Part shown: positions 1 through 64,000 of the stretch, one piece after another | Position numbering within the stretch: position 1 is the first letter of the stretch | How the letters are laid out: the number at the start of each line of letters is the position of its first letter | DNA from: Laspinema palackyanum D2a | GTDB lineage: Bacteria; Cyanobacteriota; Cyanobacteriia; Cyanobacteriales; Laspinemataceae | Reading direction: 5' to 3' | Length of the DNA: 64,000 nucleotides | Assembly (NCBI GenBank): GCA_025370845.1 | Contig: JAMXFF010000002.1 | Coordinates: 88,342 to 152,341 of the forward strand | Translations under genes and position numbers: made by a program | The notes under the pieces: generated by a model | Told to the model about the DNA's origin: nothing | The model's database searches: none | Seen by the model: only the letters and a program-made list of their open reading frames with translations

Positions 1-88
1 CCACTATTCCTCCACTATTCCTCCACTATTCCTCCACTATTCCTCCACTATTCCTCCACTATTCCTCCACTATTCCTCCACTATTCCT
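1..88. repeat. 11-bp tandem repeat, 8 copies
   Basis: Eight perfect copies of CCACTATTCCT fill positions 1-88 and may continue beyond the window edge. The unit is not a multiple of three, so a coding role is unlikely. A 15-base match to the array (TCCTCCACTATTCCT) occurs inside the C39-like peptidase gene at 10772-10786. Confidence 0.95.
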
Positions 89-101
89 TTGTTCTGATAT
101 T

Positions 102-133
102 GTCAATGACCCAACAACTATCCCCAACAGCTA
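102..133. other. Uninterrupted copy of the IscB-element insertion site
   Basis: GTCAATGACCCAACA (102-116) and TCCCCAACAGCTA (121-133) lie side by side here. Nearly identical blocks flank the IscB element at 2117-2131 (one mismatch) and 3923-3935 (identical). This copy therefore looks like an empty site. Confidence 0.7.
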
Positions 134-276
134 ATCATTAATGGTGATTCGGAGATTCAGAGAGGGATTCAGAGAGGGAAATGGCGATCGCATAACGAAA
201 GGAAGTTGAACTCAGGATTGAACTCAGGATTGAACTCAGGTTCAGGGTTGGATGTTGGTGTATTTTGCTGTATTTT

Positions 277-313
277 GCTGTCGCTGAAGTGAGTGAGATT
301 TATTGAGGTGCAA
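277..313 (+). promoter_or_regulatory. Shared upstream element (variant), copy 1
   Basis: GCTGTCGCT at 277-285 lies 28 nt before the ATG at 314. That spacing matches the other copies in the two arms. The second box (TTGATGTT) is poorly conserved here. The spacing argues for the start at 314 rather than the GTG at 293. Confidence 0.5.
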
Positions 314-1036
314 ATGTCATTAACATCAGAGTTGGCGAAAAAAGGGGAGTTCTATCATGCAGTGTTGAACTTGATAGACCCTCAAAAAGCAGCAGTTTTA
401 ATCAAAGAACATCAGCAAAAGTTAAGCAAAATATACTTTCCACCAGTAAAAGGAACAGATTTTCCCTTGGTAGGAATGGCAATAATTTATGCAGTGAGGG
501 AAAACCTGGCCAGGAAATTGCAAGTGAGTTGGTTCCATGAGACGGCGGCAGGTCGGATAATGGATAAACCAATGCTTGAGGGACCGGCCAGGTATATATT
601 GATGGCTTTAGGCGATAAACAAGCTCGAACCAGTCGAAATCTATATGTTTATAGTCCCAAATCGTTGTTGCCAAGTTATCGAGAATCAATAGAAGATGTG
701 GCTCAAATAATCTCATCATTTGATGTCATCCTCCCTGAACCAGAAATGCCATTTATCCCAAATCCAAGTTGGATACAGGCTGATGCCAATCTACTCATGA
801 ATGGGTGTTTATGGGATATCCGAACAACCAAAAGCAAATTCCCCTTAAGTATGGACAATATTGTTCAACAAGTTGCGTATTTAGTGGTAAACCGGGGAAA
901 ATACCTAATTAATTCAATGGGGATATACTATTCACGGCAAGAGTGCTTTTTTCGATATCCCATTAATAAAGTCTTGAAACCTGGATTTCATCAAGTTTCA
1001 TCATCAGAACAACCAATTGTGGATTTGAAATTGTAA
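314..1036 (+). CDS. Hypothetical protein, possible PD-(D/E)XK nuclease fold
   Basis: A protein of 240 residues from the ATG at 314; an in-frame GTG at 293 would add seven residues but falls outside the shared upstream element. The C-terminal half has an Asp-rich segment followed by WDIRTTK and a helix with VQQVAYLVV. That order resembles the D...(D/E)xK core of PD-(D/E)XK enzymes, where IDIKTTK followed by a Q-rich helix is common. I base this on pattern memory only, and the acidic residue of the motif would be the D of DIR. The rest matches nothing I recognise. It is followed after about 100 bases by the macro-domain gene in the same direction. Confidence 0.65.
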   Translation: MSLTSELAKKGEFYHAVLNLIDPQKAAVLIKEHQQKLSKIYFPPVKGTDFPLVGMAIIYAVRENLARKLQVSWFHETAAGRIMDKPMLEGPARYILMALGDKQARTSRNLYVYSPKSLLPSYRESIEDVAQIISSFDVILPEPEMPFIPNPSWIQADANLLMNGCLWDIRTTKSKFPLSMDNIVQQVAYLVVNRGKYLINSMGIYYSRQECFFRYPINKVLKPGFHQVSSSEQPIVDLKL

Positions 1037-1096
1037 ACTATTCAAATAACGGCAAGTTGGTTGATTTGTCGTTATTTGATAGTTATTTGAAATAGG

Positions 1097-1135
1097 GCTA
1101 TCGCTGGAAAAAATTGATGTTAGAGGTTTTGAATA
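1097..1135 (+). promoter_or_regulatory. Shared upstream element, copy 2
   Basis: GCTATCGCT (1097-1105), 8 nt, TTGATGTT (1114-1121), 14 nt, then ATG at 1136. Same boxes and spacings as upstream of genes at 5405, 8971, 56776, 58764, 62218 and 63566. Confidence 0.75.
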
Positions 1136-2062
1136 ATGAAAACATTAGAATGTCATAGCAAGGGCGATACTAGATTTAGTCCATTTTTCTGCGATGTCAA
1201 AGTCTTTGGTATAAACAAATCCATTGAGAACCACTATCATTGCAGTAAGGTTTTTGAGACACCTACTGGCAAAATCGTATTTCCTAATGATTGGAGACAG
1301 TCGAAGAAATTAGCTAAGTCGGGAGCTAAACAAGTGGCTTGGCAAATCAGTGAAATGATGTTTCCAATTCGCAGTGATGCAACAGGACGTTATGCAATAG
1401 ATGATTTCGGAGTACAATGGTATTGTTGTTTGTGGTATAAACACTTAAGGGAAAATCCCTGGAAAGTAGAATATGTCAAAGAATTTGATGAATTCAATGA
1501 CCCATTTGCAGGGAAATTCCCGTTCTGCCAAGCCAAAGTAATGGAGAAAGTAAAGAATGAGGGATTGTACGGATTACGAGGAATGGCAACAGAACTTTGG
1601 CAGCTATTACACCAAGACCTAGCTGGAGGACTGAAAATCATTCGTGCCAATTTGTTGGACATGGAATATGGAATGATTTGCCATCAAGTGAATCTTAAGG
1701 GAGTGATGGGGGCAGGTTTAGCCAAACAAATACGCGATAAATATCCCCAAGTTTATCAACAATACAAAAATTGTCTTGAAAATAAGTCGTTGGGAGATAT
1801 ATTGGCAGTTTCTGTTGCAGATAATTTGATGGTGTTGAATTTATTTGCTCAAACCGATATTGGAACCGGACAACAACAGACCAATATGACAGCATTGAAA
1901 GAATGTTGTGCTGCTGTACGTCGATTTAATCGGGATTGGGATTATATGATGCCTATTTACCTGCCATACAATCTAGGATGTGGATTGGGTGGGGCAAATT
2001 GGTCTGAAGTATCTAAGTTGATTGAAGAAGAACTGCATACCTCTATTATTTGTCGAATTTAA
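1136..2062 (+). CDS. Two-domain protein with C-terminal macro domain
   Basis: A protein of 308 residues. From about residue 162 it reads as a macro domain, the fold that binds or hydrolyses ADP-ribose: a first strand with IIRANLLD, then CHQVN, GVMGAGLAKQI, and a late PYNLGCGLGGANW segment corresponding to the second nucleotide-binding loop. Residues 1-160 (KGDTRFSPFF..., FGINKSIENHYH..., WYKHLRENP..., EFDEFNDPF) form a separate domain that I recall from phage and plasmid hypotheticals but cannot name. Macro domains next to phage genes often act in NAD/ADP-ribose-based conflicts, but no ADP-ribosyltransferase partner is visible. The gene has the shared arm upstream element. Confidence 0.85.
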   Translation: MKTLECHSKGDTRFSPFFCDVKVFGINKSIENHYHCSKVFETPTGKIVFPNDWRQSKKLAKSGAKQVAWQISEMMFPIRSDATGRYAIDDFGVQWYCCLWYKHLRENPWKVEYVKEFDEFNDPFAGKFPFCQAKVMEKVKNEGLYGLRGMATELWQLLHQDLAGGLKIIRANLLDMEYGMICHQVNLKGVMGAGLAKQIRDKYPQVYQQYKNCLENKSLGDILAVSVADNLMVLNLFAQTDIGTGQQQTNMTALKECCAAVRRFNRDWDYMMPIYLPYNLGCGLGGANWSEVSKLIEEELHTSIICRI

Positions 2063-2131
2063 ACCTATTGGGATGATGCACCTTGCATTGTCCCTTTTTT
2101 TTCTTGGTAAAAATTTGTCAACGACCCAACA

Positions 2132-2368
2132 CTAATTAAAATATAGTGTGAGCTTGTAATCAGTATTGCAAGTCTTGAGTTGACCAGACTAAGTGAAGAA
2201 CTACGTTATTACTAAGAGTTAAAGACCTACCTACGGATGCTTGCAAGTCTGTAGCACTAGAACTGAACAGTTAAACATTCTATTTGGGTATTGAAAGTGC
2301 TGTTTGGATAGTTACCGGGTAATAACATTGTCGATGCAAACATTACTGAATAAAGAAGGGACGCAACA
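2132..2368 (+). ncRNA. Candidate omega-RNA (HEARO RNA) of the IscB element
   Basis: About 237 non-coding bases sit directly upstream of and co-oriented with iscB, and end at its start codon. That is where OMEGA guide RNAs of IscB systems are encoded. In such systems the guide lies at the 5' end, next to or across the element's left edge, so the guide would include the flank ending ...GACCCAACACTA (about 2120-2134). No folding was done; the assignment rests on position, length and partner gene. Confidence 0.6.
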
Positions 2369-3850
2369 ATGTCCAAAACCAATTACGTTTTAGTTGTAGA
2401 TACCAACAAACACCCTTTATCTCCTTGTAAACCTGGAGTAGCCAGGTCATTACTTAAAGCAGGTAAAGCAGCAGTTTTCAGGAGATATCCATTCACAATT
2501 ATCTTGAAAAAAGAAGTTGAAGGCGATATCCTAAAGTCTCAGATTAAAATAGACCCGGGTAGTAAAACGACTGGATTGGCTTTAGTTCAAAATGGTGTAG
2601 TCATTTGGGCGGCTGAACTTCAGCATCGGGGTCAATTAATCAAGCAATCTTTAGATAATCGTCGTAGTCTAAGAAGAAATCGACGTAATCGTAAAACTCG
2701 TTATCGTCAACCTCGGTTCCTTAATAGAGTCAAATCAAAACCTAAAGGTTGGTTGGCTCCAAGTCTAATGCACAGAGTAGAGAATGTATCTACTTGGGTT
2801 AACAAACTAATTAAATTCTCGGCTGTTGATTCAGTTATGATGGAATTAGTTAGGTTTGATACTCAAAAGATGACGAACCCTGATGTCAGTGGGGTTCAGT
2901 ATCAACAAGGGGAATTAACTGGATATGAAGTTAGAGAGTATTTGCTTGAGAAGTTTGATAGAACTTGTGTCTACTGTCAGGCTAAAAATGTCCCATTAGA
3001 AGTTGAACATATCCAACCAAAATCTAAGGGTGGCAGCAATCGAATATCTAATCTGACTTTAGCTTGTAGACCTTGTAATCAGTCCAAAGGAAATCAAGAT
3101 ATCCAAGACTTCCTTAGTGGTAAACCTAGTTTGCTAAAACGAATATTGAATCAAGCTAAACAACCACTGAAAGATGGTGCGGCTGTTAATTCTACTCGTT
3201 GGAAATTAAAGGAAAGTTTAGAATTGACTGGGCTTCCAGTATTTACAGGGAATGGAGCATTAACAAAATACAATCGTTGTAGATTAGGATTACCCAAGAC
3301 TCATTGGTTAGATGCAGCAAGTGTTGGCGAAATTGATAATTTAGTTATCGCAACTCATCAACCATTACTGATTAAAAGTTTTGGGTTTGGTTCTAGGCAA
3401 ATGTGTAGAACTGACAAATATGGGTTTCCAACTCGTCATTGTTCCAGACAAAAAGTCCACTTTGGATTTACTACCGGAGATATTGTTAAGGCAGATATTC
3501 CCAAGGGTAAATATGCTGGTAAATATACGGCACGGGTTACAGTTAGGTCTACAGGTTCATTTGCAATCAAATCCTTAACTCATGGTAAGCAAATTGATGT
3601 CAATCATAAATATTGCAAAGCTATTCACAAGCTAGATGGTTATGGTTATGGCTTTGGTGAGTTGATAAACATCAACCCAACTAAACTTAACCCAGTTGAA
3701 ACCCAAATAGTTAAGGGCAGAACAGCAGCCAATCCAACTCAACTAAATTTGTTTGATAGTTCAATATTTGCCGTTGAGTCTAGTGAATCAAAAATCCATA
3801 AGAAACAGAAAGTCAAAGGTGATGATTATGAACAATTAAGTCTGTTTTAA
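2369..3850 (+). CDS. iscB: IscB RNA-guided nuclease
   Basis: A protein of 493 residues, the usual IscB size. The N-terminal PLMP domain carries DTNKHPLSPCKPG and RSLLKAGKAAVFRRYPF. RuvC-I follows at about residue 60 (IKIDPGSKTTGLAL, Asp62), then an Arg-rich bridge helix at about 93-115 (RRSLRRNRRNRKTRY). RuvC-II is MMELVRFD near 157. The HNH domain at about 201-244 has CVYC, EVEHIQPKSKGGSNRISN and LACRPCNQSKGN. RuvC-III is HWLDAASVG near 313. All catalytic blocks look intact. IscB uses an omega-RNA to cut double-stranded DNA and is the ancestor group of Cas9. The start follows a GA-rich stretch and matches the family N-terminus. Confidence 0.96.
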   Translation: MSKTNYVLVVDTNKHPLSPCKPGVARSLLKAGKAAVFRRYPFTIILKKEVEGDILKSQIKIDPGSKTTGLALVQNGVVIWAAELQHRGQLIKQSLDNRRSLRRNRRNRKTRYRQPRFLNRVKSKPKGWLAPSLMHRVENVSTWVNKLIKFSAVDSVMMELVRFDTQKMTNPDVSGVQYQQGELTGYEVREYLLEKFDRTCVYCQAKNVPLEVEHIQPKSKGGSNRISNLTLACRPCNQSKGNQDIQDFLSGKPSLLKRILNQAKQPLKDGAAVNSTRWKLKESLELTGLPVFTGNGALTKYNRCRLGLPKTHWLDAASVGEIDNLVIATHQPLLIKSFGFGSRQMCRTDKYGFPTRHCSRQKVHFGFTTGDIVKADIPKGKYAGKYTARVTVRSTGSFAIKSLTHGKQIDVNHKYCKAIHKLDGYGYGFGELININPTKLNPVETQIVKGRTAANPTQLNLFDSSIFAVESSESKIHKKQKVKGDDYEQLSLF

Positions 3851-3942
3851 GTCTTGGAGAGGAAAGTAGTTTATATGTTGGCTGTTTTCCTCTCACCGTT
3901 AAATCAAAGATTATAACGGGAGTCCCCAACAGCTAGAAATTT

Positions 3943-4294
3943 ATGGAAGAACTACAAATTTTTGCTTGTGAAACTCGATTAAATGTTACAATTTTAGAAA
4001 CCGCGACTTCTTGGCAAACCGAAATAATAAATTATTTTGCATCAAAAGGGGAATCAGAGTGTTATCCAGCCTTATTGACCAAATATAATAAAAGTCAAGA
4101 AGTAATTGTTCATTTTTTTTACAATTAATCATCGTGCAGAAACCCAAATCTGTGCTGAATTAATAATTCCTAATCAAACTCAGATAATTTTATCTCAAAA
4201 AGAAATCAATTACTTATCATCAAAACTTGGCCGCAATTATCTAAAAGGGTGCAATCAATGGCTAATATACCTCAATCAAAATCCCAGAAAATAA
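3943..4294 (+). pseudogene. Hypothetical gene broken by a one-base indel in a T8 run
   Basis: Two overlapping frames read as one protein: the first (3943-4128) ends ...SQEVIVHFF and the second continues TINHRAETQICAEL... up to 4294. Removing one T from the T8 run at 4113-4120 gives a continuous protein of about 117 residues. The cause could be a mutation, a sequencing error or programmed slippage. Function unknown. It starts 7 bases beyond the right flank of the IscB element. Confidence 0.6.
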
Positions 4295-4524
4295 TTCACA
4301 ATAATACTCAAAGAATTTTAGGGATTATTGGTGCAAGACCTCTGTTGTGTCATTCATGGCAACGAGATAATTTACTCTGTCCCGGTTGCCCACCAGGTAA
4401 TGTTTTCAAATGTTCACGCTGTCAATTGCTTCTTCCCTGGTGCTGTGGTAGTTCAGATGTCTTTCCAGATTGGTGCGATATTTGCGTTAATGACTACATT
4501 AAATTAGAAGGCTGGCCTGAATAA
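4258..4524 (+). CDS. Small Cys-rich protein, probable zinc binder
   Basis: A protein of 88 residues from the ATG at 4258, overlapping the end of the preceding broken frame. It has paired cysteines (CPGCPPG, KCSRCQ, CC, WCDIC), suggesting one or two zinc knuckles. No named family recognised. Confidence 0.6.
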   Translation: MANIPQSKSQKIIHNNTQRILGIIGARPLLCHSWQRDNLLCPGCPPGNVFKCSRCQLLLPWCCGSSDVFPDWCDICVNDYIKLEGWPE

Positions 4525-4531
4525 TCACAAT

Positions 4532-4790
4532 TATGCACAGAGCGCGGAGCGTGTATAGGCCAAAGCCTCGCTTGACTGATTATGCACAGAGCTTGGCTGA
4601 TTATGCAATTGGCAGGGGGTTCTGTATGGAGGCGCGTATAGGTGATCGCCTCGCTTGCCTGATTCTCGGTCACCCTTGGCGCACAGAGCAATCTTTAACT
4701 GAATGCGATTATGCACATAGCTTTGAATCGCTCATCATTGATTATGCACAGAGCTTCGCGATTATGCACAGAGCTTCGCTTTCATGACCG
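4532..4790. repeat. Degenerate repeats of TTATGCACAGAGC
   Basis: The core TTATGCACAGAGC or close variants (for example TTATGCACATAGC) recur at irregular spacing, the last ones as GATTATGCACAGAGCTTCGC. Open frames here on both strands are translations of the repeat and are not annotated as genes. Confidence 0.7.
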
Positions 4791-4812
4791 GCTGACGGTT
4801 CTTCATCTCGTT

Positions 4813-4864
4813 GCTCTCGCTTAAATTATCGGTGTAACCCTAAACCTAGCTTTTTCAAAAACCA
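4813..4864 (+). promoter_or_regulatory. Shared upstream element (weak), copy 3
   Basis: Perfect first box GCTCTCGCT at 4813-4821. The second box is degenerate (TCGGTGTA at 4829-4836) and the distance to the ATG at 4865 is 43 nt instead of 28-31. Confidence 0.4.
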
Positions 4865-5323
4865 ATGACATATTCAATAACAGCCCTTTGCGGAAATGGT
4901 ATTACAGCAGCAAAAATGGCTCGTAAAATGCGCTTATCTTGCTATAAGGAAGAATTTAGCCCGTATGTAAAAGGAGTATTTAATCTATCTTTGGACTGGG
5001 ACGATGATAAATATCATCATCTTTTGCAAGGAATACAAGTTTTTCCTGAGTCTTGTGGCAATTTTAATTATTGTCGAAAGATTACCTCTTTCTTGGACGA
5101 TGAATATTATCTTTACTTTTGTGGGGAAGTTTCCAATCAGTTAGTCTGGGAATATATTGAGTTTGAAGAGGAGAAAACCTTGAATTTATTAGGTGAATGG
5201 GCTAAAACCAATGAAGAAACTGACAAAATTATTCATTGCATCAATTATTCTCGGGGTCAGAATCAGATTCTTAGAAATGTCCATTCATCATTAAATCCAT
5301 TGGTTCCAATAAGATTGATATAA
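4865..5323 (+). CDS. Hypothetical protein
   Basis: A protein of 152 residues, rich in acidic and aromatic residues (LDWDDDKYHHLL, FLDDEYYLYFCG, YIEFEEEKTLNLLGEW). No domain recognised and no membrane segment or signal peptide. A GGGG/CCCC hairpin (5331-5349) follows. It belongs to the set of small unknown arm genes preceded by GCTCTCGCT. Confidence 0.65.
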   Translation: MTYSITALCGNGITAAKMARKMRLSCYKEEFSPYVKGVFNLSLDWDDDKYHHLLQGIQVFPESCGNFNYCRKITSFLDDEYYLYFCGEVSNQLVWEYIEFEEEKTLNLLGEWAKTNEETDKIIHCINYSRGQNQILRNVHSSLNPLVPIRLI

Positions 5324-5364
5324 ATTCCTTGGGGGTAACCATTCCCCTAAATTTTCCTTCCTTT

Positions 5365-5404
5365 GCTCTCGCTTCTTGTGGTTGATGTTTTTCAATTAGT
5401 TACC
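5365..5404 (+). promoter_or_regulatory. Shared upstream element, copy 4
   Basis: GCTCTCGCT (5365-5373), 8 nt, TTGATGTT (5382-5389), 15 nt, ATG at 5405. The element lies inside the longest open frame and shows that the real start is 5405. Confidence 0.75.
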
Positions 5405-6079
5405 ATGCCCGAAATTGCTGAATTAATTCAATCAGTTACCTCCTTTCAAACTGAAGGAGTTGTTTGTGAAATAACGGACGGTAAAAAGATTTATCGATGG
5501 TTTGCTGATTCAGAACGCTATTTTATTGATTTTGCAGATGACTACCATCAGCATGGGTTGATTCAATACGATACTGACCAGGATGCACCATATTTTGGGG
5601 TTTGGATTAGTCCAACCAAAATGCTTACATTAACTTATTGTGAAGGGGATTGGAGTCTTGTAATTTGTGACAACCCAATTACCTACAATTCTGAAGTTGA
5701 TTTGATTGTTGAATTTTACGAAAAAGCTCCAGGATTTGTATCAATTGATATTGATGAGAAAACAATTACTAAATATTATCAATCTAAGTCGGACCTTTAT
5801 CTTCAGACAATTCCTCATGAACAGTTGTCTAAAGATTATCAATCATCAAACCGAGTCTTTCATCAAATCTCAAAACATGATGCAATTCAGATGTTGGGTG
5901 AAGTTCCTCCCCACAAACAAGATGGATTCAGTTTTATTTGCTCTGAACCAAAATTTGCAATAAATGGACAAAACATTTATCTTGCTTGCCTGGAAAAACA
6001 GAATAAGTTCTGGGCAATCTTAGCAACTTTATCTGAATGGGATGAGTTGTTTGAATGGCTCGATAACCAACTCTCATAA
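5405..6079 (+). CDS. Hypothetical protein
   Basis: A protein of 224 residues from the ATG at 5405; the open frame extends to a TTG at 5363 but that part is the shared upstream element. It starts MPEIAELIQSVTSF and looks alpha/beta, with strands such as PYFGVWISPTKMLTLTYCEGDWSLVICD. No family recognised. A 10-bp inverted repeat (TAAATCCCCC/GGGGGATTTA, 6085-6116) follows directly and may end transcription. Confidence 0.7.
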   Translation: MPEIAELIQSVTSFQTEGVVCEITDGKKIYRWFADSERYFIDFADDYHQHGLIQYDTDQDAPYFGVWISPTKMLTLTYCEGDWSLVICDNPITYNSEVDLIVEFYEKAPGFVSIDIDEKTITKYYQSKSDLYLQTIPHEQLSKDYQSSNRVFHQISKHDAIQMLGEVPPHKQDGFSFICSEPKFAINGQNIYLACLEKQNKFWAILATLSEWDELFEWLDNQLS

Positions 6080-6084
6080 ATTGA

Positions 6085-6116
6085 TAAATCCCCCTTAACT
6101 AAATCTGGGGGATTTA
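6085..6116. terminator. Inverted repeat after 5405-6079 gene
   Basis: TAAATCCCCC (6085-6094) and GGGGGATTTA (6107-6116) form a 10-bp stem. No long T-run follows, so termination is an inference. Confidence 0.45.
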
Positions 6117-6148
6117 CTGTCTCATTTTGGAATTTAATGAGGTTTTCA

Positions 6149-6667
6149 ATGACAGAAGAAATTGTTTGGAATAAAGATTGTTGGCAAACACCTAATACGG
6201 AAAAACAACCCATATTATCTTTGGTTCGAGATGTGTTTGATGGTCTAATCTGTCTTGACCCTTGTACAATGCCAAATAATCCAACAAAAGCTAAGTATTA
6301 TTTCACTGAAGCTGATGATTTTCTGAGTCAGACTCCTTCAATAATTTATGACAATTGTTGGATGAATCCACCTTTCAGTAAACCAGCACCATTTCTTGAG
6401 AAAATGTTTGATTGGTATAAAACTGGTCATATTGTGCAAGCAATTGCCTTACTCAAAAGCGGTACTATGCACAATCAAAGTACCAGTCACATTATCAATC
6501 AAAGCCGAAGTATTTGCTTCTGGAGAAGTCCCCGAATAGCTTTTTTGAATAATCTTGGTAATCCTAAGAAAAAAGCTGATTTTGACTGTATATTGGTCTA
6601 TTTTGGACCCGACCATTGGGAATTCTACAAAACATTCAAATCAAGAGGAATTATCAGAAGTCACTGA
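6149..6667 (+). CDS. Phage-type DNA N6-adenine methyltransferase
   Basis: A protein of 172 residues. It follows the phage Dam pattern: W...W.TP near the N-terminus, ICLDPCTMPNNPTKAKYYFTE (the D-P-C-T motif), DDFLSQT, and WMNPPFSK as the catalytic NPPF motif, with LLKSGTMHNQS and ILVYFGPDHWEFYK later. It would methylate adenine in DNA, probably to protect the mobile DNA from restriction. I chose the ATG at 6149 because ATGAGG just before it can serve as Shine-Dalgarno; a start at 6137 would add four residues. The next gene overlaps its stop (TGATG). Confidence 0.85.
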   Translation: MTEEIVWNKDCWQTPNTEKQPILSLVRDVFDGLICLDPCTMPNNPTKAKYYFTEADDFLSQTPSIIYDNCWMNPPFSKPAPFLEKMFDWYKTGHIVQAIALLKSGTMHNQSTSHIINQSRSICFWRSPRIAFLNNLGNPKKKADFDCILVYFGPDHWEFYKTFKSRGIIRSH

Positions 6668-6996
6668 TGAGAAGAAACCAAATTAATTCAGAATCAGTTC
6701 AATTAGAACTAGATTTGTTTCCAAAAATTAAACCGGGTCAAGTCGTTAAAATTGTTGGAGTTGACTTCACCGGCCATTTTAATTTGAAAGGGTTGAAAGC
6801 AATTGTAGAATGTCCAGCTACTGGATATCATGGTGGAATCGGGTGTTGGATTTTGGGATTCAAACTGGGAACAATATATCCAGTTATCCTAGAATACGAT
6901 ATTTATAGTTTAGAGATGATAGGTGAATTCAAAACACCTTGGTATAAACTATCGCCTCGTACTCAACAATTTAAAATCAAATCAAATACTCAATAA
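6667..6996 (+). CDS. Hypothetical small protein, coupled to dam
   Basis: A protein of 109 residues starting at the ATG that overlaps the dam stop by one base, so translation is probably coupled. The N-terminus has ELDLFPKIKPGQVVKIVGVDFTGHFNLKGLKAIVE, a pattern like small SH3-type beta barrels (GxxVxI...G..G.V). No enzyme motif seen. Confidence 0.6.
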   Translation: MRRNQINSESVQLELDLFPKIKPGQVVKIVGVDFTGHFNLKGLKAIVECPATGYHGGIGCWILGFKLGTIYPVILEYDIYSLEMIGEFKTPWYKLSPRTQQFKIKSNTQ

Positions 6997-7004
6997 TTAC
7001 CCAC

Positions 7005-7034
7005 AAGTCAAGTGGTTTAATTATCACTTGACTT
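7005..7034. terminator. 10-bp inverted repeat
   Basis: AAGTCAAGTG (7005-7014) and CACTTGACTT (7025-7034) form a perfect stem with a 10-base AT-rich loop, between the previous gene and nblA. No T-run, so it could be a weak terminator or a leader hairpin of nblA. Confidence 0.4.
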
Positions 7035-7055
7035 AACTCCCTAAGTGAAGGAAAA

Positions 7056-7223
7056 ATGCATCTAACACTAGAACAACAACTCCAGTTGAGAAATTTCGAG
7101 ATTCAGGTTGACAAAATGAATCTTGAACAAACTCAGTTTTTTCTTAAGCAAATGTATAAGCAAATGATGGTTAAAGAGGCAATGTATCAACAGTTTCTTA
7201 GGGAAAAATGGAAAATCAAGTAA
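7056..7223 (+). CDS. nblA: NblA-like phycobilisome degradation protein
   Basis: A 55-residue protein. MHLTLEQQLQLRNFEIQV, then EQTQFFLKQMYKQMM and EAMYQQFLREKW, follow the NblA pattern (LT.EQ...LR.FE.QV......EQ...FL..LY.QMM..E.MY...L...W) over the full length. NblA is the adaptor that delivers phycobilisomes to Clp proteolysis. Cyanobacterial genomes and several cyanophages carry it; here it stands among Dam, Dcm and a B12-dependent reductase, which fits a phage or phage-plasmid copy. The start is preceded by GAAGGAAAA. Its last 16 bases overlap the methyltransferase gene in another frame. Confidence 0.9.
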   Translation: MHLTLEQQLQLRNFEIQVDKMNLEQTQFFLKQMYKQMMVKEAMYQQFLREKWKIK

Positions 7224-8101
7224 AAGCTATCAGTTTATTTAGTGGAATAGGAGCATTTGAATATGCGGCAACTGAATTTGTTTTCGGACCAAATTATCGA
7301 ACAATCCAATTTGTCGAAATTGAACCCACAGCCCAAAAAGTCCTCCAGTCCCAGTTCCCAGGCATCCCCATTCACGGAGATATCAGAACATATCATCCCC
7401 CAATCATGCGATCGCCAAGCTCAGGAGGTGGAGAATCAGGTGGAGAATCAGGTGAAGAATCAGGTGGAGAATCAGTCCAAGATTACGCCTCAGTCATTAT
7501 TGGAGGATTTCCTTGCACGAACACAAGCTGCGCCGGTTCAAGAGAAGGACTGGCTGGTGATGAATCAGGACTCTGGTACTCAATGCTCAGAGTCATCCGT
7601 GAGGCCCAACCAGATTTCGTCATCATTGAGAATCCCGAGGGCCTTGTCCACAGAGGACTTAGAGAAGTTCTTGCCTCTCTCAGAATGGCAGGATATCAAA
7701 CAGAAGTTGAAATGTTCTCGGCGCAGGAGTTTGGTGCTCCCCACCGAAGACTCAGACTCTTTATTCTTGCCTACGCCGACCGGCTTGCCATCCAGCAAAG
7801 GAAAGGGTGGACCGGCTGGGATGAACAAATTGGAAGTGATATTGAAAAAACAAGGGAGATTGGAGCGCTCCCGCAAACTGAATCCACAGTTTTGCCTATG
7901 GATGCAAGGATTTTCCCCTACTTGGCTGGATTGTCTTATTCCGGCTGGTGGAAACACAACTCACCACCAGTTAATATTGGACTTCCCCTCAGAACACCAG
8001 GAAGGAGGGCAGCTATAAACTTGGTTGGACAATCTATAGCTATACCTCAAGCTGTTTGTGTTTTACTGCGCCTTAAGTTTCTTTGTTCTTTGTTAGATTA
8101 G
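7208..8101 (+). CDS. DNA (cytosine-5) methyltransferase
   Basis: A protein of 297 residues. C5-methyltransferase motifs occur in order: I (AISLFSGIGAFE, residues 6-17), II (VEIEP), IV with the catalytic Cys (GGFPCTNTS), VI (IENPEGL), VIII (QEFGAPHRRLRLF) and X (RTPGRRAAINLVGQSIAIPQA). A Gly/Ser/Glu-rich low-complexity stretch sits between II and IV. It overlaps nblA at the 5' end and the convergent HNH gene by 29 bases at the 3' end. A second, diverged copy of its C-terminus lies at 8661-8876, so the 3' end seems to have been replaced. Most of the gene is also open in the +1 frame (7257-8018). Confidence 0.93.
   Translation: MENQVKAISLFSGIGAFEYAATEFVFGPNYRTIQFVEIEPTAQKVLQSQFPGIPIHGDIRTYHPPIMRSPSSGGGESGGESGEESGGESVQDYASVIIGGFPCTNTSCAGSREGLAGDESGLWYSMLRVIREAQPDFVIIENPEGLVHRGLREVLASLRMAGYQTEVEMFSAQEFGAPHRRLRLFILAYADRLAIQQRKGWTGWDEQIGSDIEKTREIGALPQTESTVLPMDARIFPYLAGLSYSGWWKHNSPPVNIGLPLRTPGRRAAINLVGQSIAIPQAVCVLLRLKFLCSLLD
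7257..8018 (+). CDS. ORF nested in the methyltransferase gene, +1 frame
   Basis: A 253-codon ATG frame lies wholly inside the methyltransferase gene. Its product begins MNMRQLNLFSDQI, contains a coiled (V/K)ENQV repeat, then SLLEDFLARTQ, LFLPTPTGLPSSKGKGGPAG and near the end LNPQFCLWMQGFSPTWLDC. From memory, the order LPTPT...LNP.F.(E)W.MGFP..WTDC is a recurring signature of proteins tied to phage and cyanobacterial cytosine methyltransferases. The displaced 3' copy at 8671-8796 keeps the same second frame with the more typical NLMGFPIGYTDC and PAGG. A chance frame would not be expected to match a family signature in two copies. Expression is unproven. Confidence 0.55.
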   Translation: MNMRQLNLFSDQIIEQSNLSKLNPQPKKSSSPSSQASPFTEISEHIIPQSCDRQAQEVENQVENQVKNQVENQSKITPQSLLEDFLARTQAAPVQEKDWLVMNQDSGTQCSESSVRPNQISSSLRIPRALSTEDLEKFLPLSEWQDIKQKLKCSRRRSLVLPTEDSDSLFLPTPTGLPSSKGKGGPAGMNKLEVILKKQGRLERSRKLNPQFCLWMQGFSPTWLDCLIPAGGNTTHHQLILDFPSEHQEGGQL

Positions 8102-8582
8102 TTGTAATGAACTCCGAATAGGCAACGTGCTTCCAAATTTTTCCATTTTTAATTCCTGAAATTACTTTTCTATCAACACCATACAAGTTTGAAATTTCTT
8201 GACAGTTTAGCTTACCTTCAGATAGTAAGCATTTAATTTCGACAACATCGTCTTCACTAAGTTTCGCTCTTGGATTCCTAGAACCTATGGTTGAGCGCCC
8301 TTTGTTTGCCATGTCAGTCATGTTTTCTTTTTGAGTGCCAAGAAACAAATGCTCTGGATTGACACAAGCTCGGTTATCACATTTGTGGCAAACGTAAAGG
8401 TGCGAGGGAATTTCACCGTAGTTTAGCCTAAACATTACGCGAGAAGCCTTTTCAGTTTTGCCATTAACACGGATTCTGGGATAGCCATAGCGACAGCAGC
8501 ATAAATCTGTTAACCAGCAGTCGTCTTTAGAAACAATGTGGCTTTCAATGCGTTGTTGGAGAGATAGCTTGAGGCGAGGCAT
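8073..8582 (-). CDS. HNH homing-type endonuclease with C-terminal HTH
   Basis: A protein of 169 residues. An HNH_3-type core occupies the middle: RVMFRLNYGEIP, YVCHKCDNRACVNPEHLFLGT, then QKENMTDMANKGRS, typical of free-standing homing endonucleases. A C-terminal helix-turn-helix follows (LSEDDVVEIKCLLSEGK, SNLYGVDRKVISGIKNGKIW), probably for DNA binding. It is convergent with and overlaps the methyltransferase 3' end by 29 bases, and a displaced copy of that 3' end follows its start. This is what a mobile endonuclease that brings its own replacement gene end would leave. Confidence 0.88.
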   Translation of the reverse strand: MPRLKLSLQQRIESHIVSKDDCWLTDLCCCRYGYPRIRVNGKTEKASRVMFRLNYGEIPSHLYVCHKCDNRACVNPEHLFLGTQKENMTDMANKGRSTIGSRNPRAKLSEDDVVEIKCLLSEGKLNCQEISNLYGVDRKVISGIKNGKIWKHVAYSEFITTNLTKNKET

Positions 8583-8660
8583 GGTATTTAAAAGTAAACG
8601 TCAAACCCAAAAAGCGAAAGCATTTACTTAAAGTTGGTTAAGATTGGTTAAGATTTATAT

Positions 8661-8876
8661 TACTTAAGCAATGCCGAATTTAATGGGTTTCCCGATTGGG
8701 TACACGGATTGCATCTATCCGGCTGGTGGGCAACGAACCCCCCGCCAATTGATGTTGGAATTGAACCCCGAACCCCCGGACGACGCGATGCCATAAAACT
8801 CTATAGCAAATCTATCTGTATCCCACAGGCGATCGCCGTTCTGCTTCGTTTACAATCTTTGCTCCAATTGCTCTAA
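8661..8876 (+). pseudogene. Displaced C-terminal fragment of a cytosine methyltransferase
   Basis: Reading frame 8661-8876 gives ...FPDWVHGLHLSGWWATNPPP, RTPGRRDAIKLYSKSICIPQA and a leucine-rich end. It aligns with the C-terminus of the 7208-8101 methyltransferase (SGWWKHNSPP, RTPGRRAAINLVGQSIAIPQA). It contains a HIP1 site absent from the other copy. The second frame (8671-8796) also matches the nested ORF. It is 5' truncated and cannot encode an enzyme. Confidence 0.85.
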
Positions 8877-8932
8877 TCGAAGATAGCTAAATTCTCTGAC
8901 CTCTCGGAGATTTAGCTGATTTTTTCCATATT

Positions 8933-8970
8933 GCTTTCGCTTTAAATGATGATGTTGTTTTTGATGTCTA
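8933..8970 (+). promoter_or_regulatory. Shared upstream element, copy 5
   Basis: GCTTTCGCT (8933-8941), 7 nt, ATGATGTT (8949-8956, one mismatch), 14 nt, ATG at 8971. Confidence 0.65.
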
Positions 8971-9279
8971 ATGGATAATTTAACTACTGCTCTTGAGATA
9001 ATGATGAATCTTAAAACTCATTATCTTGAACAAAAACTGTTCGATAAAGCAGTTGACGTGAATCGAATAATTAATTCCTTAGCTTGTCATACCACAGATA
9101 TTATTTTTCATGCTGAAGATTTAATGAGTCAACAAATTGTGAAAGTCAATCAAATTAATTCTGACCATGCTGAAGTAATTTATCGGGGTCCACAACGCGG
9201 ATTACGGTCGATTCCTATCAAAATCTCCCGGGACCGATTTGATAAAGAGTTTGAATTGTTGTTTGATGATGAGGATTAA
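8971..9279 (+). CDS. Hypothetical protein
   Basis: A 102-residue protein with a helical N-terminal half (residues 1-45) and a basic/acidic C-terminal half containing VIYRGPQRGLRSIPIKISRDRF. No family recognised. It has the shared upstream element and is followed after three bases by the next gene, so both are likely co-transcribed. Confidence 0.7.
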   Translation: MDNLTTALEIMMNLKTHYLEQKLFDKAVDVNRIINSLACHTTDIIFHAEDLMSQQIVKVNQINSDHAEVIYRGPQRGLRSIPIKISRDRFDKEFELLFDDED

Positions 9280-9282
9280 TCA

Positions 9283-9633
9283 ATGACTACTACAGGAAAA
9301 ACACCCGAACAATATTGGATAACTGTCAATCAATATGCTGCTGAGATGATTGCTGAATATGGCAGTAATTATCCTGATGATTTGGAACAATCCAACTTCT
9401 TGTATGACCGAATCAAGAATTTTATTGGGAATTTTTCAATGATTACGGAAGAACAAAACTGTTTGATGATTTTAAGAGAATCCAAACATCCTAATTCTCT
9501 GGATGAAAAATATGGTGCAGGACATGGGGTTAAGTTGATAATTGAGGATGGAATCTCTTATCATCTGAAAGCCTTAGCTCGTTCGGCTATGTTTGCCGAT
9601 ATTATTGACCGTTTTAATCACTTGCACCAATAA
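9283..9633 (+). CDS. Hypothetical protein
   Basis: A 116-residue, mainly helical protein (EQYWITVNQYAAEMIAEYG..., LKALARSAMFADIIDRFNHL). Second gene of a two-gene unit ended by a clear terminator. Function unknown. Confidence 0.7.
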   Translation: MTTTGKTPEQYWITVNQYAAEMIAEYGSNYPDDLEQSNFLYDRIKNFIGNFSMITEEQNCLMILRESKHPNSLDEKYGAGHGVKLIIEDGISYHLKALARSAMFADIIDRFNHLHQ

Positions 9634-9640
9634 ATTACAC

Positions 9641-9670
9641 AGCCTACTCTTTTGAGTAGGCTATTTTTTT
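9641..9670 (+). terminator. Intrinsic terminator
   Basis: AGCCTACTC/GAGTAGGCT stem with a short loop (9641-9662) followed by ATTTTTTTA. Confidence 0.85.
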
Positions 9671-9702
9671 ACCGAAGTAAGTTATTTTTTTACTCAGGTA
9701 AG

Positions 9703-10017
9703 TTAGAGTTCAATGGAGAGACAGAGTTTAAATTTTTTGAACCCTAAACAGAGTTTGATAACCAGTTTAGCGATTGCAGTATTTTCAAAAGCCTTGATAG
9801 AAAAATCTCCTGTTTCTCCAGCCATTAAATCTCGGGATGAAGATACAGCACCATCAATCAACTGACTTCGTTGAAGTTGTTCTACAAACTCAATTCTGCA
9901 TTTAGTAGCTCCCGTTTTACTAAGTCTTTCTAAAGCCGGTAGTAATTCAACCTCTTTCTCTCCTCCTTTTTCTACATATTCCATTAATTCTATTTCGCTT
10001 GGGGTCAGAGTTTCCAT
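9703..10017 (-). CDS. Hypothetical protein
   Basis: A 104-residue protein on the minus strand, divergent from the C39-like gene with 66 bases between. It is acidic at the N-terminus (LTPSEIELMEYVEKGGEKEVEL) and ends in a basic helix. Contains SSRDLMAGETGDFSIKAFENTAIAKLV. No family recognised; it could be a DNA-associated or chaperone-like small protein, but nothing shows this. Confidence 0.55.
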   Translation of the reverse strand: METLTPSEIELMEYVEKGGEKEVELLPALERLSKTGATKCRIEFVEQLQRSQLIDGAVSSSRDLMAGETGDFSIKAFENTAIAKLVIKLCLGFKKFKLCLSIEL

Positions 10018-10083
10018 ATTTTAAGTGAGCTAATTTTCTTTTTTATGATATAGTATTAAGTCAGTTGAGTCAAGGATAGAAAA

Positions 10084-10851
10084 ATGCAATTACGAATCTT
10101 AAAACCAACCCTATTAAAGACCAGACCGTTACAATCAAACCATCTAACCGCACTGGAAAAGATTAATGTAAAAGTTCAAGAAAGAATTGAAGTAGTTGAA
10201 TATGCAGTGGAGAGAGGGCATTTCCGGATAAGATTAAAAGAAGCAATAAGAGGAAATCCAATATGGTACGTTTATCAAGGACATAGTGAAATCCGAATAA
10301 ATGGAGTAGTTTCTACAGCATTAATAAAAGAAAAAGACCAAGTAAAACTGAATGTACCATTCAAATCCCAATTAGATAATTTCTATAATCCAACAGGGTC
10401 GTGCAATGTGACAAGCATCGCGATGTGTTTGCAGTATTTGAAAGCATCGCGGAAAATGATAGGTCGTTATCACCAGTTTGAGGATGAATTATATCGGTGG
10501 TGTCTATCCAAGGGATATTCACGTCATAGTCCTCAAGATTTAGCTAAAGTGGTCCGGGATTATGACCGCAAAGATGATTTTACGGTGTGGGGAACCATCG
10601 AACGTTGTCAAAATCACCTACGCGGCGGCAATCCCTGTGTAGTCCACGGTTATTTCACCAGCTTCGGGCATATTATCGTTTTAGTCGGCTTTGACCAGAG
10701 AGGATTTCTTGTTCATGACCCTTATGGTGAATGGTTTTGGGATGGTTACCGTACGGACTTAAGTGGGGCTTTCCTCCACTATTCCTATAATTTAATCCGT
10801 CGTACCTGTATTCCTGATGGACAGTTTTGGGTTCATTACATCAGTTCTTGA
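10084..10851 (+). CDS. C39-like cysteine peptidase domain protein
   Basis: A protein of 255 residues. Residues from about 94 match the peptidase C39-like fold: LNVPFKSQLDNFYNPTGSCNVTSIAM with the probable nucleophile in GSCNVTS, then HSPQDLAKVVRDYD, NPCVVHGYFTSFGHIIVLVGFD with the catalytic His, and LVHDPYGEW with the third polar residue. N-terminal residues 1-93 contain a short SH3-like beta segment (IWYVYQGHSEIRI). Such proteins cleave peptides or cell-wall cross-links. No signal peptide or membrane segment is seen, so in a phage-like setting it could be an endolysin needing a holin. Confidence 0.8.
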   Translation: MQLRILKPTLLKTRPLQSNHLTALEKINVKVQERIEVVEYAVERGHFRIRLKEAIRGNPIWYVYQGHSEIRINGVVSTALIKEKDQVKLNVPFKSQLDNFYNPTGSCNVTSIAMCLQYLKASRKMIGRYHQFEDELYRWCLSKGYSRHSPQDLAKVVRDYDRKDDFTVWGTIERCQNHLRGGNPCVVHGYFTSFGHIIVLVGFDQRGFLVHDPYGEWFWDGYRTDLSGAFLHYSYNLIRRTCIPDGQFWVHYISS

Positions 10852-10948
10852 ACATTTTCTTAATCCTAAACATTAATGTTTTTCTATCATCAACTTTTCT
10901 ATCCCTTAATTAGAAAAGATAAAAAAGAAGGGATAAAAAAGTTGTGAT

Positions 10949-11497
10949 ATGATGAGAAAAAAGACAAAAACCGGAGCAGATATGACGAAAACAGCAGAAA
11001 TAATGTCCTATATTACCGAACAAACAGGATATGCAGAAGCAGTATCAAAATCGGTAATGGATGCGTTTGTCGGGTTCTTAGCATTGTCATTACGCCAAGG
11101 GGAAAATGTCACGGTTAAGGGATTGGGAACATTCTCAGTGAAAAATGTACCAGCCAGAAAAAGCAGAAACCCCAGGACAGGAGAAGCAGTCGATGTCCCG
11201 GCGAAAAAAAGACCGGGATTCAAATACTCGGTGACATTCAAAGAGTCGATTCAAGAAATGGCTCCATTAGCTGAAGAAGAAGTTCCACCGCCTCCGGTAG
11301 AAGAAGAAATTCCACCTCTTCCGGTAGAAAAGGGTCAACCAGAACGAGTATGGCATATCAGCGAAAAAGGCAAAGCGGTTAAGAAAACTGAAGGAAAAAT
11401 CAAATCCTTGACTCCCTCTACGATGGTTTATGGCAATGGTTATAAAACCTGGACCAAAGCCTCTGACGTTCCTGAACTCTCCTATTTAGTCGCTTAA
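10949..11497 (+). CDS. HU-family DNA-binding protein fused to a GYF_2-like domain
   Basis: A protein of 182 residues, or 171 from the ATG at 10982. Residues about 12-105 are an HU/IHF core: MTKTAEIMSYITEQTG, LSLRQGENVTVKGLGTFSV and the DNA-clamping arm RKSRNPRTGEAVDVPAKKRPGF. A Pro/Glu linker (PPPPVEEEIPPLPVE) follows. The tail VWHISEKGKAV...LTPSTMVYGNGYKTWTKASDVPEL resembles GYF_2/DUF4339 domains, which bind peptides. HU alone is about 90 residues, so the fusion is unusual and could link DNA compaction to another protein. Confidence 0.85.
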   Translation: MMRKKTKTGADMTKTAEIMSYITEQTGYAEAVSKSVMDAFVGFLALSLRQGENVTVKGLGTFSVKNVPARKSRNPRTGEAVDVPAKKRPGFKYSVTFKESIQEMAPLAEEEVPPPPVEEEIPPLPVEKGQPERVWHISEKGKAVKKTEGKIKSLTPSTMVYGNGYKTWTKASDVPELSYLVA

Positions 11498-11581
11498 GCA
11501 ACGGTATCGGTGTAGTGTAAGTCCTGGTCATAGACTGGGACTTCTGATGTTTAACTCAACAAGTATTCAATCAAAAGAACA

Positions 11582-13207
11582 ATGGCATCCAATATTATAG
11601 CAAAGGCTGATTTCACATTTGGAGCAGCTTTGGCAGTTCATGAACTAAATCTCAGTACAGGCAGTGGTGCAAGAGCAATCAGCGGAATTCATCGACATTT
11701 CGGAATTAGTTCATCTGAATTACCTGGAACTGAAGGCTCTTTTGCTGAATATTCAGATTTACAACCTGGAATTTATCAGGTAAATGTTTGGTTAGAAAGT
11801 CAAGAACGTTCTGCCGGGTCTCGTGATGTTCTCTATGCTTTTAATCAGGCGGATGTGGTAGAGATAACTGATACTACCCCCTTGATTGGACAAAATACAG
11901 GTGGGTTATATGAAACTGCACCAGCAATTACTGAAGTGGTAGAAGTTCCTTATGGGGAATTATCTATTATTTTAGTTAATGATTCCACAACCACTGGAAC
12001 TACTATTGCTCATGTAACCGAATTACAGCGGATTGGGGATTTACCATACCCAGTGCCGATTGTATATAGCAATCAACCAGATAATTTCATCGGGTCAGCC
12101 GGATATAACGAACCTTATGGTTGGGCCAATACCGGGACTGGTGATAGAGCCGCTTCAACTTTGAACTCATTTCTCGGATTCTCTGACCCAGTAATTCAAC
12201 AAGGCGCACAAGATGCTGAAGGTTGGTTAATTCCCACCAATGGCAGTCTCATCCAATATAATGTTGTCCCTGGGGTTTATCGAATCATTTGGGAATTAAT
12301 CAGTTCTGAATCTGAACCAACTCGTGACGGATTCTTTATCTGGAATGGTAGTGAATTATCTGTAGGGGGAAGGCGATCGCTATGTACCAATCAAGTAACA
12401 ACCACGCGATTCAGCAGTGGAAGAATTACTACTGAACTCTCTGTATTTGGTCCTTTGGCCTTTATTGCCGTCGATACTGAGACGACAAGTGGAACAACTG
12501 AGATTCGGATTCACAGACTTGAAAAGATTGGTGAGATTACGGGAATGATTATTTTCCCTGCACATTATCAGCTACTCTCTCATCCACTGAATTTAGCTAC
12601 CACTGCACTCAATAGTTATCGGCACTCGGAATTAAATTTGACTAATACTCAAACTCTTCCACAGCCTGAACCTTATCTGCTTGAAAGTTGGGAACAATGG
12701 TGGTGGCCTGGGTATAATTGGCGTTGGCATCACATGAATCCTGATGGTCAAGATGATTCTACTTTGAATCAAGAAATGCAGGATTTTTCTTTTCCAACAG
12801 CTTGGAATAATTCAGAGTTTAAAACTGAATTCCTTACCCTAGCTTCTGATGCGGGTTTGAAAACTTTAGCCATTTTCAATTACACTCCTACTCCAGCATT
12901 ATTTAGCAATTCAACTGATGAATTTCTGGCTTTCCAAGTGATTCGAGGACTCTATCGATTAGCTGGAGTCATTGGTGAACAAAATAACATTAATCCTTCA
13001 CCAATTTTGGACCAATTAATTCCCACGGCCAATGCTGGTTTAACTCAATTCTTCAGTGAGATTGTGGCTAATAATCCAGCCAGTATTGCTGCTATTGCTC
13101 ATGTCTTTACTCGAATGAGTCAGGGTTATCTTCCTCCTGTCTTCTTAGATTCAGTTAATTACACTGAACTCTATCAACGTTGGACTCAAAGTTGGGGTCT
13201 TGATTAA
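11582..13207 (+). CDS. Large beta-rich protein with internal duplication, possible virion protein
   Basis: A protein of 541 residues. Two copies of a beta-rich module of about 130 residues occur: the first has LQPGIYQVNVWLES, DVLYAFNQADVVEI and TTTGTTIAHVTELQRIGDL, the second VVPGVYRIIWELIS, DGFFIWNGSELSV and TTSGTTEIRIHRLEKIGEI. The rest (about 330-541) is mixed, with a Trp-rich stretch (EQWWWPGYNWRWHH) and a helical end. No signal peptide. The layout suits a phage tail or surface protein, but no named family is recognised. Confidence 0.75.
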   Translation: MASNIIAKADFTFGAALAVHELNLSTGSGARAISGIHRHFGISSSELPGTEGSFAEYSDLQPGIYQVNVWLESQERSAGSRDVLYAFNQADVVEITDTTPLIGQNTGGLYETAPAITEVVEVPYGELSIILVNDSTTTGTTIAHVTELQRIGDLPYPVPIVYSNQPDNFIGSAGYNEPYGWANTGTGDRAASTLNSFLGFSDPVIQQGAQDAEGWLIPTNGSLIQYNVVPGVYRIIWELISSESEPTRDGFFIWNGSELSVGGRRSLCTNQVTTTRFSSGRITTELSVFGPLAFIAVDTETTSGTTEIRIHRLEKIGEITGMIIFPAHYQLLSHPLNLATTALNSYRHSELNLTNTQTLPQPEPYLLESWEQWWWPGYNWRWHHMNPDGQDDSTLNQEMQDFSFPTAWNNSEFKTEFLTLASDAGLKTLAIFNYTPTPALFSNSTDEFLAFQVIRGLYRLAGVIGEQNNINPSPILDQLIPTANAGLTQFFSEIVANNPASIAAIAHVFTRMSQGYLPPVFLDSVNYTELYQRWTQSWGLD

Positions 13208-13271
13208 CTTTGAGTTATAATCAATTTTGAGTTTTGATTTTGGATTGTTTGCTGTAACATAATCCTCACTT

Positions 13272-13302
13272 CTTGAGGGGTTCATTCCCCTCAAGTTTTT
13301 TC
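13272..13302 (+). terminator. Intrinsic terminator
   Basis: CTTGAGGGG/CCCCTCAAG stem (13272-13295) with a short loop, followed by TTTTTTC. Confidence 0.85.
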
Positions 13303-13317
13303 ATTTTGGAGTGAATC

Positions 13318-13575
13318 ATGAAAATTAAACCCTTGGTCAATTCATTAACTGTGCAAATTGCTTTAGCTGATTTTTTGATTAATTGCACATATACCATTGA
13401 AGATGCTCTCAATAGTGGAGGAATGACGAGTAATCATGTTTTAACAATAGTGCGGCATTTATTATTTGCTTCAGGTCTTATTTATGGAAGAAGTCGAGCT
13501 TCTTCTGTTTTATATTCACCTAAACACATTCCTGGGTATAATAAAGAACAAGCTGAATCTCTTGCTCGTAATTAA
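13318..13575 (+). CDS. Small protein, possible winged helix
   Basis: An 85-residue protein preceded by TTGGAGTG. A helix-turn-helix-like order (YTIEDALNSGGMTSNHVLTIVRHLLFASGLIYG) is followed by a strand-like SRASSVLYSP, as in winged-helix proteins. It lies 11 bases before nrdJ and could regulate it; this is only positional. Confidence 0.55.
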   Translation: MKIKPLVNSLTVQIALADFLINCTYTIEDALNSGGMTSNHVLTIVRHLLFASGLIYGRSRASSVLYSPKHIPGYNKEQAESLARN

Positions 13576-13586
13576 TCTTCTTCATT

Positions 13587-16182
13587 ATGGTCTCAATACA
13601 CAACTCAAATTCAATAACAGAAACAGAAAGAAAACCAGAAACATTTCCAGAAACAGCACCTTGTGCAAATTCAGTATTTTTCAGAACATACAGCAGAAGA
13701 AAGAAAGAAGGGCGGGAAACATGGGAGGAAGTATGCGAACGCACCATTGCAGGATTAGAGAAACTCGGCAATCTAAACTCAGACGAGGTGGCACTCCTCA
13801 CCCAGATGCAGAAACAACTCAAAACCCTATCTTCGGGCAGATGGTTGTGGGTGGGCGGAACTGACTGGATGGAACGCCCGGAAAACTATTCAGGAGGCTA
13901 TAACTGTACCTCAACGAATATCACTGATTGGCGGTCTTTTGGATTATTAATGAACCTTGCCATGATGGGATGTGGAACCGGCGCGGTCCTCGAACCGCAA
14001 TATATCAATCAGTTGCCGCCAATTCGGAACCGACTGGAAGTAAGTATAATTGGTGAAATTGGAGAAACTCATCCATCTCAACGTCGAGAACATACTCAAG
14101 TAATTGTAGAAGGCAATCGGGTAATTATTAATGTAGGAGACTCACGAGAAGGTTGGGTGCATTCTTACCAAACTCTAATCGAATTATCTTCTGATTTACG
14201 GTTTAATTCACCTATTGAGGTGTTAGTTAATTTAGCAGATATTCGACCGGCAGGAGAACGACTTAATGGGTTTGGAGGAATAGCTAATCCTATTAAATTG
14301 ACGGAACTTTATCAACGAATTGCTTCAATTCTAAATAAGGCGCATGGACGACAATTAAATTCGGTTGAATGCTCTTTACTTATTGATGAAGCGGCTTCTA
14401 CAATAGTTGCCGGAAATGTGAGAAGAAGTGCGGGAATCAGACAAGGAGCCAGTTTTGATGAATTGTTTGCCAATGCCAAAATGAATTTATGGCAACAAGA
14501 TGAGGCAGGTAATTGGCGAATTGACCCTTCAAGAGATGCACTCAGAATGGCAAATCACTCAAGAGTATTTCATCATAAACCAACTCTGACTGAATGTATT
14601 GATGCAGTACGTCAACAATACTATTCTGGAGAAGGAGCAATTCAATGGGCTGGTGAAGCCGTTGCCCGAGCTAGTTGTGATTTAATGCCAGACAAAGAAA
14701 CTAAACTAGAGTTTCTAAAAGCATATAATCAGGGTCACGCATTGCAATGGATAAGCGCTCGCCATCCATCCATGTCTCAACAAGAGTTGAAACATCGGTT
14801 GCAGCGTTACGGCCTAAACCCGTGTGGTAAGTAATTTTGCCTCACGTTAAAAATCGGGCAAAATCGGTGAACCCTGAGATGGGAATATCGAGGTAAGCAG
14901 ATTGTTTAAAAGCATCTGCCACCGTAGAGCGTAGGATGTGAAACTCATTATTTGAGAATATAATCATTCCATGAGTGTCCGACAGTTAATTTCAATTGAA
15001 AATGTACGCCGAACTTATCCGAATTAAAGGATAAGAACTAGAGGATAAAAAGCCTTTAGGATAACATAATTGGAAATTATTGGTGCAGGATTTCACTGTA
15101 ATCTTTCAGAGGTCCATCTCAATCAAATAGACCCGAATAATTGGGAGGAACAAGAAAAAGCATTTAAGGCCGGGGCTTTAGCAGTAGCAGTTTTACTCCA
15201 TCACAAATTCGATGAACCTCGTTATCAATACAGTCGCGAAATTGACCCCATTGTTGGTGTCTCCTTTACCGGATTATTTGATTTCTTCGTCAATGCTTTT
15301 GGAATAGATTGGTTAAAGTGGTGGGAGGCAGGACGACCAGCCCAGTGGGGAATCACCGGAAAAACAACTCAATATTATTTATCTGATTACTTCAAACAGA
15401 AAGAAGCAGATTATCTGAATCGGTGGCGGGACATTGTTCATACTCAAGTCTGGGATTATTGCGATCGCCACGGATTACGTCGTCCAAATCGGTGTACTAC
15501 AGTGCAACCTGCAGGGACCAAAAGTCTGTTAACAGGTGCTTCACCAGGATGGCATCCACCCAAAGCCCAGCGGTTTATTCGACGAATAACTTTCGGGAAA
15601 AATGACCCAGTTGCACTGGCTTGTATCGACTATGGTTACAATGTCATCCCTTCCCAATCTGATAAAGATGAAAAGGGTAATCTTCTAACTGACCCATTTG
15701 ACCCGCGTTGTTCTGAATGGTTGGTGGAAATTCCCATCGCCGTCAGTTGGGCTGATTTACCTGGTGCCGATGCCATTGACATCAGTCTATTTTCCGCTTT
15801 GGCTCAAATGGACTTCTACCTTAATGTCCAAGGCAACTATGCCTGCCATAATACCTCCGCCACTATTGAATTTCGTGAATCCGAGATTGAGCAATTAGGT
15901 ACAAGAATTTATGAAGCCATTCAAAATGATGAAGGTTATGTTTCGGCTGCCTTACTTGCTCGTTTTGATGACCGTCAATCCTTTCCTCGTCTTCCCTTTG
16001 AACCCATTGATAAAGCCGAATATGACCGTCTCAGTGCCGAGGTCTTAGTTCGTCGCAAAACCCATGATTTTAAGAAGGCACTTCACCGCTATGACCTTGG
16101 TGACTTAGCCGAAGCTGGACCTGCCGGTTGCGATTCCGATAAATGTTTTTTGCCTGATAAGCAACCTGAATCTTCCAACTAA
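13587..16182 (+). CDS. nrdJ: Class II (B12-dependent) ribonucleotide reductase, two exons
   Basis: Exons 13587-14828 and 15073-16182 join into one frame of 783 residues, close to monomeric adenosylcobalamin-dependent ribonucleoside-triphosphate reductases. Exon 1 has RWLWVGGTDW, GGYNCTSTN (first active-site Cys), MGCGTGAVLEPQ, NVRRSAGIRQG and ends in NPCG. Exon 2 begins with the Glu of the NPCGE motif and continues IIGAGFHCNLSEVHLNQ, TTVQPAGTKSLLTGASPGWHPP and the C-terminal redox pair CDSDKC. It reduces ribonucleotides to deoxynucleotides without a second subunit or oxygen, a gene often carried by large phages. Without splicing, exon 1 stops three bases into the intron (...CGK-stop). Confidence 0.95.
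14829..15072 (+). ncRNA. Group I intron in nrdJ (ORF-less)
   Basis: This 244-nt insert interrupts the codons for NPCG and E. The 5' exon ends in U and the intron ends in G, as group I introns require. A P1 helix is visible: exon CGTGTGGT pairs with intron GCCTCACG (14839-14846), leaving a U-G wobble at the splice site. Core-like segments follow: AATCGGTGAACCC (14871-14873 region) and AATATCGAGGTAAGC (14884-14898). No intron ORF is present, so mobility would depend on an endonuclease elsewhere. RNR genes are a known home of group I introns in cyanobacteria and phages. Confidence 0.88.
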
Positions 16183-16192
16183 TCTCTGAAAA

Positions 16193-16220
16193 AAAACCTC
16201 CTATTTAATTAGGAGGTTTT
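16193..16220. terminator. Bidirectional terminator
   Basis: AAAACCTCCT/AGGAGGTTTT stem with an AT-rich loop lies between nrdJ and the convergent minus-strand genes. Confidence 0.85.
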
Positions 16221-16261
16221 CTAATTTTAACGAGAAATAAACCCTATCACCAACTTAAATT

Positions 16262-16477
16262 TTAACTTAAATTGCTGTTAGTTTCAATCAATTTCACATT
16301 GACTGTAGCATGAGAAAAGTCTAATTCTTCTCCTTCATCCAATGCCCATTGTTTGAGCAACTTATCTTTCTCTGGTTGAGAAAGTTTTGACCATTCTTCC
16401 TCGGTCATATCGAAATCTTCTAAATCCAAGATTTTATCTCGAAATTTTGCTGAAACTTTTAACACCAACTTAATCAT
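16262..16477 (-). CDS. Small hypothetical protein
   Basis: A 71-residue protein from the ATG at 16477, two bases after the stop of the upstream gene (TGATAATG), with GGAGG placed ahead of it. Acidic and helical, with MTEEEWSKLSQPEKDKLLKQW. Translation is probably coupled. No family recognised. Confidence 0.6.
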   Translation of the reverse strand: MIKLVLKVSAKFRDKILDLEDFDMTEEEWSKLSQPEKDKLLKQWALDEGEELDFSHATVNVKLIETNSNLS

Positions 16478-16479
16478 TA

Positions 16480-16754
16480 TCAACTTCCTCCAAGTTTTTC
16501 TTCGATGTAATAGTGAAAGTTTAACCATTCAGAATCAGTTAAGGAAACTGACAAAAATTGGTTAATTATTTCAGTATCCAAGTGGTAAAAAATCCGGGTA
16601 TGTAGTCCATAAACTGGAACCGAGGTTATAGCCGATTGCATAGTCCATTCGTGTCCAACTTCGACAGCCTTCAAACAGACCTGTCTCAATTCTTCCAGAA
16701 CAGGTATATCTAACTGCTCAAATCGGTCTGTGAATTGAATTTAGGTAAATTCAT
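16480..16754 (-). pseudogene. EWLxF-family small gene with N-terminal frameshift
   Basis: The gene should start at the ATG at 16754, which overlaps the stop of the upstream gene (ATGA). After MNLPKFNSQTD the frame is lost; adding one T to the TTT run near 16720 joins it to FEQLDIPVLEELRQVC and then to the long frame ending at 16480 (about 91 residues in all). The C-terminus SLTDSEWLNFHYYIEEKLG matches the EWLEF...QQ(K/Q)L end of neighbours at 16751-17311 and 54719-55012. The cause may be mutation or sequencing error. Confidence 0.6.
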
Positions 16755-17311
16755 CTTTGCCATGCGTTGTAAATTTCATTCAATGCTGAAGCTAAATCCA
16801 GCAAATAATGAGAAGATTTTCCGGTAGATTTTAATGCTTCGAGATAATTAGATTCTTTTCTCCAGAATTTGATTAATTCACCTCGCTCTGATTGTGTTCG
16901 CCATTGTTCAAAAGAATCCCTTAAAGTTTGGGGAATTTGTTGTGTCAAAAAATATGCAACAATAGAAATCCTCATTTGCATTTGTTGTTTAATCAATTGT
17001 TGTTGACACCATACTGAGAACTCTAACCATTCATGGGAATTCAAATCAGAAGCCCACCAAGCATCATAAAAAATGTCAGTTTGATTATCTGGATTAAATT
17101 CTGAATAATCAAAACCAGAGATTTTCAATTGAGATGCAGCTTCAAAAAAGGCAACCGTATCATGGGTTTTATCTGCCTTAAATGCTGCATAACTTGCAAT
17201 GGCATTAAGTTTGATTAAATCCGAATCAGTTAATTTTCTGTTAGACAAGATGGGACCGAAAAAATTTTCTACATTCAATGAACAATCGGATAAGGATGGG
17301 GTTTTTCTCAT
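16751..17311 (-). CDS. Hypothetical helical protein, EWLxF family
   Basis: A protein of 186 residues, mainly helical. A segment in the middle (WWASDLNSHEWLEFSVWCQQQLIK) carries the EWLEF...W.QQ.L motif shared with the small genes at 16480 and 54719. No enzymatic motif. Its stop codon overlaps the start of the next gene, so translation is probably coupled. I know no named family. Confidence 0.7.
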   Translation of the reverse strand: MRKTPSLSDCSLNVENFFGPILSNRKLTDSDLIKLNAIASYAAFKADKTHDTVAFFEAASQLKISGFDYSEFNPDNQTDIFYDAWWASDLNSHEWLEFSVWCQQQLIKQQMQMRISIVAYFLTQQIPQTLRDSFEQWRTQSERGELIKFWRKESNYLEALKSTGKSSHYLLDLASALNEIYNAWQR

Positions 17312-17430
17312 TTTGATTAATGATGTAATTGTTTAGGGCGATAAGTTGGCATGGGCAAGCGTTCCTGGCTTTGCGCTGCTCTTACTTGGATGGCGATCGC
17401 AGTACAGAACCAGGAACAGTAGAGTTTGGA

Positions 17431-18018
17431 TTATGGAGAAGCCGACCGATTCCAAGCAACTCGATAGGGTGTAACGTGGGGGAATTGGGGACTGGTGTAA
17501 CCTAACTCCCGGTCTAAGATTGCCAGTCTTGACCATTCTTCAGGAGTTCCACCTTTAGTTTTGAGTTGATTGAATAGTTGTTGTCGGCTGACCGTAAGAC
17601 TATTTCCCAATACTGCATCGGTTGCATTAGGTTGAGTGCCACGACCACCCAAGACTGCATCAGTGGGTTTTGGCTGGTCCTTGGGTCTTAGTTTAGGTTT
17701 TGGTTTTGGTGTTCCTGTTGGTTTGGCTATTCCTGTTGGTTTTGCACAAAATGCTTGATTTTGGTTAGCAAACTCTTTAGCTTGGTCATAATCCAGAAAC
17801 AGAGCTAAACTGCCATCTGGTTTGTTCAAAATTGATGTAGCATATCCCAAGGTTGCATCCGTTTCCGGACAACAGATTTCTTGGCTATCATAAACCACAT
17901 AATAACCTTGTTTTTGATACTGTTCAATATCTGTTGAATCAAATAAACCTTGACGAGTATATTCTGATTTCCAGTAATTTGATACTCCTGTAGCCCATTC
18001 TGCAAATCCTAGACTCAT
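17431..18018 (-). CDS. Hypothetical protein with Pro/Lys linker
   Basis: A protein of 195 residues from the ATG at 18018, which has TGAGGA seven bases before it; a TTG at 18030 would overlap the upstream gene. The N-terminal part (about 1-95) looks globular and has ICCPETDATLGYATSILN. A Lys/Pro-rich linker (KPTGTPKPKPKLRPKDQPK) follows, then two near-identical TDAVLG segments and a C-terminal helical part. Function unknown. Confidence 0.65.
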   Translation of the reverse strand: MSLGFAEWATGVSNYWKSEYTRQGLFDSTDIEQYQKQGYYVVYDSQEICCPETDATLGYATSILNKPDGSLALFLDYDQAKEFANQNQAFCAKPTGIAKPTGTPKPKPKLRPKDQPKPTDAVLGGRGTQPNATDAVLGNSLTVSRQQLFNQLKTKGGTPEEWSRLAILDRELGYTSPQFPHVTPYRVAWNRSASP

Positions 18019-18026
18019 AATTTTCC

Positions 18027-18224
18027 TCAATCTTCATCAATAAATTGACAATAGGCTACTACATCTGATTCTTCTACCTCAAATGACTTGATAATATACT
18101 TAGATTCGCCGTCAGTAATTACCTCGTTTATTGTGAAAGTTTCATCATCGTCATATCCTAATTCGTTTGAATATTCATTTAACGAATCTCCTTGAAATAG
18201 TACAATTCCTTGATATTGGCGCAT
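18027..18224 (-). CDS. Small acidic hypothetical protein
   Basis: A 65-residue protein with many Asp/Glu residues, ending ESDVVAYCQFIDED. It lies 8 bases before the next gene. Strong acidity and small size are typical of phage inhibitors and DNA mimics, but nothing specific supports that. A 17-codon frame (18230-18283) lies just upstream and may be a leader peptide. Confidence 0.6.
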   Translation of the reverse strand: MRQYQGIVLFQGDSLNEYSNELGYDDDETFTINEVITDGESKYIIKSFEVEESDVVAYCQFIDED

Positions 18225-18281
18225 TTTTAATCTCCGAATAAACCTTCACTGAATTGATATTTGATTTTTTCTGTTCGCATT

Positions 18282-18464
18282 TTAGTAAGGTTCTCCGTCC
18301 AAATATCCAGGTTCTTCATCTGATAAGGCTTCTCCTAGCATTGCCCAATATTGACTGCACTCTCTTCTCCTTTTTGCTTTTGTTTCTGTTTTTGATTCTG
18401 CTTCTGTTTCTGATTCTGTTATTGTTGCTGATTTTGGTTTTGATTCTGAGTTTGAAGAAGCCAT
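18282..18464 (-). CDS. Small low-complexity hypothetical protein
   Basis: A 60-residue protein. The first half is Ser/Thr/Glu/Lys-rich low complexity (SESKPKSATITESETEAESK), followed by KAKRRRECSQYWAMLGEALSDEEPGYLDGE. I preferred this frame over a longer overlapping basic frame because its C-terminus has varied, protein-like composition. Low certainty. Confidence 0.45.
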   Translation of the reverse strand: MASSNSESKPKSATITESETEAESKTETKAKRRRECSQYWAMLGEALSDEEPGYLDGEPY

Positions 18465-18494
18465 AGGTGGTTGAGAGGAGTGAGTTAGGGTAAA

Positions 18495-18836
18495 TTAAGT
18501 AACATTCCATTCAGTTTGAATTTGACCTTGAACAAAATGAAAATTTTGCCACCAATAATTAGTATCAGTGTCACCATCAGTAACGAGTAAATATTGATTA
18601 TCGGGTTTTGAACCTTTATAGATAAAAACACAACACAAAATAATTTGGTTATTGTGTCTAGGGATTGGTTTATTTTTGAAAACTGAGTAAGCAATTACTG
18701 ATTCACCCCATTCAGTAGCAAATTGTTCAGCAAAGGATTGAATCTCTGTCAAAGGTCTTGGTGAATCTGATTCTGATGTTTTGTAAGCATCAATAAATGG
18801 AGGGAACAGAAAATAGTTGTACTTTTTGTTGTCCAT
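18495..18836 (-). CDS. Hypothetical protein
   Basis: A 113-residue protein from the ATG at 18836; the open frame runs further back but that part is the upstream region with GCTCTCGCT. It begins MDNKKYNYFLFPPFIDAYK and ends QGQIQTEWNVT, alpha/beta in appearance with ILCCVFIYKG. No family recognised. First gene of the minus-strand run 16.2-18.8 kb. Confidence 0.65.
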   Translation of the reverse strand: MDNKKYNYFLFPPFIDAYKTSESDSPRPLTEIQSFAEQFATEWGESVIAYSVFKNKPIPRHNNQIILCCVFIYKGSKPDNQYLLVTDGDTDTNYWWQNFHFVQGQIQTEWNVT

Positions 18837-18891
18837 GTTTAAGAGAAAGCCTTCCTGAGATAAAGTAAATTTCACCGAACCGAGCGAGAGC
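18837..18891 (-). promoter_or_regulatory. Shared upstream element (weak), copy 6
   Basis: GCTCTCGCT on the minus strand (18883-18891) lies 46 nt before the ATG at 18836. The TTGATGTT box is not recognisable. Confidence 0.4.
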
Positions 18892-18894
18892 AAT

Positions 18895-19263
18895 ATTAGG
18901 AATATGCTGAGATTTGGATTTATTTTTCTTTTGTAGAAACCTAATATATTTTAGTTGATTGCTCTTTTTCTGAAAACAGATAACTTTTTTTAATCAACCG
19001 ACGTAAATAAATATGGAAATATCCACGGGCCTTTCACAGTGACTATTTCCATTTGTTCTCAACAAAGTTTAACAATATCTTTGATTTTTGAGGTAATAGC
19101 TACATTTTTGAAAAACATTATGTATATCATTTAAAAAAATAACTGCCTCTGGATAAGCAATTATTGAGAGCTAAAATTATTATAACTAAACCTTAATAAA
19201 TTCCAGCAAAATTTAGATAAAATTTAGTAAAAAAGTGAAGAAAAAGAGTATAAAAAAGAAGAA
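18895..19263. other. AT-rich gene-free stretch with an inverted repeat
   Basis: No convincing frame. Strongly AT-rich; ATGGAAATA (19013-19021) and TATTTCCAT (19044-19052) form an inverted repeat. It marks the change from the small-gene arm to the HIP1-rich core and could hold promoters or a replication or regulatory site, which I cannot decide. Confidence 0.4.
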
Positions 19264-19317
19264 GTGAAAAGTCTAAGGAGGCGGGCAAGTGTTGCCAAGG
19301 ATGTTCAATCTTTGAGT

Positions 19318-19640
19318 TCAGTCGTTCAAATCAGAACGAGTCAATTCCAAAGCAGCCTGCAAAGCGCGTTGGTTGGGGCAACTCATCCACTCGCTCTCAT
19401 CTACCTCCGCCGCCCCCGCCAAAATCAGCAACCCGTTGAGCAGTTCCTCGCCCTCCTTTGCCGGATTGACCCAGACCTCACCGACCCAAGTTTTATCTTG
19501 TTTCCCGAGGAAGGCGTCGCCTCTCCCCCCCTTGTTCTCCACCAACTCCCAAACCCCGGAGTGACTTCGTTTCGCACCGGCACAATTCCGGCCAACAACA
19601 AGCGCCGCCAATCCGTTGGGAGTAGAGATGGTCTCGCCAA
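19318..19640 (-). pseudogene. Possible 5'-truncated gene fragment
   Basis: A minus-strand frame with GVWELVENKGGRGDAFLGKQ, TWVGEVWVNPAKEGEELLNG and DESEWMSCPNQRALQAALEL reads like protein, but a stop lies just upstream and no good start exists. A long plus-strand frame (19264-19683) covers the same DNA with less protein-like content. Family unknown. Confidence 0.3.
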
Positions 19641-19752
19641 GTTACCTCCCCGGGCAGATTCCCAGACCAAAGGACTCGGGTAGATTAGAAGCATAAGAAA
19701 AAACCGAGTTAACACAGACCTAATAGGTCTTTTTAATAAATCGCTATAACAG

Positions 19753-19793
19753 GCAATCCCGTCAGACTAACTCTGGCGGGATTGTTGCATTTT
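19753..19793 (+). terminator. Terminator-like hairpin
   Basis: CAATCCCG.../...CGGGATTG stem (19753-19783), then TTGCATTTTT. An orphan hairpin, perhaps the end of a lost gene. Confidence 0.6.
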
Positions 19794-20045
19794 TCAGTTT
19801 CTCCAAAAGCTGGATTCACTGACTTAAGCAATGCAGTCTGCTTGAGGTACGAACAGATAACCTAAGCAGGTACTCACAGTGCAACCCGCCCTGTTAAAGG
19901 GGAGTCAAGTTGCGATCGCCCTTTGTTTAGATATGGTAAAGAGGATAAACTGAAATCGCCAGTATATCAAGAATGAATTCTTAAATTTTTACTGTCCCCC
20001 TAATTAAAAAAATTAGCAATTTCTAACTACAAGATTAGTTGCTAA

Positions 20046-21407
20046 TCATTTACCCATTTCCGCTTCTACTATAGTCATTACGCCTTTTATGTAAAAATCT
20101 TTGAGATGTTTGCTAAATTCTGTTAAATCCAATTCGCCATTTAAAGAAATTCTTAAGAGTTCAATTTCTTGGCTTTTAACTTCGGCTAACAAAACTAATT
20201 CATTTCCTGTTGCAGCACCTTTAAATTTAGGAAAAAATTTTTCCTCAAGAAACTTAATTGTTATGCCGTATTGTCTGTAAAAAGTTAATTTAGACCAATC
20301 TATTTCAGCTTGATATTGGTCAAATTTATTTTTAAGAAGGGCAAGGTTTAAACCCTCTTGAATATTGCCAAATTCCGGGCCAAGTTCACTTACTACACTA
20401 CGTCCTACTTTATGAATTTCTTGAACAATTTGGTTAGCAAGAAATTGAAATGACTGGCGCATAGCATAATCAGGAGAGGTTGATAAATTTTCACGAATTC
20501 GAGCTATATCACTGGCCCTGTCATTAGTGCTTTCACTCTGAACTGGCTGTACCAACTGCATTAAAGCTTCCTTTAATGGAGGAATAGATTGCCACCGAGA
20601 ATCTATTCTGGGGTCAAATGCTTTATTAAAAATTTTATTTAGTTTAGCTATAGAGTCTGAAGCAAATCGAGACAAAGCTTCTTTAGATTCTAGCCTTTCA
20701 TGGGGCCTTTTTGCTTCATGGTCAAGTAAATTAGTAGGTTTTAATTTGGTTAAAGCAAAAAATAAAATGCCACAGCACTGTGTAATATCTGACCGGGGGT
20801 CTCGTTGAAGGTTACTTTTATCCTGTTGCTCGGGGAGAGTAAAAAATCTATTTCCTACTTGTTCCCCAGATTGAGTTAAATCAGTATTCTTTAAATCTGA
20901 ATTGTTAAAAGATATACCAAAATCAATCAACACGGGGTCTTTGATATCATCATTTCGGATAATAATATTAGCAGGTTTAATATCTCGATGAACGATATCA
21001 TATTCGTGGCAATTTTCTAAAATACCTAAAAGTTTATTTGCCAAATAAATTGCTTCTTCAAAATTTAATGTTTCATCTTTTAGGAAATTTTCTAGTGTTT
21101 TTCCAGGAACAAATTCTGTCACTAGATAAAGGGAAACGGTAGAATCTTCAAATTTTTCAATATTTGAATCAACCAATCGAGAAATTCCTGGAGAATCAAG
21201 CGTTTTTAAGGCGGACACTTCTCTGTACATTCTTTTCCGAGATTTAGTGTCTTTTTGCTTTTTTAGTTTTTTCAAAACATAATGACGTTCAATTGAATCT
21301 ACAAGGTTTTTCGGCTTAATCAAAAAAGTTTTGCCTTGTCCGCCCCCACCAATCAACTCAATAATTTCCCACCTTTCATTCCAAGGATTATTGTTTTGTC
21401 TGGTCAT
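20046..21407 (-). CDS. Hanks-type Ser/Thr protein kinase
   Basis: A protein of 453 residues. The kinase domain covers about 10-280: glycine loop ELIGGGGQGKTFLI, YVLKKLKK with the ATP-binding Lys, an RE helix pair, hinge LVTEFVPG, catalytic loop IVHRDIKPANIII, Mg loop LIDFGIS and activation-end FTLPEQQ in place of the usual APE. The C-terminal 170 residues are helical and of unknown function. No membrane segment, so cytosolic. Neighbouring genes do not suggest a pathway. It is followed by its own gap and is probably monocistronic. Confidence 0.92.
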   Translation of the reverse strand: MTRQNNNPWNERWEIIELIGGGGQGKTFLIKPKNLVDSIERHYVLKKLKKQKDTKSRKRMYREVSALKTLDSPGISRLVDSNIEKFEDSTVSLYLVTEFVPGKTLENFLKDETLNFEEAIYLANKLLGILENCHEYDIVHRDIKPANIIIRNDDIKDPVLIDFGISFNNSDLKNTDLTQSGEQVGNRFFTLPEQQDKSNLQRDPRSDITQCCGILFFALTKLKPTNLLDHEAKRPHERLESKEALSRFASDSIAKLNKIFNKAFDPRIDSRWQSIPPLKEALMQLVQPVQSESTNDRASDIARIRENLSTSPDYAMRQSFQFLANQIVQEIHKVGRSVVSELGPEFGNIQEGLNLALLKNKFDQYQAEIDWSKLTFYRQYGITIKFLEEKFFPKFKGAATGNELVLLAEVKSQEIELLRISLNGELDLTEFSKHLKDFYIKGVMTIVEAEMGK

Positions 21408-21574
21408 GCTGGTTTAAGCTCCTAAGACATTAAGTGTTGCTATATTTCGACTGATGAAATTGCCTTTGCTTAATATTAACCCTTTTTTTCTAAAGGTGGG
21501 AAGAATTTTCCGTGTGTTCATTTAGTCCTGCTTTTTCACTGTAATCATACTATGACCCCAACCTAGAACGGCTG

Positions 21575-21712
21575 ATGAGAGCGGCGAGGGAATCGTCCCG
21601 GGATGCCGTACTGCTGACCCGGTGGGTGGGACTGGCCCAGAAACCGCTAGAGAGCGAGGAAGATTGGCAAGAGTTTGAGGCGATTTGGGGGAAACTGGAA
21701 TCAAACGAGTGA
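21575..21712 (+). CDS. Short ORF, probably a 5'-truncated gene
   Basis: From the ATG at 21575 a 45-residue product reads MRAARESSRDAVLLTRWVG...EEDWQEFEAIWGKLESNE. The same frame is protein-like further upstream (YDPNLERL) back to a stop near 21548, suggesting lost 5' sequence. Nine bases separate it from the DUF6794 gene. Confidence 0.4.
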   Translation: MRAARESSRDAVLLTRWVGLAQKPLESEEDWQEFEAIWGKLESNE

Positions 21713-21721
21713 GGCGATCGC

Positions 21722-22087
21722 ATGAACATGGACCCGATTGAAGTTACCCCAGCACCAATAGAACCCAAAGAGCAGATTAACCCGACCTACTCACCGGCGA
21801 CGGGGCTGTTCATTCCGGCTACGATTGATGAGGCGATCGCAGAACTAGAAAAGATGCTGCACCCGCAGTTTATAGAAGAAGCCCGAACCATGACCCAAGC
21901 GCAGTTTTTGGATTCCCAGCATCTGGGTTTGGCGATGTGGATTCGCAATAACTGGGAATTATGGCGAATGAACGAGCTCACTCAATCTTTGCGAATTCAG
22001 GGCATGACCCACCCGGATGAGATGGCGAGTTTTCTGCTGGGTCAATTTTGGGAGCACTTGCAACAGCCACTAGAAACTGAAGACTAA
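21722..22087 (+). CDS. DUF6794-like protein
   Basis: A 121-residue protein. Residues about 36-115 follow the DUF6794 pattern: TIDEAIAELEKMLHPQFIEEAR, HLGLAMWIRNNWELWR, then LRIQGMTHPDEMASFLLGQFWEHL. The N-terminal 35 residues are Pro-rich. The domain's function is not known to me; similar proteins occur widely in bacteria. Start ATG follows a HIP1 site. Confidence 0.75.
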   Translation: MNMDPIEVTPAPIEPKEQINPTYSPATGLFIPATIDEAIAELEKMLHPQFIEEARTMTQAQFLDSQHLGLAMWIRNNWELWRMNELTQSLRIQGMTHPDEMASFLLGQFWEHLQQPLETED

Positions 22088-22133
22088 GGGAGAAGCGATC
22101 GCAATATCCCAACCGAATCCAGGTAATGCAGGT

Positions 22134-22505
22134 TTATCGAATTTGGGAAATCGAGTAAATCAACTGATTCTGCGGTGGCTCCACAAACACGCACCAACAG
22201 CGAATCGTGGGGTCGAGGGAGTCGAAGATATCACCCTTCCACCGTTCCCGCCGCAGTTCGATATTGAGGGAATCCTCACTTTCCTCCAGGGGAAACAGCT
22301 TGAACGTAAGGCGCTTGAGATAAACCAATCCGCCTCGACTGCGACCCTTCTCCGGCAACGGGACGAGCTTCCAAACTTGACCCCAGGGCGAGTCAACCGG
22401 AGATTTTAGCCGGATTTTGTCGCTGGCTTTGTCGTCAAATATTCCGGCTTGAGTCGGGAAAAAATCGTTAGGATCCAGGGTCAGGCGAGTTCTAAAGTTG
22501 TTCAT
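22134..22505 (-). CDS. Hypothetical protein
   Basis: A 123-residue protein from the ATG at 22505. It contains DPNDFFPTQAGIFDDKASDKIRLKSP, WGQVWKLVPLPEKGRSRGG and a Trp/Cys-rich end (IRCWCVFVEPP). Convergent with the DUF6794 gene. No family recognised. Confidence 0.5.
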   Translation of the reverse strand: MNNFRTRLTLDPNDFFPTQAGIFDDKASDKIRLKSPVDSPWGQVWKLVPLPEKGRSRGGLVYLKRLTFKLFPLEESEDSLNIELRRERWKGDIFDSLDPTIRCWCVFVEPPQNQLIYSISQIR

Positions 22506-22749
22506 TAGCAATGCAGTCAGTTGTATCTATGGTTGAGCCTAACTGAAAAGCGTTACAGTTTGGGTTAACTCGGCCCAGTCAATCCCCATTGGCATCCACA
22601 AAATCACTCCATCCCCTGAAAGTTGCCATCAACCGATCGCATCCCCGGGACTCATCCGGGCAAAGTCTTAGTGACCACTTCTGCTGCATCAAGCAACTGC
22701 TAAACTCGTCCTATCCACCTAGAAAACGCATCCCACTAGCAACAACCTG

Positions 22750-23382
22750 ATGAGTACCAGCGAGGACACGAAAATTGCCAACATCCTGAAAAGATGGCTG
22801 AAGACGGCTAACGAACTCGAAGCAGGCACGAGCCGATATTTTCCTATCACGCGACTGACCAGCGTCAAGAGTTTATGCCGTAATCGCAAAACAGCCCAAC
22901 AGTTTGCCCTTCATATCGCTGGGCGGGTGCAGCAATCCATGAGTCAGGCTCCGGCTCCCGATTATTTTGAGCCTGCCGAATGGGACGCGCATCAGCAGAT
23001 AGTGGCTGAAGCGATTGCTCTGATGCAAGGAACAATCGCCGACGAACCCGATACTCAACAATCTCTGCAAGCCCTTCGCAAACAGATTGACTCCTTCCAG
23101 GGCGACGACTACCGCAATTTCCAATGGGGGATGACCGTGCATTTCGTCCGCAGCGGTAACCTGCTCCAGATTGATTATGCTATACAATGTTTTGTCCAGT
23201 CCGATTATCCGTATTACGCATATCAACTCGCTAGACAATATGCCGAGCGCTACGAGTCAAGTTGCGGCACGGGGCTAATCCCCAAGTCTAGGCACCAATT
23301 GCTCGATATCGCTGAGTTTTGGTGCCAATACTATTTTAGTCAGTCTCTACGCGAACGGTTTCCTAAGCTGATGTCGAGTTGA
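22750..23382 (+). CDS. Hypothetical protein
   Basis: A 210-residue, mainly helical protein (IANILKRWLKTANELEAG, RKTAQQFALHIAGRVQQSM, HQQIVAEAIALMQG, YYAYQLARQYAERYES). Looks like an intact cytosolic gene with typical core composition. No family recognised. Confidence 0.65.
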   Translation: MSTSEDTKIANILKRWLKTANELEAGTSRYFPITRLTSVKSLCRNRKTAQQFALHIAGRVQQSMSQAPAPDYFEPAEWDAHQQIVAEAIALMQGTIADEPDTQQSLQALRKQIDSFQGDDYRNFQWGMTVHFVRSGNLLQIDYAIQCFVQSDYPYYAYQLARQYAERYESSCGTGLIPKSRHQLLDIAEFWCQYYFSQSLRERFPKLMSS

Positions 23383-23984
23383 ATCCGTTGGCGGTGGTGG
23401 CGAGTCCAGAAAAGAAACAGGTTGGGTCCGGTGGTGCGATGGCATGGCTGGCAAGAACCGAACGGGCTGAATCCGACAGTGGCGATCGCATCGTAGGAAT
23501 CCAACAGGCTGAATCCGTTCGGGGCGATAAGCCTATGGCATAGCTTCGATGTGCGGCATCATAGAAATCCAATAGGCTGAATCCGTTCGGGGCGATCGCG
23601 TCCTTGACCGGAATTGAATAGATTGGCTTTGGTGGTGGCGATCGCATCCCTGGAAAATCCCCCTATCCCGCAACAGTCACCTTACCGTTTAGCAAGAACT
23701 CGACAAGGCCCCATAGTTTTTATCCGGCTCTGTCCAAGTTTCGGCTCAATGGCACTCAACCGATCGCATCCCGACGCTCCTGCAAAACTCGGGTCCAATT
23801 GAGTCTAGCCCTGGGAGCTTACGGTCACATTCCCTCCAGATTCTGCTATTGCAAGACCGGACCCCACCAAGTTAATTTTCCTCAAGGGTCAAGGTAATTT
23901 AAGACCGTCCATGTACCTCAACTCACCGGCGATCGCATCAAAACCAGGTCTCATCGCGGACAAAAACTGTAAACCGTTTCAGTT
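23383..23984. repeat. HIP1-rich degenerate repeat region
   Basis: No gene. GGCTGAATCCGTTCGGGGCG recurs (about 23508-23527 and 23576-23595, with variants at 23383 and 23465), interleaved with GGCGATCGC(A/G)TC. Comparable text appears at 26.5-28.2 kb. Confidence 0.6.
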
Positions 23985-26477
23985 TCACTCGGCCTCCCCA
24001 ATTAGAGTAAACGCAGCCCAGTTCTCTGGGTGAGGATATTGCTGCATTGTGTTGAGCATCGCTTGACGGAGTGCCTGAGCCTTGTCGCTACCATCTAGCC
24101 AGTTTTCGTAGAACTCGCGCATCAAGTACGCGGTGGCGGCATCGTCTACTTTCCACAGGGACACCAAAACGCTGGGCACTCCAGCCGAGATGAACGAGCG
24201 GGATAAGCCAATCACGCCATCGCCGGTGATTCGGCCTCGTCCCGTATCGCAGGCGGAAAGAACGACTAACTCAGCATTGAGTTCCAAGTTAAAGATTTCT
24301 TCTGCCGTCAAAAAGCCGTCATCTGAGTTAGTCGGGGTCAATGCCAACCAACTGCCGATACCGCGATTGGGGTCAAAGCTGCCGTGAGTAGCCAGATGGA
24401 TAATGCGTGAGGAGGGCATTTTCTCAACCACCGCTGCTTTGGTCGCTTGCGAACCAATCAGAGGTATGCCATTGAGGAGTTGAGCAATATCTTGGGCTTC
24501 TTTTTCTGCACCGGGAAGAGGGCTGAGTTGCTGGGGTGGTTGTCCCCTAGAAGGCATAGTAGGATTGCCCACAATCAATAAGTTTCCGTCGCGTTCAGTT
24601 TGACTGAGTTTTTGTTGTCGGGTCAAATCCAACATTTGAATCGAAGGTGTGGTTACAATCGTATGCTTTTTAATCAGGTAGGTTCCTTCCGCATCTTGTA
24701 GCGCTGCAAACGGTATCAGGAACAGGGAAGCGTGGGGAACGAAAATTACTCGTTCATTCGGGTTGGTTGGCAGCAAATCCGCGATGGGTTCGATGAGCAA
24801 TCGGTGGAGTTGCTGCCATTCGGGTTGTTGCGGTTGAGGAATCCGAATGGCTTGCTGTTGCGCGGCTTCCCGATTGAAACTCAAATTGCCATTGCTCGTA
24901 ACCTCCGTTGCTCCGTTACGAGTTTGGGCGACGGTGAGATGGCGACGACAGAGGTAGTTATCGAAACATCGCGCTTCTGCAATGAGTTTAGTCAGAAAAC
25001 TGTCTTCCTTATTCCATAAAGGTTTGAGGTCACTGCGACGAAATGCTATTTCTCCGGTTGGCTTAATGACCCAGATATAAATGTCCGATTCGTTTAATCT
25101 CTGGACATCATCCACTGGAAATTCTTGTCGAATGTAAGAATATTGGACAATAGTTGCATTTTGGGCGGCGGCAATTTGTTTAATTTCAGCTATATTTGGA
25201 GGAGCATAATTGGAAATATTTGCTTCATTATTGGCTAGACGTTTACCTAGCAACTCCACAAAAGCTCGGGCGCGCCCCCTTTCAGAAATTTCTAAAGCAG
25301 TCTCTATTTTATTTTGACTAATTAAAACTTGCTGTAGAAATTCATAAGTTTTGGCTTGTTGTTCAAATAAAGATATTTTTTGTAAATCATTCAAGCCTGG
25401 ACGCAGTTTTTCATACAGTTCAATCGATTTGAAGAAAAACTCTTCGGCTTCATCATATCTTTGTTGAGCCTGGTAAACTAATCCCAAGTTATTCAAAATA
25501 TTTGATTGCTCAATATCATGCCCAATTTCTTGAAAAATTTCTAAAGATTGTTGATATGATTCCTCCGCTAAGACGTAATTTTCTAAATATCCATATAGTA
25601 TGCCAAGATTGTTGAGGATGGTTGCTTCTCCCTCGGGATAGTCAATCTCCCTAAAAATTATTAGAGATTCTTCATAATATTCGGTAGCCTGGTCGTACTG
25701 TCCTTGGCTTTGATGAACTAATCCAATATTATGGAGTATATTACCTTCTAAAGCTGGGTTATTAGTTTCCTGAGCAATAGCTAAAGATTCTAAGAAATAC
25801 TGGTGGGCTTCAGCATATTCTCCCAAGTCGCGAAAAATTAAACCCAGGGAATTTAGAGCCTTAATTTCTTGTTCTTTATCCTTAAGGTCCCGAGCAAGTA
25901 TCAAATATTCTTGATAATATTCTTCAGCTTGTGCAAACTCACCTAACGTATAATAGATTTCTCCTAGCTTATTTAAGTTAATGCTTTCCCTAATTTTATC
26001 ACTGACTTGCCGACTAATTTCTAAAGATTGCTGGAAATATAGCTCGGCTTGAGCATATTCTTGTAAATTTAAGTAAACATCAGCAAGACCCATAACAACA
26101 TAGCCTTCCCTGCTTTTATCGCCAATTTCCTGGCTAAGGAGTAAAGATTGTAAAAAATATTGCTCGGCTTGGATATATTCTTCTAAATGTATATAAAGAT
26201 TTCCAAGATAGAAACTTGTGTTGCGTTCTCCTGTCTTATCACCAATTCGTTGATAAATGTCCAGCGCTTGTTCCCAAGACTGTGATGCGTCGAGGAATTG
26301 ACCTTGTTCATATTGCCCCATCCCTAAATCAAGCAATTGCTTGGCTTCTTGTTGCTGCTCCTCGAAAGTTTGAGCCATTGCAACTGGAACCAAAATCCTA
26401 TGCGCTATGGGCTGAGTACCCACAATCACGGTCAAGCTCAGAATCAGCACACTAAGCGTTCTGGACCATTTCAGCAT
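23985..26477 (-). CDS. Exported TPR-CHAT protease
   Basis: About 830 residues from the ATG at 26477; a start at 26498 would put charged residues before the signal. The N-terminus is a signal peptide (LKWSRTLSVLILSLTVIV..., cut near AMAQ). Residues about 40-380 are tandem TPR repeats (GNLYIHLEEYIQAEQYF type). The C-terminal CHAT domain has VIFVPHASLFLIPFAAL, the catalytic His in RIIHLATHGSF and Cys in VVLSACDTGRG, then GVPSVLVSLWKVDD. CHAT proteins are caspase-like peptidases. This secreted architecture is common in cyanobacteria; unlike the TPR-CHAT of type III-E CRISPR systems it has a signal peptide and is not in the cas operon. Confidence 0.93.
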   Translation of the reverse strand: MLKWSRTLSVLILSLTVIVGTQPIAHRILVPVAMAQTFEEQQQEAKQLLDLGMGQYEQGQFLDASQSWEQALDIYQRIGDKTGERNTSFYLGNLYIHLEEYIQAEQYFLQSLLLSQEIGDKSREGYVVMGLADVYLNLQEYAQAELYFQQSLEISRQVSDKIRESINLNKLGEIYYTLGEFAQAEEYYQEYLILARDLKDKEQEIKALNSLGLIFRDLGEYAEAHQYFLESLAIAQETNNPALEGNILHNIGLVHQSQGQYDQATEYYEESLIIFREIDYPEGEATILNNLGILYGYLENYVLAEESYQQSLEIFQEIGHDIEQSNILNNLGLVYQAQQRYDEAEEFFFKSIELYEKLRPGLNDLQKISLFEQQAKTYEFLQQVLISQNKIETALEISERGRARAFVELLGKRLANNEANISNYAPPNIAEIKQIAAAQNATIVQYSYIRQEFPVDDVQRLNESDIYIWVIKPTGEIAFRRSDLKPLWNKEDSFLTKLIAEARCFDNYLCRRHLTVAQTRNGATEVTSNGNLSFNREAAQQQAIRIPQPQQPEWQQLHRLLIEPIADLLPTNPNERVIFVPHASLFLIPFAALQDAEGTYLIKKHTIVTTPSIQMLDLTRQQKLSQTERDGNLLIVGNPTMPSRGQPPQQLSPLPGAEKEAQDIAQLLNGIPLIGSQATKAAVVEKMPSSRIIHLATHGSFDPNRGIGSWLALTPTNSDDGFLTAEEIFNLELNAELVVLSACDTGRGRITGDGVIGLSRSFISAGVPSVLVSLWKVDDAATAYLMREFYENWLDGSDKAQALRQAMLNTMQQYPHPENWAAFTLIGEAE

Positions 26478-27530
26478 GATAGAGACTCCCTGATGCAAGA
26501 CAGTAGATTCGGGTTATAACCTGGATTATTTGCCCATTTTTAACATAAATCGAAGTAATTCCCTCGTCTTGCGGCATGGTCCTGTCCCAAAACCCCAAGT
26601 CTCTAAGCCGTGGGTCATGGAGCTTGAGTCGAATCCGATAGGGGTGAGGCGTGTTGCAAGGCTTGAGGAAATCTGTTGCCATAAGTGGCGTAGTTTCCAA
26701 GCCAGTCGTTTCAAGCACGGGAGTCGAGTCGGAGCAAAGTGTAATCGTTTTCAGTTGTTGTGGCGATCGCCTATGGTCTAGCTGTTGTTGGGCGGTATTC
26801 GAGTCAGTTCAACTAGAGCACATCCGATTGGTGGCGATCGCATCTTTGATGGTTAGAGCCGATTGCAGAGTGGTCCAATGGGAGCCAATATCTCGCGGCT
26901 CAGATGTTGGCGCATCTTCGTTGTGAATTGATGGTTATAAGCCTGTGTCGAGTTGATGCTCGCTCTTAAGTTGATTCACCGGGTGCAAGCCGAGCGTTTG
27001 GTCAAGTTGACTGCTTTATGTGGAGTTGGCGATTGCTTGCTTGCTTGAAGCTGATGGCTCTGGTTGAGGGAATGCCCGGGTGGCTTCGTTATTGCACCAG
27101 GTTCGTTGCCAACTGTCTGGCTTCGGTGACGTTCTTGTTCATCGTTGGCCGGAGAGCGCTTGTGATTGGACTGGTTGACCAGATGAAGGTTGATGGTCGG
27201 CGGGTGACTATCCAAGGCGATCGCTCCGTAAGGTTCGGACTAAATTATCGCGTCTATGAGCCCCGGTGCAGTTCGAGTTCGATGTTTTGCGGCTAGTGGC
27301 TCCGAATTGTCTTGGGTTGGTCAGTGGCGATCGGTCTAATTCGGTCGGTGGCGATTGCTTTAAATTATCTCGGGGACTCGACTCCCAGAATGCAGCATTC
27401 AGTCGTCACTACTCGCTTCATTAGGTTGAGCTAATTTTCACTAAAATAATGCCTGATTTTTTCATAAGGGTGGCACTAGAGCCTTGTCAAAGGAATGCTA
27501 ATGGAGCCAATTATTCTAGGAATCCCAAGG

Positions 27531-27554
27531 TTTACGGACAGCGCTGCCCGTAAA
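27531..27554. repeat. 24-bp near-perfect palindrome
   Basis: TTTACGGACAGC/GCTGCCCGTAAA with one mismatch, centred on AGCGCT. It could be an operator or cruciform. Confidence 0.6.
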
Positions 27555-27841
27555 AAAATGACCCACTCCTCAACTTGTCAGGGTCAAGAGTTTTTCTCAG
27601 GTTTCTCTGTTGTCGGCTGCCTAATTAAATGTCGTCTTGCAAAATTAATGTCGCTGAAATTGATAGAGTGAATCCCTCTGGGCATAAAAGTTTAGGCTAT
27701 TTTTACACTCTAGCGACTCCAAACAGGGCTTGCCCAATTAAATGTGGAATAGGCGATCGCGAAGGGTCTCCTTAAAGAGAATGGGTCTCAACCTGGACCC
27801 TTTCCCGGGGTCATTCTGTGAAATCACCAGCAATAGTCCGT

Positions 27842-27939
27842 GGCGATCGCCGAAGTGCAAAATTCCCAAAACCTCTGGGCCGCCTTGTTCCCCAGCTTTA
27901 CGGCAATCGCCGAAGTGCAAAATCCCCAAGACTTCTTGG
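27842..27939. repeat. Direct repeat, two copies 60 bp apart
   Basis: Copies at 27842-27879 and 27902-27939 share GGC(G/A)ATCGCCGAAGTGCAAAAT and similar following bases. Confidence 0.75.
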
Positions 27940-28254
27940 CCCTTATCTAACTATTCTGCTAAATCCGTTGATGATAAGGGTTGGAATCTTTACCCTGAAA
28001 GGGTTTAAAGGTTATCGCATCCCCTCAATAAACCTATAGGGAGAACCAATGGTAGGCCCTCACGGCAGATTGTCCAGAAATAAAGTAAATCCTCCAATTT
28101 TTCATCCAAATCTTAAATGATTCTGAACATCGACAAAGGAGGTGCAAGTATCGGATAGGATAAAAAAACAGATTTGTAGAGCTAATTTGAGTAAATTTTA
28201 ACTCTCATTCTCAGCCTGATTGGATAGGCAACAACTTAAGGGTAGGTAGGGACG

Positions 28255-30837
28255 ATGCAATTTAATGACGCCAAGATTGATACAAAAGCATCGTCAATTT
28301 ATTTTGTGTATCCGTTCACCTTCGATATTGCCACATTTGACTCGCTCAATCAGGCTATCCCCGAGGCCAAGTTGTCTCAGAAGCAGACTACCGTTTGGGA
28401 AACTCAGCCTTTTCCTACAGAAGATTTGTTGTTTCACGTTGCCAACTATCTCAAGCCGACAGAGAGTCAAATCTCTACTGCTCAACGCTGGACACTCTCA
28501 GGTGCAGTGCGCGACGTGTTTGGATTTCAGGACCAGTGGGAGTTAGAGTTAACTTCTCCCCAGGGTTCCGTGCCGTTTGCTTTTGGTAAGGATGGAAAAG
28601 CTGGCGATGTGGTACAACTGGTGCTCTTTCGGGTGGGGGTAGGATTTTTAATTTTGCAGGTGCAACCCAAGGGCAATACTCTTGAGCATTGGCTAAACTT
28701 TTTGCATTATTTTCGGTTTTTGAAAGGGCAGCAAGGGTCGAAGGTGAAGGTGCAAAAGAGACAGTGGGATGCTCAAAACCGAGAGGCCTTTTGGGAAGAT
28801 TATTTTCCAGAAATTGCTCAGTGTCCTCCCCAGAACAAACCTAAATTCGGCCAAATCGTCAAAGCATTACTACACACGGTGAGTTCAGAACCCTGGTGGA
28901 GTGAGATTTTTGTCCCGGGTCAAATGCTGCCGTTTGTATCTCTGTATGTGGATAATTTGCCTGAAGCAAAAACTCCTCACTTGCTCTACAAATTACAAAA
29001 CTTTTTTCACGAGAAACAGGGGAACGACCCATCGCCGGAAGATTTGGACCCGCAGATTCAGCCTTGGTTGCCTTATGCGCGGGGACAGTGGTTTGTCTGT
29101 ACCTTAGAAGGCAGCAGTTTCCTAGCGGTGAACGCCTCCACTGAGCAATTTTTTCGGGAAACCCTTCCCTATCACCTGCGCCAACAGTATTTTCTGTTGT
29201 TTTTGCTAGCATTGCATCAGCGGTTTGCTTTGATGTCGCTTTCGGGACAGGTGGCAGAGAGTTGGGTAAAGGATGAGGCGACTCGATTGCAGCAGTTTGA
29301 AAAGATTCGCGATCGCCTGTTATTGTTTACCGCCCGGGGTTATTTTGCCCAGGTGATGCAACGAGAACATCATCATCGTTGTTATTGTAAGTGGCAAGAG
29401 GTGTTTCAGTTAGACCGACTTTATCGGGAAGTTCACGATGAAGTCCGGGAAATGCAGGAATATTCGACGTTGCAATATCTGCGCCGTCTGGAAGCAGCGG
29501 AAAAACAACGCGATCGCCTCCGCCAAGAAGAACGGGAACGACTGGCAGAAGTCGAGAAAAAGCGCGAACAAGAACGGTTAGAAGAAAAAGAGCGGCAGGA
29601 AAAAGCTGAGAAAAAACGTGAACAAGAGCGGTTAGAAGAAAAAGAGCGGCAGGAAAAAGCTGAGAAAAAACGTGAACAAGAGCGGTTAGAAGAAAAAGAA
29701 CGCCTAGCAGAAGTCGAGAAAAAACGCGATCGCCTACAGTTGGAAGAACGGGAACGATTGGCAGCAGCGGAGAAAAAACGCCACCAAGAGCGCCGGGAAG
29801 AAAAAGAGCGGCAAGAGGAACGGGAACGGGAACGCGATCGCTTCTATATGTTGGCGTTGCGGGAAAAAGAGGAGGCGGGTAAACAGCGCGAACGCCGATA
29901 TTTGCAACAATTGCGGGCAAAAGAGGAGGACCAGGCGAAGCGCGATCGCGAGTTTCAAGATTTAGCCTATATCATTAGTATCGGGTTGGGGGGTGCAGCA
30001 ATTTTTGCCTCTAGTGCCGGGTTACTCACTGCCGGTAGTGATGAAGGTCGAGTTACGGTGGAATGGATTCCTAGCTTCATGACTACCTGGCATCCCGTCA
30101 ACGTTGCCATATCTGTGAGCTTTTGTGGCGCTTTATGCTTTTTGGGTTTCGTTGAGCTACTTCAGTGCACGCAACGTTGTCGTCTCCATCGCCGCGCTCG
30201 AAGGAAGTTAGAGGCGTTTCTGATGGTATTACAACAAGATCTGGAGTGGTTTTCCTGGTGCGATCGCGAACGGTTGGGCGAACTGGTGGATTCTCGCCCC
30301 GATAAACCTAGGGAATTGTCAAAGGCGATCGCTGATTGGTGTGAACACGAAGGGCATCCTCAGATACTGGGTAAACTGGCAAGTTTAGAACAGCGGGTTA
30401 AGCCGGATTTTCGGGCTAAGAAACACTATAAAGCCAGACTGCGAGCAGCGATTTCTCCACCCACTGCTGCCCAGAAAAAAATTGAAGGATTTTTGCAACT
30501 GTTGCAGAAACAGTCCGATTTATTCGACAGGGAAGCGCGTCATCATCTGGCGCAACAACAATGGGCATCCGAACCCGACAAACTGGCCGAACAGATTAGC
30601 AAGTGGTGTCAAGGGGAAAGGCGATCGGCAATCTATGCTCAACTCCTCGATGAGCAAAATAATTTGCCCTCCCTTCTGCTGATTTCTAGGTTGGAGCCGT
30701 ATGCCAAACGCTTGCAGAAGGCGATCGGTCGATTACAGCCACGGAAGCCCCCTTCTCTGTTTTCGAGGGTGGTCAATGAGACTTGGCGAGATATCGAGCG
30801 AGGGTGGCAGCGCATAAAGCGATCGCCTCCTCCCTAG
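28255..30837 (+). CDS. Coiled-coil membrane protein at the head of the type III operon
   Basis: A protein of 860 residues. Residues 1-420 are globular and unknown to me. About 425-555 form a long charged coiled coil with internal repeats (REQERLEEKERQEKAEKK, two near-identical copies). Two membrane spans follow near 569-592 (LAYIISIGLGGAAIFASSAG) and 613-636 (VNVAISVSFCGALCFLGFV). The cytosolic C-terminus has two copies of a helical module (KLEAFLMVLQQ...ELSKAIADWCEHEG and KIEGFLQLLQK...LAEQISKWCQGE). It lies 78 bases before the CARF-HEPN and cas10 genes in the same direction. Membrane proteins are recurrent accessories of type III CRISPR loci; the link here is positional. Confidence 0.85.
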   Translation: MQFNDAKIDTKASSIYFVYPFTFDIATFDSLNQAIPEAKLSQKQTTVWETQPFPTEDLLFHVANYLKPTESQISTAQRWTLSGAVRDVFGFQDQWELELTSPQGSVPFAFGKDGKAGDVVQLVLFRVGVGFLILQVQPKGNTLEHWLNFLHYFRFLKGQQGSKVKVQKRQWDAQNREAFWEDYFPEIAQCPPQNKPKFGQIVKALLHTVSSEPWWSEIFVPGQMLPFVSLYVDNLPEAKTPHLLYKLQNFFHEKQGNDPSPEDLDPQIQPWLPYARGQWFVCTLEGSSFLAVNASTEQFFRETLPYHLRQQYFLLFLLALHQRFALMSLSGQVAESWVKDEATRLQQFEKIRDRLLLFTARGYFAQVMQREHHHRCYCKWQEVFQLDRLYREVHDEVREMQEYSTLQYLRRLEAAEKQRDRLRQEERERLAEVEKKREQERLEEKERQEKAEKKREQERLEEKERQEKAEKKREQERLEEKERLAEVEKKRDRLQLEERERLAAAEKKRHQERREEKERQEERERERDRFYMLALREKEEAGKQRERRYLQQLRAKEEDQAKRDREFQDLAYIISIGLGGAAIFASSAGLLTAGSDEGRVTVEWIPSFMTTWHPVNVAISVSFCGALCFLGFVELLQCTQRCRLHRRARRKLEAFLMVLQQDLEWFSWCDRERLGELVDSRPDKPRELSKAIADWCEHEGHPQILGKLASLEQRVKPDFRAKKHYKARLRAAISPPTAAQKKIEGFLQLLQKQSDLFDREARHHLAQQQWASEPDKLAEQISKWCQGERRSAIYAQLLDEQNNLPSLLLISRLEPYAKRLQKAIGRLQPRKPPSLFSRVVNETWRDIERGWQRIKRSPPP

Positions 30838-30915
30838 TAAAGGAGTAGAGGCTGAAGGCGATCGCATCGCCAGTACCCATTGGACGTTGAATCAATAGTT
30901 AACTTAGGAGGAACT

Positions 30916-32382
30916 ATGAAGGATTTACTTTTACAAGTTCTCGGTGAAAGCGATACTCAAATAAAGGGCAAACCGGGCAGTGAAAAGTTAAAAAACTGTG
31001 GTAGTAAAGATGCGCTTGAAAAACAAGTCGTGCGCTATAAAAATGACATAAAAAATGACGTAGAATTTCCAATAATAGAACAATTTTATAAAATTTACGA
31101 GGGGAGTAATGCTCCGATTTTAGGAATTATTCTCACTGACCAGTCTAAGTGGATAGAAGACAGTCGAGCCAATACAGGAGATGCCTGGAAAAAAATCGGC
31201 AGCACTGATGGCATTTGGTGGCAAGACAGCATAACAGCTTGGTGTAAGGCAGAAAATAAAAATATTGAATGCTACCCGCTTCATTTTAAAATCCGGCCAG
31301 GACCACATAATGGAGTAGCCGATTGGGAACAAATGGCTCAAACCCTAGGAAATAATTTTCTCAGGAACCATATTACCTTCAAGGACAGAGATATTTTATT
31401 TAAACCTTCAGAAGAGGCCACACCTATTAAGATTCGACGAATCATTATCCAGCATAGTAGTGGTACACCGGCTTTGAGTAGTGCATTGTATTTATGGGGT
31501 ATTGAGCAAAAAATAGCAGGCATAGAAAATATTGAATTTGTCTATATCGCTAAAGATGACAAAAACACTCCGCCTTTCCATACGGGAAAGCATTGGCAGT
31601 GGAAATTTAAGAACGCCCAGGTACAAGAATTGCTCAAAATTTCTGATTTTAATGGGGCTTTGGCAATTCTGGATTCTCAACATGAAAAGTATAAAGAATT
31701 AAAGGAGGGGCTTGAATTTTTAGACAGGTCAGTTTCTTTTAATTTAAATTATCACTCAATTTTAGATACTAAAACTTCACTTATTGAGCGAATAAGTATT
31801 GCAGTTTGGAGTGAAAAAGCATTTCGTCAGCGTCGGCACTGGATGCACTGGATGATTCGAGTTGCCGGAGCCTTTGAATTGGCAATTTTATGGTTAGTTT
31901 ATATGCAAGGGGGAGATAAGTATGAGTGGACTGAAAAAATAGTTGAAGAAAAACCGATTTTACATTACAAAAACAGTAATCCCTTAATTCAAGTCAATCC
32001 GATATCGGTCAATCGAGTTGTAACTGAACTTTTAGCTAACGGACATTTTAAAGACAACGATCCCCCATTAACTCTTGCAAAGATAGAAGATAAAAAATGG
32101 CTGGAATTTTGCAATAAATTTTATACAAACGGATGGAGAGTTACTCCAAAAATAAGCCTGCCATTTATTGGCTTAAGGAATGGGTTATATCATCAGCTTA
32201 TGGGTGACAAAGTAGATAAGTTTCTTGATGAATACAAAATAGATGATGACAAACATCCAGCTCAGGTGGCCCTAAAATACCTAGATTATGTTATCGAGTT
32301 GGCAGGCTTAAAGCAGGAAGTAGAGAATAAAGTCCAGACTTATCAGCAAAAAGTTAAAAAAATTGAAGGTTGGTTAGTGTAA
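30916..32382 (+). CDS. CARF-HEPN ribonuclease (Csx1/Csm6-like)
   Basis: A protein of 488 residues from the ATG at 30916, which follows a strong AGGAGG. The first half looks like a CARF sensor: strands such as APILGIILTD and, near residue 175, RRIIIQHSSGTPALSSALYLWG, matching the SGGTP.M loop that binds cyclic oligoadenylate. The C-terminal half is helical and carries LRNGLYHQLMG near residue 420, an R-x4-H HEPN active-site motif. Such proteins degrade RNA when Cas10 makes cyclic oligoadenylate. Its stop overlaps the cas10 start by one base. The family assignment is from motifs only. Confidence 0.8.
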   Translation: MKDLLLQVLGESDTQIKGKPGSEKLKNCGSKDALEKQVVRYKNDIKNDVEFPIIEQFYKIYEGSNAPILGIILTDQSKWIEDSRANTGDAWKKIGSTDGIWWQDSITAWCKAENKNIECYPLHFKIRPGPHNGVADWEQMAQTLGNNFLRNHITFKDRDILFKPSEEATPIKIRRIIIQHSSGTPALSSALYLWGIEQKIAGIENIEFVYIAKDDKNTPPFHTGKHWQWKFKNAQVQELLKISDFNGALAILDSQHEKYKELKEGLEFLDRSVSFNLNYHSILDTKTSLIERISIAVWSEKAFRQRRHWMHWMIRVAGAFELAILWLVYMQGGDKYEWTEKIVEEKPILHYKNSNPLIQVNPISVNRVVTELLANGHFKDNDPPLTLAKIEDKKWLEFCNKFYTNGWRVTPKISLPFIGLRNGLYHQLMGDKVDKFLDEYKIDDDKHPAQVALKYLDYVIELAGLKQEVENKVQTYQQKVKKIEGWLV

Positions 32383-34637
32383 TGGATTTAGCAGATTGGT
32401 TGGCTCAACAAAAAATATTGTACTCTGGACAAGCGTTACCGGAAGGTCTTCCGTCGTTAGCCGTGCATCCGACTAGCGGGACGTGGCAGGAATCGTCATA
32501 CCTCAAAAATCAGTTTTGGTGGGGAGGTGGAGCCACTCAAGAGGGGTGGCAGCAAATTACTCGTGCCAGCGACAAGGAATCGACAAATATTGCAGTGCTG
32601 ACATTTGGTCCGGTTCAAAGTTTCTTAGGGGGTGGACAGCGCCTCAGAGATTGGGCGGTTGCTTCTTGGCTTTGTCATTATTTAGCAGCAGTTGTCATTT
32701 ACCGCTGGGAAAAAGAATATAAAGGGCGAGTGTTGTTTCCCTTACATGACTCCTCTGATTTACTGAATTGGTTGCATCGGAAAACGGTAGATTATGAGAA
32801 GTTTTGGAGGGCTGAACTTCCCAATGTGGTGACAGGACTGTACACTGAACGCAAAAATTGGATAGAGGACATTGAAACCCTTGTCCAAGATGAGTGGGTT
32901 CGGTTTACTAAAAAGTTAGAACAAGTCACTATTAATCACCCCAATTTCAAGAATTTGATTAATGGTCCGGGATGGCAGGTAATTCATCGCGATGCTCATT
33001 ATCAATGGTCGGTTTACGTGGAATCGATTGAGTTGCGAACCGAGCGAGTTACGGAGGATATTAAAAAGTTACATAAAAGGATTGATGCAGACAAACTCAG
33101 TCGCAACTGGGAAAAAAGCTGGTGGGGAGGTCGTACAAGTCCCAGCGATGGTTGTTTGTCTATTTGGCATCCGGGGTTAAAACCCATCGATTGCCGTGGA
33201 ACGTCGGGATTGCCGAAAACCGAAGTCGATCGCTGGTGGAAAGCTCTTGCCAGTTCAGATAATCTGGACAAGTTTTGTGCCCTCTTTTCGGAAAGCGATC
33301 GCCTCAACAGCCTTGAACTGGTGAAGCGACTAGCATCCATCCCCGAGATTATCCAACCCACTTTAGCTGAGTTGTGGCCCGATCGCCCACCTCTGTACTC
33401 TTGTCCTTGGGGTACTTTTCCCGATCGCCCTGCGATCGCCGCCACTTGGGTCACGACTCAACCCGAAGTAGTGAAATCGCGTTGGAATAAAACCCTGCTT
33501 CAACTAGAAAAAGACTTTTTTCCGAAGAACGCCAGAACGAAATGGGGAGTCGAAATTGCCGATCGCAGTCAGTTCCGCCATCCCGACCCCTTAGAACGTC
33601 GCAATATCATCGATAAAGAACTGGTCAGTCTTTGGGACGAAGAATCACCAAAAGGTTGGGACAGTACCATCGAATGGACGGTGGGATGGCGTGGAGACGG
33701 CGACAACATGGGAAAATGGCTGTCTGGGGAAAAGTACAAAACTCTCTCGGATTTACGTTGGCTAAATTGGCATCCCAATACTGACATTATCAATAAGCAG
33801 AAGTTAAAAATTGCCCAACCGACTGACCCGAAGAATTTGCCTAAAAAAATCGAATTACCCCATATGTTGGATTTGTCAGCATTGTTCGGGCATTGGAACA
33901 ATCTCCTTTATCGGTTAACTGAACAGGAACATCCGGGTAAAGTAATCTTTGCTGGGGGGGATGATTTTCTGTTGTTGGGACCGCTGACCGAAGCGATTTC
34001 CTTGACTACGAACTTGCATAACCTGTGGTTGGGAGAACATACCCCTTTCACTGAACCCACTAAACCTCCCGCCGATGGTTGGGTCGAATATAACAATGAA
34101 GTTTATCCCGTCCCTGGACGCCAAATGAGTTTTAGCTTGGGATTGGTGATCGCTCAACGCCGCGTTCCTCAGTCTGTGTTACATCGACGTTTGAACGAGT
34201 CTTATAAACAGGCCAAAAATCAAGGCAGAAACCGCGTTTGTGTCCGAGTGCTCTTCAATAGCGGACAGTCCCTTGATTGGGTGTGTCCTTGGCCCTTATG
34301 GCACGTTTTGATGCCCCTCGAACTCCAGGATACTCAAGAAACTGAGTTAAATCGTTGGGAAAAGTTGTTGAGTTATTTAGAAAGCATTCAATTGCGGCAG
34401 AAATCTCTTGACAATCTCATCCAGTCAAGTAGCGCTGTCGAGTCTTTACTCGATACCTTATGGCATTCTTTAGGAATTCCATTGCAATGGCAGGACATAG
34501 AAGACCAGATGCAGCTTGATTTTGAGCAAGAAGTTTTCCAGTGGGACTGGTGGGTTCAGTGGGCGAGCTTACACACTTTCCTGGCTCGGCAGGAACGCGA
34601 TCGCCAAAATTGGTTAAAGAAAATGACGAGGAGATGA
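32382..34637 (+). CDS. cas10: Cas10/Cmr2, HD-less, with intact GGDD
   Basis: A protein of 751 residues from the ATG at 32382 (overlap TAATG with the gene before). It has the Cmr2 signature VLTFGPVQSFLGGGQRLRDWAVASW near residue 70, a first palm motif GDGDNMGKWL near 439 and the cyclase motif FAGGDDFLLL near 524, so cyclic oligoadenylate synthesis should be possible. No HD nuclease domain precedes the palm region, so target-activated DNA cutting by Cas10 is not expected; defence would rely on the signalling branch. Large subunit of the Cmr complex. Confidence 0.93.
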   Translation: MDLADWLAQQKILYSGQALPEGLPSLAVHPTSGTWQESSYLKNQFWWGGGATQEGWQQITRASDKESTNIAVLTFGPVQSFLGGGQRLRDWAVASWLCHYLAAVVIYRWEKEYKGRVLFPLHDSSDLLNWLHRKTVDYEKFWRAELPNVVTGLYTERKNWIEDIETLVQDEWVRFTKKLEQVTINHPNFKNLINGPGWQVIHRDAHYQWSVYVESIELRTERVTEDIKKLHKRIDADKLSRNWEKSWWGGRTSPSDGCLSIWHPGLKPIDCRGTSGLPKTEVDRWWKALASSDNLDKFCALFSESDRLNSLELVKRLASIPEIIQPTLAELWPDRPPLYSCPWGTFPDRPAIAATWVTTQPEVVKSRWNKTLLQLEKDFFPKNARTKWGVEIADRSQFRHPDPLERRNIIDKELVSLWDEESPKGWDSTIEWTVGWRGDGDNMGKWLSGEKYKTLSDLRWLNWHPNTDIINKQKLKIAQPTDPKNLPKKIELPHMLDLSALFGHWNNLLYRLTEQEHPGKVIFAGGDDFLLLGPLTEAISLTTNLHNLWLGEHTPFTEPTKPPADGWVEYNNEVYPVPGRQMSFSLGLVIAQRRVPQSVLHRRLNESYKQAKNQGRNRVCVRVLFNSGQSLDWVCPWPLWHVLMPLELQDTQETELNRWEKLLSYLESIQLRQKSLDNLIQSSSAVESLLDTLWHSLGIPLQWQDIEDQMQLDFEQEVFQWDWWVQWASLHTFLARQERDRQNWLKKMTRR

Positions 34638-35761
34638 TTATGACCGGAGGATGGTATTCGATTACTCCCACGGGACCCGTAACCATTGGCAACTTAACGC
34701 CGGTGGGACAAAACAGTGGACAAGTCGGCTGTCGGTGGCCCCCTAACGGCCATCAACTCGCTGCTTGTTTGGATTTGCCAAAACCCATTAAAAATTCTCA
34801 AGGAGAACAACAGAGTATTGGCTGTCAACTGTGGGGGCCATTTTGGTATAACGGGGAGGAGTTGTATGTGGTGTTGCCATTGCCTGTGTATGTCACGCCA
34901 AGTTTAGAACCTAACGAGGTTCCAGAGGAAATATTTCGATGTCAGTGGGGCGATCGCCGGGAAATTGGTTCCGAACACCAGCCAACCGCCAATGACGAAA
35001 CGGCAAGGGAAATGACTAGAGGTCGATGGGAAATTCGTTCCGAACACCAGTCGAGCGACGATGATGAAACCACGGCGGAAATTGAAATGATTGGAGGTCG
35101 ATTTTTAATTGGTGGTGAGACTCTAGTAGATTTTTGGAACCGAGGTCATGTTGAATCAGCCGGACTCCAAAAATTTCCTTGGAAAGAGTTGACCCTCAGC
35201 CATAATAGCCGGGAAGAATTTCAGGTCAAGGATGAAAATGGTTTTTTTGCTGAAATGACCACCCTTTTAGAGCCAGGTTGGTCAATTTTAGTAAAAGTTA
35301 TCGATGAGGAAAATTGTTACGACAAGCCCGAATCTTGGTGGAGCGTTTTGGGTGCAGGAGGAACGCCAGTTTTAATTACTCGCCTTGAAGAGGGGTTGAT
35401 TGAAGAAACTTGGTTAAGTCAGAACTGTCCAAATGCTACAGGTGCGGTTTTATTGACCGGGGCACTGTGGCCGAAAGCTAACGAAAAAATTTCTCTTCCT
35501 TATCCACAAACTGGCGGAACGACCCTTAAAGGATATGCGGCAGAAACAGGCATTCCTTGGCAGTCGCGATCGCAACGGAAAACTCGTCGAGCCCTGGCAC
35601 TCACCCCGGGAGAATGGATGACCCCTGCCGGTGCCGTATATTTGTGGGACGGACCGGCTCCGGCTCAACAATCTGGACCATTTTCCCCGGCTTTTAAGTT
35701 TGATGCGTTAGGTTACGGACATTTGTGGTTATTTGACAATCAATTAGAGGAGTCAGAGTGA
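34634..35761 (+). CDS. cmr3: Cmr3 (Cas5-group RAMP)
   Basis: A protein of 375 residues; starts are possible at 34634 (overlapping the cas10 stop) or 34640. The N-terminus WYSITPTGPVTIGNLTPVG and the later GAVLLTGALWPKAN and LKGYAAETGIPW fit Cmr3, the subunit that holds the crRNA 5' handle. An insertion of about 50 residues in the middle contains a duplicated (W/G)EIRSEHQ(S/P) stretch rich in acidic residues. Overlaps cmr4 by one base. Confidence 0.82.
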   Translation: MIMTGGWYSITPTGPVTIGNLTPVGQNSGQVGCRWPPNGHQLAACLDLPKPIKNSQGEQQSIGCQLWGPFWYNGEELYVVLPLPVYVTPSLEPNEVPEEIFRCQWGDRREIGSEHQPTANDETAREMTRGRWEIRSEHQSSDDDETTAEIEMIGGRFLIGGETLVDFWNRGHVESAGLQKFPWKELTLSHNSREEFQVKDENGFFAEMTTLLEPGWSILVKVIDEENCYDKPESWWSVLGAGGTPVLITRLEEGLIEETWLSQNCPNATGAVLLTGALWPKANEKISLPYPQTGGTTLKGYAAETGIPWQSRSQRKTRRALALTPGEWMTPAGAVYLWDGPAPAQQSGPFSPAFKFDALGYGHLWLFDNQLEESE

Positions 35762-36633
35762 TGAGTGTTAAATCAGAAGTACAATGGCTGATTTGTCGAG
35801 AGCCTGTTCATATTGGAGGAGCCGATAGCAGCAGTCGTGGTAATAATAATCCCATTTATCGTTTGCCCGACCGTACTCCGGCTATTCCTGGCAGTTCTCT
35901 GCGTGGGGCTTTACGAGAACGCGCGCAAAATGAAGCGGCTTATGCTGATTTTGTCGATAATTGGTTTGGTCGAGAAATTAAACCCAAAAATGAGTCAGAG
36001 GAAGGTGAGGAAAACAAACAGCCCTCGGATAATGAATCCGGTGATGAGGTCCAAACATCTCCAGGCTATATTTCTCTAAGTTGGGGATGGCCCGTTTGGT
36101 GGCCGATTCATGTTTTAGGCTATGGAAATTGGTGGATTAGTTGTCCCAGTTGGCTCAACCGCGTCCATCAACTGACTCAATCTGGACAAGAGATAAATTT
36201 AAGTTCAGAGGACACTTATATCACTTCCCCAGAGTTGGATGGTAAAGATGTTTACCTCAGATGGCTGAAACTCGAAAACGTTAAAGATTGTACTTCTAAG
36301 TTAAATACATTCCCTGCTCCTCGGGAAATCAGGAAAGATAATCGGATGATTGTTGTTTCCGATAATCGTATTAATCTCATGGTGGATATGGGTTTAGTGC
36401 GTCAACCTCGGGTGAGCTTGCGAGATGAACCTGATTCCAAGGGCAGTTTAGTCAATAACTTATTTGCTGTAGAAGGTTTACCTCCTGGAGCCGTTTTTAT
36501 CTTTGCTTGGACATTTAAAAAACAGGCAAAAGTCGAGAACCCCGACCAATGGCCACAGTTTCTCAAGCTCGACCATTATCTCGGCGGTTTGTGGAGTGTT
36601 GGTTACGGACGAATTTCCATTCTGAAAATGTAG
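35761..36633 (+). CDS. cmr4: Cmr4-like backbone RAMP (Cas7)
   Basis: A protein of 290 residues from the ATG at 35761 (TGATG overlap). CREPVHIGGADSS, IYRLPDRTPAIPGSSLRGALRE and the end GGLWSVGYGRI are the typical Cas7/Cmr4 blocks. In most Cmr4 and Csm3 proteins an Asp just before the P(I/Y)xR motif cuts target RNA; here that position reads NNNPIYR, an Asn, so slicing may be reduced or lost. A hydrophilic insert (about residues 80-105, Glu/Asn-rich) is present. Backbone subunit of the complex. Confidence 0.85.
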   Translation: MSVKSEVQWLICREPVHIGGADSSSRGNNNPIYRLPDRTPAIPGSSLRGALRERAQNEAAYADFVDNWFGREIKPKNESEEGEENKQPSDNESGDEVQTSPGYISLSWGWPVWWPIHVLGYGNWWISCPSWLNRVHQLTQSGQEINLSSEDTYITSPELDGKDVYLRWLKLENVKDCTSKLNTFPAPREIRKDNRMIVVSDNRINLMVDMGLVRQPRVSLRDEPDSKGSLVNNLFAVEGLPPGAVFIFAWTFKKQAKVENPDQWPQFLKLDHYLGGLWSVGYGRISILKM

Positions 36634-36651
36634 GAGCACATCAGAGTCATT

Positions 36652-37092
36652 ATGACAGTCACTTACTATGATTTAGATATTAAAGTTTTCAGCAAGCTCA
36701 ATGAGCAAAATTCCAGCATTAAAACCTGGTATCCCAAAGCTAGTGGGATTGCTGATTATGTAGCAAGTTGGGGAATGCACCGTTTTTGGGCGATGTCGCG
36801 ATCACCCCTTGCGCCTGGTGGTGGAATTACCACAGAACTGGAAGAATTAAGCTATTTTGCCTGGGACGTTGCTAGAAGAGTCTTGTGCGAAATTGTTGAT
36901 TCAAATTTAGAACTGGATGCTAATTCCTCAACGACAGACTTTCACGCTACATTTGATGGTTTGGACATGAATCAACAACTTATGCTGACCGAGCTTTTAA
37001 TCGAAATTTCGGAAGCCATTCAGTTTTGGTCTGTCCGAATGAAACAAGTACATGACTTAAATCAAAAGTCCCCTAAGCCAAAAGTGGTTTAG
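36652..37092 (+). CDS. Probable small subunit (Cmr5/Cas11-like)
   Basis: A 146-residue helical protein, last in the operon, 18 bases after cmr4. Size, helical nature and place fit the Cas11 small subunit; the segment ASGIADYVASWGMHRFWAM resembles the LP..I..NGL..AL region of Cmr5 only loosely. Without it the complex would have no small subunit in this window. Confidence 0.55.
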   Translation: MTVTYYDLDIKVFSKLNEQNSSIKTWYPKASGIADYVASWGMHRFWAMSRSPLAPGGGITTELEELSYFAWDVARRVLCEIVDSNLELDANSSTTDFHATFDGLDMNQQLMLTELLIEISEAIQFWSVRMKQVHDLNQKSPKPKVV

Positions 37093-37330
37093 TTCGATTT
37101 AGGGAAGTTTCCCCATAGGTGATTATAGATTTTTCAGCCGATTGCCAATGTAATAGCCTTTGGGTTGTTCTCCAAAACTTGTTGACCACCAGCACAGTAA
37201 AATCTAAACTTCAGAGACGAACACTCTGGAGTTTTTTATTTTTGATAGTTTTTCATTTCTCCTGAAAGTTAATAGGGGTAGGCTGAGCTCCAGACCCCTA
37301 CAGCAAGATTCATTACGAGAATTGCTTGAA
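37093..37330. other. Gap between effector operon and distal end of array 1
   Basis: 238 bases without a gene. Contains GGGGTAGGCTGAGC and CTCCAGACCCCT but no clear terminator. Because array 1 is transcribed leftward, this is its distal end. Confidence 0.4.
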
Positions 37331-38974
37331 GTTTCAGCACCTTTTCCTATTAATGAAGGTCGTCACAGCCTGGGGGCGAATTAGAGAATTTTTTTACTAC
37401 GCTGAAGTTTCAGCACCTTTTCCTTCTAATGAAGGTCGTCACAACGTTATTGAGTTCGGGAAAGAGGACTTTATTATGTTTCAGCACCTTTTCCTTCTAA
37501 CGAAGGTCGTCACTTGAGGACATCTGGGCAAACGTCGTTGTTCTAGGGTATGTTCCCGAGTTTCAGCACCTTTTCCTTCTAATGAAGGTCGCTACAAGTT
37601 CGGATACTAATCATCAAATCGTTCAACTTAAATTAACTGTTTCAGCACCTTTTCCTTCTAATGAAGGTCGCTACCTCGCTGATATTATCTCGACCGATGC
37701 AAACACAGTCCAGTTTCAGCACCTTTTCCTTCTAATGAAGGTCGTGACATCTACTGTTATGGTAGTGATATCCTCGTAAGCTCTAAGGTTTCAGCACCTT
37801 TTCCTTCTAATGAAGGTCGTGACAAGTAATAAATCAATGAGAAAGATTAAAGATTTATTTCAGCACCTTTTCCTTCTAATGAAGGTCGTGACTTCTATGT
37901 TTGGGGGAATTCGAGACTTTTTAATCGAATTTGTCGGTTTCAGCACCTTTTCCTTCTAATGAAGGTCGTGACTGCTGAAGCGATGGCACATCCCGAGTTT
38001 TTGGCCCTGGAGTTTCAGCACCTTTTCCTTCTAATGAAGGTCGTGACTCACTGCCACCGGAGACGTTGAGTTAGCCTTTAAGTTAGAGTTTCAGCACCTT
38101 TTCCTTCTAATGAAGGTCGTGACAATCAATTGGAAGATTTCGAGGGTTATCACGAAACCGTGCTTGAGTTTCAGCACCTTTTCCTTCTAATGAAGGTCGT
38201 GACTGATTGTTTATTTCATGCTTCCGATATTGACCGATTCTGCTAGTTTCAGCACCTTTTCCTTCTAATGAAGGTCGTGACGGCTTTGAAGTAGCAGGAA
38301 TAGATACTAATGAATATCATGCTGTTTCAGCACCTTTTCCTTCTAATGAAGGTCGTGACCTAAGAGTATTAGTAGCCGTAAGAAACTATTCTTCTTGTTA
38401 CGTTTCAGCACCTTTTCCTTCTAATGAAGGTCGTGACAATGGTGGGGACAGGATGGGAAGGTCGCCTGTAGCCGCAAGAGTTTCAGCACCTTTTCCTTCT
38501 AATGAAGGTCGTGACTGAGCTACTGCGCTTAACTCAGAAACTTGCTGAAGCCCACGGGTTTCAGCACCTTTTCCTTCTAATGAAGGTCGTGACACATTCA
38601 AATGTTCGAGGCCAAAGTAGACAAATTAACGTTTCAGCACCTTTTCCTTCTAATGAAGGTCGTGACGAGGAATGATAGTTTACAATGATTCCAAACTATA
38701 TAGTTTCAGCACCTTTTCCTTCTAATGAAGGTCGTGACTAAGTAAATGAAACTCCACTACATTAGATTAACTTCAGACAGTTTCAGCACCTTTTCCTTCT
38801 AATGAAGGTCGTGACCTTTTGAGTTACTAAAGAGTGACCTAGAATTGAGATTAAATTGTTTCAGCACCTTTTCCTTCTAATGAAGGTCGTGACACCTTTC
38901 ACCCCGATTGCTCAAGAGCTAGACAAGGGCGCAGACTTGTTTCAGCACCTTTTCCTTCTAATGAAGGTCGTGAC
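37331..38974 (-). CRISPR. CRISPR array 1: 22 repeats, 21 spacers
   Basis: 36-nt repeats, in plus orientation GTTTCAGCACCTTTTCC... ending GGTCGTGAC, with spacers of about 35-46 nt. Read on the minus strand the repeat ends in GGTGCTGAAAC, the usual type III 5' handle, with an internal CCTTC/GAAGG hairpin. The leftmost repeats vary (ends CGTCAC, CGCTAC; the eighth starts with A) while the right ones are uniform, so the old end is left and the leader right. Open frames across the array are not genes. Confidence 0.97.
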
Positions 38975-39201
38975 CCCTGCCTTTCCAACCCCTTGTCTGG
39001 TGCGGGTTCCAGGGGGGGTTTGCGAGGCTGGGGAAAATTGTTGCTACACCGAGGGGTGAGGGAGAGAGATTCGATTCGTGAAATCCTTACAGGGTAAGGC
39101 TGCGAGGCTCAGAACGAAGTTAGGTCGTTTCAGCGATTTTGGATGAGCCTCGCAGACAGGAGGCGATCGCCATTCTATGAGGGGATAGATAAAGCCCCCA
39201 A
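38975..39201 (-). promoter_or_regulatory. Leader of array 1 with three half-sites
   Basis: CTGCGAGGCTCA (39100-39111) and TGAGCCTCGCAG (39144-39155) form a perfect 12-bp inverted repeat 32 bases apart. A third half-site TGCGAGGCT lies at 39021-39029, 46 bases from the first repeat. The layout copies the leaders of arrays 2 and 3 with another half-site sequence. Confidence 0.75.
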
Positions 39202-40854
39202 TCAACTCGTAGAAAGGGGCCAAATTTGATTAAACCCTTGCTCGTTTAAAGTGTCTACCACGCCTGAATCAAAGACCGTAATCCAGCAGAAATCGTCATA
39301 CTCGCGCACGGCATAACCCGAGGGTCGCGTTTTGGAATCCCCGCACCAAGGACGTTCGGAGCGATTTGGAGCGTCACTGCTACAGACACCATGCACGAGC
39401 GATCGCCATTTTTTTCGTTCTCCTTGCCAAATACTAATGAGCTGTCCAGGGACGTTAGGTGTGGCATTGAGGGGGACATTATGAGCGATCGCTAACTTCT
39501 TTATTATTTCATTCAGTTTTTGGATTAGGTTGGCGAGGGGTTGTGAACTTGCTGGGTTCACTGTAAATTTGCTGCCACGATAAAGGTAAAACGGCCCGTT
39601 CTCATCAATTTTCTCCATTTTATGGGGATGTCGTCGCCAACCGGGTCCGAGTCCTCCCACGCGACTTGCTAAACTGAGCAAGTTTTCGATGAGTGGTTTC
39701 AGCAATTTTGCTACAGTATTTTGCTGTTCTACAGGGCAATTTTTTCCTTTAAAGTTAACTTGATGATTAACTAAAATCACCCAAGTTTCATGGGCGACTT
39801 CTGTAGGAATATTTCTGTAATTAGTTGTATGGTCTGGCGAACTGGGACGAATTTTTGAAAGAAAGCTGGTTAAGCTCAATTCGGCGATACAACCCTTCTG
39901 ATTGTTGCGTGAAGAAATTCCGCCAAACAGGATGTTGGTTAATCGTTCAGCATTGGGTTTTCCTAACAAAGGAAGGGCTAATCGGGTAAAATAGCCGCGC
40001 AGAGTAGCACGAAGCACTTGCGGTGTCCAGCGATATTTTCGGGTTTGGTCGCATTCATAGGGTTTCATCCCTGTTAGTTCAATAGTCCAAGTTCCGGTTT
40101 GGGGGACTGAAACCGCTAACCGCCCAAAACCCGAGGAGGTTCCTCTTCCAATTCCATGTTGTTCTAACATTTGTTTCAGTCGTTTTTCCAGCCAGTTTTT
40201 CTGGTCACCACTGGCGGGTTTCTTGAGGGAAATTTGAAACACAGGGTTTTCGGATTGAACACGAGCGATCGCAATAGGCTGAGTTCCTTCGGGTTTAGGA
40301 TGCTTGGGTGCGGCTTGCCACTGCGATGCCAAAGTTCGATTGGTCTGATTTCCCTGATTGTTCAAACTATCCTCTCCATAAAGTTGCCAATTTTGTTGGG
40401 GATGCAACGGATAGGGTTTTAATTGGATTAGAGGAACATTCTCAAACCGAATCTCACGGGGACGCCAGTGCCATCCTTCTCGGCGATCGATGAGACTTTC
40501 CCAAAATTCTTGTTCTTTCGGGTCAGAAATTTCGTTCCAGTTGTCCTTTAACCAATTCAATAAAACTCCTCTGACGCTAGAACCCGGAATACAGGGAACT
40601 CCTGCAATTCGCGCCGGTAAAATATGACCTTCGGGAAAACTACCCCCACCCACTTGAACCGGACTAATAATCTGTAAATCTGTTACCCGAATGGTATAGC
40701 GTTTTGAGGCAGGGGGAGCCGTTTTTTCCCAGGCATTTTCCACCGCAGGCTTTTTAAAATCATCAGTTGTTGGTGTCCAGCCCTTTTCTTTCTCTGAAAC
40801 AGTGTACCAGTCAGGTAATTTGGTCGGTAATAGGGGTTTGGGGGTAGTAGTCAT
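39202..40854 (-). CDS. Double-RAMP protein (Cmr6/Cmr1-like fusion)
   Basis: A protein of 550 residues. A Cas7-type RAMP lies at about 50-270: IISPVQVGGGSFPEGHILPARI, VPCIPGSSVRGVLLNWL and GIGRGTSSGFGRLAV (Gly-rich loop). A second RAMP-like part follows from about 290: RWTPQVLRATLRGYFTRLALPL, NILFGGISS and LASRVGGLGPGWRRHP, resembling Cmr1. It is inverted relative to the operon and separated from it by array 1. As single cmr1 and cmr6 genes are missing, it probably supplies both. Confidence 0.8.
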   Translation of the reverse strand: MTTTPKPLLPTKLPDWYTVSEKEKGWTPTTDDFKKPAVENAWEKTAPPASKRYTIRVTDLQIISPVQVGGGSFPEGHILPARIAGVPCIPGSSVRGVLLNWLKDNWNEISDPKEQEFWESLIDRREGWHWRPREIRFENVPLIQLKPYPLHPQQNWQLYGEDSLNNQGNQTNRTLASQWQAAPKHPKPEGTQPIAIARVQSENPVFQISLKKPASGDQKNWLEKRLKQMLEQHGIGRGTSSGFGRLAVSVPQTGTWTIELTGMKPYECDQTRKYRWTPQVLRATLRGYFTRLALPLLGKPNAERLTNILFGGISSRNNQKGCIAELSLTSFLSKIRPSSPDHTTNYRNIPTEVAHETWVILVNHQVNFKGKNCPVEQQNTVAKLLKPLIENLLSLASRVGGLGPGWRRHPHKMEKIDENGPFYLYRGSKFTVNPASSQPLANLIQKLNEIIKKLAIAHNVPLNATPNVPGQLISIWQGERKKWRSLVHGVCSSDAPNRSERPWCGDSKTRPSGYAVREYDDFCWITVFDSGVVDTLNEQGFNQIWPLSTS

Positions 40855-41173
40855 GTCTTCTCCTCTAAAGATTTGATTGAGAGGTCACTGGTTTGGGTGC
40901 GATCGCCTGACCTGAATCTTTATATTTAGCCAATTGAGGCAGCGTTGCTCCAATCCGCCCCCTTTCTTTGTATTCAGGCGATTCCCACTCAAATATATTT
41001 TCATGCATTCTACCTAGTTTTTGTTGCTGTAATTTTAAACTTTAATGAATTTTTGTTGCATTTTTATGACAATCCATCTCCCGATTCTGAGCGGTTGATT
41101 TGCGCCCCGAGGAAAAAAAGAAATGAAAACAACTGTAAAAGAGCAGGAATTAACATCTCAACCGCATCACTCT

Positions 41174-41242
41174 TTAAACAATAAACGTCAAGACATCTAC
41201 CTGATATTCCGGTTGTTTGCCTAAGATGACAATGCGATCGCC
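41174..41242 (-). pseudogene. Remnant of a cas2 3' end
   Basis: Minus-strand frame GDRIVILGKQPEYQVDVLTFIV plus stop, nearly identical to the C-terminus of the intact Cas2 at 42036-42314 (RERIVILGKQPEYQVDALTFIV). Only about 23 codons remain. The surrounding 40855-41281 gap holds no other gene. Confidence 0.85.
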
Positions 41243-41281
41243 TAAGTTAAAGTTGAGGAATGGGATCTAAAAATTGACCCC

Positions 41282-41629
41282 CTATTCCGTTGGGATTTGG
41301 GCCAGCAATGTTTGGAGTTTGGGAATTAGAGAGGGGAGTTCATTGGTGATGATGTTCCAGATGATATCGAGGTTGACTTCAAAGTAAGCATGAGTCAATC
41401 GCTCGCGGGTTCCGCTCATTTGTCGCCAAGGGATATCGGATGCTTGGGCTTTGGTGGAGTCTGAGACATTTTTAGCCGCTTCTCCCAAAATTTCCACTAA
41501 GCGAACAACCGCCAAGGCCAGCATTTCGTCCCGATCAAGGTCTTCTCGCGATCGCTGGTTGGTGAAAGCAATAGCTTTTTCGGCAGCATCAATTCTATGT
41601 TGTAGCCTTACAGCATCAGTCTTGACCAT
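41282..41629 (-). CDS. hepT: HEPN-domain toxin (HepT-like)
   Basis: A 115-residue DUF86-type protein, helical. The motif RERLTHAYFEVN is the R-x4-H-x-Y active site of HepT RNases. It overlaps the upstream mntA gene by 14 bases, the usual toxin-antitoxin order. In such pairs the MNT partner inactivates HepT by adding AMP to the Tyr. Placed between the cas2 remnant and cas2. Confidence 0.9.
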   Translation of the reverse strand: MVKTDAVRLQHRIDAAEKAIAFTNQRSREDLDRDEMLALAVVRLVEILGEAAKNVSDSTKAQASDIPWRQMSGTRERLTHAYFEVNLDIIWNIITNELPSLIPKLQTLLAQIPTE

Positions 41630-41930
41630 AAATCACCTCAGATTCAGACAGGATGCGATCGCGAAAATAGCGGCTGAGGTCTTCCGGGGTATTCAAATCC
41701 ACAGTCCGTCCGAGTAAGTTGCTCAAACGGTCTTGGATATCGATGAAACCAAAACCGGGGGTTTTTCCAGGTTGAAATTCCACCAGAATATCGATATCGC
41801 TGTCAGGGCGAAAGTCATCCCGTAGAACCGACCCAAAAAGGGCAAGTTTACGGATATGGTAATCTTGGCAAATCTGAGCGATCGCCTGTTGTGGAATTTC
41901 CAGTTTAGATTCTCGGGGAGTGATAGTCAT
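41616..41930 (-). CDS. mntA: MNT nucleotidyltransferase antitoxin
   Basis: A 104-residue minimal nucleotidyltransferase. ALFGSVLRDDFRPDSDIDILVEF has the G-S-x10-D-x-D motif. It modifies and silences the HEPN toxin encoded just after it. Complete small family member with a conserved start. Confidence 0.92.
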   Translation of the reverse strand: MTITPRESKLEIPQQAIAQICQDYHIRKLALFGSVLRDDFRPDSDIDILVEFQPGKTPGFGFIDIQDRLSNLLGRTVDLNTPEDLSRYFRDRILSESEVIYGQD

Positions 41931-42035
41931 CTTGTCATTTCAGCAAGTTTGAACACTTCTATTTTTGGTAATCTGTTCTATTTTACTCCTCAAGTTCTCT
42001 TGATTGACCGGAAAACCAATCATTCGCCTCTCTCT

Positions 42036-42314
42036 TCAAACAATAAACGTCAAGGCATCTACCTGATACTCCGGTTGTTTACCTAAAATGACAATGCGCT
42101 CCCGATTATGTGGAGACAAAGGATAAAAACGCAGTTGGTCTTGTCGTTTATTGAGGAGTTTGAGTAAGCGGGTTTGTAGTTGATGATATTCAGTTTCGTT
42201 CAAAACCACCTCAAATACCGACTTTTGCACCCGCATTCCGTAGGTTTCCAAGACTTTGGCGACTCGGTTGCGGCGGTTGTCTTCTGTAATGTCGTAACAA
42301 ATCAAATAAAACAT
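42036..42314 (-). CDS. cas2: Cas2
   Basis: A 92-residue protein with the ferredoxin-like Cas2 fold: MFYLICYDITEDNRRNRVAKVLE with the conserved Asp, RVQKSVFEVVL, and RERIVILG near the end. Cas2 bridges Cas1 dimers during spacer integration. It is the only complete cas2 in the window although there are two cas1-type genes. It lies 115 bases after the degenerate cas1 in the same direction. Confidence 0.96.
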   Translation of the reverse strand: MFYLICYDITEDNRRNRVAKVLETYGMRVQKSVFEVVLNETEYHQLQTRLLKLLNKRQDQLRFYPLSPHNRERIVILGKQPEYQVDALTFIV

Positions 42315-42429
42315 CGCTGACCTTAGAGGTTGATGTTAGATTTCGGTAAAATTGTAGGGTGGTCCCCTCTATAAAATTAGAGGTTAGGGGACGCGATATG
42401 AACATCCCTGACCACCCTAGGAATCAGAT

Positions 42430-43488
42430 TTAGCTCATGGGGATAGACTCAAGTTTCCAAGGCTGCGGGTTATCATACTCAGAGACCTGATTCCCTCGCC
42501 AAGACGGTTGAGGCACACTCATCCCCCGAGGAGTCCACTTCAGCAACGCCGGACGGTATGGGGTATCACTGCACAAACAGCGCCGGTAATGTCGGATTTG
42601 ATGCCACAGACATTGACGATAGGTTTTTTTGTTCGTCGCAACTGTGGCTAATTGTTGCTCCCAGGCCGTTATCAAATCAGTCAAGGGATGACCATGACCG
42701 TGACCGTTGCCATTGCCGTGACCATTGCCGTTGCCGTTGCCCAAAAAATTGGAATGAGACAGAGCAAACCGCATTGCTACCCGGTCCACTAACACCACCG
42801 ACCACTCCAGCATCAAATCCCGCACCAGAGGCAGATTTTCTCCATCGCTCAAGTGCAATCCGCCCAGTTCGGGGTCGAGTCCCATTTCCAGGACAAACCC
42901 TAACCCCACCTGTTCTAACAGCGCCTGACTCAGGTGGAAAAACTGATTCACGGTGGCTGGTTCTACGGCTGCATTCAGCCACAGCCACTCGCGCAAAGCT
43001 GGGTAGTACACTTGATTGATGGTGGCGAAATACCGGCGCAGTTGTTCGATATTGGCATTGGGAATCTCATCCAGGAACAGGGCGATCGCTTCCAGGGCGA
43101 TTTCGACCGTGGGACAACAGCTAGAAGCTAAAGACAGCAACAAGGCTTGACGGTTGTGCAGAGTTGCACTCACGATGCGTTCTGCGGTGGATTGGCAGAA
43201 CTCCGCATCTGATGCTCGTTGCAGTTGTTGAGGTAGATATTGAGCCGGGGATTCCAGATGAAGGCGTCCCAAATACCGATAATCAGCATCCAGAAACAAC
43301 ACCGGCAACTGATAAGAAAATGCCAATGCCGTCGCTTCACCGGAGAGTTCGCATCCGTGGCAAACCACAATGTGACTCGTCAGTTTGGCCTGAATCCGAT
43401 ACTCCAATCGCTCCTGATACCACTGTTCAAAGACTTGCCGTTTAGCTTTCAGAATCGTAGGCGATCGCATCAAATAAATAGCAGTCAT
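42430..43488 (-). CDS. cas1: Cas1 homologue lacking the catalytic Glu
   Basis: A protein of 352 residues. The Cas1 N-terminus is clear (SHIVVCHGCELSGEATALAF, LPVLFLDADYRYLGRLH). In the integrase part the block RGYEGKAASAYFQAL of RT-Cas1 corresponds to LRRYFATINQVYYPAL here, so the metal-binding Glu is Phe (near residue 152). The His (GGLHLSDGE) and Asp (LVRDLMLEW) are kept. A Gly/Asn/His-rich insert (NGNGHGNGNGHGHGHP) interrupts the C-terminal domain. It may have a structural rather than catalytic role with Cas2, or be decaying. Confidence 0.85.
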   Translation of the reverse strand: MTAIYLMRSPTILKAKRQVFEQWYQERLEYRIQAKLTSHIVVCHGCELSGEATALAFSYQLPVLFLDADYRYLGRLHLESPAQYLPQQLQRASDAEFCQSTAERIVSATLHNRQALLLSLASSCCPTVEIALEAIALFLDEIPNANIEQLRRYFATINQVYYPALREWLWLNAAVEPATVNQFFHLSQALLEQVGLGFVLEMGLDPELGGLHLSDGENLPLVRDLMLEWSVVLVDRVAMRFALSHSNFLGNGNGNGHGNGNGHGHGHPLTDLITAWEQQLATVATNKKTYRQCLWHQIRHYRRCLCSDTPYRPALLKWTPRGMSVPQPSWRGNQVSEYDNPQPWKLESIPMS

Positions 43489-43688
43489 AGGTTTATTTGA
43501 GTTAGAGGTTATAGCGCATTACTCCGCTATGTTTCTATACTGCCAATGAGCTATTGGAGTTCAGATATGAGTTCAGGCTAGTTTTATATGTTTTTTTATA
43601 TGACTTAGCTAGTTTGATTAAATTATTCAGCATTTTTTAAAAGAACGCACTAAAAAAGCAGCCGAAATACAATCGACTGCTTTTATGC
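43489..43688. other. Gap between cas1 homologue and distal end of array 2
   Basis: 200 AT-rich bases without a frame. It would hold the cas1-cas2 promoter (minus strand) and the end of array 2. Confidence 0.4.
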
Positions 43689-45605
43689 GTTTCAGCACCT
43701 TTTCCCTTTAGTAAGGGTCGAACTTCCAGAACGTGTAAAAACCTTGATACGCTTATTAGAAGGTTTCAGCACCTTTTCCCTTTAGTAAGGGTCGAACTTA
43801 GTCAATAAAGAAACAGGGGATTTTTTTAAATTAGTAGTTTCAGCACCTTTTCCCTTTAGTAAGGGTCGAACAGTGATTGTTGATACACTCAACAATGTTC
43901 AGTTGGTTTCAGCACCTTTTCCCTTTAGTAAGGGTCGAACAGAAGAAGCTAAACAGCGTGCTGAAGAAATTCAAACTGTTTCAGCACCTTTTCCCTTTAG
44001 TAAGGGTCGAACCGCCCAGGACTCTACTGGTAGCTTAATCTACCAAGAAAGTTAGTTTCAGCACCTTTTCCCTTTAGTAAGGGTCGAACAGTCTGTGAAG
44101 ACTGGGAAGAAGACGAGGAAGAAGGTTTGGTTTCAGCACCTTTTCCCTTTAGTAAGGGTCGAACCAGTTGGAACGGATCCATATTATTGCCACGGCTGAT
44201 GTTTCAGCACCTTTTCCCTTTAGTAAGGGTCGAACTTTCGTAGAAATTCCAGACGATCGATATCAACCTGGTTTCAGCACCTTTTCCCTTTAGTAAGGGT
44301 CGAACTCAGTTCTGTTCTTCTTCTGGGTTTTTTACCCGGGGTTTCAGCACCTTTTCCCTTTAGTAAGGGTCGAACGAAGCACTGGATGTCATTCTTCAGT
44401 ATGCAAAGGAGTTTCAGCACCTTTTCCCTTTAGTAAGGGTCGAACCACGGAGATCCGTGGTGTGCACCAAAAGAGTAAGCAGTTTCAGCACCTTTTCCCT
44501 TTAGTAAGGGTCGAACCGGACATCCACAGAATGTTATAGGTCTCCGTGTTATTGTTTCAGCACCTTTTCCCTTTAGTAAGGGTCGAACCGAACTATCGAA
44601 GAAGCTTACGAGACATATTGCGGGTTTCAGCACCTTTTCCCTTTAGTAAGGGTCGAACTATCCCTTACCAGCCAGATGGTCAAATTGAGAGTGTATTGTT
44701 TCAGCACCTTTTCCCTTTAGTAAGGGTCGAACCGGTGAACAATCGTGGTATTCCCAGTGTAAACTGGTTTCAGCACCTTTTCCCTTTAGTAAGGGTCGAA
44801 CCCCTGATTGTAGGGACTGAGTACGAAAGCACTCTGCCTGGGTTTCAGCACCTTTTCCCTTTAGTAAGGGTCGAACTTAACGCTGGACCAAGCTCTAATG
44901 TAATTAATTGGGCAGGTTCAAGTTTCAGCACCTTTTCCCTTTAGTAAGGGTCGAACACGGAAATGATGTGCTGATTGGAGATGCCGGAAACAGTTTCAGC
45001 ACCTTTTCCCTTTAGTAAGGGTCGAACGAAATGAACTCAATGGGATCTCAAACAAATTTCGTCGAGTTTCAGCACCTTTTCCCTTTAGTAAGGGTCGAAC
45101 TCTAATATCAATTACACGATCACAAAGGGTTTCGTGAGTTTCAGCACCTTTTCCCTTTAGTAAGGGTCGAACCAGTGGCAAATCATAAATGTCTCCGAAC
45201 ACGAAGAAGGGTTTCAGCACCTTTTCCCTTTAGTAAGGGTCGAACGCAAGGTGTTCCATTGGAATGCAATGTAACAGTATACGGTTTCAGCACCTTTTCC
45301 CTTTAGTAAGGGTCGAACTCCGATCCTAGTATGCCTACTGGTCAGATTGATTTGTTTCAGCACCTTTTCCCTTTAGTAAGGGTCGAACCCTGAATTCCGT
45401 GCTACTGTTGTCGGTTGGGGGGACAATTTCAGCACCTTTTCCCTTTAGTAAGGGTCGAACCTTTGTTGCCAGTTCCTCCTGCCCCAGCACCAGAATTTCA
45501 GCACCTTTTCCCTTTAGTAAGGGTCGAACGAAAAAACCACCCCAACGTTCTAACTTTGAGTTAGAAGCAAATTTCAGCACCTTTTCCCTTTAGTAAGGGT
45601 CGAAC
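43689..45605 (-). CRISPR. CRISPR array 2: 27 repeats, 26 spacers
   Basis: 35-nt repeats, plus-strand start GTTTCAGCACCTTTTCCC and end AAGGGTCGAAC; minus-strand reading ends in GCTGAAAC with a CCCTT/AAGGG hairpin. Spacers are about 34-42 nt. The leader is on the right. The three leader-proximal repeats (45426, 45495, 45571) begin ATTT, that is their handle ends GCTGAAAT. Confidence 0.97.
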
Positions 45606-45832
45606 CCTTGAGTTTTGAAGCTCAAGCGTTGAGCCAATTCTACACCCCTACATCTGAGGGGGTCAAGGTTTTGTAGCAACATCCGCTTCATTTTCGCCTC
45701 AAATCACGCAAAATCGTCGTCTCAAACCCACTGGTGAAGAGCAATCTGAGGGGGGTAACAGCAGAATAAGGCTTTCAGACTTACCCTACCCCCCTCAGAT
45801 GCTTATCAGTCAGACTCTAGTGATAAGTTGAG
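45606..45832 (-). promoter_or_regulatory. Leader of array 2
   Basis: Inverted copy of the array 3 leader. TCTGAGGGGGGTA (45745-45757) and TACCCCCCTCAGA (45787-45799) are 29 bases apart; a third half-site TCTGAGGGGG (45653-45662) is 47 bases from the first repeat. CCTTGAG abuts the repeat. Confidence 0.85.
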
Positions 45833-45899
45833 TTAATCATTGAGAATCCAGTGGGGTGATGGAGGTGTAGTGCGTGGGAAGCGACTATCCCCACAACGT

Positions 45900-46175
45900 T
45901 TAACACTCGCCATCAAGTTGAGTAGTCTGTAGATATTGTAACATTCGTTTGCCCTTAGTTGAGGTAATTTGGTAATGAGATTTGCCCCGTTTAGTGCGAG
46001 AGGAAGTGCAGATAAATCCTTCATCAAGTAATCCAGCTAGATGATGATTGATTCGAGACAAATGTCCTCCTCTAGCGCAACTGTTGGAGCAGAGTTGGGA
46101 GGATGTAATTCCCGGTTGTTGAGCAATTTGAAGAAACAGCAATTTTCGGGTCCCGGTCAGCAGTTTGTTCTGCAC
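45900..46175 (-). CDS. Small winged-helix DNA-binding protein
   Basis: A 91-residue protein from a GTG at 46175, 63 bases after RT-cas1 in the same direction. It reads as a winged helix: KLLFLQIAQQPGITSSQLC, ARGGHLSRINHHLAGLLDEGFI, TSSRTKRGKSHYQITSTKGK, like MarR/ArsR-type regulators. It lies beside the array 2 leader, so the leader half-sites are plausible targets; this is inference. Confidence 0.7.
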   Translation of the reverse strand: MQNKLLTGTRKLLFLQIAQQPGITSSQLCSNSCARGGHLSRINHHLAGLLDEGFICTSSRTKRGKSHYQITSTKGKRMLQYLQTTQLDGEC

Positions 46176-46238
46176 TAGGAAACAATGGATGGATTACTGC
46201 TGTGGCTAGACTGAATTTGTCGAAGTGACGAAAGAACG

Positions 46239-48239
46239 CTACAACTTCCACAACATGGGACGATACACCTCAACCTCCCCGACTAAACAAGCGATATATT
46301 CTCGCACTTGCAACTCAATACACCGCTTTAAACTAACTTTGTAGTTCGTATGGGGATGGGTGATTTCAGAGAGCAACTTATCCTCCCAGTGCTTAAGATA
46401 TTTCTTCAAGGCATGAGGTTGCAAGTAGACTCCATTGCGCTCATCGGGCAAGGTAAAATCATCTGGGGTTAAAATCTGGGAATTGACTAGATAAGCCACC
46501 AAAGAATCCACAACTTGGGCGCGAAATTCCTCCATCAAATCGGACACCAATGCGGGATGATTGTCCCGAGGAACGTGCAGATTGCCAAAGTGCGGATGCA
46601 GTCCCGCTAAGTTGACAAAGGAATGGACATTTTGACTGAGCAAGGTATAGCCAAGGCTCATCATGCTATTCACCGGGTCCGTTGGGGGCCGTTTGGTCCG
46701 TTTCTCGAAGGCAAAAGGTCCAGAGAATAAGGAACCCAAGGCTTGAAAATAGGCGGATGCGGCTTTGCCTTCGTAGCCGCGCAAGGCATCCATTGATTCG
46801 GCTAAGGACAATTTATCCCGGCAACTGATGAGCATTTCCAAGGCAATCAAGGCGGCATCGGTTTGACGACGGCGGTTTAGTTTGAGCAACAAAGCCCGAG
46901 AATTGTGTAGTTTTGCCAGAACGATCGCCTCGGCTTGGCGACGGGTAAATTCTGGGTCGAGCGACCGTTGCACTTGCTGAATCAAATACTCAACTTTGGC
47001 ATGACTTTCCGAGTACAACCGGCCAAAATACCGCCCTTTCTGGGACAAATACATCACCGGAATCCGACGACGCAAGGCCAAAGAAACCGCTCCGTGGGAC
47101 ATATTGCAGCAGCCAAACAACACAATATGACTCACCCGGTTGGCGGGAACTTTCACGCGCAATTCGTGATTAGAAAACACTTGAAATTGCTGATTTTTGA
47201 CACTCAAATAAGCGCCTTGGTCGGTGATGTATAAAGTGGTCATCGCATCACTCCATAAATGTTCAGGATTGGCAATGGGAAAGTGAACGGGTTTGAGACT
47301 GCAAGCCAGCGGAGGACGAGAAACCCGCGCTCGTTGCCGTTGTCGTACCCGCCGATAAGGAACTCCCGAGGCAGAGAGGACCCAATCCCCGCGAGGTTCG
47401 GGCGGTGGCGGTGCATAGACTTGACCTTTGACAAACCGATAGCCCAAAAAGGTCAACTCTTCATCAGGAGCATAAATCTGAGTTTTGTCGGGCTGCAAGG
47501 TGAGATACAATTCTCCTAACCAGCCTTGCACTTGCTCTAAGTGATGCTGGGCTTGCATGGCATTGGCAGAGGCAATCACAAAATCATCCCCATAGCGCAC
47601 GAGATTGAATCCGGCAGCCAAACAACGGCGGTCGAATTCGGTCAGGTAGAGGTTAGCTAAAGCGCCGGAAAGTATAGCTCCTTGTAAGACGCCTTTGCCA
47701 AAGTTTTGATATTGTCCCCGAATCACAATCCCGGCAGCGATTTGTTGTTCCAGCAACTGTCCGATAATCGGGTCGAGTTGCAACTGCTCCAATTGAGTGA
47801 GCAACAGCGCCCAACAGAGATTGTCGAAGAATTGGGCAATATCCGCTTTCAGGACCCAACAAGGTTGAAATTGGTAATAGGCATAAAGATGATGCACCGC
47901 TTGCTGGATGCTGCGCCCCGGTCGATAGGCATAGCTACAATCGAGAAAAGCATCCTCAAGGGGCCAGTACAGTTCCTCCAGCAATAACCGTTGAATAATG
48001 CGATCGCCCACGGTAGGAATTCCCACCAACCGTTTCCCCCCGGATGCCTTGGGCAAGTAAAAGCCCAATGCGGGTTTAGCCTGATAGGTTTCCTGGGTGA
48101 GATGATGCTGGAGTTGCTCTAACTGCATCTGGAGATTGTCGGCAAACCAATCTACCGTGATGCCATCCACCCCTGCCATTCGCGAACCCCGGCGTACCTG
48201 TTGCCAAGCGGCCCTGAGTAAAGTCTCGGTAAATTCCAT
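46239..48239 (-). CDS. cas1: Reverse transcriptase-Cas1 fusion
   Basis: A protein of 666 residues. The N-terminal RT is of the group II intron-like type: YRPGRSIQQAV, VLKADIAQFFDN, GVLQGAILSGALANLYL and the catalytic LVRYGDDFVIA near 216, then LQPDKTQI and FLGYRF. Cas1 starts near 332 (MTTLYITDQGAYLSV) with VSHIVLFGCCNMS and IPVMYLSQKGRYFGRL. The catalytic Glu (RGYEGKAAS, about 490), His (GNLHVPRD, about 553) and Asp (LVSDLMEEF, about 565) are all present. Such fusions can take spacers from RNA. There is no N-terminal Cas6 domain and no adjacent cas2. Divergent from the STAND gene. Confidence 0.97.
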   Translation of the reverse strand: MEFTETLLRAAWQQVRRGSRMAGVDGITVDWFADNLQMQLEQLQHHLTQETYQAKPALGFYLPKASGGKRLVGIPTVGDRIIQRLLLEELYWPLEDAFLDCSYAYRPGRSIQQAVHHLYAYYQFQPCWVLKADIAQFFDNLCWALLLTQLEQLQLDPIIGQLLEQQIAAGIVIRGQYQNFGKGVLQGAILSGALANLYLTEFDRRCLAAGFNLVRYGDDFVIASANAMQAQHHLEQVQGWLGELYLTLQPDKTQIYAPDEELTFLGYRFVKGQVYAPPPPEPRGDWVLSASGVPYRRVRQRQRARVSRPPLACSLKPVHFPIANPEHLWSDAMTTLYITDQGAYLSVKNQQFQVFSNHELRVKVPANRVSHIVLFGCCNMSHGAVSLALRRRIPVMYLSQKGRYFGRLYSESHAKVEYLIQQVQRSLDPEFTRRQAEAIVLAKLHNSRALLLKLNRRRQTDAALIALEMLISCRDKLSLAESMDALRGYEGKAASAYFQALGSLFSGPFAFEKRTKRPPTDPVNSMMSLGYTLLSQNVHSFVNLAGLHPHFGNLHVPRDNHPALVSDLMEEFRAQVVDSLVAYLVNSQILTPDDFTLPDERNGVYLQPHALKKYLKHWEDKLLSEITHPHTNYKVSLKRCIELQVREYIACLVGEVEVYRPMLWKL

Positions 48240-48394
48240 AAACTCATTGAAAATGGCTTACCGTTCCATCGTGGCAAGGCGGTATTTGCGTTGGCGTATG
48301 AGTATGGCGGAAAACTGTATGATTTTTTATATGACTTTTGTTAAAATTCAGCCATGACTTAATCGGCAGACTCAGATTTTCATTGGGGGTGCTC

Positions 48395-51300
48395 ATGCCA
48401 AAACGCAGTTTGCAAGCATCAATCGCCGGATTACAACTGGTGCGATCGGCACTGGAGCGCAAAAATTTAACCCAATCCATGTTGGCGGACCCCACAGAAT
48501 ATGATTTGGCGTCTTGGTCTACGATTAACAACTTCTTTACTGGCAAAAGGGTCGATCGCAAAATCTTTATCAAAATCTGTGAAGCGTTAGACCTGGAATG
48601 GGAGGATGTGGTCAATACGGGTCCTCCTCCAGAACCCATTAACGATTTAAAGGCGGCAGTATTGCGGCAGGCACAGTTACGGCGAGAAGCGTTGAATCCT
48701 CGCATCTTAGAACGCATTGACCGCGAGATAGTTGACTCAAAATTCACTGGAGCAATCCAACGGGGACTCGAAGGAATTCAACGCATTATCCCGATTGTCG
48801 CACCTGCCGGTTATGGAAAAAGCACGATTGTTGGCAGTCTCTATGACAAATTGCTCGTCCATCCAAACTGTTGGATTGGCTTGATTTTATGCAATTCTCT
48901 GACCCTGCTAGATTCTCCGACTGCGGAACACTTAGCAGTCGCCTTGGGAGAAAGCGTTGCAGGGATGCAGCGTTCGATTGTGGAAATTGCCACCCAGTTG
49001 AATGCTACCGAGCGCGGATTGTTGCTCATCGACACCTTAGATTTAATCCTGGACCGCACCTTGGTTCCGCCCTTGAGTCGGATTTTTGCTGCACTCCTGG
49101 AAGCGGGTACAACCCTGGTCTTTACCTGTCGCGATCGCGAATATCATGATTTCCTAGAACCCACATCAGAAAAACTGCCTGGATTGGCCGCTGCTGTGGA
49201 CCGCTATCACCTGCCAGAGTTTACCCGAACCGAAGTGTATCAAGCTGCCACGGCTTTTGTCCAGAAGCAACCGGCAGTAGAAAATCACAATTTTGCGGAT
49301 AAAATTTTAGCTTTGTCTGCGGACAATCGGTCTTTAGGAGAAATCGTCTGTAATCCTTTGCTTTTGGCCTTGTTATGTGATTTATTTGCTAAAGATGGCC
49401 GGGTCCCTCAAGATTTAACGGTCAGCAAACTCTACAAAAAATATTGGCAGGAGAAAGTCGCCTATAGTCGGGTCGATCGCAGTCATTCCGCTTTACTGGC
49501 GATTGAGAAAGAAAAGTTTTGTTTGAACATTGCCAAAGCCTTATTTGACCTCTCCGGTGAACGGTTGTGCGAATCGGCTTATTTGGATGAGTTGGGGATA
49601 GACTTTAGCGAAACCACTGCCTCCGCTTATCGGGATTTGCTCAGTGAGGGAGTCTTGGAACGACTGCCTTCTCAAAAAATTCACTTTTTTCACCAAACTT
49701 TACTTGAATATGCGATCGCCTACTGGTTACTGCGACAATCCAGTTTACCCCAACGGCAACAGTTAATTGCCACCCTCAGTCAACCCGAAACTGGGCGCTC
49801 GTTGTGGAGTTGGTGGTCTGTGATGCGACAGTTGTTAACCATTGCAGAGGATGGGGAATTTGAAACGGTCGCGCAACAACTCAACACCGACAGATTGGAA
49901 GCGTTTCGCGCCGTTATCTTTGCGGCGGCTTCCCGGGACACCCCAGCCATGTTGCGTCAACAACTGCCACTCGCCTTGACCAAAACTGGAATCTATCAAA
50001 AAATTCTGCGTCAAGCCTTGGAATCGGCATCCACCGCTTTAGCCGAAACAGCTTGGGATGCCACCGTTGAGCAGTTAAAGTCGAGCGATCGCACCACCGC
50101 CTCAACCCTAGCGCAACATCTCGGGTCATTACTCACCCCTTGGCAAACTCAACTTGGCAGTCGCCTCCGGCAAGTTTTGAAGGCAGTCGGGCAACGCAAC
50201 GCAGAATCAGCAGAGAGAGAACAAGCATTTTTGTGGGGTGCAGTAGTCGAATCTTGTACACCATTGCTCCGAGAATCCGCCAATGACGCGGCGTTCTCGA
50301 TACTTTGTGAGTATTATCCCAGCTTTGCCGAAGGAACACAAACCACGGTAATCCGCTTACATCTGGATAGAGGATTGCCCGATGCAGCCTATTTAAAATT
50401 GTGGGAAACCTGTATCCAATTTCCCTTACCCAAACGTCCGAGTAATTCATTGAAACAGCAACTCATCCAACTTGCTGCCCGAGTCTTCCCTCAGTTACTC
50501 ACTAATGAAAATCATCCTTGGTTTGACTCAGTTTTGGCAGTAATTCACCATCCCATTCAAACCGGATGGGACCGGGTTTGTGCCGCTGCGGTTGGACGAT
50601 ATGCCTGCCAGTCTCCTGAAATTCTGGATGAACTCTTGACCGATTTATTGACGGGAGACCCTCGGCATACTAGCAGCAATTTAATTGCCTTAGACGAAGC
50701 CAGTTTATCCGGTGTCGCTGCTGATATTGCTAAGAAACTGGTGCAATTTCAGGGGACTCAGTTGGAGCGGCTTTCTGCTTTGGCGGCTGTCATCAAATCA
50801 ATTGACGATCGCCTAACCGAAACCCAGAAAGAACAAGTGATTGACTGGTGTAATCAACCCGCATCCCAAGAACCGGAACGCTGGTTACCCATCCTGATTC
50901 CCCTTGCCAAAAATGCGCCAACGGTGCAAGAAAAATTGGTCAATCTACTCGAACAAATTTCTGAACCTTCAGTCGCAGACGCGCAACTGCAACAACTGCT
51001 ACGAGTGGCTCCCTCACTCAAAAGTCGATGGGAATTAAACTCAGAAATCGTCAAGGATGAGTTAGCCACGGTGGAAATCAATCGCCTGGAAGCAGTTACC
51101 TCCAATCTGGCCTTATCTCGATTAATTGTACTGGCACAGTCCCCGGAACGAAAACCAGCCCTTGAATCATCCAAAGCCCTGCTAAGTCTAGCCTCTCAGC
51201 GAGATTTTCCCCAACTGTTAGACAGTTTAGCCTTAGTCAAATCCCCCTATCCCGGTGTTCGATTCAATGCTTTAGAAATGATTCAAACTCAAATTCAGGA

Positions 51301-51856
51301 ACGTCAACATCTTCTGTCCGAGAAAGAGTTAGCTGAAATCTGCACGACCTTTGAAGTGGAAACTCAGCCTAAAGTCATTCAAAAGTTGTGTGAAATCGTG
51401 ACAGCATGGATTGATGATTCTCGGACTATCCCGCCTTGTATTTCTGACTCAGTTGATAAATTAGTCAAGCGAGCTACTATTAATCCCAACTTAGAGGGGG
51501 GAGTTGCTGGAGCATTACTCGATACCCTCAATGTTATCGCCCAGTTAGAAGATAACACCCAAACTGACCGACTTAGCCAATGGACCAAACTATTGCTGCA
51601 TTCTATTGATTTTAAACGAGTCCAGGAATCGAAAGCGATTGATTTAGTCGCGGCGATCGCCCGAGTTGAAGGGCAATTTTTTCCTCAACTCCTCACAAGT
51701 GAATTCTACCGCCTGCCTTGGCGAAACCAGCGCACCATCATTCTGTCCATCCGGCGAGTAGAGGGTGTCGATTCACCTTGGTTGAATCACATCCTGCAAC
51801 AGAGTGGCGATCGAGACGAAATTGCCAGTTTGATTTTAGAGATGAGAGGGGCCTAA
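48395..51856 (+). CDS. STAND-type NTPase with N-terminal HTH and repeat tail
   Basis: About 1153 residues from the ATG at 48395. The N-terminus (about 1-75) is a helix-turn-helix known from cyanobacterial NACHT proteins: KRSLQASIAGLQLVRSALERK, then STINNFFTGKRVDRKIFIKIC. The P-loop is IVAPAGYGKSTIVG (about 135), Walker B LLLIDTLDLI (about 209) and sensor LVFTCRDREY. A winged region ends in HFFHQTLLEYAIAYWL. The remaining 700 residues look like helical HEAT/ARM repeats. STAND proteins oligomerise on sensing a ligand, often a phage protein. It lies divergent from RT-cas1 and before array 3; a functional link is unproven. Confidence 0.88.
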   Translation: MPKRSLQASIAGLQLVRSALERKNLTQSMLADPTEYDLASWSTINNFFTGKRVDRKIFIKICEALDLEWEDVVNTGPPPEPINDLKAAVLRQAQLRREALNPRILERIDREIVDSKFTGAIQRGLEGIQRIIPIVAPAGYGKSTIVGSLYDKLLVHPNCWIGLILCNSLTLLDSPTAEHLAVALGESVAGMQRSIVEIATQLNATERGLLLIDTLDLILDRTLVPPLSRIFAALLEAGTTLVFTCRDREYHDFLEPTSEKLPGLAAAVDRYHLPEFTRTEVYQAATAFVQKQPAVENHNFADKILALSADNRSLGEIVCNPLLLALLCDLFAKDGRVPQDLTVSKLYKKYWQEKVAYSRVDRSHSALLAIEKEKFCLNIAKALFDLSGERLCESAYLDELGIDFSETTASAYRDLLSEGVLERLPSQKIHFFHQTLLEYAIAYWLLRQSSLPQRQQLIATLSQPETGRSLWSWWSVMRQLLTIAEDGEFETVAQQLNTDRLEAFRAVIFAAASRDTPAMLRQQLPLALTKTGIYQKILRQALESASTALAETAWDATVEQLKSSDRTTASTLAQHLGSLLTPWQTQLGSRLRQVLKAVGQRNAESAEREQAFLWGAVVESCTPLLRESANDAAFSILCEYYPSFAEGTQTTVIRLHLDRGLPDAAYLKLWETCIQFPLPKRPSNSLKQQLIQLAARVFPQLLTNENHPWFDSVLAVIHHPIQTGWDRVCAAAVGRYACQSPEILDELLTDLLTGDPRHTSSNLIALDEASLSGVAADIAKKLVQFQGTQLERLSALAAVIKSIDDRLTETQKEQVIDWCNQPASQEPERWLPILIPLAKNAPTVQEKLVNLLEQISEPSVADAQLQQLLRVAPSLKSRWELNSEIVKDELATVEINRLEAVTSNLALSRLIVLAQSPERKPALESSKALLSLASQRDFPQLLDSLALVKSPYPGVRFNALEMIQTQIQERQHLLSEKELAEICTTFEVETQPKVIQKLCEIVTAWIDDSRTIPPCISDSVDKLVKRATINPNLEGGVAGALLDTLNVIAQLEDNTQTDRLSQWTKLLLHSIDFKRVQESKAIDLVAAIARVEGQFFPQLLTSEFYRLPWRNQRTIILSIRRVEGVDSPWLNHILQQSGDRDEIASLILEMRGA

Positions 51857-51944
51857 GCAAAACCCGCCTTGAACAAGGTAAAATTAAGGAGTAAGCTGAA
51901 GTGAAGCCCTCCTAAGACTCATTACTAAAAGTTATAACTTTCTA

Positions 51945-52152
51945 TCCAATGATAAGCATCTGAGGGGGGTAGGCTAGTCCTGGAACCCGCATTCTCTCGT
52001 TACCCCCCTCAGATTAGGCTCAGGAAAAGGCTTTGAAACAATGATTTTCCCCAATTTCAGACCCAAATCATGAAACTGTTGCTACGAAAACTTGACCCCC
52101 TCAGATCCATCGGTGTACAATTGGCTCTATGCCCCGGTCTCAGGACTCAAGG
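51945..52152 (+). promoter_or_regulatory. Leader of array 3
   Basis: TCTGAGGGGGGTA (51959-51971) and TACCCCCCTCAGA (52001-52013) are 29 bases apart; third half-site CCCCCTCAGA (52096-52105), 47 bases before the first repeat. GTTGCTAC, AATTGGCTC and the abutting CTCAAGG are shared with the array 2 leader. Confidence 0.85.
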
Positions 52153-54469
52153 GTTTGACCCTTATTGAAGGGAAAAGGTGCTGAAACCTAAAGCCTGACT
52201 TTCCGCCGTATAACCACGGCAAGTTTGACCCTTATTGAAGGGAAAAGGTGCTGAAACGATTGTTTGCAGGGGTTCGGGCTTCACACTCTTGTGTTTGACC
52301 CTTATTGAAGGGAAAAGGTGCTGAAACGGGTGAAGCTACCAATCGTAATGGCAGCAACACTAGAAGTTTGACCCTTATTGAAGGGAAAAGGTGCTGAAAC
52401 TCTGCAGAGCGGATAATTGCTAACTTAGCTTCAAGAGTGTTTGACCCTTATTGAAGGGAAAAGGTGCTGAAACTGGCTTAAAACAAAAGCATTGGTACTA
52501 TCAAAGTAGGTTTGACCCTTATTGAAGGGAAAAGGTGCTGAAACAATTTTTTTAACTAACCTCGGCTCAGCTGAAAATTGTTTGACCCTTATTGAAGGGA
52601 AAAGGTGCTGAAACTGATCCCATCGATCATTACTTGACCGCTAACGACATGGAGTTTGACCCTTATTGAAGGGAAAAGGTGCTGAAACAATGTTCCTAGT
52701 ATCAGACCAAAAGACCAAACTAGGTTTGACCCTTATTGAAGGGAAAAGGTGCTGAAACTACATTCCATTGCCCAGAGTCAACTTCCACTCCCAGACGTTT
52801 GACCCTTATTGAAGGGAAAAGGTGCTGAAACTAAATTTTTATTGTCTGCTAGATAGGCATCTAGCGTTTGACCCTTATTGAAGGGAAAAGGTGCTGAAAC
52901 TTCGCTCCCCGTTCGACCAAAACTCCCAAACGGGTTTGACCCTTATTGAAGGGAAAAGGTGCTGAAACGTTTGGTTGGGGTTATAACCCCACTCTTGTGA
53001 ACCGTGTTTGACCCTTATTGAAGGGAAAAGGTGCTGAAACGAATTGGGATCTTCTTCCCACCATCCATCATGAAAGTTTGACCCTTATTGAAGGGAAAAG
53101 GTGCTGAAACTAGACTGAATTACCAAGTCGAAGGTAGTATACAGTGTTTGACCCTTATTGAAGGGAAAAGGTGCTGAAACAGAAAGAAGCATAGCAATAG
53201 CTCCTTCAATGGTTTCACTTGTTTGACCCTTATTGAAGGGAAAAGGTGCTGAAACTATGCAGTCCATCTGAAGAGGTTACCACAGGCACAGTTTGACCCT
53301 TATTGAAGGGAAAAGGTGCTGAAACCAGAAATACCAGCCCGAACGGTATCGCTACCTGTTTGACCCTTATTGAAGGGAAAAGGTGCTGAAACGCATAGTG
53401 GTTCGGGTTGATATTCAACCCACTGAAATTCGGTTTGACCCTTATTGAAGGGAAAAGGTGCTGAAACGAGCGGCCTCAACCATGGGGTATTGGTCATTAC
53501 AGACGTTTGACCCTTATTGAAGGGAAAAGGTGCTGAAACTTGAAAGCAATCTGGACTTCTTGAGGAAGTTTATCGAAGTTTGACCCTTATTGAAGGGAAA
53601 AGGTGCTGAAACATGGAATTGAATGACGGATCAAGGGAATAACCGAGGTCGTTTGACCCTTATTGAAGGGAAAAGGTGCTGAAACCACACTATTATTCAG
53701 TCCATTTAGTGTCAGATTTGTTAAGTTTGACCCTTATTGAAGGGAAAAGGTGCTGAAACCAGCAGGTGTGTTGATTGGAGCGATACCAGTTCCCGTTTGA
53801 CCCTTATTGAAGGGAAAAGGTGCTGAAACCATCTACACCTACCAGTCGTACATTACCTTCTAGTTTGACCCTTATTGAAGGGAAAAGGTGCTGAAACAGT
53901 CGTGGGGACATCATTGCCCCAGTTGAAATTGATGTTTGACCCTTATTGAAGGGAAAAGGTGCTGAAACATTATGGTTAAAACTTGTTTGCGAAGCTTTGA
54001 CAAGTTTGACCCTTATTGAAGGGAAAAGGTGCTGAAACTTATATCATCCCCGGCTCGACCAGTGTCAACTTGGTAGTTTGACCCTTATTGAAGGGAAAAG
54101 GTGCTGAAACTGTGCACCGCTAGAGTTGACAGAACCTGCCGCAACTGTTTGACCCTTATTGAAGGGAAAAGGTGCTGAAACGCTGAGGACCGACAATGTT
54201 GGTTTGAGCGATTGCAGGTTTGACCCTTATTGAAGGGAAAAGGTGCTGAAACGTGAGCCAGTTAAGAAGTCGTTTCCTTGGTTACCGTGTTTGACCCTTA
54301 TTGAAGGGAAAAGGTGCTGAAACAAGATTGGGTCACAATGTGACCTGGGCCAGAGTCTGAAATGGTTTGACCCTTATTGAAGGGAAAAGGTGCTGAAACT
54401 CGACCGTAAAGGTCGCGAGGGGTTCCGAATACCAGTTTGACCCTTATTGAAGGGAAAAGGTGCTGAAAC
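52153..54469 (+). CRISPR. CRISPR array 3: 33 repeats, 32 spacers
   Basis: 35-nt repeats starting GTTTGACCCTTATTGAAGGG and ending GGTGCTGAAAC, essentially identical throughout. They have the CCCTT/AAGGG hairpin and a type III handle. Spacers are about 34-41 nt. Transcribed rightward from the leader at 51945-52152. Confidence 0.98.
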
Positions 54470-54483
54470 AGTAAAGGCAATTC

Positions 54484-54515
54484 AGGCGATCGGTCAATAA
54501 CTGCACCGATCGCCT
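54484..54515. terminator. 11-bp inverted repeat after array 3
   Basis: AGGCGATCGGT (54484-54494) and ACCGATCGCCT (54505-54515) form a perfect stem just beyond the last repeat. It may end array transcription. Confidence 0.5.
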
Positions 54516-54718
54516 ATTCAAGCCACATTAAGCGTTTTACATTCAGCAGAAACTTATCCGGTGACCGAAGCAAATTAGATGAGCCGGTAATCTTCTAGCG
54601 GGCGAAATAGGAAATGATACGGGAAGAGGCGAGATTCAAGCAACCCCAAGTTTTGCATTCCTCACTCCCAATTGGTTTCTAGCGATGAGGGATGAGACCT
54701 TAAAAGCCAACGTTTCTA

Positions 54719-55012
54719 CTATTTTGTAAGTTTTTGTTGAATCCAACCGGCAAATTCCAGCCATTCTGTACCACTAAATTTGGTTTGCCATACTGGATTA
54801 TTGCCCGGATTTAGCCTTAAACAATGTAAAAGTAAATCATCGGATAAAAACACTTCTTCTACCGACTGTCCAAATTGCCATTCTTTTTAGTATTTTTCTG
54901 CTGATAAAGCACCTTTACTTGCCATTAAATGAAGATGAAGCAATGTAAGAAAACTTATTTCTTGACCAATTATTTGAATTAATAGTTGAGAAATTTTTGG
55001 CAACTCTTGCAT
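54719..55012 (-). pseudogene. EWLxF-family gene with an in-frame stop
   Basis: Minus-strand frame from ATG 55012: MQELPKISQLLIQIIGQ...GALSAEKY, then TAA (54887-54889), then in the same frame KEWQFGQSVEEVFLSDDLLL...SGTEWLEFAGWIQQKLTK to 54719. Without the stop it is 97 codons. The end matches the proteins at 16480-16754 and 16751-17311. A hairpin (TAGTGGAG/CTCCACTA, 55028-55055) lies upstream. Confidence 0.7.
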
Positions 55013-55063
55013 GACAATGATTGGGGGTAGTGGAGAGTTAATTTACCCTCCACTATTATAGCG

Positions 55064-55996
55064 TTAAAGTCCTACCCAATAAGGTTGAATCCAAACCTTT
55101 TTGCGTGGTTGCTTGCCGGGACCACACGGAATTTCTTTCCAATGTCCTTTGCGGACATGGGTCCTTTGTTTGATTCCAGTAGGAGTGTGGGATTTCAAAC
55201 TGGGATTTTGATAATGTTTCCCTAACATTCTAGGATAACGTTTTGGTGAAGTAGAAGGTGTAGATTTTTTACCAAAACCTTTGATGACCTCATCAACATT
55301 AGTAGAATCGAGTAATTCAGGTTTATAGGCTAATAGCATAAATACCTGAATGGTCAGACTACGCAATTGTTCAATGAACGCTTTTTCATCTTCGGTAATT
55401 GTTGCATTCCCGAAGGCATAATCGTTATTAATTTTGATTTGCCCATCCTCTAATCCAGTTCCAGAGAACCAAACTACATCACCCAAGTTACAACAAAAAC
55501 ATATATGAATATTGACTTGATATTCTTGAGGTAAATATTCTAATGTTTTTCCATAACCCGATGCTGTTGATTCTTCAGGTTTGTCTTTATCTCCCCAATG
55601 TAGAATTGCATATTTTATAGGATAACCATCTGGTGTTTTAAACCAAGATGGAAACACTACCATAAGTGTATGCAAGGGAACTGTGTCAACTAATCCAGCA
55701 ATTGCTGATAATTTATTGACATCATTTTCTAATAAATCTCTCAGTAAATTACTATTGATACAGTAAATTGGTGCATCGCTAAGAAACCAGAGAAATGTTC
55801 GATTTGTAGTTAATTGCGAAGCTGCATCTAACCGAGTTTTTCCCAAATCGTCAACATCCATACACAAGGCCAATTCTGTAGCAATAGCACTCCATTTCCC
55901 AAATTCTTTAGGTAAATTATAATTCCGGTCTTTGAGAATGATTGGGAGCCATTTACTCTTAGCTGACCATTGTTTTAGCATTTTACTTTCTTTCAA
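55064..55996 (-). CDS. Hypothetical protein with GHW...GPG...WIxPxWVG end
   Basis: A protein of 310 residues from a TTG at 55996; AAGGAGG five bases before the TTG supports it over the ATG at 55981. It has a mixed fold with VPLHTLMVVFPSWFKTP and YPIKYAILHWGD. The C-terminus HVRKGHWKEIPCGPGKQPRKKVWIQPYWVG belongs to a motif (RxGHWR...G...R..WI.P..VG) I recall from phage and plasmid hypotheticals, some described as AcrVA2-like. I cannot verify that link. Neighbour of ardA on the same strand. Confidence 0.7.
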   Translation of the reverse strand: MKESKMLKQWSAKSKWLPIILKDRNYNLPKEFGKWSAIATELALCMDVDDLGKTRLDAASQLTTNRTFLWFLSDAPIYCINSNLLRDLLENDVNKLSAIAGLVDTVPLHTLMVVFPSWFKTPDGYPIKYAILHWGDKDKPEESTASGYGKTLEYLPQEYQVNIHICFCCNLGDVVWFSGTGLEDGQIKINNDYAFGNATITEDEKAFIEQLRSLTIQVFMLLAYKPELLDSTNVDEVIKGFGKKSTPSTSPKRYPRMLGKHYQNPSLKSHTPTGIKQRTHVRKGHWKEIPCGPGKQPRKKVWIQPYWVGL

Positions 55997-56009
55997 GATA
56001 ACCTCCTTG

Positions 56010-56032
56010 TAGGGTTGGATAAACCAACCCTA
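56010..56032 (-). promoter_or_regulatory. Hairpin ahead of an AAGGAGG site
   Basis: TAGGGTTGG/CCAACCCTA stem lies between ardA and the 55064-55996 gene, directly before its Shine-Dalgarno. It could be an ardA terminator or modulate translation. Confidence 0.5.
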
Positions 56033-56038
56033 AAATAA

Positions 56039-56776
56039 TTAGTTGTGGAAAACGTAGATACCATTGGGAGTTTCATCGATATAGAAACCCCCACCCAAAT
56101 CCAATTCTCTACCTAAATATTCCCAATCGACGTACTTGGACCAAAATTCTTCTCTTTTCTCAAAACCTGGGTAATCATAAACTTCAGCAATATAATCTGA
56201 TTGAGCAAAATCTTTTAAGTCATCCCAAAATCCAATATAACTCTCCTGAAAATGTTCATGATTCGGCTCAACTTCTTTTTCTCGACAATATTGAATATAA
56301 TATGAAATGGCTTGTTCTTCATTAGGATGTTCACCTAATAATTGTCCCCAACGAGCAACAGTTTCGAGGCTTTCATGTTCACTAATTCTGATAAACCCAA
56401 AATTATCAAAGTCATGGATTGCCCATTCTTCTGCCTTTTCTATAGGTGAATCATCCAACATTTCTTGAATATCGGCTTGGATGTCTTCGGGGTCTTGGTT
56501 GGCATCAATCCACCAACCATGTAGAATTCCAGCGTTATATGCAGCCAGACAAGCGACATAAATCATTGGAGTTGATAATGGGGGTTCTGATACCCGACAC
56601 CGCTCCCCTATCCTGCAATTTTCTTCTGCACCGGCAAGGGCAACCGCCAAATTAATTGCTCGTGAGTCTTTGGTCTTTAAAATTACTGCATTTCCATCAG
56701 TTTTTGATTGGAGAGCATAAGCCACTTCACTAGCTGTTCTTGTTTCGGGAAACATTAATCCTTTGTTGTTTTTCAT
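56039..56776 (-). CDS. ardA: ArdA antirestriction protein with N-terminal extension
   Basis: A protein of 245 residues. From about residue 70 it matches ArdA: MIYVACLAAYNAGILHGWWIDANQDPEDIQADIQEML, EEWAIHDFDNFG, ISEHESLETVARW, YIGFWDDLKDFA, and YVDWEYLGRELDLGGGFYI. ArdA mimics B-form DNA and blocks type I restriction enzymes, typical of plasmids, conjugative elements and phages. The first 65-70 residues (PETRTASEVAYALQSKTDGNAVIL...) are not part of usual ArdA (about 165 residues) and are unexplained. It has the shared arm upstream element. Confidence 0.92.
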   Translation of the reverse strand: MKNNKGLMFPETRTASEVAYALQSKTDGNAVILKTKDSRAINLAVALAGAEENCRIGERCRVSEPPLSTPMIYVACLAAYNAGILHGWWIDANQDPEDIQADIQEMLDDSPIEKAEEWAIHDFDNFGFIRISEHESLETVARWGQLLGEHPNEEQAISYYIQYCREKEVEPNHEHFQESYIGFWDDLKDFAQSDYIAEVYDYPGFEKREEFWSKYVDWEYLGRELDLGGGFYIDETPNGIYVFHN

Positions 56777-56816
56777 AATGAAATCTTGAGAAACATCAAC
56801 AACTCAAAGCGAGAGC
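56777..56816 (-). promoter_or_regulatory. Shared upstream element, copy 7
   Basis: Minus strand: GCTCTCGCT (56808-56816), 8 nt, TTGATGTT (56792-56799), 15 nt, ATG of ardA at 56776. Confidence 0.75.
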
Positions 56817-56841
56817 CAAGTTTTAATAATATTGCCAAGTT

Positions 56842-57036
56842 TTAAGAAGATTTTGACTTAGACTCTAAATGTATTTTGCAAGAATTACAATAACATTTCC
56901 AGGATTTTCCTTCTTTTCTCATCCAGACAGCATAACCATCCCCTTTGCAATAGCTACTACGTCTACAACAAATTGAATAAAAACCTGAATTGTTAACTGA
57001 CAAAAAAGAAGCATCAAATGGTCTAAATGGATTCAT
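56842..57036 (-). CDS. Small Cys-rich protein
   Basis: A 64-residue protein with ICCRRSSYCKGDG and KCYCNSCK, a likely zinc site. Lys/Ser-rich end. Followed upstream by a GGGGTCAT/ATGACCCC hairpin (57058-57079). No family recognised. Confidence 0.55.
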   Translation of the reverse strand: MNPFRPFDASFLSVNNSGFYSICCRRSSYCKGDGYAVWMRKEGKSWKCYCNSCKIHLESKSKSS

Positions 57037-57094
57037 AATTTTTTAGGGGTAAAGGTAGGGGTCATTGATTGATGACCCCAAGGATTGCAATTAA

Positions 57095-57415
57095 TTATTG
57101 TTCAGATTCAGTTTCAAGTTCATCAGGAAAAAGTTGTTGAGTAATGGTTTCATTGAATGCTTCATCAGTTGGTGCGGTTATAACACCTTTGCAATAAAAC
57201 ATTCTCAATTGGATATCTCGACCACCTCGACAAACTTTTTTATCATTTGCAGAGTGACATAAATGTTGAGAACTTCCCTTAACCAAAGGCATTAAATATT
57301 GAGCATATCGTTCAGGTTCTAAAGGAATAGGGTTTTGTCCAGCAAAAGGACAAGTACGACAGGGTTTGTCTTGTACAGGTACTTGTCGTAAATCTTTGAA
57401 ATGTTTTTTAGTCAT
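57095..57415 (-). CDS. DUF6283-like zinc-binding protein
   Basis: A 106-residue protein from the ATG at 57415. The pattern CRTCPFAGQNPIPLEPERYAQYL, LCHSANDKKVCRGGRDIQL and FYCKGV fits DUF6283 proteins, which are common in phages and plasmids and probably bind zinc through the Cys/His set. Function not known. Asp/Glu-rich C-terminus. Confidence 0.7.
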   Translation of the reverse strand: MTKKHFKDLRQVPVQDKPCRTCPFAGQNPIPLEPERYAQYLMPLVKGSSQHLCHSANDKKVCRGGRDIQLRMFYCKGVITAPTDEAFNETITQQLFPDELETESEQ

Positions 57416-57462
57416 GATAAATTCTCCTTGTTGTTTATTCAATTCAGATTATTCAGTTCAGA

Positions 57463-57678
57463 TTATTCAGTTAAATCCTCAAACATTTGGACATAATCTG
57501 ATTCGGTATCAAGCGATTGTAAATAGTCATCGGTTAATTGGCGATCGCTAACTTCTCCTAAACTCTGCTCTAATTCTGTTGTAGTTTTCACACAATTAAA
57601 ACTATGACCAGTGGAAATAATTTGTTCTTCAATAGTTCCATCTGGTTTGACCGTCATTAAAATTTGAATACGTTGCAT
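57463..57678 (-). CDS. DUF2997-like protein
   Basis: A 71-residue protein: MQRIQILMTVKPDGTIEEQI, SFNCVKTTTELEQSLGEV. This follows DUF2997 (I.V.I.PDG......G..C...T..LE..LG), frequent in cyanobacteria and their phages. Preceded by an inverted repeat GCCGG/CCGGC (57690-57711). Confidence 0.7.
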   Translation of the reverse strand: MQRIQILMTVKPDGTIEEQIISTGHSFNCVKTTTELEQSLGEVSDRQLTDDYLQSLDTESDYVQMFEDLTE

Positions 57679-57759
57679 GATGTAAAACAGCCGGGAATCA
57701 CTTAATCCGGCAAAGCCATTACATTCCGACTTTGAGGTGATGTAATGACGAGATGGTAG

Positions 57760-58056
57760 TTATAGTCCTAGTTTTTGTTTGAGATTATCTTGCAGATGAT
57801 TGGCAAATGATGACCAATCGGTTACGCTTAAGATAATGGCTCGTCTGAATTCCCAGTGAATAATCCCTCCAACTGTATTGGGTATCAAATCCCCATTGCA
57901 GTAAGGTTCAATAAACTTGGGACTATAATACTGATATGAGGTTAGAACTGACTTAAATACCTCATTTTCTTGTAAAACCTGTTGATTACCAACTTTTGCC
58001 AAGAAATATTTTAAGAGATTATTGCGTAATTCATCCATTGATTTTCTGTTATTCAT
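57760..58056 (-). CDS. Hypothetical protein, possibly EWLxF-related
   Basis: A 98-residue protein from the ATG at 58056 (GAGGAAG ahead of it). The end VTDWSSFANHLQDNLKQKLG loosely resembles the EWLEF..W.QQKL end of the proteins at 16480, 16751 and 54719. Otherwise unrecognised. Confidence 0.6.
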   Translation of the reverse strand: MNNRKSMDELRNNLLKYFLAKVGNQQVLQENEVFKSVLTSYQYYSPKFIEPYCNGDLIPNTVGGIIHWEFRRAIILSVTDWSSFANHLQDNLKQKLGL

Positions 58057-58170
58057 CAACTTCCTCCTTGGGATTAATTAGTTCCAAACAACGATATATT
58101 TACCGTTAGAATGTTCGGCATTTTGTGCATTCAACCAATGAATTAACCTGCTATATCCTTAAACATTATC

Positions 58171-58764
58171 TTAAATCCTTTGTGCTAGAGATTTTAACCA
58201 TTGAATAGAGGGTTCGGGAAGTTGAAACCATTCACCATGTTGACGAAAAGAATGAAATTGTTGATGGAGCTTTTTCTCCAATGTAACCGAATCACCAGTA
58301 GGAATAGAACAAATTAGTTCAAGTTCCTTAGAATTCATAGTTGAAAGTTGACGTAAACGACGCTGTAAATTGTTAGTGCGACCAATTTTGACTAAATTGC
58401 CGCTACGAATAACATAGACGAATCCATGAACATCCGAATCTGTAGTAGTGGGGAATTGGCCGGTGGTAATTTTCTGAAGTTTATCCAGATTAAGTTTGAT
58501 ATTGAGTTCACCGGCCAATAACTGAGAAGGATTAGTGGGATAAGCGATCGCCAATAAATCTTGCTGTTTGAGTAGCTCAAGACTAGATTGGACTTCTTGA
58601 CGTGGCGATCGCAATAACTTCTCTAAAACTTTGATACTTGTATTGACTTCACCATTTTGATTTTCTGACCAGAGAATATCTAAGAGACAGCAGGCTTGAA
58701 AATCAGGATATATTTCACCTGAATCTAATCTATAAATGTGCCAAAACCAATTTGAACAAACCAT
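58171..58764 (-). CDS. T5orf172/GIY-YIG-like protein with winged-helix N-terminus
   Basis: A protein of 197 residues from the ATG at 58764; the open frame reaches 58785 but overlaps the upstream element. The N-terminal half has a winged-helix look (STSIKVLEKLLRSPRQEVQSSLELLKQQDLLAIA type order). The C-terminal part GFVYVIRSGNLVKIGRTNNLQRRLRQL, LEKKLHQQFHSFRQHGEWFQL is a T5orf172 domain, a GIY-YIG relative of large DNA viruses and phages. It may cut or bind DNA. Confidence 0.85.
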   Translation of the reverse strand: MVCSNWFWHIYRLDSGEIYPDFQACCLLDILWSENQNGEVNTSIKVLEKLLRSPRQEVQSSLELLKQQDLLAIAYPTNPSQLLAGELNIKLNLDKLQKITTGQFPTTTDSDVHGFVYVIRSGNLVKIGRTNNLQRRLRQLSTMNSKELELICSIPTGDSVTLEKKLHQQFHSFRQHGEWFQLPEPSIQWLKSLAQRI

Positions 58765-58801
58765 GATGAATTTGAGAAACATCAAAGTTTAAAGCGAGAG
58801 C
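58765..58801 (-). promoter_or_regulatory. Shared upstream element, copy 8
   Basis: Minus strand: GCTCTCGCT (58793-58801), 7 nt, TTGATGTT (58778-58785), 13 nt, ATG at 58764. Confidence 0.75.
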
Positions 58802-58817
58802 AGGGAGCATTTTAAAA

Positions 58818-59156
58818 TCAGTCAGGAGCATAATAATCAAAATCTACTTGAATCCAGCCTTGTTTTTCGAGATGATTTCGCAGATGTGGGTTATTGCAGT
58901 TTTCTACCATTACTGGATATGGACTATTTGACCGACAGAATTGCAGAAACTGTTTCCCTAATCCTTGAAATCGATATTTTTTATCAACTTCAATAGCTGC
59001 AATATCCAAAAAATGTTGAACCTGATTATTACGGTTTCTGCAAGATATTCTCAAGTAAACTTTCATTTTCTCATCACTTATCCATCTATTCTTAAGCAAA
59101 CGGGTCTTGGACAAAAATTCAAGAAACTGAGCTTTGATTTCTTCTGATAATTCCAT
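58818..59156 (-). CDS. GNAT-like acetyltransferase
   Basis: A 112-residue protein. LDIAAIEVDKKYRFQGLGKQFLQF carries a beta strand plus R-F-Q-G-L-G, the acetyl-CoA pyrophosphate loop of GNAT folds, and ENCNNPHLRNHLEKQGWIQVD matches the late N...L.K.GF part. It is shorter than usual, so the first strands may be reduced. Substrate unknown; phage GNATs often modify host proteins or bases. Confidence 0.65.
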   Translation of the reverse strand: MELSEEIKAQFLEFLSKTRLLKNRWISDEKMKVYLRISCRNRNNQVQHFLDIAAIEVDKKYRFQGLGKQFLQFCRSNSPYPVMVENCNNPHLRNHLEKQGWIQVDFDYYAPD

Positions 59157-59269
59157 TGTTGATATGTTTTGGTAAAAAAAAAGAGGTAGAGCGGATTGGT
59201 TGATATGTTACTGGAAAAAAAAGAGGTAGAGCGGAATCAACCGCTCCAACAACCATTCCAGCAACCGCT

Positions 59270-59722
59270 CTAAATAAGTTGGTCAAGGATTAGTTTGGCA
59301 ATCAGGTCTTTAGGAGGAATCCACAAACCTTGCTTGCCAAGACAAGGAATCGGGTCAATTTTCCTTATCTGAGTTAGTTTCCAAGCATATCGACCCGGTT
59401 GCCAATTTCCGCAAAGTCTTTCCAATTCTGATTGTTGTTCAATAAATTCCTCAGTCATTAAGATGCAATCAGTCAGTTGAGCGATCGCCACTATCTTGCC
59501 CAAATCCTGAGTAAAATCAAAATCAGAAATATATTCAGTGAATGGTTCAAGTTCTGATTGATAGACTGGACGTTTAGCGGAATGAATTAGAATAGTTCCT
59601 CTGTAATTGGTTCCCCAACTTCGAGTTTCAATATTTTTGATTTTATTGGCAATTAATCCAGCCCAAGGTTGCCATAATGTTAACCCTCGGATTAGTTGTA
59701 ATTGTTCCATTGTTTGTGACAT
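59270..59722 (-). CDS. ASCH-domain protein
   Basis: A 150-residue protein, start at 59722 supported by AGGAGA. RGLTLWQPWAGLIANKIKNIETRSW, YRGTILIHSAKRP, LGKIVAIAQLTDC and RYAWKLTQIRKIDPIPCLGKQGLW are the ASCH blocks. ASCH domains bind RNA or modified nucleosides, and some hydrolyse N4-acetylcytidine. Role here unknown. A direct repeat plus hairpin (AGAGGCAGGAT twice, then CCTACCTCT, about 59746-59778) lies between it and the next gene. Confidence 0.85.
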   Translation of the reverse strand: MSQTMEQLQLIRGLTLWQPWAGLIANKIKNIETRSWGTNYRGTILIHSAKRPVYQSELEPFTEYISDFDFTQDLGKIVAIAQLTDCILMTEEFIEQQSELERLCGNWQPGRYAWKLTQIRKIDPIPCLGKQGLWIPPKDLIAKLILDQLI

Positions 59723-59791
59723 ATTATTCTCCTATGTGATTAACTAGAGGCAGGATAGAGGCAGGATAACCTACCTCTACATTGTTGCAAT

Positions 59792-60124
59792 TTATTCATA
59801 TTCATCTGATGATTCAGCATCAGATTCAGTATCAGATTCAGTATCAGATTCAGTTAGGTCATTATCTGATTCTAAATTCTCATCATTTTTGACTAGGATA
59901 CCAAAGTTTAAATCACTTTCTTCAAAATCATATTGAAAGCCTACTATTTTGGCATTATCGTGAACTGTTTTCAAGAAATCACGAAATTCAGGAGGAATTC
60001 GATAATATGCTACTTTGATTTGTTTGGCCGAAACTAAGTATTGAAGTTTGGCATCATCAGGAATGGGTTGACCATTGAGTTGAATCAATTGGATATCGAG
60101 AGCTTCGGGGTCAAATGTTTGCAT
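59792..60124 (-). CDS. Hypothetical protein with acidic repeat tail
   Basis: A 110-residue protein. Residues 1-80 look globular (IQLNGQPIPDDAKLQYLVSAKQIKVAYYRIPP); the end is a (T/A)ESDTESD repeat. No family recognised. Confidence 0.6.
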   Translation of the reverse strand: MQTFDPEALDIQLIQLNGQPIPDDAKLQYLVSAKQIKVAYYRIPPEFRDFLKTVHDNAKIVGFQYDFEESDLNFGILVKNDENLESDNDLTESDTESDTESDAESSDEYE

Positions 60125-60306
60125 GGTGTTGGTGTTGGTGTTGGTTTTGGATTACTGGGTTCATCATCGTCTCTTCTGTTCCGGGAAGGAACAGCACCAG
60201 AAGAACCAGAAGAGACAACAACCCTAGATAAGACTGGACTATGAGAATGAGTGGAGTTGAGCAGAAAACTAATCAGACAAATGATTAGAATTTGGGAAAA
60301 TTTCAT
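60085..60306 (-). CDS. Possible small exported protein
   Basis: A 73-residue frame whose first 20 residues look like a signal peptide (MKFSQILIICLISFLLNS). The rest is Ser/Pro/Asp-rich with (TP)n. It overlaps the start of the next gene by 40 bases in another frame, which lowers confidence. Confidence 0.4.
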   Translation of the reverse strand: MKFSQILIICLISFLLNSTHSHSPVLSRVVVSSGSSGAVPSRNRRDDDEPSNPKPTPTPTPCKHLTPKLSISN

Positions 60307-60566
60307 CTTGGTAAATACAAGTCAGTTTTTCGTGAATATATTCCCGTTGATAAGGTTGGAGATGGAGACGATGGTTGTTATGAATATTGCAGCGACGAAA
60401 ATCATGATGAGGATTATTCTTCTGAAACTCATGACAAATCTTTACATATTCCCTTAATAGACCTGTGAATTCGAGAAATCCGTGACAATCAGTTCCCAGG
60501 GCTGCTTGATAAAATTGAGAAGCAGCTTTATCCATCAATTCCAATGATTCTTGTGGAGTTAATTCC

Positions 60567-61878
60567 CTGACTGCCTGACAGAAGTAGGTGAAAGCCAAGA
60601 AGCACGAGGAAATTAGCCAAGAGGGTAGAGAATCATCAGAGGCTAGAGTTACCACACAACAGCCTAAACACATGAGAACCTCTACCCATTTGTATGGTCA
60701 ACTATTCAACCAATTAAGTCAACATAGCCGCGTTAGGGATTTGCGCCACTTAAAAGCGCTGGCATGGATGGTGAGTGCCTTGCTCTATAGCGGAGAATTG
60801 AATCTGGCTGCATGGGAGCCATATGTGTTGAGTCGAGCGCAGAAAGCGCAAAGTACGGAGCGGCGCTGGCAACGATTTATGGACAATAACCGCATTCGCG
60901 TGATGGCGATTTACTTACCGTTGGTGCTAGCGGCTCTGAGTGGATGGAAGCAACAGCGATTGTATTTAGCCTTGGATACGACGGTTTTGTGGGATCGCTT
61001 TTGCATGATTCACCTGTCGGTAGTGTGCTGTGGACGGGCGGTTCCCTTGTTGTGGCGAGTCCTAGAACATGGCAGTGCCACCGTTGCCTTTGAGGAGTAC
61101 CAACCGGTTTTGCGCCGTGCTCGATGGCTGTTACGGCATCATCAGGATGTGATGCTCTTAGCCGACCGAGGCTTTGCTAATCATGAATTGATGAAATGGT
61201 TACGGCGCAGCCACTGGCATTACTGTCTCCGATTGCCCTGTGATGTCTTGATCCACACCACAAGACGTTATCCTTTGAAGGTTGGGACGCTTTATCCTCC
61301 CCTCGGCGAAGCCCGACTTTATCAGAATGTGGGCTTGTGGCTTGACGGCGAGCATCGCTGTAACTTAGTCCTTGCAACGGTACAGGGAGCTAAAGAATCT
61401 TGGGCCGTCGTCACTGATGAACCGGCGAGCTTGCAAACACTCTGGCAGTATGCCTTGAGGTTTCAGGTAGAGGAATTATTTTTGGATAGCAAGTCGGGTG
61501 CTTTTGAGTTACAAGACTCACGCTTGCGTTCTGCTACCGCCCTTGAACGCCTTTATCTGGTCGCTGCTATTGCCTTGCTGTTTGCTACCTCCCAAGGCAT
61601 GGCGGTGCAGCTCGCTGGCTTCAGACAACAGGTAGACCCCCATTGGCGACGTGGTATAAGCTATCTCAAAATTGGGCTGCGCTGGCTGCAAGGGGTAATT
61701 CATAAAGGACGGACTTTGCTGCCTTGCGTTGCGTTGTTACCCAATGACCCTCAACCTTGTTTTGCCTCCCTCAAAGCCAAGCATCACTATTATGACCACA
61801 TCTGGTTTGAGCGAGTTCGTTCCATTGTTTGTAAACCTTGTCATACCCTCAATTAGAAAAGATATGTCAGGCAGTCAG
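60567..61878 (+). mobile_element. IS4-like insertion sequence, 1312 bp
   Basis: Perfect 14-bp terminal inverted repeats CTGACTGCCTGACA (60567-60580) and TGTCAGGCAGTCAG (61865-61878), flanked by the 9-bp direct repeat GTTAATTCC (60558-60566 and 61879-61887). It has one transposase gene. Intact ends and duplication suggest a recent insertion. Confidence 0.95.
60672..61856 (+). CDS. DDE transposase
   Basis: A protein of 394 residues from the ATG at 60672; the open frame starts earlier but the N-terminus MRTSTHLYGQLFNQLSQHS is typical. The DDE triad is visible: LYLALDTTVLW, MLLADRGFANHELMKWL and RFQVEELFLDSKSGAFELQ. IS4-type architecture with a 9-bp duplication. Moves the surrounding element by cut and paste. 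Confidence 0.92.
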   Translation: MRTSTHLYGQLFNQLSQHSRVRDLRHLKALAWMVSALLYSGELNLAAWEPYVLSRAQKAQSTERRWQRFMDNNRIRVMAIYLPLVLAALSGWKQQRLYLALDTTVLWDRFCMIHLSVVCCGRAVPLLWRVLEHGSATVAFEEYQPVLRRARWLLRHHQDVMLLADRGFANHELMKWLRRSHWHYCLRLPCDVLIHTTRRYPLKVGTLYPPLGEARLYQNVGLWLDGEHRCNLVLATVQGAKESWAVVTDEPASLQTLWQYALRFQVEELFLDSKSGAFELQDSRLRSATALERLYLVAAIALLFATSQGMAVQLAGFRQQVDPHWRRGISYLKIGLRWLQGVIHKGRTLLPCVALLPNDPQPCFASLKAKHHYYDHIWFERVRSIVCKPCHTLN

Positions 61879-61967
61879 GTTAATTCCAGTGTGAATTTAG
61901 TTGATTTGGTTGATTTGGTTGATTTAGGCATGATTTGATGATTTGGTTGATGTATGATTGATGGATT

Positions 61968-61993
61968 TGAGGAAAGTGACTATACTTTCCTCA
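61968..61993. terminator. 10-bp inverted repeat
   Basis: TGAGGAAAGT/ACTTTCCTCA around GACTAT, between the IS-broken gene and the zinc-ribbon genes. Confidence 0.5.
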
Positions 61994-61999
61994 AGATGT

Positions 62000-62218
62000 T
62001 TAATTGTTCAAAGGTATCAACCCATTCATTCGTTGAGATTCTTTATAGTCAAATATTTCAAAGAATGAACAAGAATTGGCATAGGTTAGGTCTGAGTTTT
62101 CGAGGGATTGTTCGATATCGCTAACACAAGGATGTTGACAGTCCCAACCCTTTCCTTTATCCCATTCATAAGAATGAACACAATCAAGACAGGATTTGGG
62201 TTTGACTAATGCTGACAT
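62000..62218 (-). CDS. Zinc-ribbon paralogue A
   Basis: A 72-residue protein: SCLDCVHSYEWDKGKGWDCQHPCV, then ANSCSFFEIFDYKES. The CLxCxH...GW(D/E)CxHP...CxFFE(x)xDY pattern is shared with the two genes upstream. Four Cys and two His could hold one zinc. Last of the three tandem copies; it has the shared upstream element. Confidence 0.75.
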   Translation of the reverse strand: MSALVKPKSCLDCVHSYEWDKGKGWDCQHPCVSDIEQSLENSDLTYANSCSFFEIFDYKESQRMNGLIPLNN

Positions 62219-62257
62219 AATTATCTGTATGTAAACTTCAACAATTTAAGCGATAGC
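62219..62257 (-). promoter_or_regulatory. Shared upstream element, copy 9
   Basis: Minus strand: GCTATCGCT (62249-62257), 7 nt, TTGAAGTT (62234-62241, one mismatch), 15 nt, ATG at 62218. Confidence 0.65.
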
Positions 62258-62274
62258 GATTTGATTGGAGGAAA

Positions 62275-62580
62275 TTAGTCAAGTGTTGCTTCATGGATTT
62301 TTAGTGCTTCTAGGTATTCTTTAGTTGCTGCGGTGACTTTATCATCCATTTGGTCTTCAAACTGATGAATAGCTTGATAATCAATTGGTTCATAAAATTC
62401 ACATTGGTTTGCTAGTTCTTCTGGGTCTTCAACATCTGATAATGGGTCATCTGGGTTATTAGAAACGATTTTTGGATGATTGCATTCCCATCCTTCGTCT
62501 CCCGGTTCCCAGAAAGTTTGATTTTGATGCCATTTGTGACAGTGTTGACAGTCTAAACAGGATTTAGATGATTGAGTCAT
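62275..62580 (-). CDS. Zinc-ribbon paralogue B
   Basis: A 101-residue protein from the ATG at 62580, which lies inside the end of the upstream gene (17-base overlap), suggesting coupling. SCLDCQHCHKWHQNQ, DEGWECNHPK, ANQCEFYEPIDYQAIHQ. Acidic middle and a helical end. Confidence 0.75.
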   Translation of the reverse strand: MTQSSKSCLDCQHCHKWHQNQTFWEPGDEGWECNHPKIVSNNPDDPLSDVEDPEELANQCEFYEPIDYQAIHQFEDQMDDKVTAATKEYLEALKIHEATLD

Positions 62581-62827
62581 TGATTGCCTCCAAATATTTG
62601 AATTCTTCTTCAATTGATTTGTTTATTTCTTCTTCAAGTTGATGGATAGCAGCCCAATCAATTTGTTCAAAGAAAGAACAGGTTTCTGCTATATCTTGTG
62701 GGTCTTCAAAATCTTCTTCATTATTAACATTGGGATGAGGACATTCCCAACCTTCTTCTCCCGGTTCTTCTCTTGTTGCTGGATAAGACCATGAACGACA
62801 GTGTTGACAGCCTAAACAAGTTTTCAT
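62564..62827 (-). CDS. Zinc-ribbon paralogue C
   Basis: An 87-residue protein: TCLGCQHCRSWSYPA, EEGWECPHPN, AETCSFFEQIDWAAIHQLEEEINKSI. Same layout as paralogues A and B. Overlaps B, so the two are probably translated together. Confidence 0.75.
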   Translation of the reverse strand: MKTCLGCQHCRSWSYPATREEPGEEGWECPHPNVNNEEDFEDPQDIAETCSFFEQIDWAAIHQLEEEINKSIEEEFKYLEAINDSII

Positions 62828-62852
62828 TTTTCCTCCAAGTTTTTACAAGTTT

Positions 62853-63134
62853 TTAGGCATATAAGGCATCAGTAACTAATTGTCTAATTAGTTCATCAGC
62901 CCGAACATTACCTTTGTCTTTCAGCCAAAATAAAGCATCTGATAAATCTGTGTAAAGCACTCTTTCATCTTCTAATTCACTATTAGTTTCCAGGATTGCT
63001 TGTTTTAACTCGTCAATGCTAATCTCAAGTGCTTGGGCAATGGGACGAAGGTCGTAACAGAATCCAATACCTTTTGGGCTGTTTTTCCCTGTGATTTGAG
63101 TATCGTGAAAAGTGAAAATTGTATGTTTGGTCAT
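62853..63134 (-). CDS. Hypothetical protein
   Basis: A 93-residue protein. The middle IAQALEISIDELKQAILETN, DLSDALFWL looks helical and HTH-like; the start has TIFTFHDTQITG. No family recognised. Preceded by the GCAGG/CCTGC hairpin at 63143-63157. Confidence 0.6.
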   Translation of the reverse strand: MTKHTIFTFHDTQITGKNSPKGIGFCYDLRPIAQALEISIDELKQAILETNSELEDERVLYTDLSDALFWLKDKGNVRADELIRQLVTDALYA

Positions 63135-63142
63135 TGAACTGG

Positions 63143-63157
63143 GCAGGAACGACCTGC
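63143..63157 (-). promoter_or_regulatory. GCAGG-loop-CCTGC hairpin, copy 1
   Basis: Minus strand GCAGGTCGTTCCTGC, 8 bases before the ATG of the 62853-63134 gene. Nearly the same hairpin precedes the 63611-63793 gene (63801-63815), so it is likely a translational or transcriptional control site. Confidence 0.5.
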
Positions 63158-63167
63158 CAAAACGTTA

Positions 63168-63566
63168 TTAAGATTGATAAACTTCTCGGGCTTTAACAGT
63201 AGTTAATTTGTTGTCAGATTCTTTGATTACCACCAATAAAGAATCCAGAACAATATCAATTTGTTGTTGAGTTAAACCAATTGTTTTTCCATCGTTAGTG
63301 GTTGCTACAGCGATAACATTGCCACATAAGACAATGATTTCATCAATGTTTTTGGTATTTTCCACCACACAAGTAGGAGGAAACGATTTAAAAAGGAATT
63401 CATCATCACAGACTAAATCTATGGTTTTGTCTGAAAACAGTTGATAGACATATTCAACTGAAGCCGAATCACCTTCTTCACCAACCAGATTTTGCATGGG
63501 TTTTAATTCAAGTTCATCATCGTTGGTGCGTAAGGTTATTTTTCCTGGTTGAATCAATAAGAACAT
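63168..63566 (-). CDS. Hypothetical protein
   Basis: A 132-residue alpha/beta protein (FLLIQPGKITLRTNDDELEL, IDEIIVLCGNVIAVATTNDG, LTQQQIDIVLDSLLVVIKE). No family recognised. It has the shared upstream element. Confidence 0.65.
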   Translation of the reverse strand: MFLLIQPGKITLRTNDDELELKPMQNLVGEEGDSASVEYVYQLFSDKTIDLVCDDEFLFKSFPPTCVVENTKNIDEIIVLCGNVIAVATTNDGKTIGLTQQQIDIVLDSLLVVIKESDNKLTTVKAREVYQS

Positions 63567-63604
63567 AGTCAGATATTAGAAACATCAACACAACAAGCGA
63601 GAGC
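63567..63604 (-). promoter_or_regulatory. Shared upstream element, copy 10
   Basis: Minus strand: GCTCTCGCT (63596-63604), 7 nt, TTGATGTT (63581-63588), 14 nt, ATG at 63566. Confidence 0.75.
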
Positions 63605-63610
63605 AGGAGA

Positions 63611-63793
63611 TTAAGAATTTAGAACAGGTAACCAAATATAGTTGTAAACAAAAGCAGTAAATTGGTCCAAAATTTCAACATCCCGAGGATTGTCTAAATC
63701 CAGGTGATAGAGATTGCAACGGTTGAGACGATTAAATTCAGTAACCAGTTCAGAATTGTTAGCACATTCTTTTAGAAATTCAGGAAATTCCAT
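63611..63793 (-). CDS. Small hypothetical protein
   Basis: A 60-residue protein from the ATG at 63793. MEFPEFLKECANNSELVTEFNRL, then LDLDNPRDVEILDQF. Similar EF.RL...L short proteins occur in cyanobacterial accessory DNA, from memory. Function unknown. Confidence 0.6.
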   Translation of the reverse strand: MEFPEFLKECANNSELVTEFNRLNRCNLYHLDLDNPRDVEILDQFTAFVYNYIWLPVLNS

Positions 63794-63800
63794 AGTCAAA

Positions 63801-63815
63801 GCAGGAGCGACCTGC
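63801..63815 (-). promoter_or_regulatory. GCAGG-loop-CCTGC hairpin, copy 2
   Basis: Minus strand GCAGGTCGCTCCTGC, 7 bases before the ATG at 63793; one base differs from copy 1. In both copies the upstream stop TAA is followed by TA(A/G)CG and a few bases. Confidence 0.5.
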
Positions 63816-63826
63816 TCAATACGCTA

Positions 63827-64000
63827 TTAATCAACTTTAGTTAATACAGATGCTCTAGGAGCATAATAGACATCTTTTTCGCCACCTCGTTTTAAGGGAA
63901 TAACTACTTTGACAAGATATCGTTCGTTTTTTGAACATTCGGAGGGATTGAATTTTAGTTGACTTGGTTTCAACTCAGCCAACCAAGGTTCTTGCAGAAT
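63827..64000 (-). CDS. Partial hypothetical protein (N-terminus outside window)
   Basis: 57 C-terminal codons are visible: ...LQEPWLAELKPSQLKFNPS, ERYLVKVVIPLKRGGEKD, ending ASVLTKVD. The frame is open to the window edge. No family can be assigned. Confidence 0.55.
   Translation of the reverse strand: MLQEPWLAELKPSQLKFNPSECSKNERYLVKVVIPLKRGGEKDVYYAPRASVLTKVD

Follow-up and report, generated by a model that had tools for sequence, protein, structure and literature searches.

A self-matched triple half-site of variable sequence in the leaders of cyanobacterial CRISPR arrays

In type I-E and I-F CRISPR leaders, an integrase anchoring site acts together with the DNA-bending protein IHF. How an integrase locates the leader without IHF is a question for which Synechocystis, described as lacking an IHF homologue in the available text of a type I-D review (PMC10212523), is a stated example. 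A 64,000-nucleotide stretch of the Laspinema palackyanum D2a genome (hereafter the window) contains three CRISPR arrays: A1 (37331–38974, minus strand, 36-nt repeats), A2 (43689–45605, minus strand, 35-nt repeats), and A3 (52153–54469, plus strand, 35-nt repeats). Each leader carries an inverted pair of 12–13 bp half-sites, or dyad, and a third copy 45–47 bases before the first repeat, with identical half-site orientation in all three. This common layout had been proposed in a sequence-only reading, and the mapped coordinates, spacings, and orientations bear it out.

Leaders A2 and A3 share one word. In A3, read on the plus strand, the 5′ half-site TCTGAGGGGGGTA (51959–51971) and the 3′ half-site TACCCCCCTCAGA (52001–52013) enclose a 29-base inner segment (51972–52000) with the core CCTGGAACCCGCATTCTCTCGT, and the third half-site, GACCCCCTCAGA (52094–52105), lies 47 bases from the first repeat. 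In A2, on the minus strand, the same TCTGAGGGGGGTA (45787–45799) and TACCCCCCTCAGA (45745–45757) flank a 29-base inner segment (45758–45786), and GACCCCCTCAGA (45653–45664) is again 47 bases from the first repeat. The distance between dyad and third site in these two leaders is 80–82 bases, depending on the length at which the half-sites are drawn. Leader A1, also on the minus strand, is built from a different word: CTGCGAGGCTCA (39144–39155) and TGAGCCTCGCAG (39100–39111) are separated by 32 bases (39112–39143) with the core CGCTGAAACGACC..TTCGTT, and the third half-site AGCCTCGCAA (39020–39029) lies 70 bases from the dyad and 45–46 bases from the first repeat.

The exact 13-mer occurs eight times in the 7.4 Mb host genome, as four inverted pairs, each at a CRISPR leader either in the window or in another CRISPR cluster of the genome. 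Allowing one mismatch adds 15 places; because a backward-read control yields a similar number (16 in total), only the exact copies are informative. TCTGAGGGGG is found exactly at six places in the window, exclusively in leaders. A dyad model detected six places in the host genome at E < 1e-8, every one a CRISPR leader; the remaining matches comprise the opposite strand of the same dyads (four) and one weak hit (E 0.53). The third site of A1, which agrees at 9 of 12 letters, is not significant alone (24 words with at most three mismatches observed, 31.5 expected), and its assignment is supported by position and by related leaders, not by its own letters.

The element is much wider than the window and is frequent just before the first repeat in cyanobacterial CRISPR arrays. 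Among 388 sampled genomes of the host's order, a model restricted to the dyad detected it in 125 (about a third). On the strand oriented by GAAAC, 123 of 159 matches start 181–211 bases upstream of the first repeat. Another 36 dyads lacked an array at first pass; array-like repeats lie downstream in 20 of these and in none of the other 16. The dyad model also matches 14 of 15 RT-Cas1 loci that had been picked by protein and the CRISPR3 leader of the laboratory strain Synechocystis PCC 6803, where the element spans positions ~89923–90060 of the pSYSA record and its third site is 46 bases from the repeat. A DNA search of a plasmid collection with the A3 leader returned two Nostoc records, both aligned over the dyad part only. 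Because the dyad model favours paired arms and led to most of the genomes, agreement between the arms is partly selected; the third site lies outside the search model, and its agreement with the arms is not selected. Leaders were counted as distinct below 80% ungapped identity and are still related to each other. One candidate dyad (the second array of L047) was omitted from the alignment, the L036 array was overlooked at this step, and L044 is one column off register in A1.

Within a leader, the arms and the third site vary together. An own-versus-other permutation over 102 distinct leaders gave z 17.2 for the 5′ arm and third site and z 15.5 for the 3′ arm and third site. The 5′ arm agrees with the third site at 9 or more of 10 positions in 74 of the 102, and 28 fall below that. 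Weak or missing third sites were seen in L069, L072, L079, L085, L096, L102, L104, L113, and L138; leaders of genus g13, whose 3′ arm has changed, are counted with these, and leaders of G016 kept their arms and not the third site. The 11 leaders found by RT-Cas1 protein search, among which five have almost the same word and a further two or three have another in common, match their own third site at 10.5/12 against 8.3 in cross-comparison (0 of 10,000 permutations). Taken group by group, own matches are not clearly above cross matches in 4 of 15 groups (G000 short class, G075, G294, and G383), mostly because their words are nearly alike. These three comparisons were made with no match filter of the kind that defines the 80 registered leaders, from which 22 of the 102 with arms or third site below 8/12 were removed and in which own-match rates are therefore inflated.

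The words themselves are numerous. A conserved motif sequence, as expected of leader elements of the anchoring-site and IHF type, was not found: the 80 registered leaders contain 45 distinct 10-base cores. In 45 of the 80, every pair among the three 12-mers has at least 10 of 12 positions in common, and these leaders use 31 distinct words. The inner segment is modestly more conserved than the two arms: it carries 1.16 bits per column against 0.98 and 1.01 in the long class (51 leaders), and 1.12 against 0.88 and 0.64 in the short class (16 leaders). The difference is modest because long-class leaders commonly have a C-rich core. The earlier proposal that geometry is kept while the word changes thus holds far beyond the window, in co-variation and in spacing classes across leaders, and its "two specificities" give way to dozens of words, several of which can occur around one cas module.

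Matched words could in principle arise without selection, by concerted mutation, if template switching at inverted repeats copied one arm into the other sites. This process would account both for freely varying words that agree inside each leader and for the mixed states that occur, with one odd copy among a leader's three sites. We consider it improbable, as it leaves unexplained the set distances between third site and dyad, the kept core positions, and the persistence of the layout across the order, and the half-site match ends sharply after ~13 columns.

The geometry is confined to discrete classes. The spacing between 3′ arm and third site changes by roughly a helical turn from class to class, at 65–67, 77–78 (75 once), or 87 bases, and the third site starts at 123–126, 134–138, or 146 in the 80 registered leaders and at 148 in L161. 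Among the 102 distinct leaders, 71 have a called array with a repeat of at least 34 bases; of these, 42 have clear matches (third match at least 11/14, arms at least 10) and a third site that ends 44–46 bases from the repeat, and in the other 29, of which 24 have a weak third site, the geometry is not measurable under these thresholds. The element thus shares a set distance to the leader–repeat junction with the anchoring-site and IHF type. Aligning related leaders, which the sequence-only reading had suggested as a check, reveals spacing conserved in classes and, in the clearly matched leaders, a set distance from third site to repeat.

Looping repressors, too, typically have sites spaced by helical turns, and the present sites could instead serve transcription, as three operators of a looping regulator that switches the array promoter. 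The −35 box of a promoter-like site overlaps the third half-site in A3 (TTGACC-18-TACAAT, 52092–52121, plus strand) and A2 (TTGACC-18-TAGAAT, 45637–45666, minus strand), both consensus matches only, and columns 1–2 of the third site in the long class do not track the arms, as if fixed by that box. However, the −35 box precedes the repeat by ~61 bases in long-class leaders (51) and by ~35 in short-class leaders (16), positions judged by eye from consensus letters and one published start site: in the short-class leader of Synechocystis CRISPR3, transcription begins 1 nt before the repeat, according to the available part of the source (PMC3575380). The promoter-like consensus shifts by ~25 bases between classes while the distance from third site to repeat holds, and the third site therefore follows the repeat, not the promoter. 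Nor, among the gene families of 113 loci, does any regulator family go with most dyads. Transcription control is, on balance, unlikely, if still to be taken seriously, and the distance to the repeat favours a role in integration.

A second alternative is base pairing of the arms and third site, as RNA or as a DNA cruciform, in which any complementary word would work. Freely varying, self-matched words resemble a stem, both sides have changed in 11 of 14 arm pairs, four dyads fold as single RNA strands at z −2.0 to −5.2, and one locus can hold different words. Yet wobble tolerance is absent: G-T and A-C mismatches are about equally common (59 versus 57, counted over 91 leaders for the arms and 70 for the third site), which disfavours RNA pairing of either strand, and the RNA hairpin was set aside despite its compensated arm variation. 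A cruciform leaves the third copy unexplained, and helical-turn steps suit bound duplex DNA. Base pairing in either form is distinctly unlikely. An intrinsic terminator was likewise dismissed, with no terminator-like site in the scanned stretches of the A2 and A3 leaders. Together, repeat distance, helical-turn spacing, and the missing wobble bias favour a duplex DNA site for integration over an RNA hairpin or a promoter operator.

The dyads lie near Cas1 and Cas2 genes, as expected for leaders of type III (RT-)Cas1 systems. In the window these are an RT-Cas1 fusion with its catalytic residues kept (46239–48239, minus strand), which is a candidate component of the complex acting on these leaders, a second Cas1 whose catalytic Glu is not kept (42430–43488, minus strand), and Cas2 (42036–42314, minus strand). 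Across 113 loci, including L042, which the dyad-model search did not cover, the most frequent gene families are Cas1-type (~60 loci) and Cas2 (42 loci); the RT-Cas1 query matches in 62, at least two of them by RT alone, and many dyad loci have no Cas1 within the examined stretch. The Cas1 labels follow score rules; of the rows so labelled, the "single" L095 and L114 are unlike Cas1, and among the five "second" rows retaining Glu, four resemble other types.

No DNA-binding protein family accompanying most dyads was found among the gene families of the 113 loci. The small protein at 45900–46175 (minus strand), read earlier as a winged-helix candidate for binding the dyad, matches nothing in Pfam or NCBIfam up to E 0.01 and is missing from the majority of site-bearing genomes; it occurs in 9 of 113 loci, 7 of 59 relatives, and six of the 25 dyad-bearing genomes with handles G000–G058, and was rejected as a general reader. 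A STAND-like NTPase (48338–51856), with an N-terminal part that looks HTH-like by eye, is present in only 34 of 113 loci and was rejected as well. The idea that A1 is served in the host by a protein closely related to the Cas1 of Synechocystis CRISPR3 was also rejected, the six genome matches all being ≤33% identical. Paralogous DNA-binding proteins, each specific to one word and encoded at a distance from the arrays, would account for different words within one genome, but none is linked to arrays among the gene families of the 113 loci, which cover array loci only, and we regard this explanation as very improbable.

We propose, giving the idea an even chance, that the three half-sites act together as a single cis element of the leader. 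An oligomeric protein complex would recognise this element as double-stranded DNA and prepare the leader–repeat junction for spacer integration. One subunit would dock on the third half-site, at its set distance from the first repeat, and others on the inverted pair upstream, with the intervening DNA looped, so that the upstream pair could shift only by whole helical turns. The complex would most likely be the Cas1–Cas2 adaptation complex, alone or with a DNA-binding partner, formed by RT-Cas1 and its second Cas1 in the 35-nt-repeat class and by a single Cas1 in the 36-nt-repeat class. It would take the role that IHF and the anchoring site play elsewhere, and the triple site probably marks the insertion point of new spacers. 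The sites, their co-variation, the spacing classes, the repeat distance, and the missing wobble bias are read from the sequences themselves; integration, looping, and the reader's identity are inferred.

The element resembles the anchoring site and IHF of type I-E and I-F leaders in that the leader DNA involved keeps a set distance to the first repeat; there, leader folding carries an upstream motif to the integrase, as proposed here. In those systems the bend is made by IHF and there is a single kind of motif, whereas here the word is free and usually matched in three places. The available texts mention the anchoring site (PMC10212523) and a role of IHF in type I-F leaders (PMC12259127). The former also reports a cyanobacterial type I-D leader of 202–220 bp in which motifs I–III raise spacer uptake (Kieper et al. 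2019, via PMC10212523), motif III being likened to the anchoring site and the bending factor given as unknown. As described in that part of the review, the three motifs, likewise cyanobacterial, are conserved, which sets them apart from the present element. The Synechocystis I-D (CRISPR1) leader gave no dyad-model match up to E 5, unlike CRISPR3.

In the Sulfolobus I-A leader, a distal motif bound by the wHTH factor Csa3a and a proximal Cas1 site are both required for full uptake, and the accessible text describes a Cas1-bound stem-loop at the repeat junction and no word matched three-fold (PMC9456107); unlike Csa3a, the small protein of the window is not general. The window matches the Arthrospira type III-B loci, where RT-Cas1 is likewise accompanied by a separate Cas1 without an RT domain, and the portion of that account available does not describe leader sites (PMC5513706). 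By title and start of abstract, no publication among those listed described three co-varying leader sites, a scope that did not extend to the leader-motif papers of Buyukyoruk et al. 2025 and Santiago-Frangos et al. 2021 or to Kieper et al. 2019.

Different words also occur around one cas module (L050, L056, L066, and L110), each leader being mostly self-matched. These loci weaken the idea of one protein for one word and suggest that one adaptation module could serve leaders with different words. A reader of fixed specificity does not explain such a module; either self-matching is enough or there are several readers. The leader may even be recognised by the mutual identity of its three sites rather than by a fixed sequence, as an array-specific "password", a tentative idea that we think rather doubtful. 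Should self-match sensing hold, the word could tie a leader to its complex or block integration at stray sites, and matching itself would be a recognition principle not described for CRISPR leaders in the available texts of the literature compared. The element has a measurable grammar of matched words, helical-turn spacing, and set repeat distance, and searches for conserved motifs could overlook its variable words. Its presence in CRISPR3 of Synechocystis PCC 6803 makes it testable.

All three CRISPR leaders of the window carry an inverted pair of 12–13 bp half-sites, a dyad whose 5′ and 3′ arms are separated by 29 or 32 bases, and a third half-site copy 45–47 bases ahead of the first repeat. 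The leaders belong to arrays A1 (37331–38974, minus strand), A2 (43689–45605, minus strand), and A3 (52153–54469, plus strand). Alongside these arrays, the window encodes Cas2, Cmr-like proteins, a second Cas1, and an RT-Cas1 that shares 98% identity with the Laspinema olomoucense D3b protein. The three-half-site layout described by the sequence-only reading is confirmed for all three leaders and extends to a family of leader elements, in which the half-site sequence, or word, is free but mostly matched within each leader. The 7.4 Mb cyanobacterial host genome contains eight exact copies of the A2/A3 13-mer, all of them at leaders: the window and a second CRISPR cluster, on contig C48, have four each. 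The C48 repeats differ from those of the window; two C48 leaders carry the A2/A3 word, and the third carries an A1-like word. This second cluster (G000:C48, loci L036 and L037) has its own RT-Cas1, 96% identical to that of the window.

Alignment of 20 dyads from the window and 12 neighbouring stretches revealed an inner-segment core of approximately GCTGAAACCC..ATTCT.TCGTT, with parts of the inner segment less variable than the arms. Changes fall on both sides in 11 of 14 arm pairs, and 87.9% of the cells in the arm alignment pair, versus 70.2% when shuffled and at most 51.1% when slid. A search model of 70 dyad positions, excluding the third site, matched 125 of 388 genomes of the host's order (E up to 0.001) and 34 of 292 genomes sampled phylum-wide, four of these 34 lying outside the order. 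We collected 100 stretches around matches; 182 dyad matches in 112 sources were reduced to 159 once overlaps were removed. Most (123/159) lie 181–211 bases upstream of a script-detected array, and the remaining 36 have array-like repeats downstream in 20 cases and none in 16, two of the 16 being <1 kb from the end of the stretch.

The third region follows the arms of its own leader. Among 102 distinct leaders out of 158 of sufficient length (10,000 permutations), it matches the 5′ arm at a mean of 8.93/10 within a leader versus 7.37 across leaders (z = 17.2), and the 3′ arm at 8.71/10 versus 7.26 (z = 15.5); a 5′ arm–third match of 9/10 is reached in 74 of the 102 leaders versus 21% of cross pairs. 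RT-Cas1 loci collected by protein rather than by leader contain a dyad match in 14 of 15 cases, and 11 new leaders from such loci, most of which use only two words, score 10.5/12 within and 8.3 across leaders (0 of 10,000 permutations). Within genomes, 15 groups comprising 37 leaders, each group sharing its genome and spacing class but having differing words, average 10.54/12 within versus 8.97 across leaders (0 of 5,000 within-genome permutations), with a clear gain absent in 4 of the 15. Leaders with different words also surround one cas module at four loci (L050, L056, L066, and L110). Because self-matched words differ within one genome and around one cas module, the word seems to belong to the leader and not to the cell alone.

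At locus L082, arrays occur in pairs whose leaders lie back to back and carry two distinct half-site words. By eye, leaders of one genus, g13 (L047, L093, L130, L140, L141, and L146), have a 3′ arm altered to approximately GTGCCAC while the 5′ arm and third site are still alike, and many leaders (e.g., L082 and L073) contain a second repeated word, approximately CTGGGTAAGGGTTT, after the 3′ arm and again directly before the first repeat.

Across the 80 registered leaders, the sites match over ~13 columns, with a sharp stop thereafter; the match of the long-class third site begins at column 3. Among the 42 of 71 leaders passing thresholds, the 3′ arm and the third site are 77–78 bases apart (75 once) in long-class leaders, 65–67 apart in short-class ones, and 87 apart in a single extra-long leader; these distances differ by steps of about one helical turn, and the third site ends 44–46 bases ahead of the repeat. 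Repeats are 35 nt long in 48 of 51 long-class leaders and 36 nt in 16 of 17 short-class leaders. L161 appears to be a further extra-long leader.

Across plasmid pSYSA of the laboratory strain Synechocystis PCC 6803, outside positions 50,001–59,999, the only match to the dyad model lies within the leader of CRISPR3 (31.3 bits, E = 3.1e-6); the model matched neither the CRISPR1 (type I-D) nor the CRISPR2 leader at E values up to 5. CRISPR3 has a short-class leader with 10-mers TGCGAGGCTG, GAGCCTCGAT, and GAGCCTCGCA, near those of A1 in sequence; the 5′ arm is matched at only 7/10 by the 3′ arm and at 9/10 by the third site, which ends 46 bases ahead of the repeat.

The half-sites had been proposed to act in integration or transcription, and the third site of A2 and A3 extends into a promoter-like −35 box. 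The position of this site is tied to the repeat rather than the promoter, because the promoter-like consensus (read by eye) lies ~25 bases nearer the repeat in the short class and a passage of PMC3575380 places the Synechocystis PCC 6803 CRISPR3 start site 1 nt ahead of the first repeat. Integration is therefore favoured over transcription. The arms could alternatively pair as RNA, and such pairing would tolerate G–U more than A–C. G–T versus A–C mismatches number 37 versus 25 between the arms and 22 versus 32 between the 5′ arm and the third site, giving no consistent G–U-type bias in these comparisons. Together with the helical-turn spacing, this favours a protein-bound duplex DNA site. Our best reading of the element is a putative docking and looping site for the spacer-integration complex, which we judge about equally likely to be right or wrong.

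The commonest gene families near dyads are Cas1-type and Cas2. The small protein at 45900–46175, put forward earlier as a winged-helix candidate for binding the sites, is found at 9 of 113 loci and in 7 of 59 relatives, and a role as their general reader was not supported. The second Cas1 (42430–43488), encoded next to RT-Cas1, may be an inactive, structural subunit: among the proteins so labelled at RT-Cas1 loci, the catalytic glutamate is gone in 24 of 29, with His retained in 28 and Asp in all 29, versus retention of all three residues in 33 of 33 RT-Cas1 proteins. In the long class, such an inactive Cas1 could act as the subunit that binds the leader, but the element is also present at short-class loci that have a single Cas1.

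A large STAND-like NTPase (48338–51856), with weak Pfam matches only and an N-terminal part that is HTH-like by eye, is present in 34 of 113 loci (the window and 33 others), often adjoining RT-Cas1. An 82-base stretch is repeated at 41158–41239 and 42020–42101 (88% identical); the first copy looks like a cas2 relic, because the second overlaps the cas2 3′ end. Two small genes beside the arrays (41282–41930) were judged by eye to resemble a HEPN/MNT toxin-antitoxin pair; counting the window itself, 5 and 8 of the 113 loci contain a match to them.
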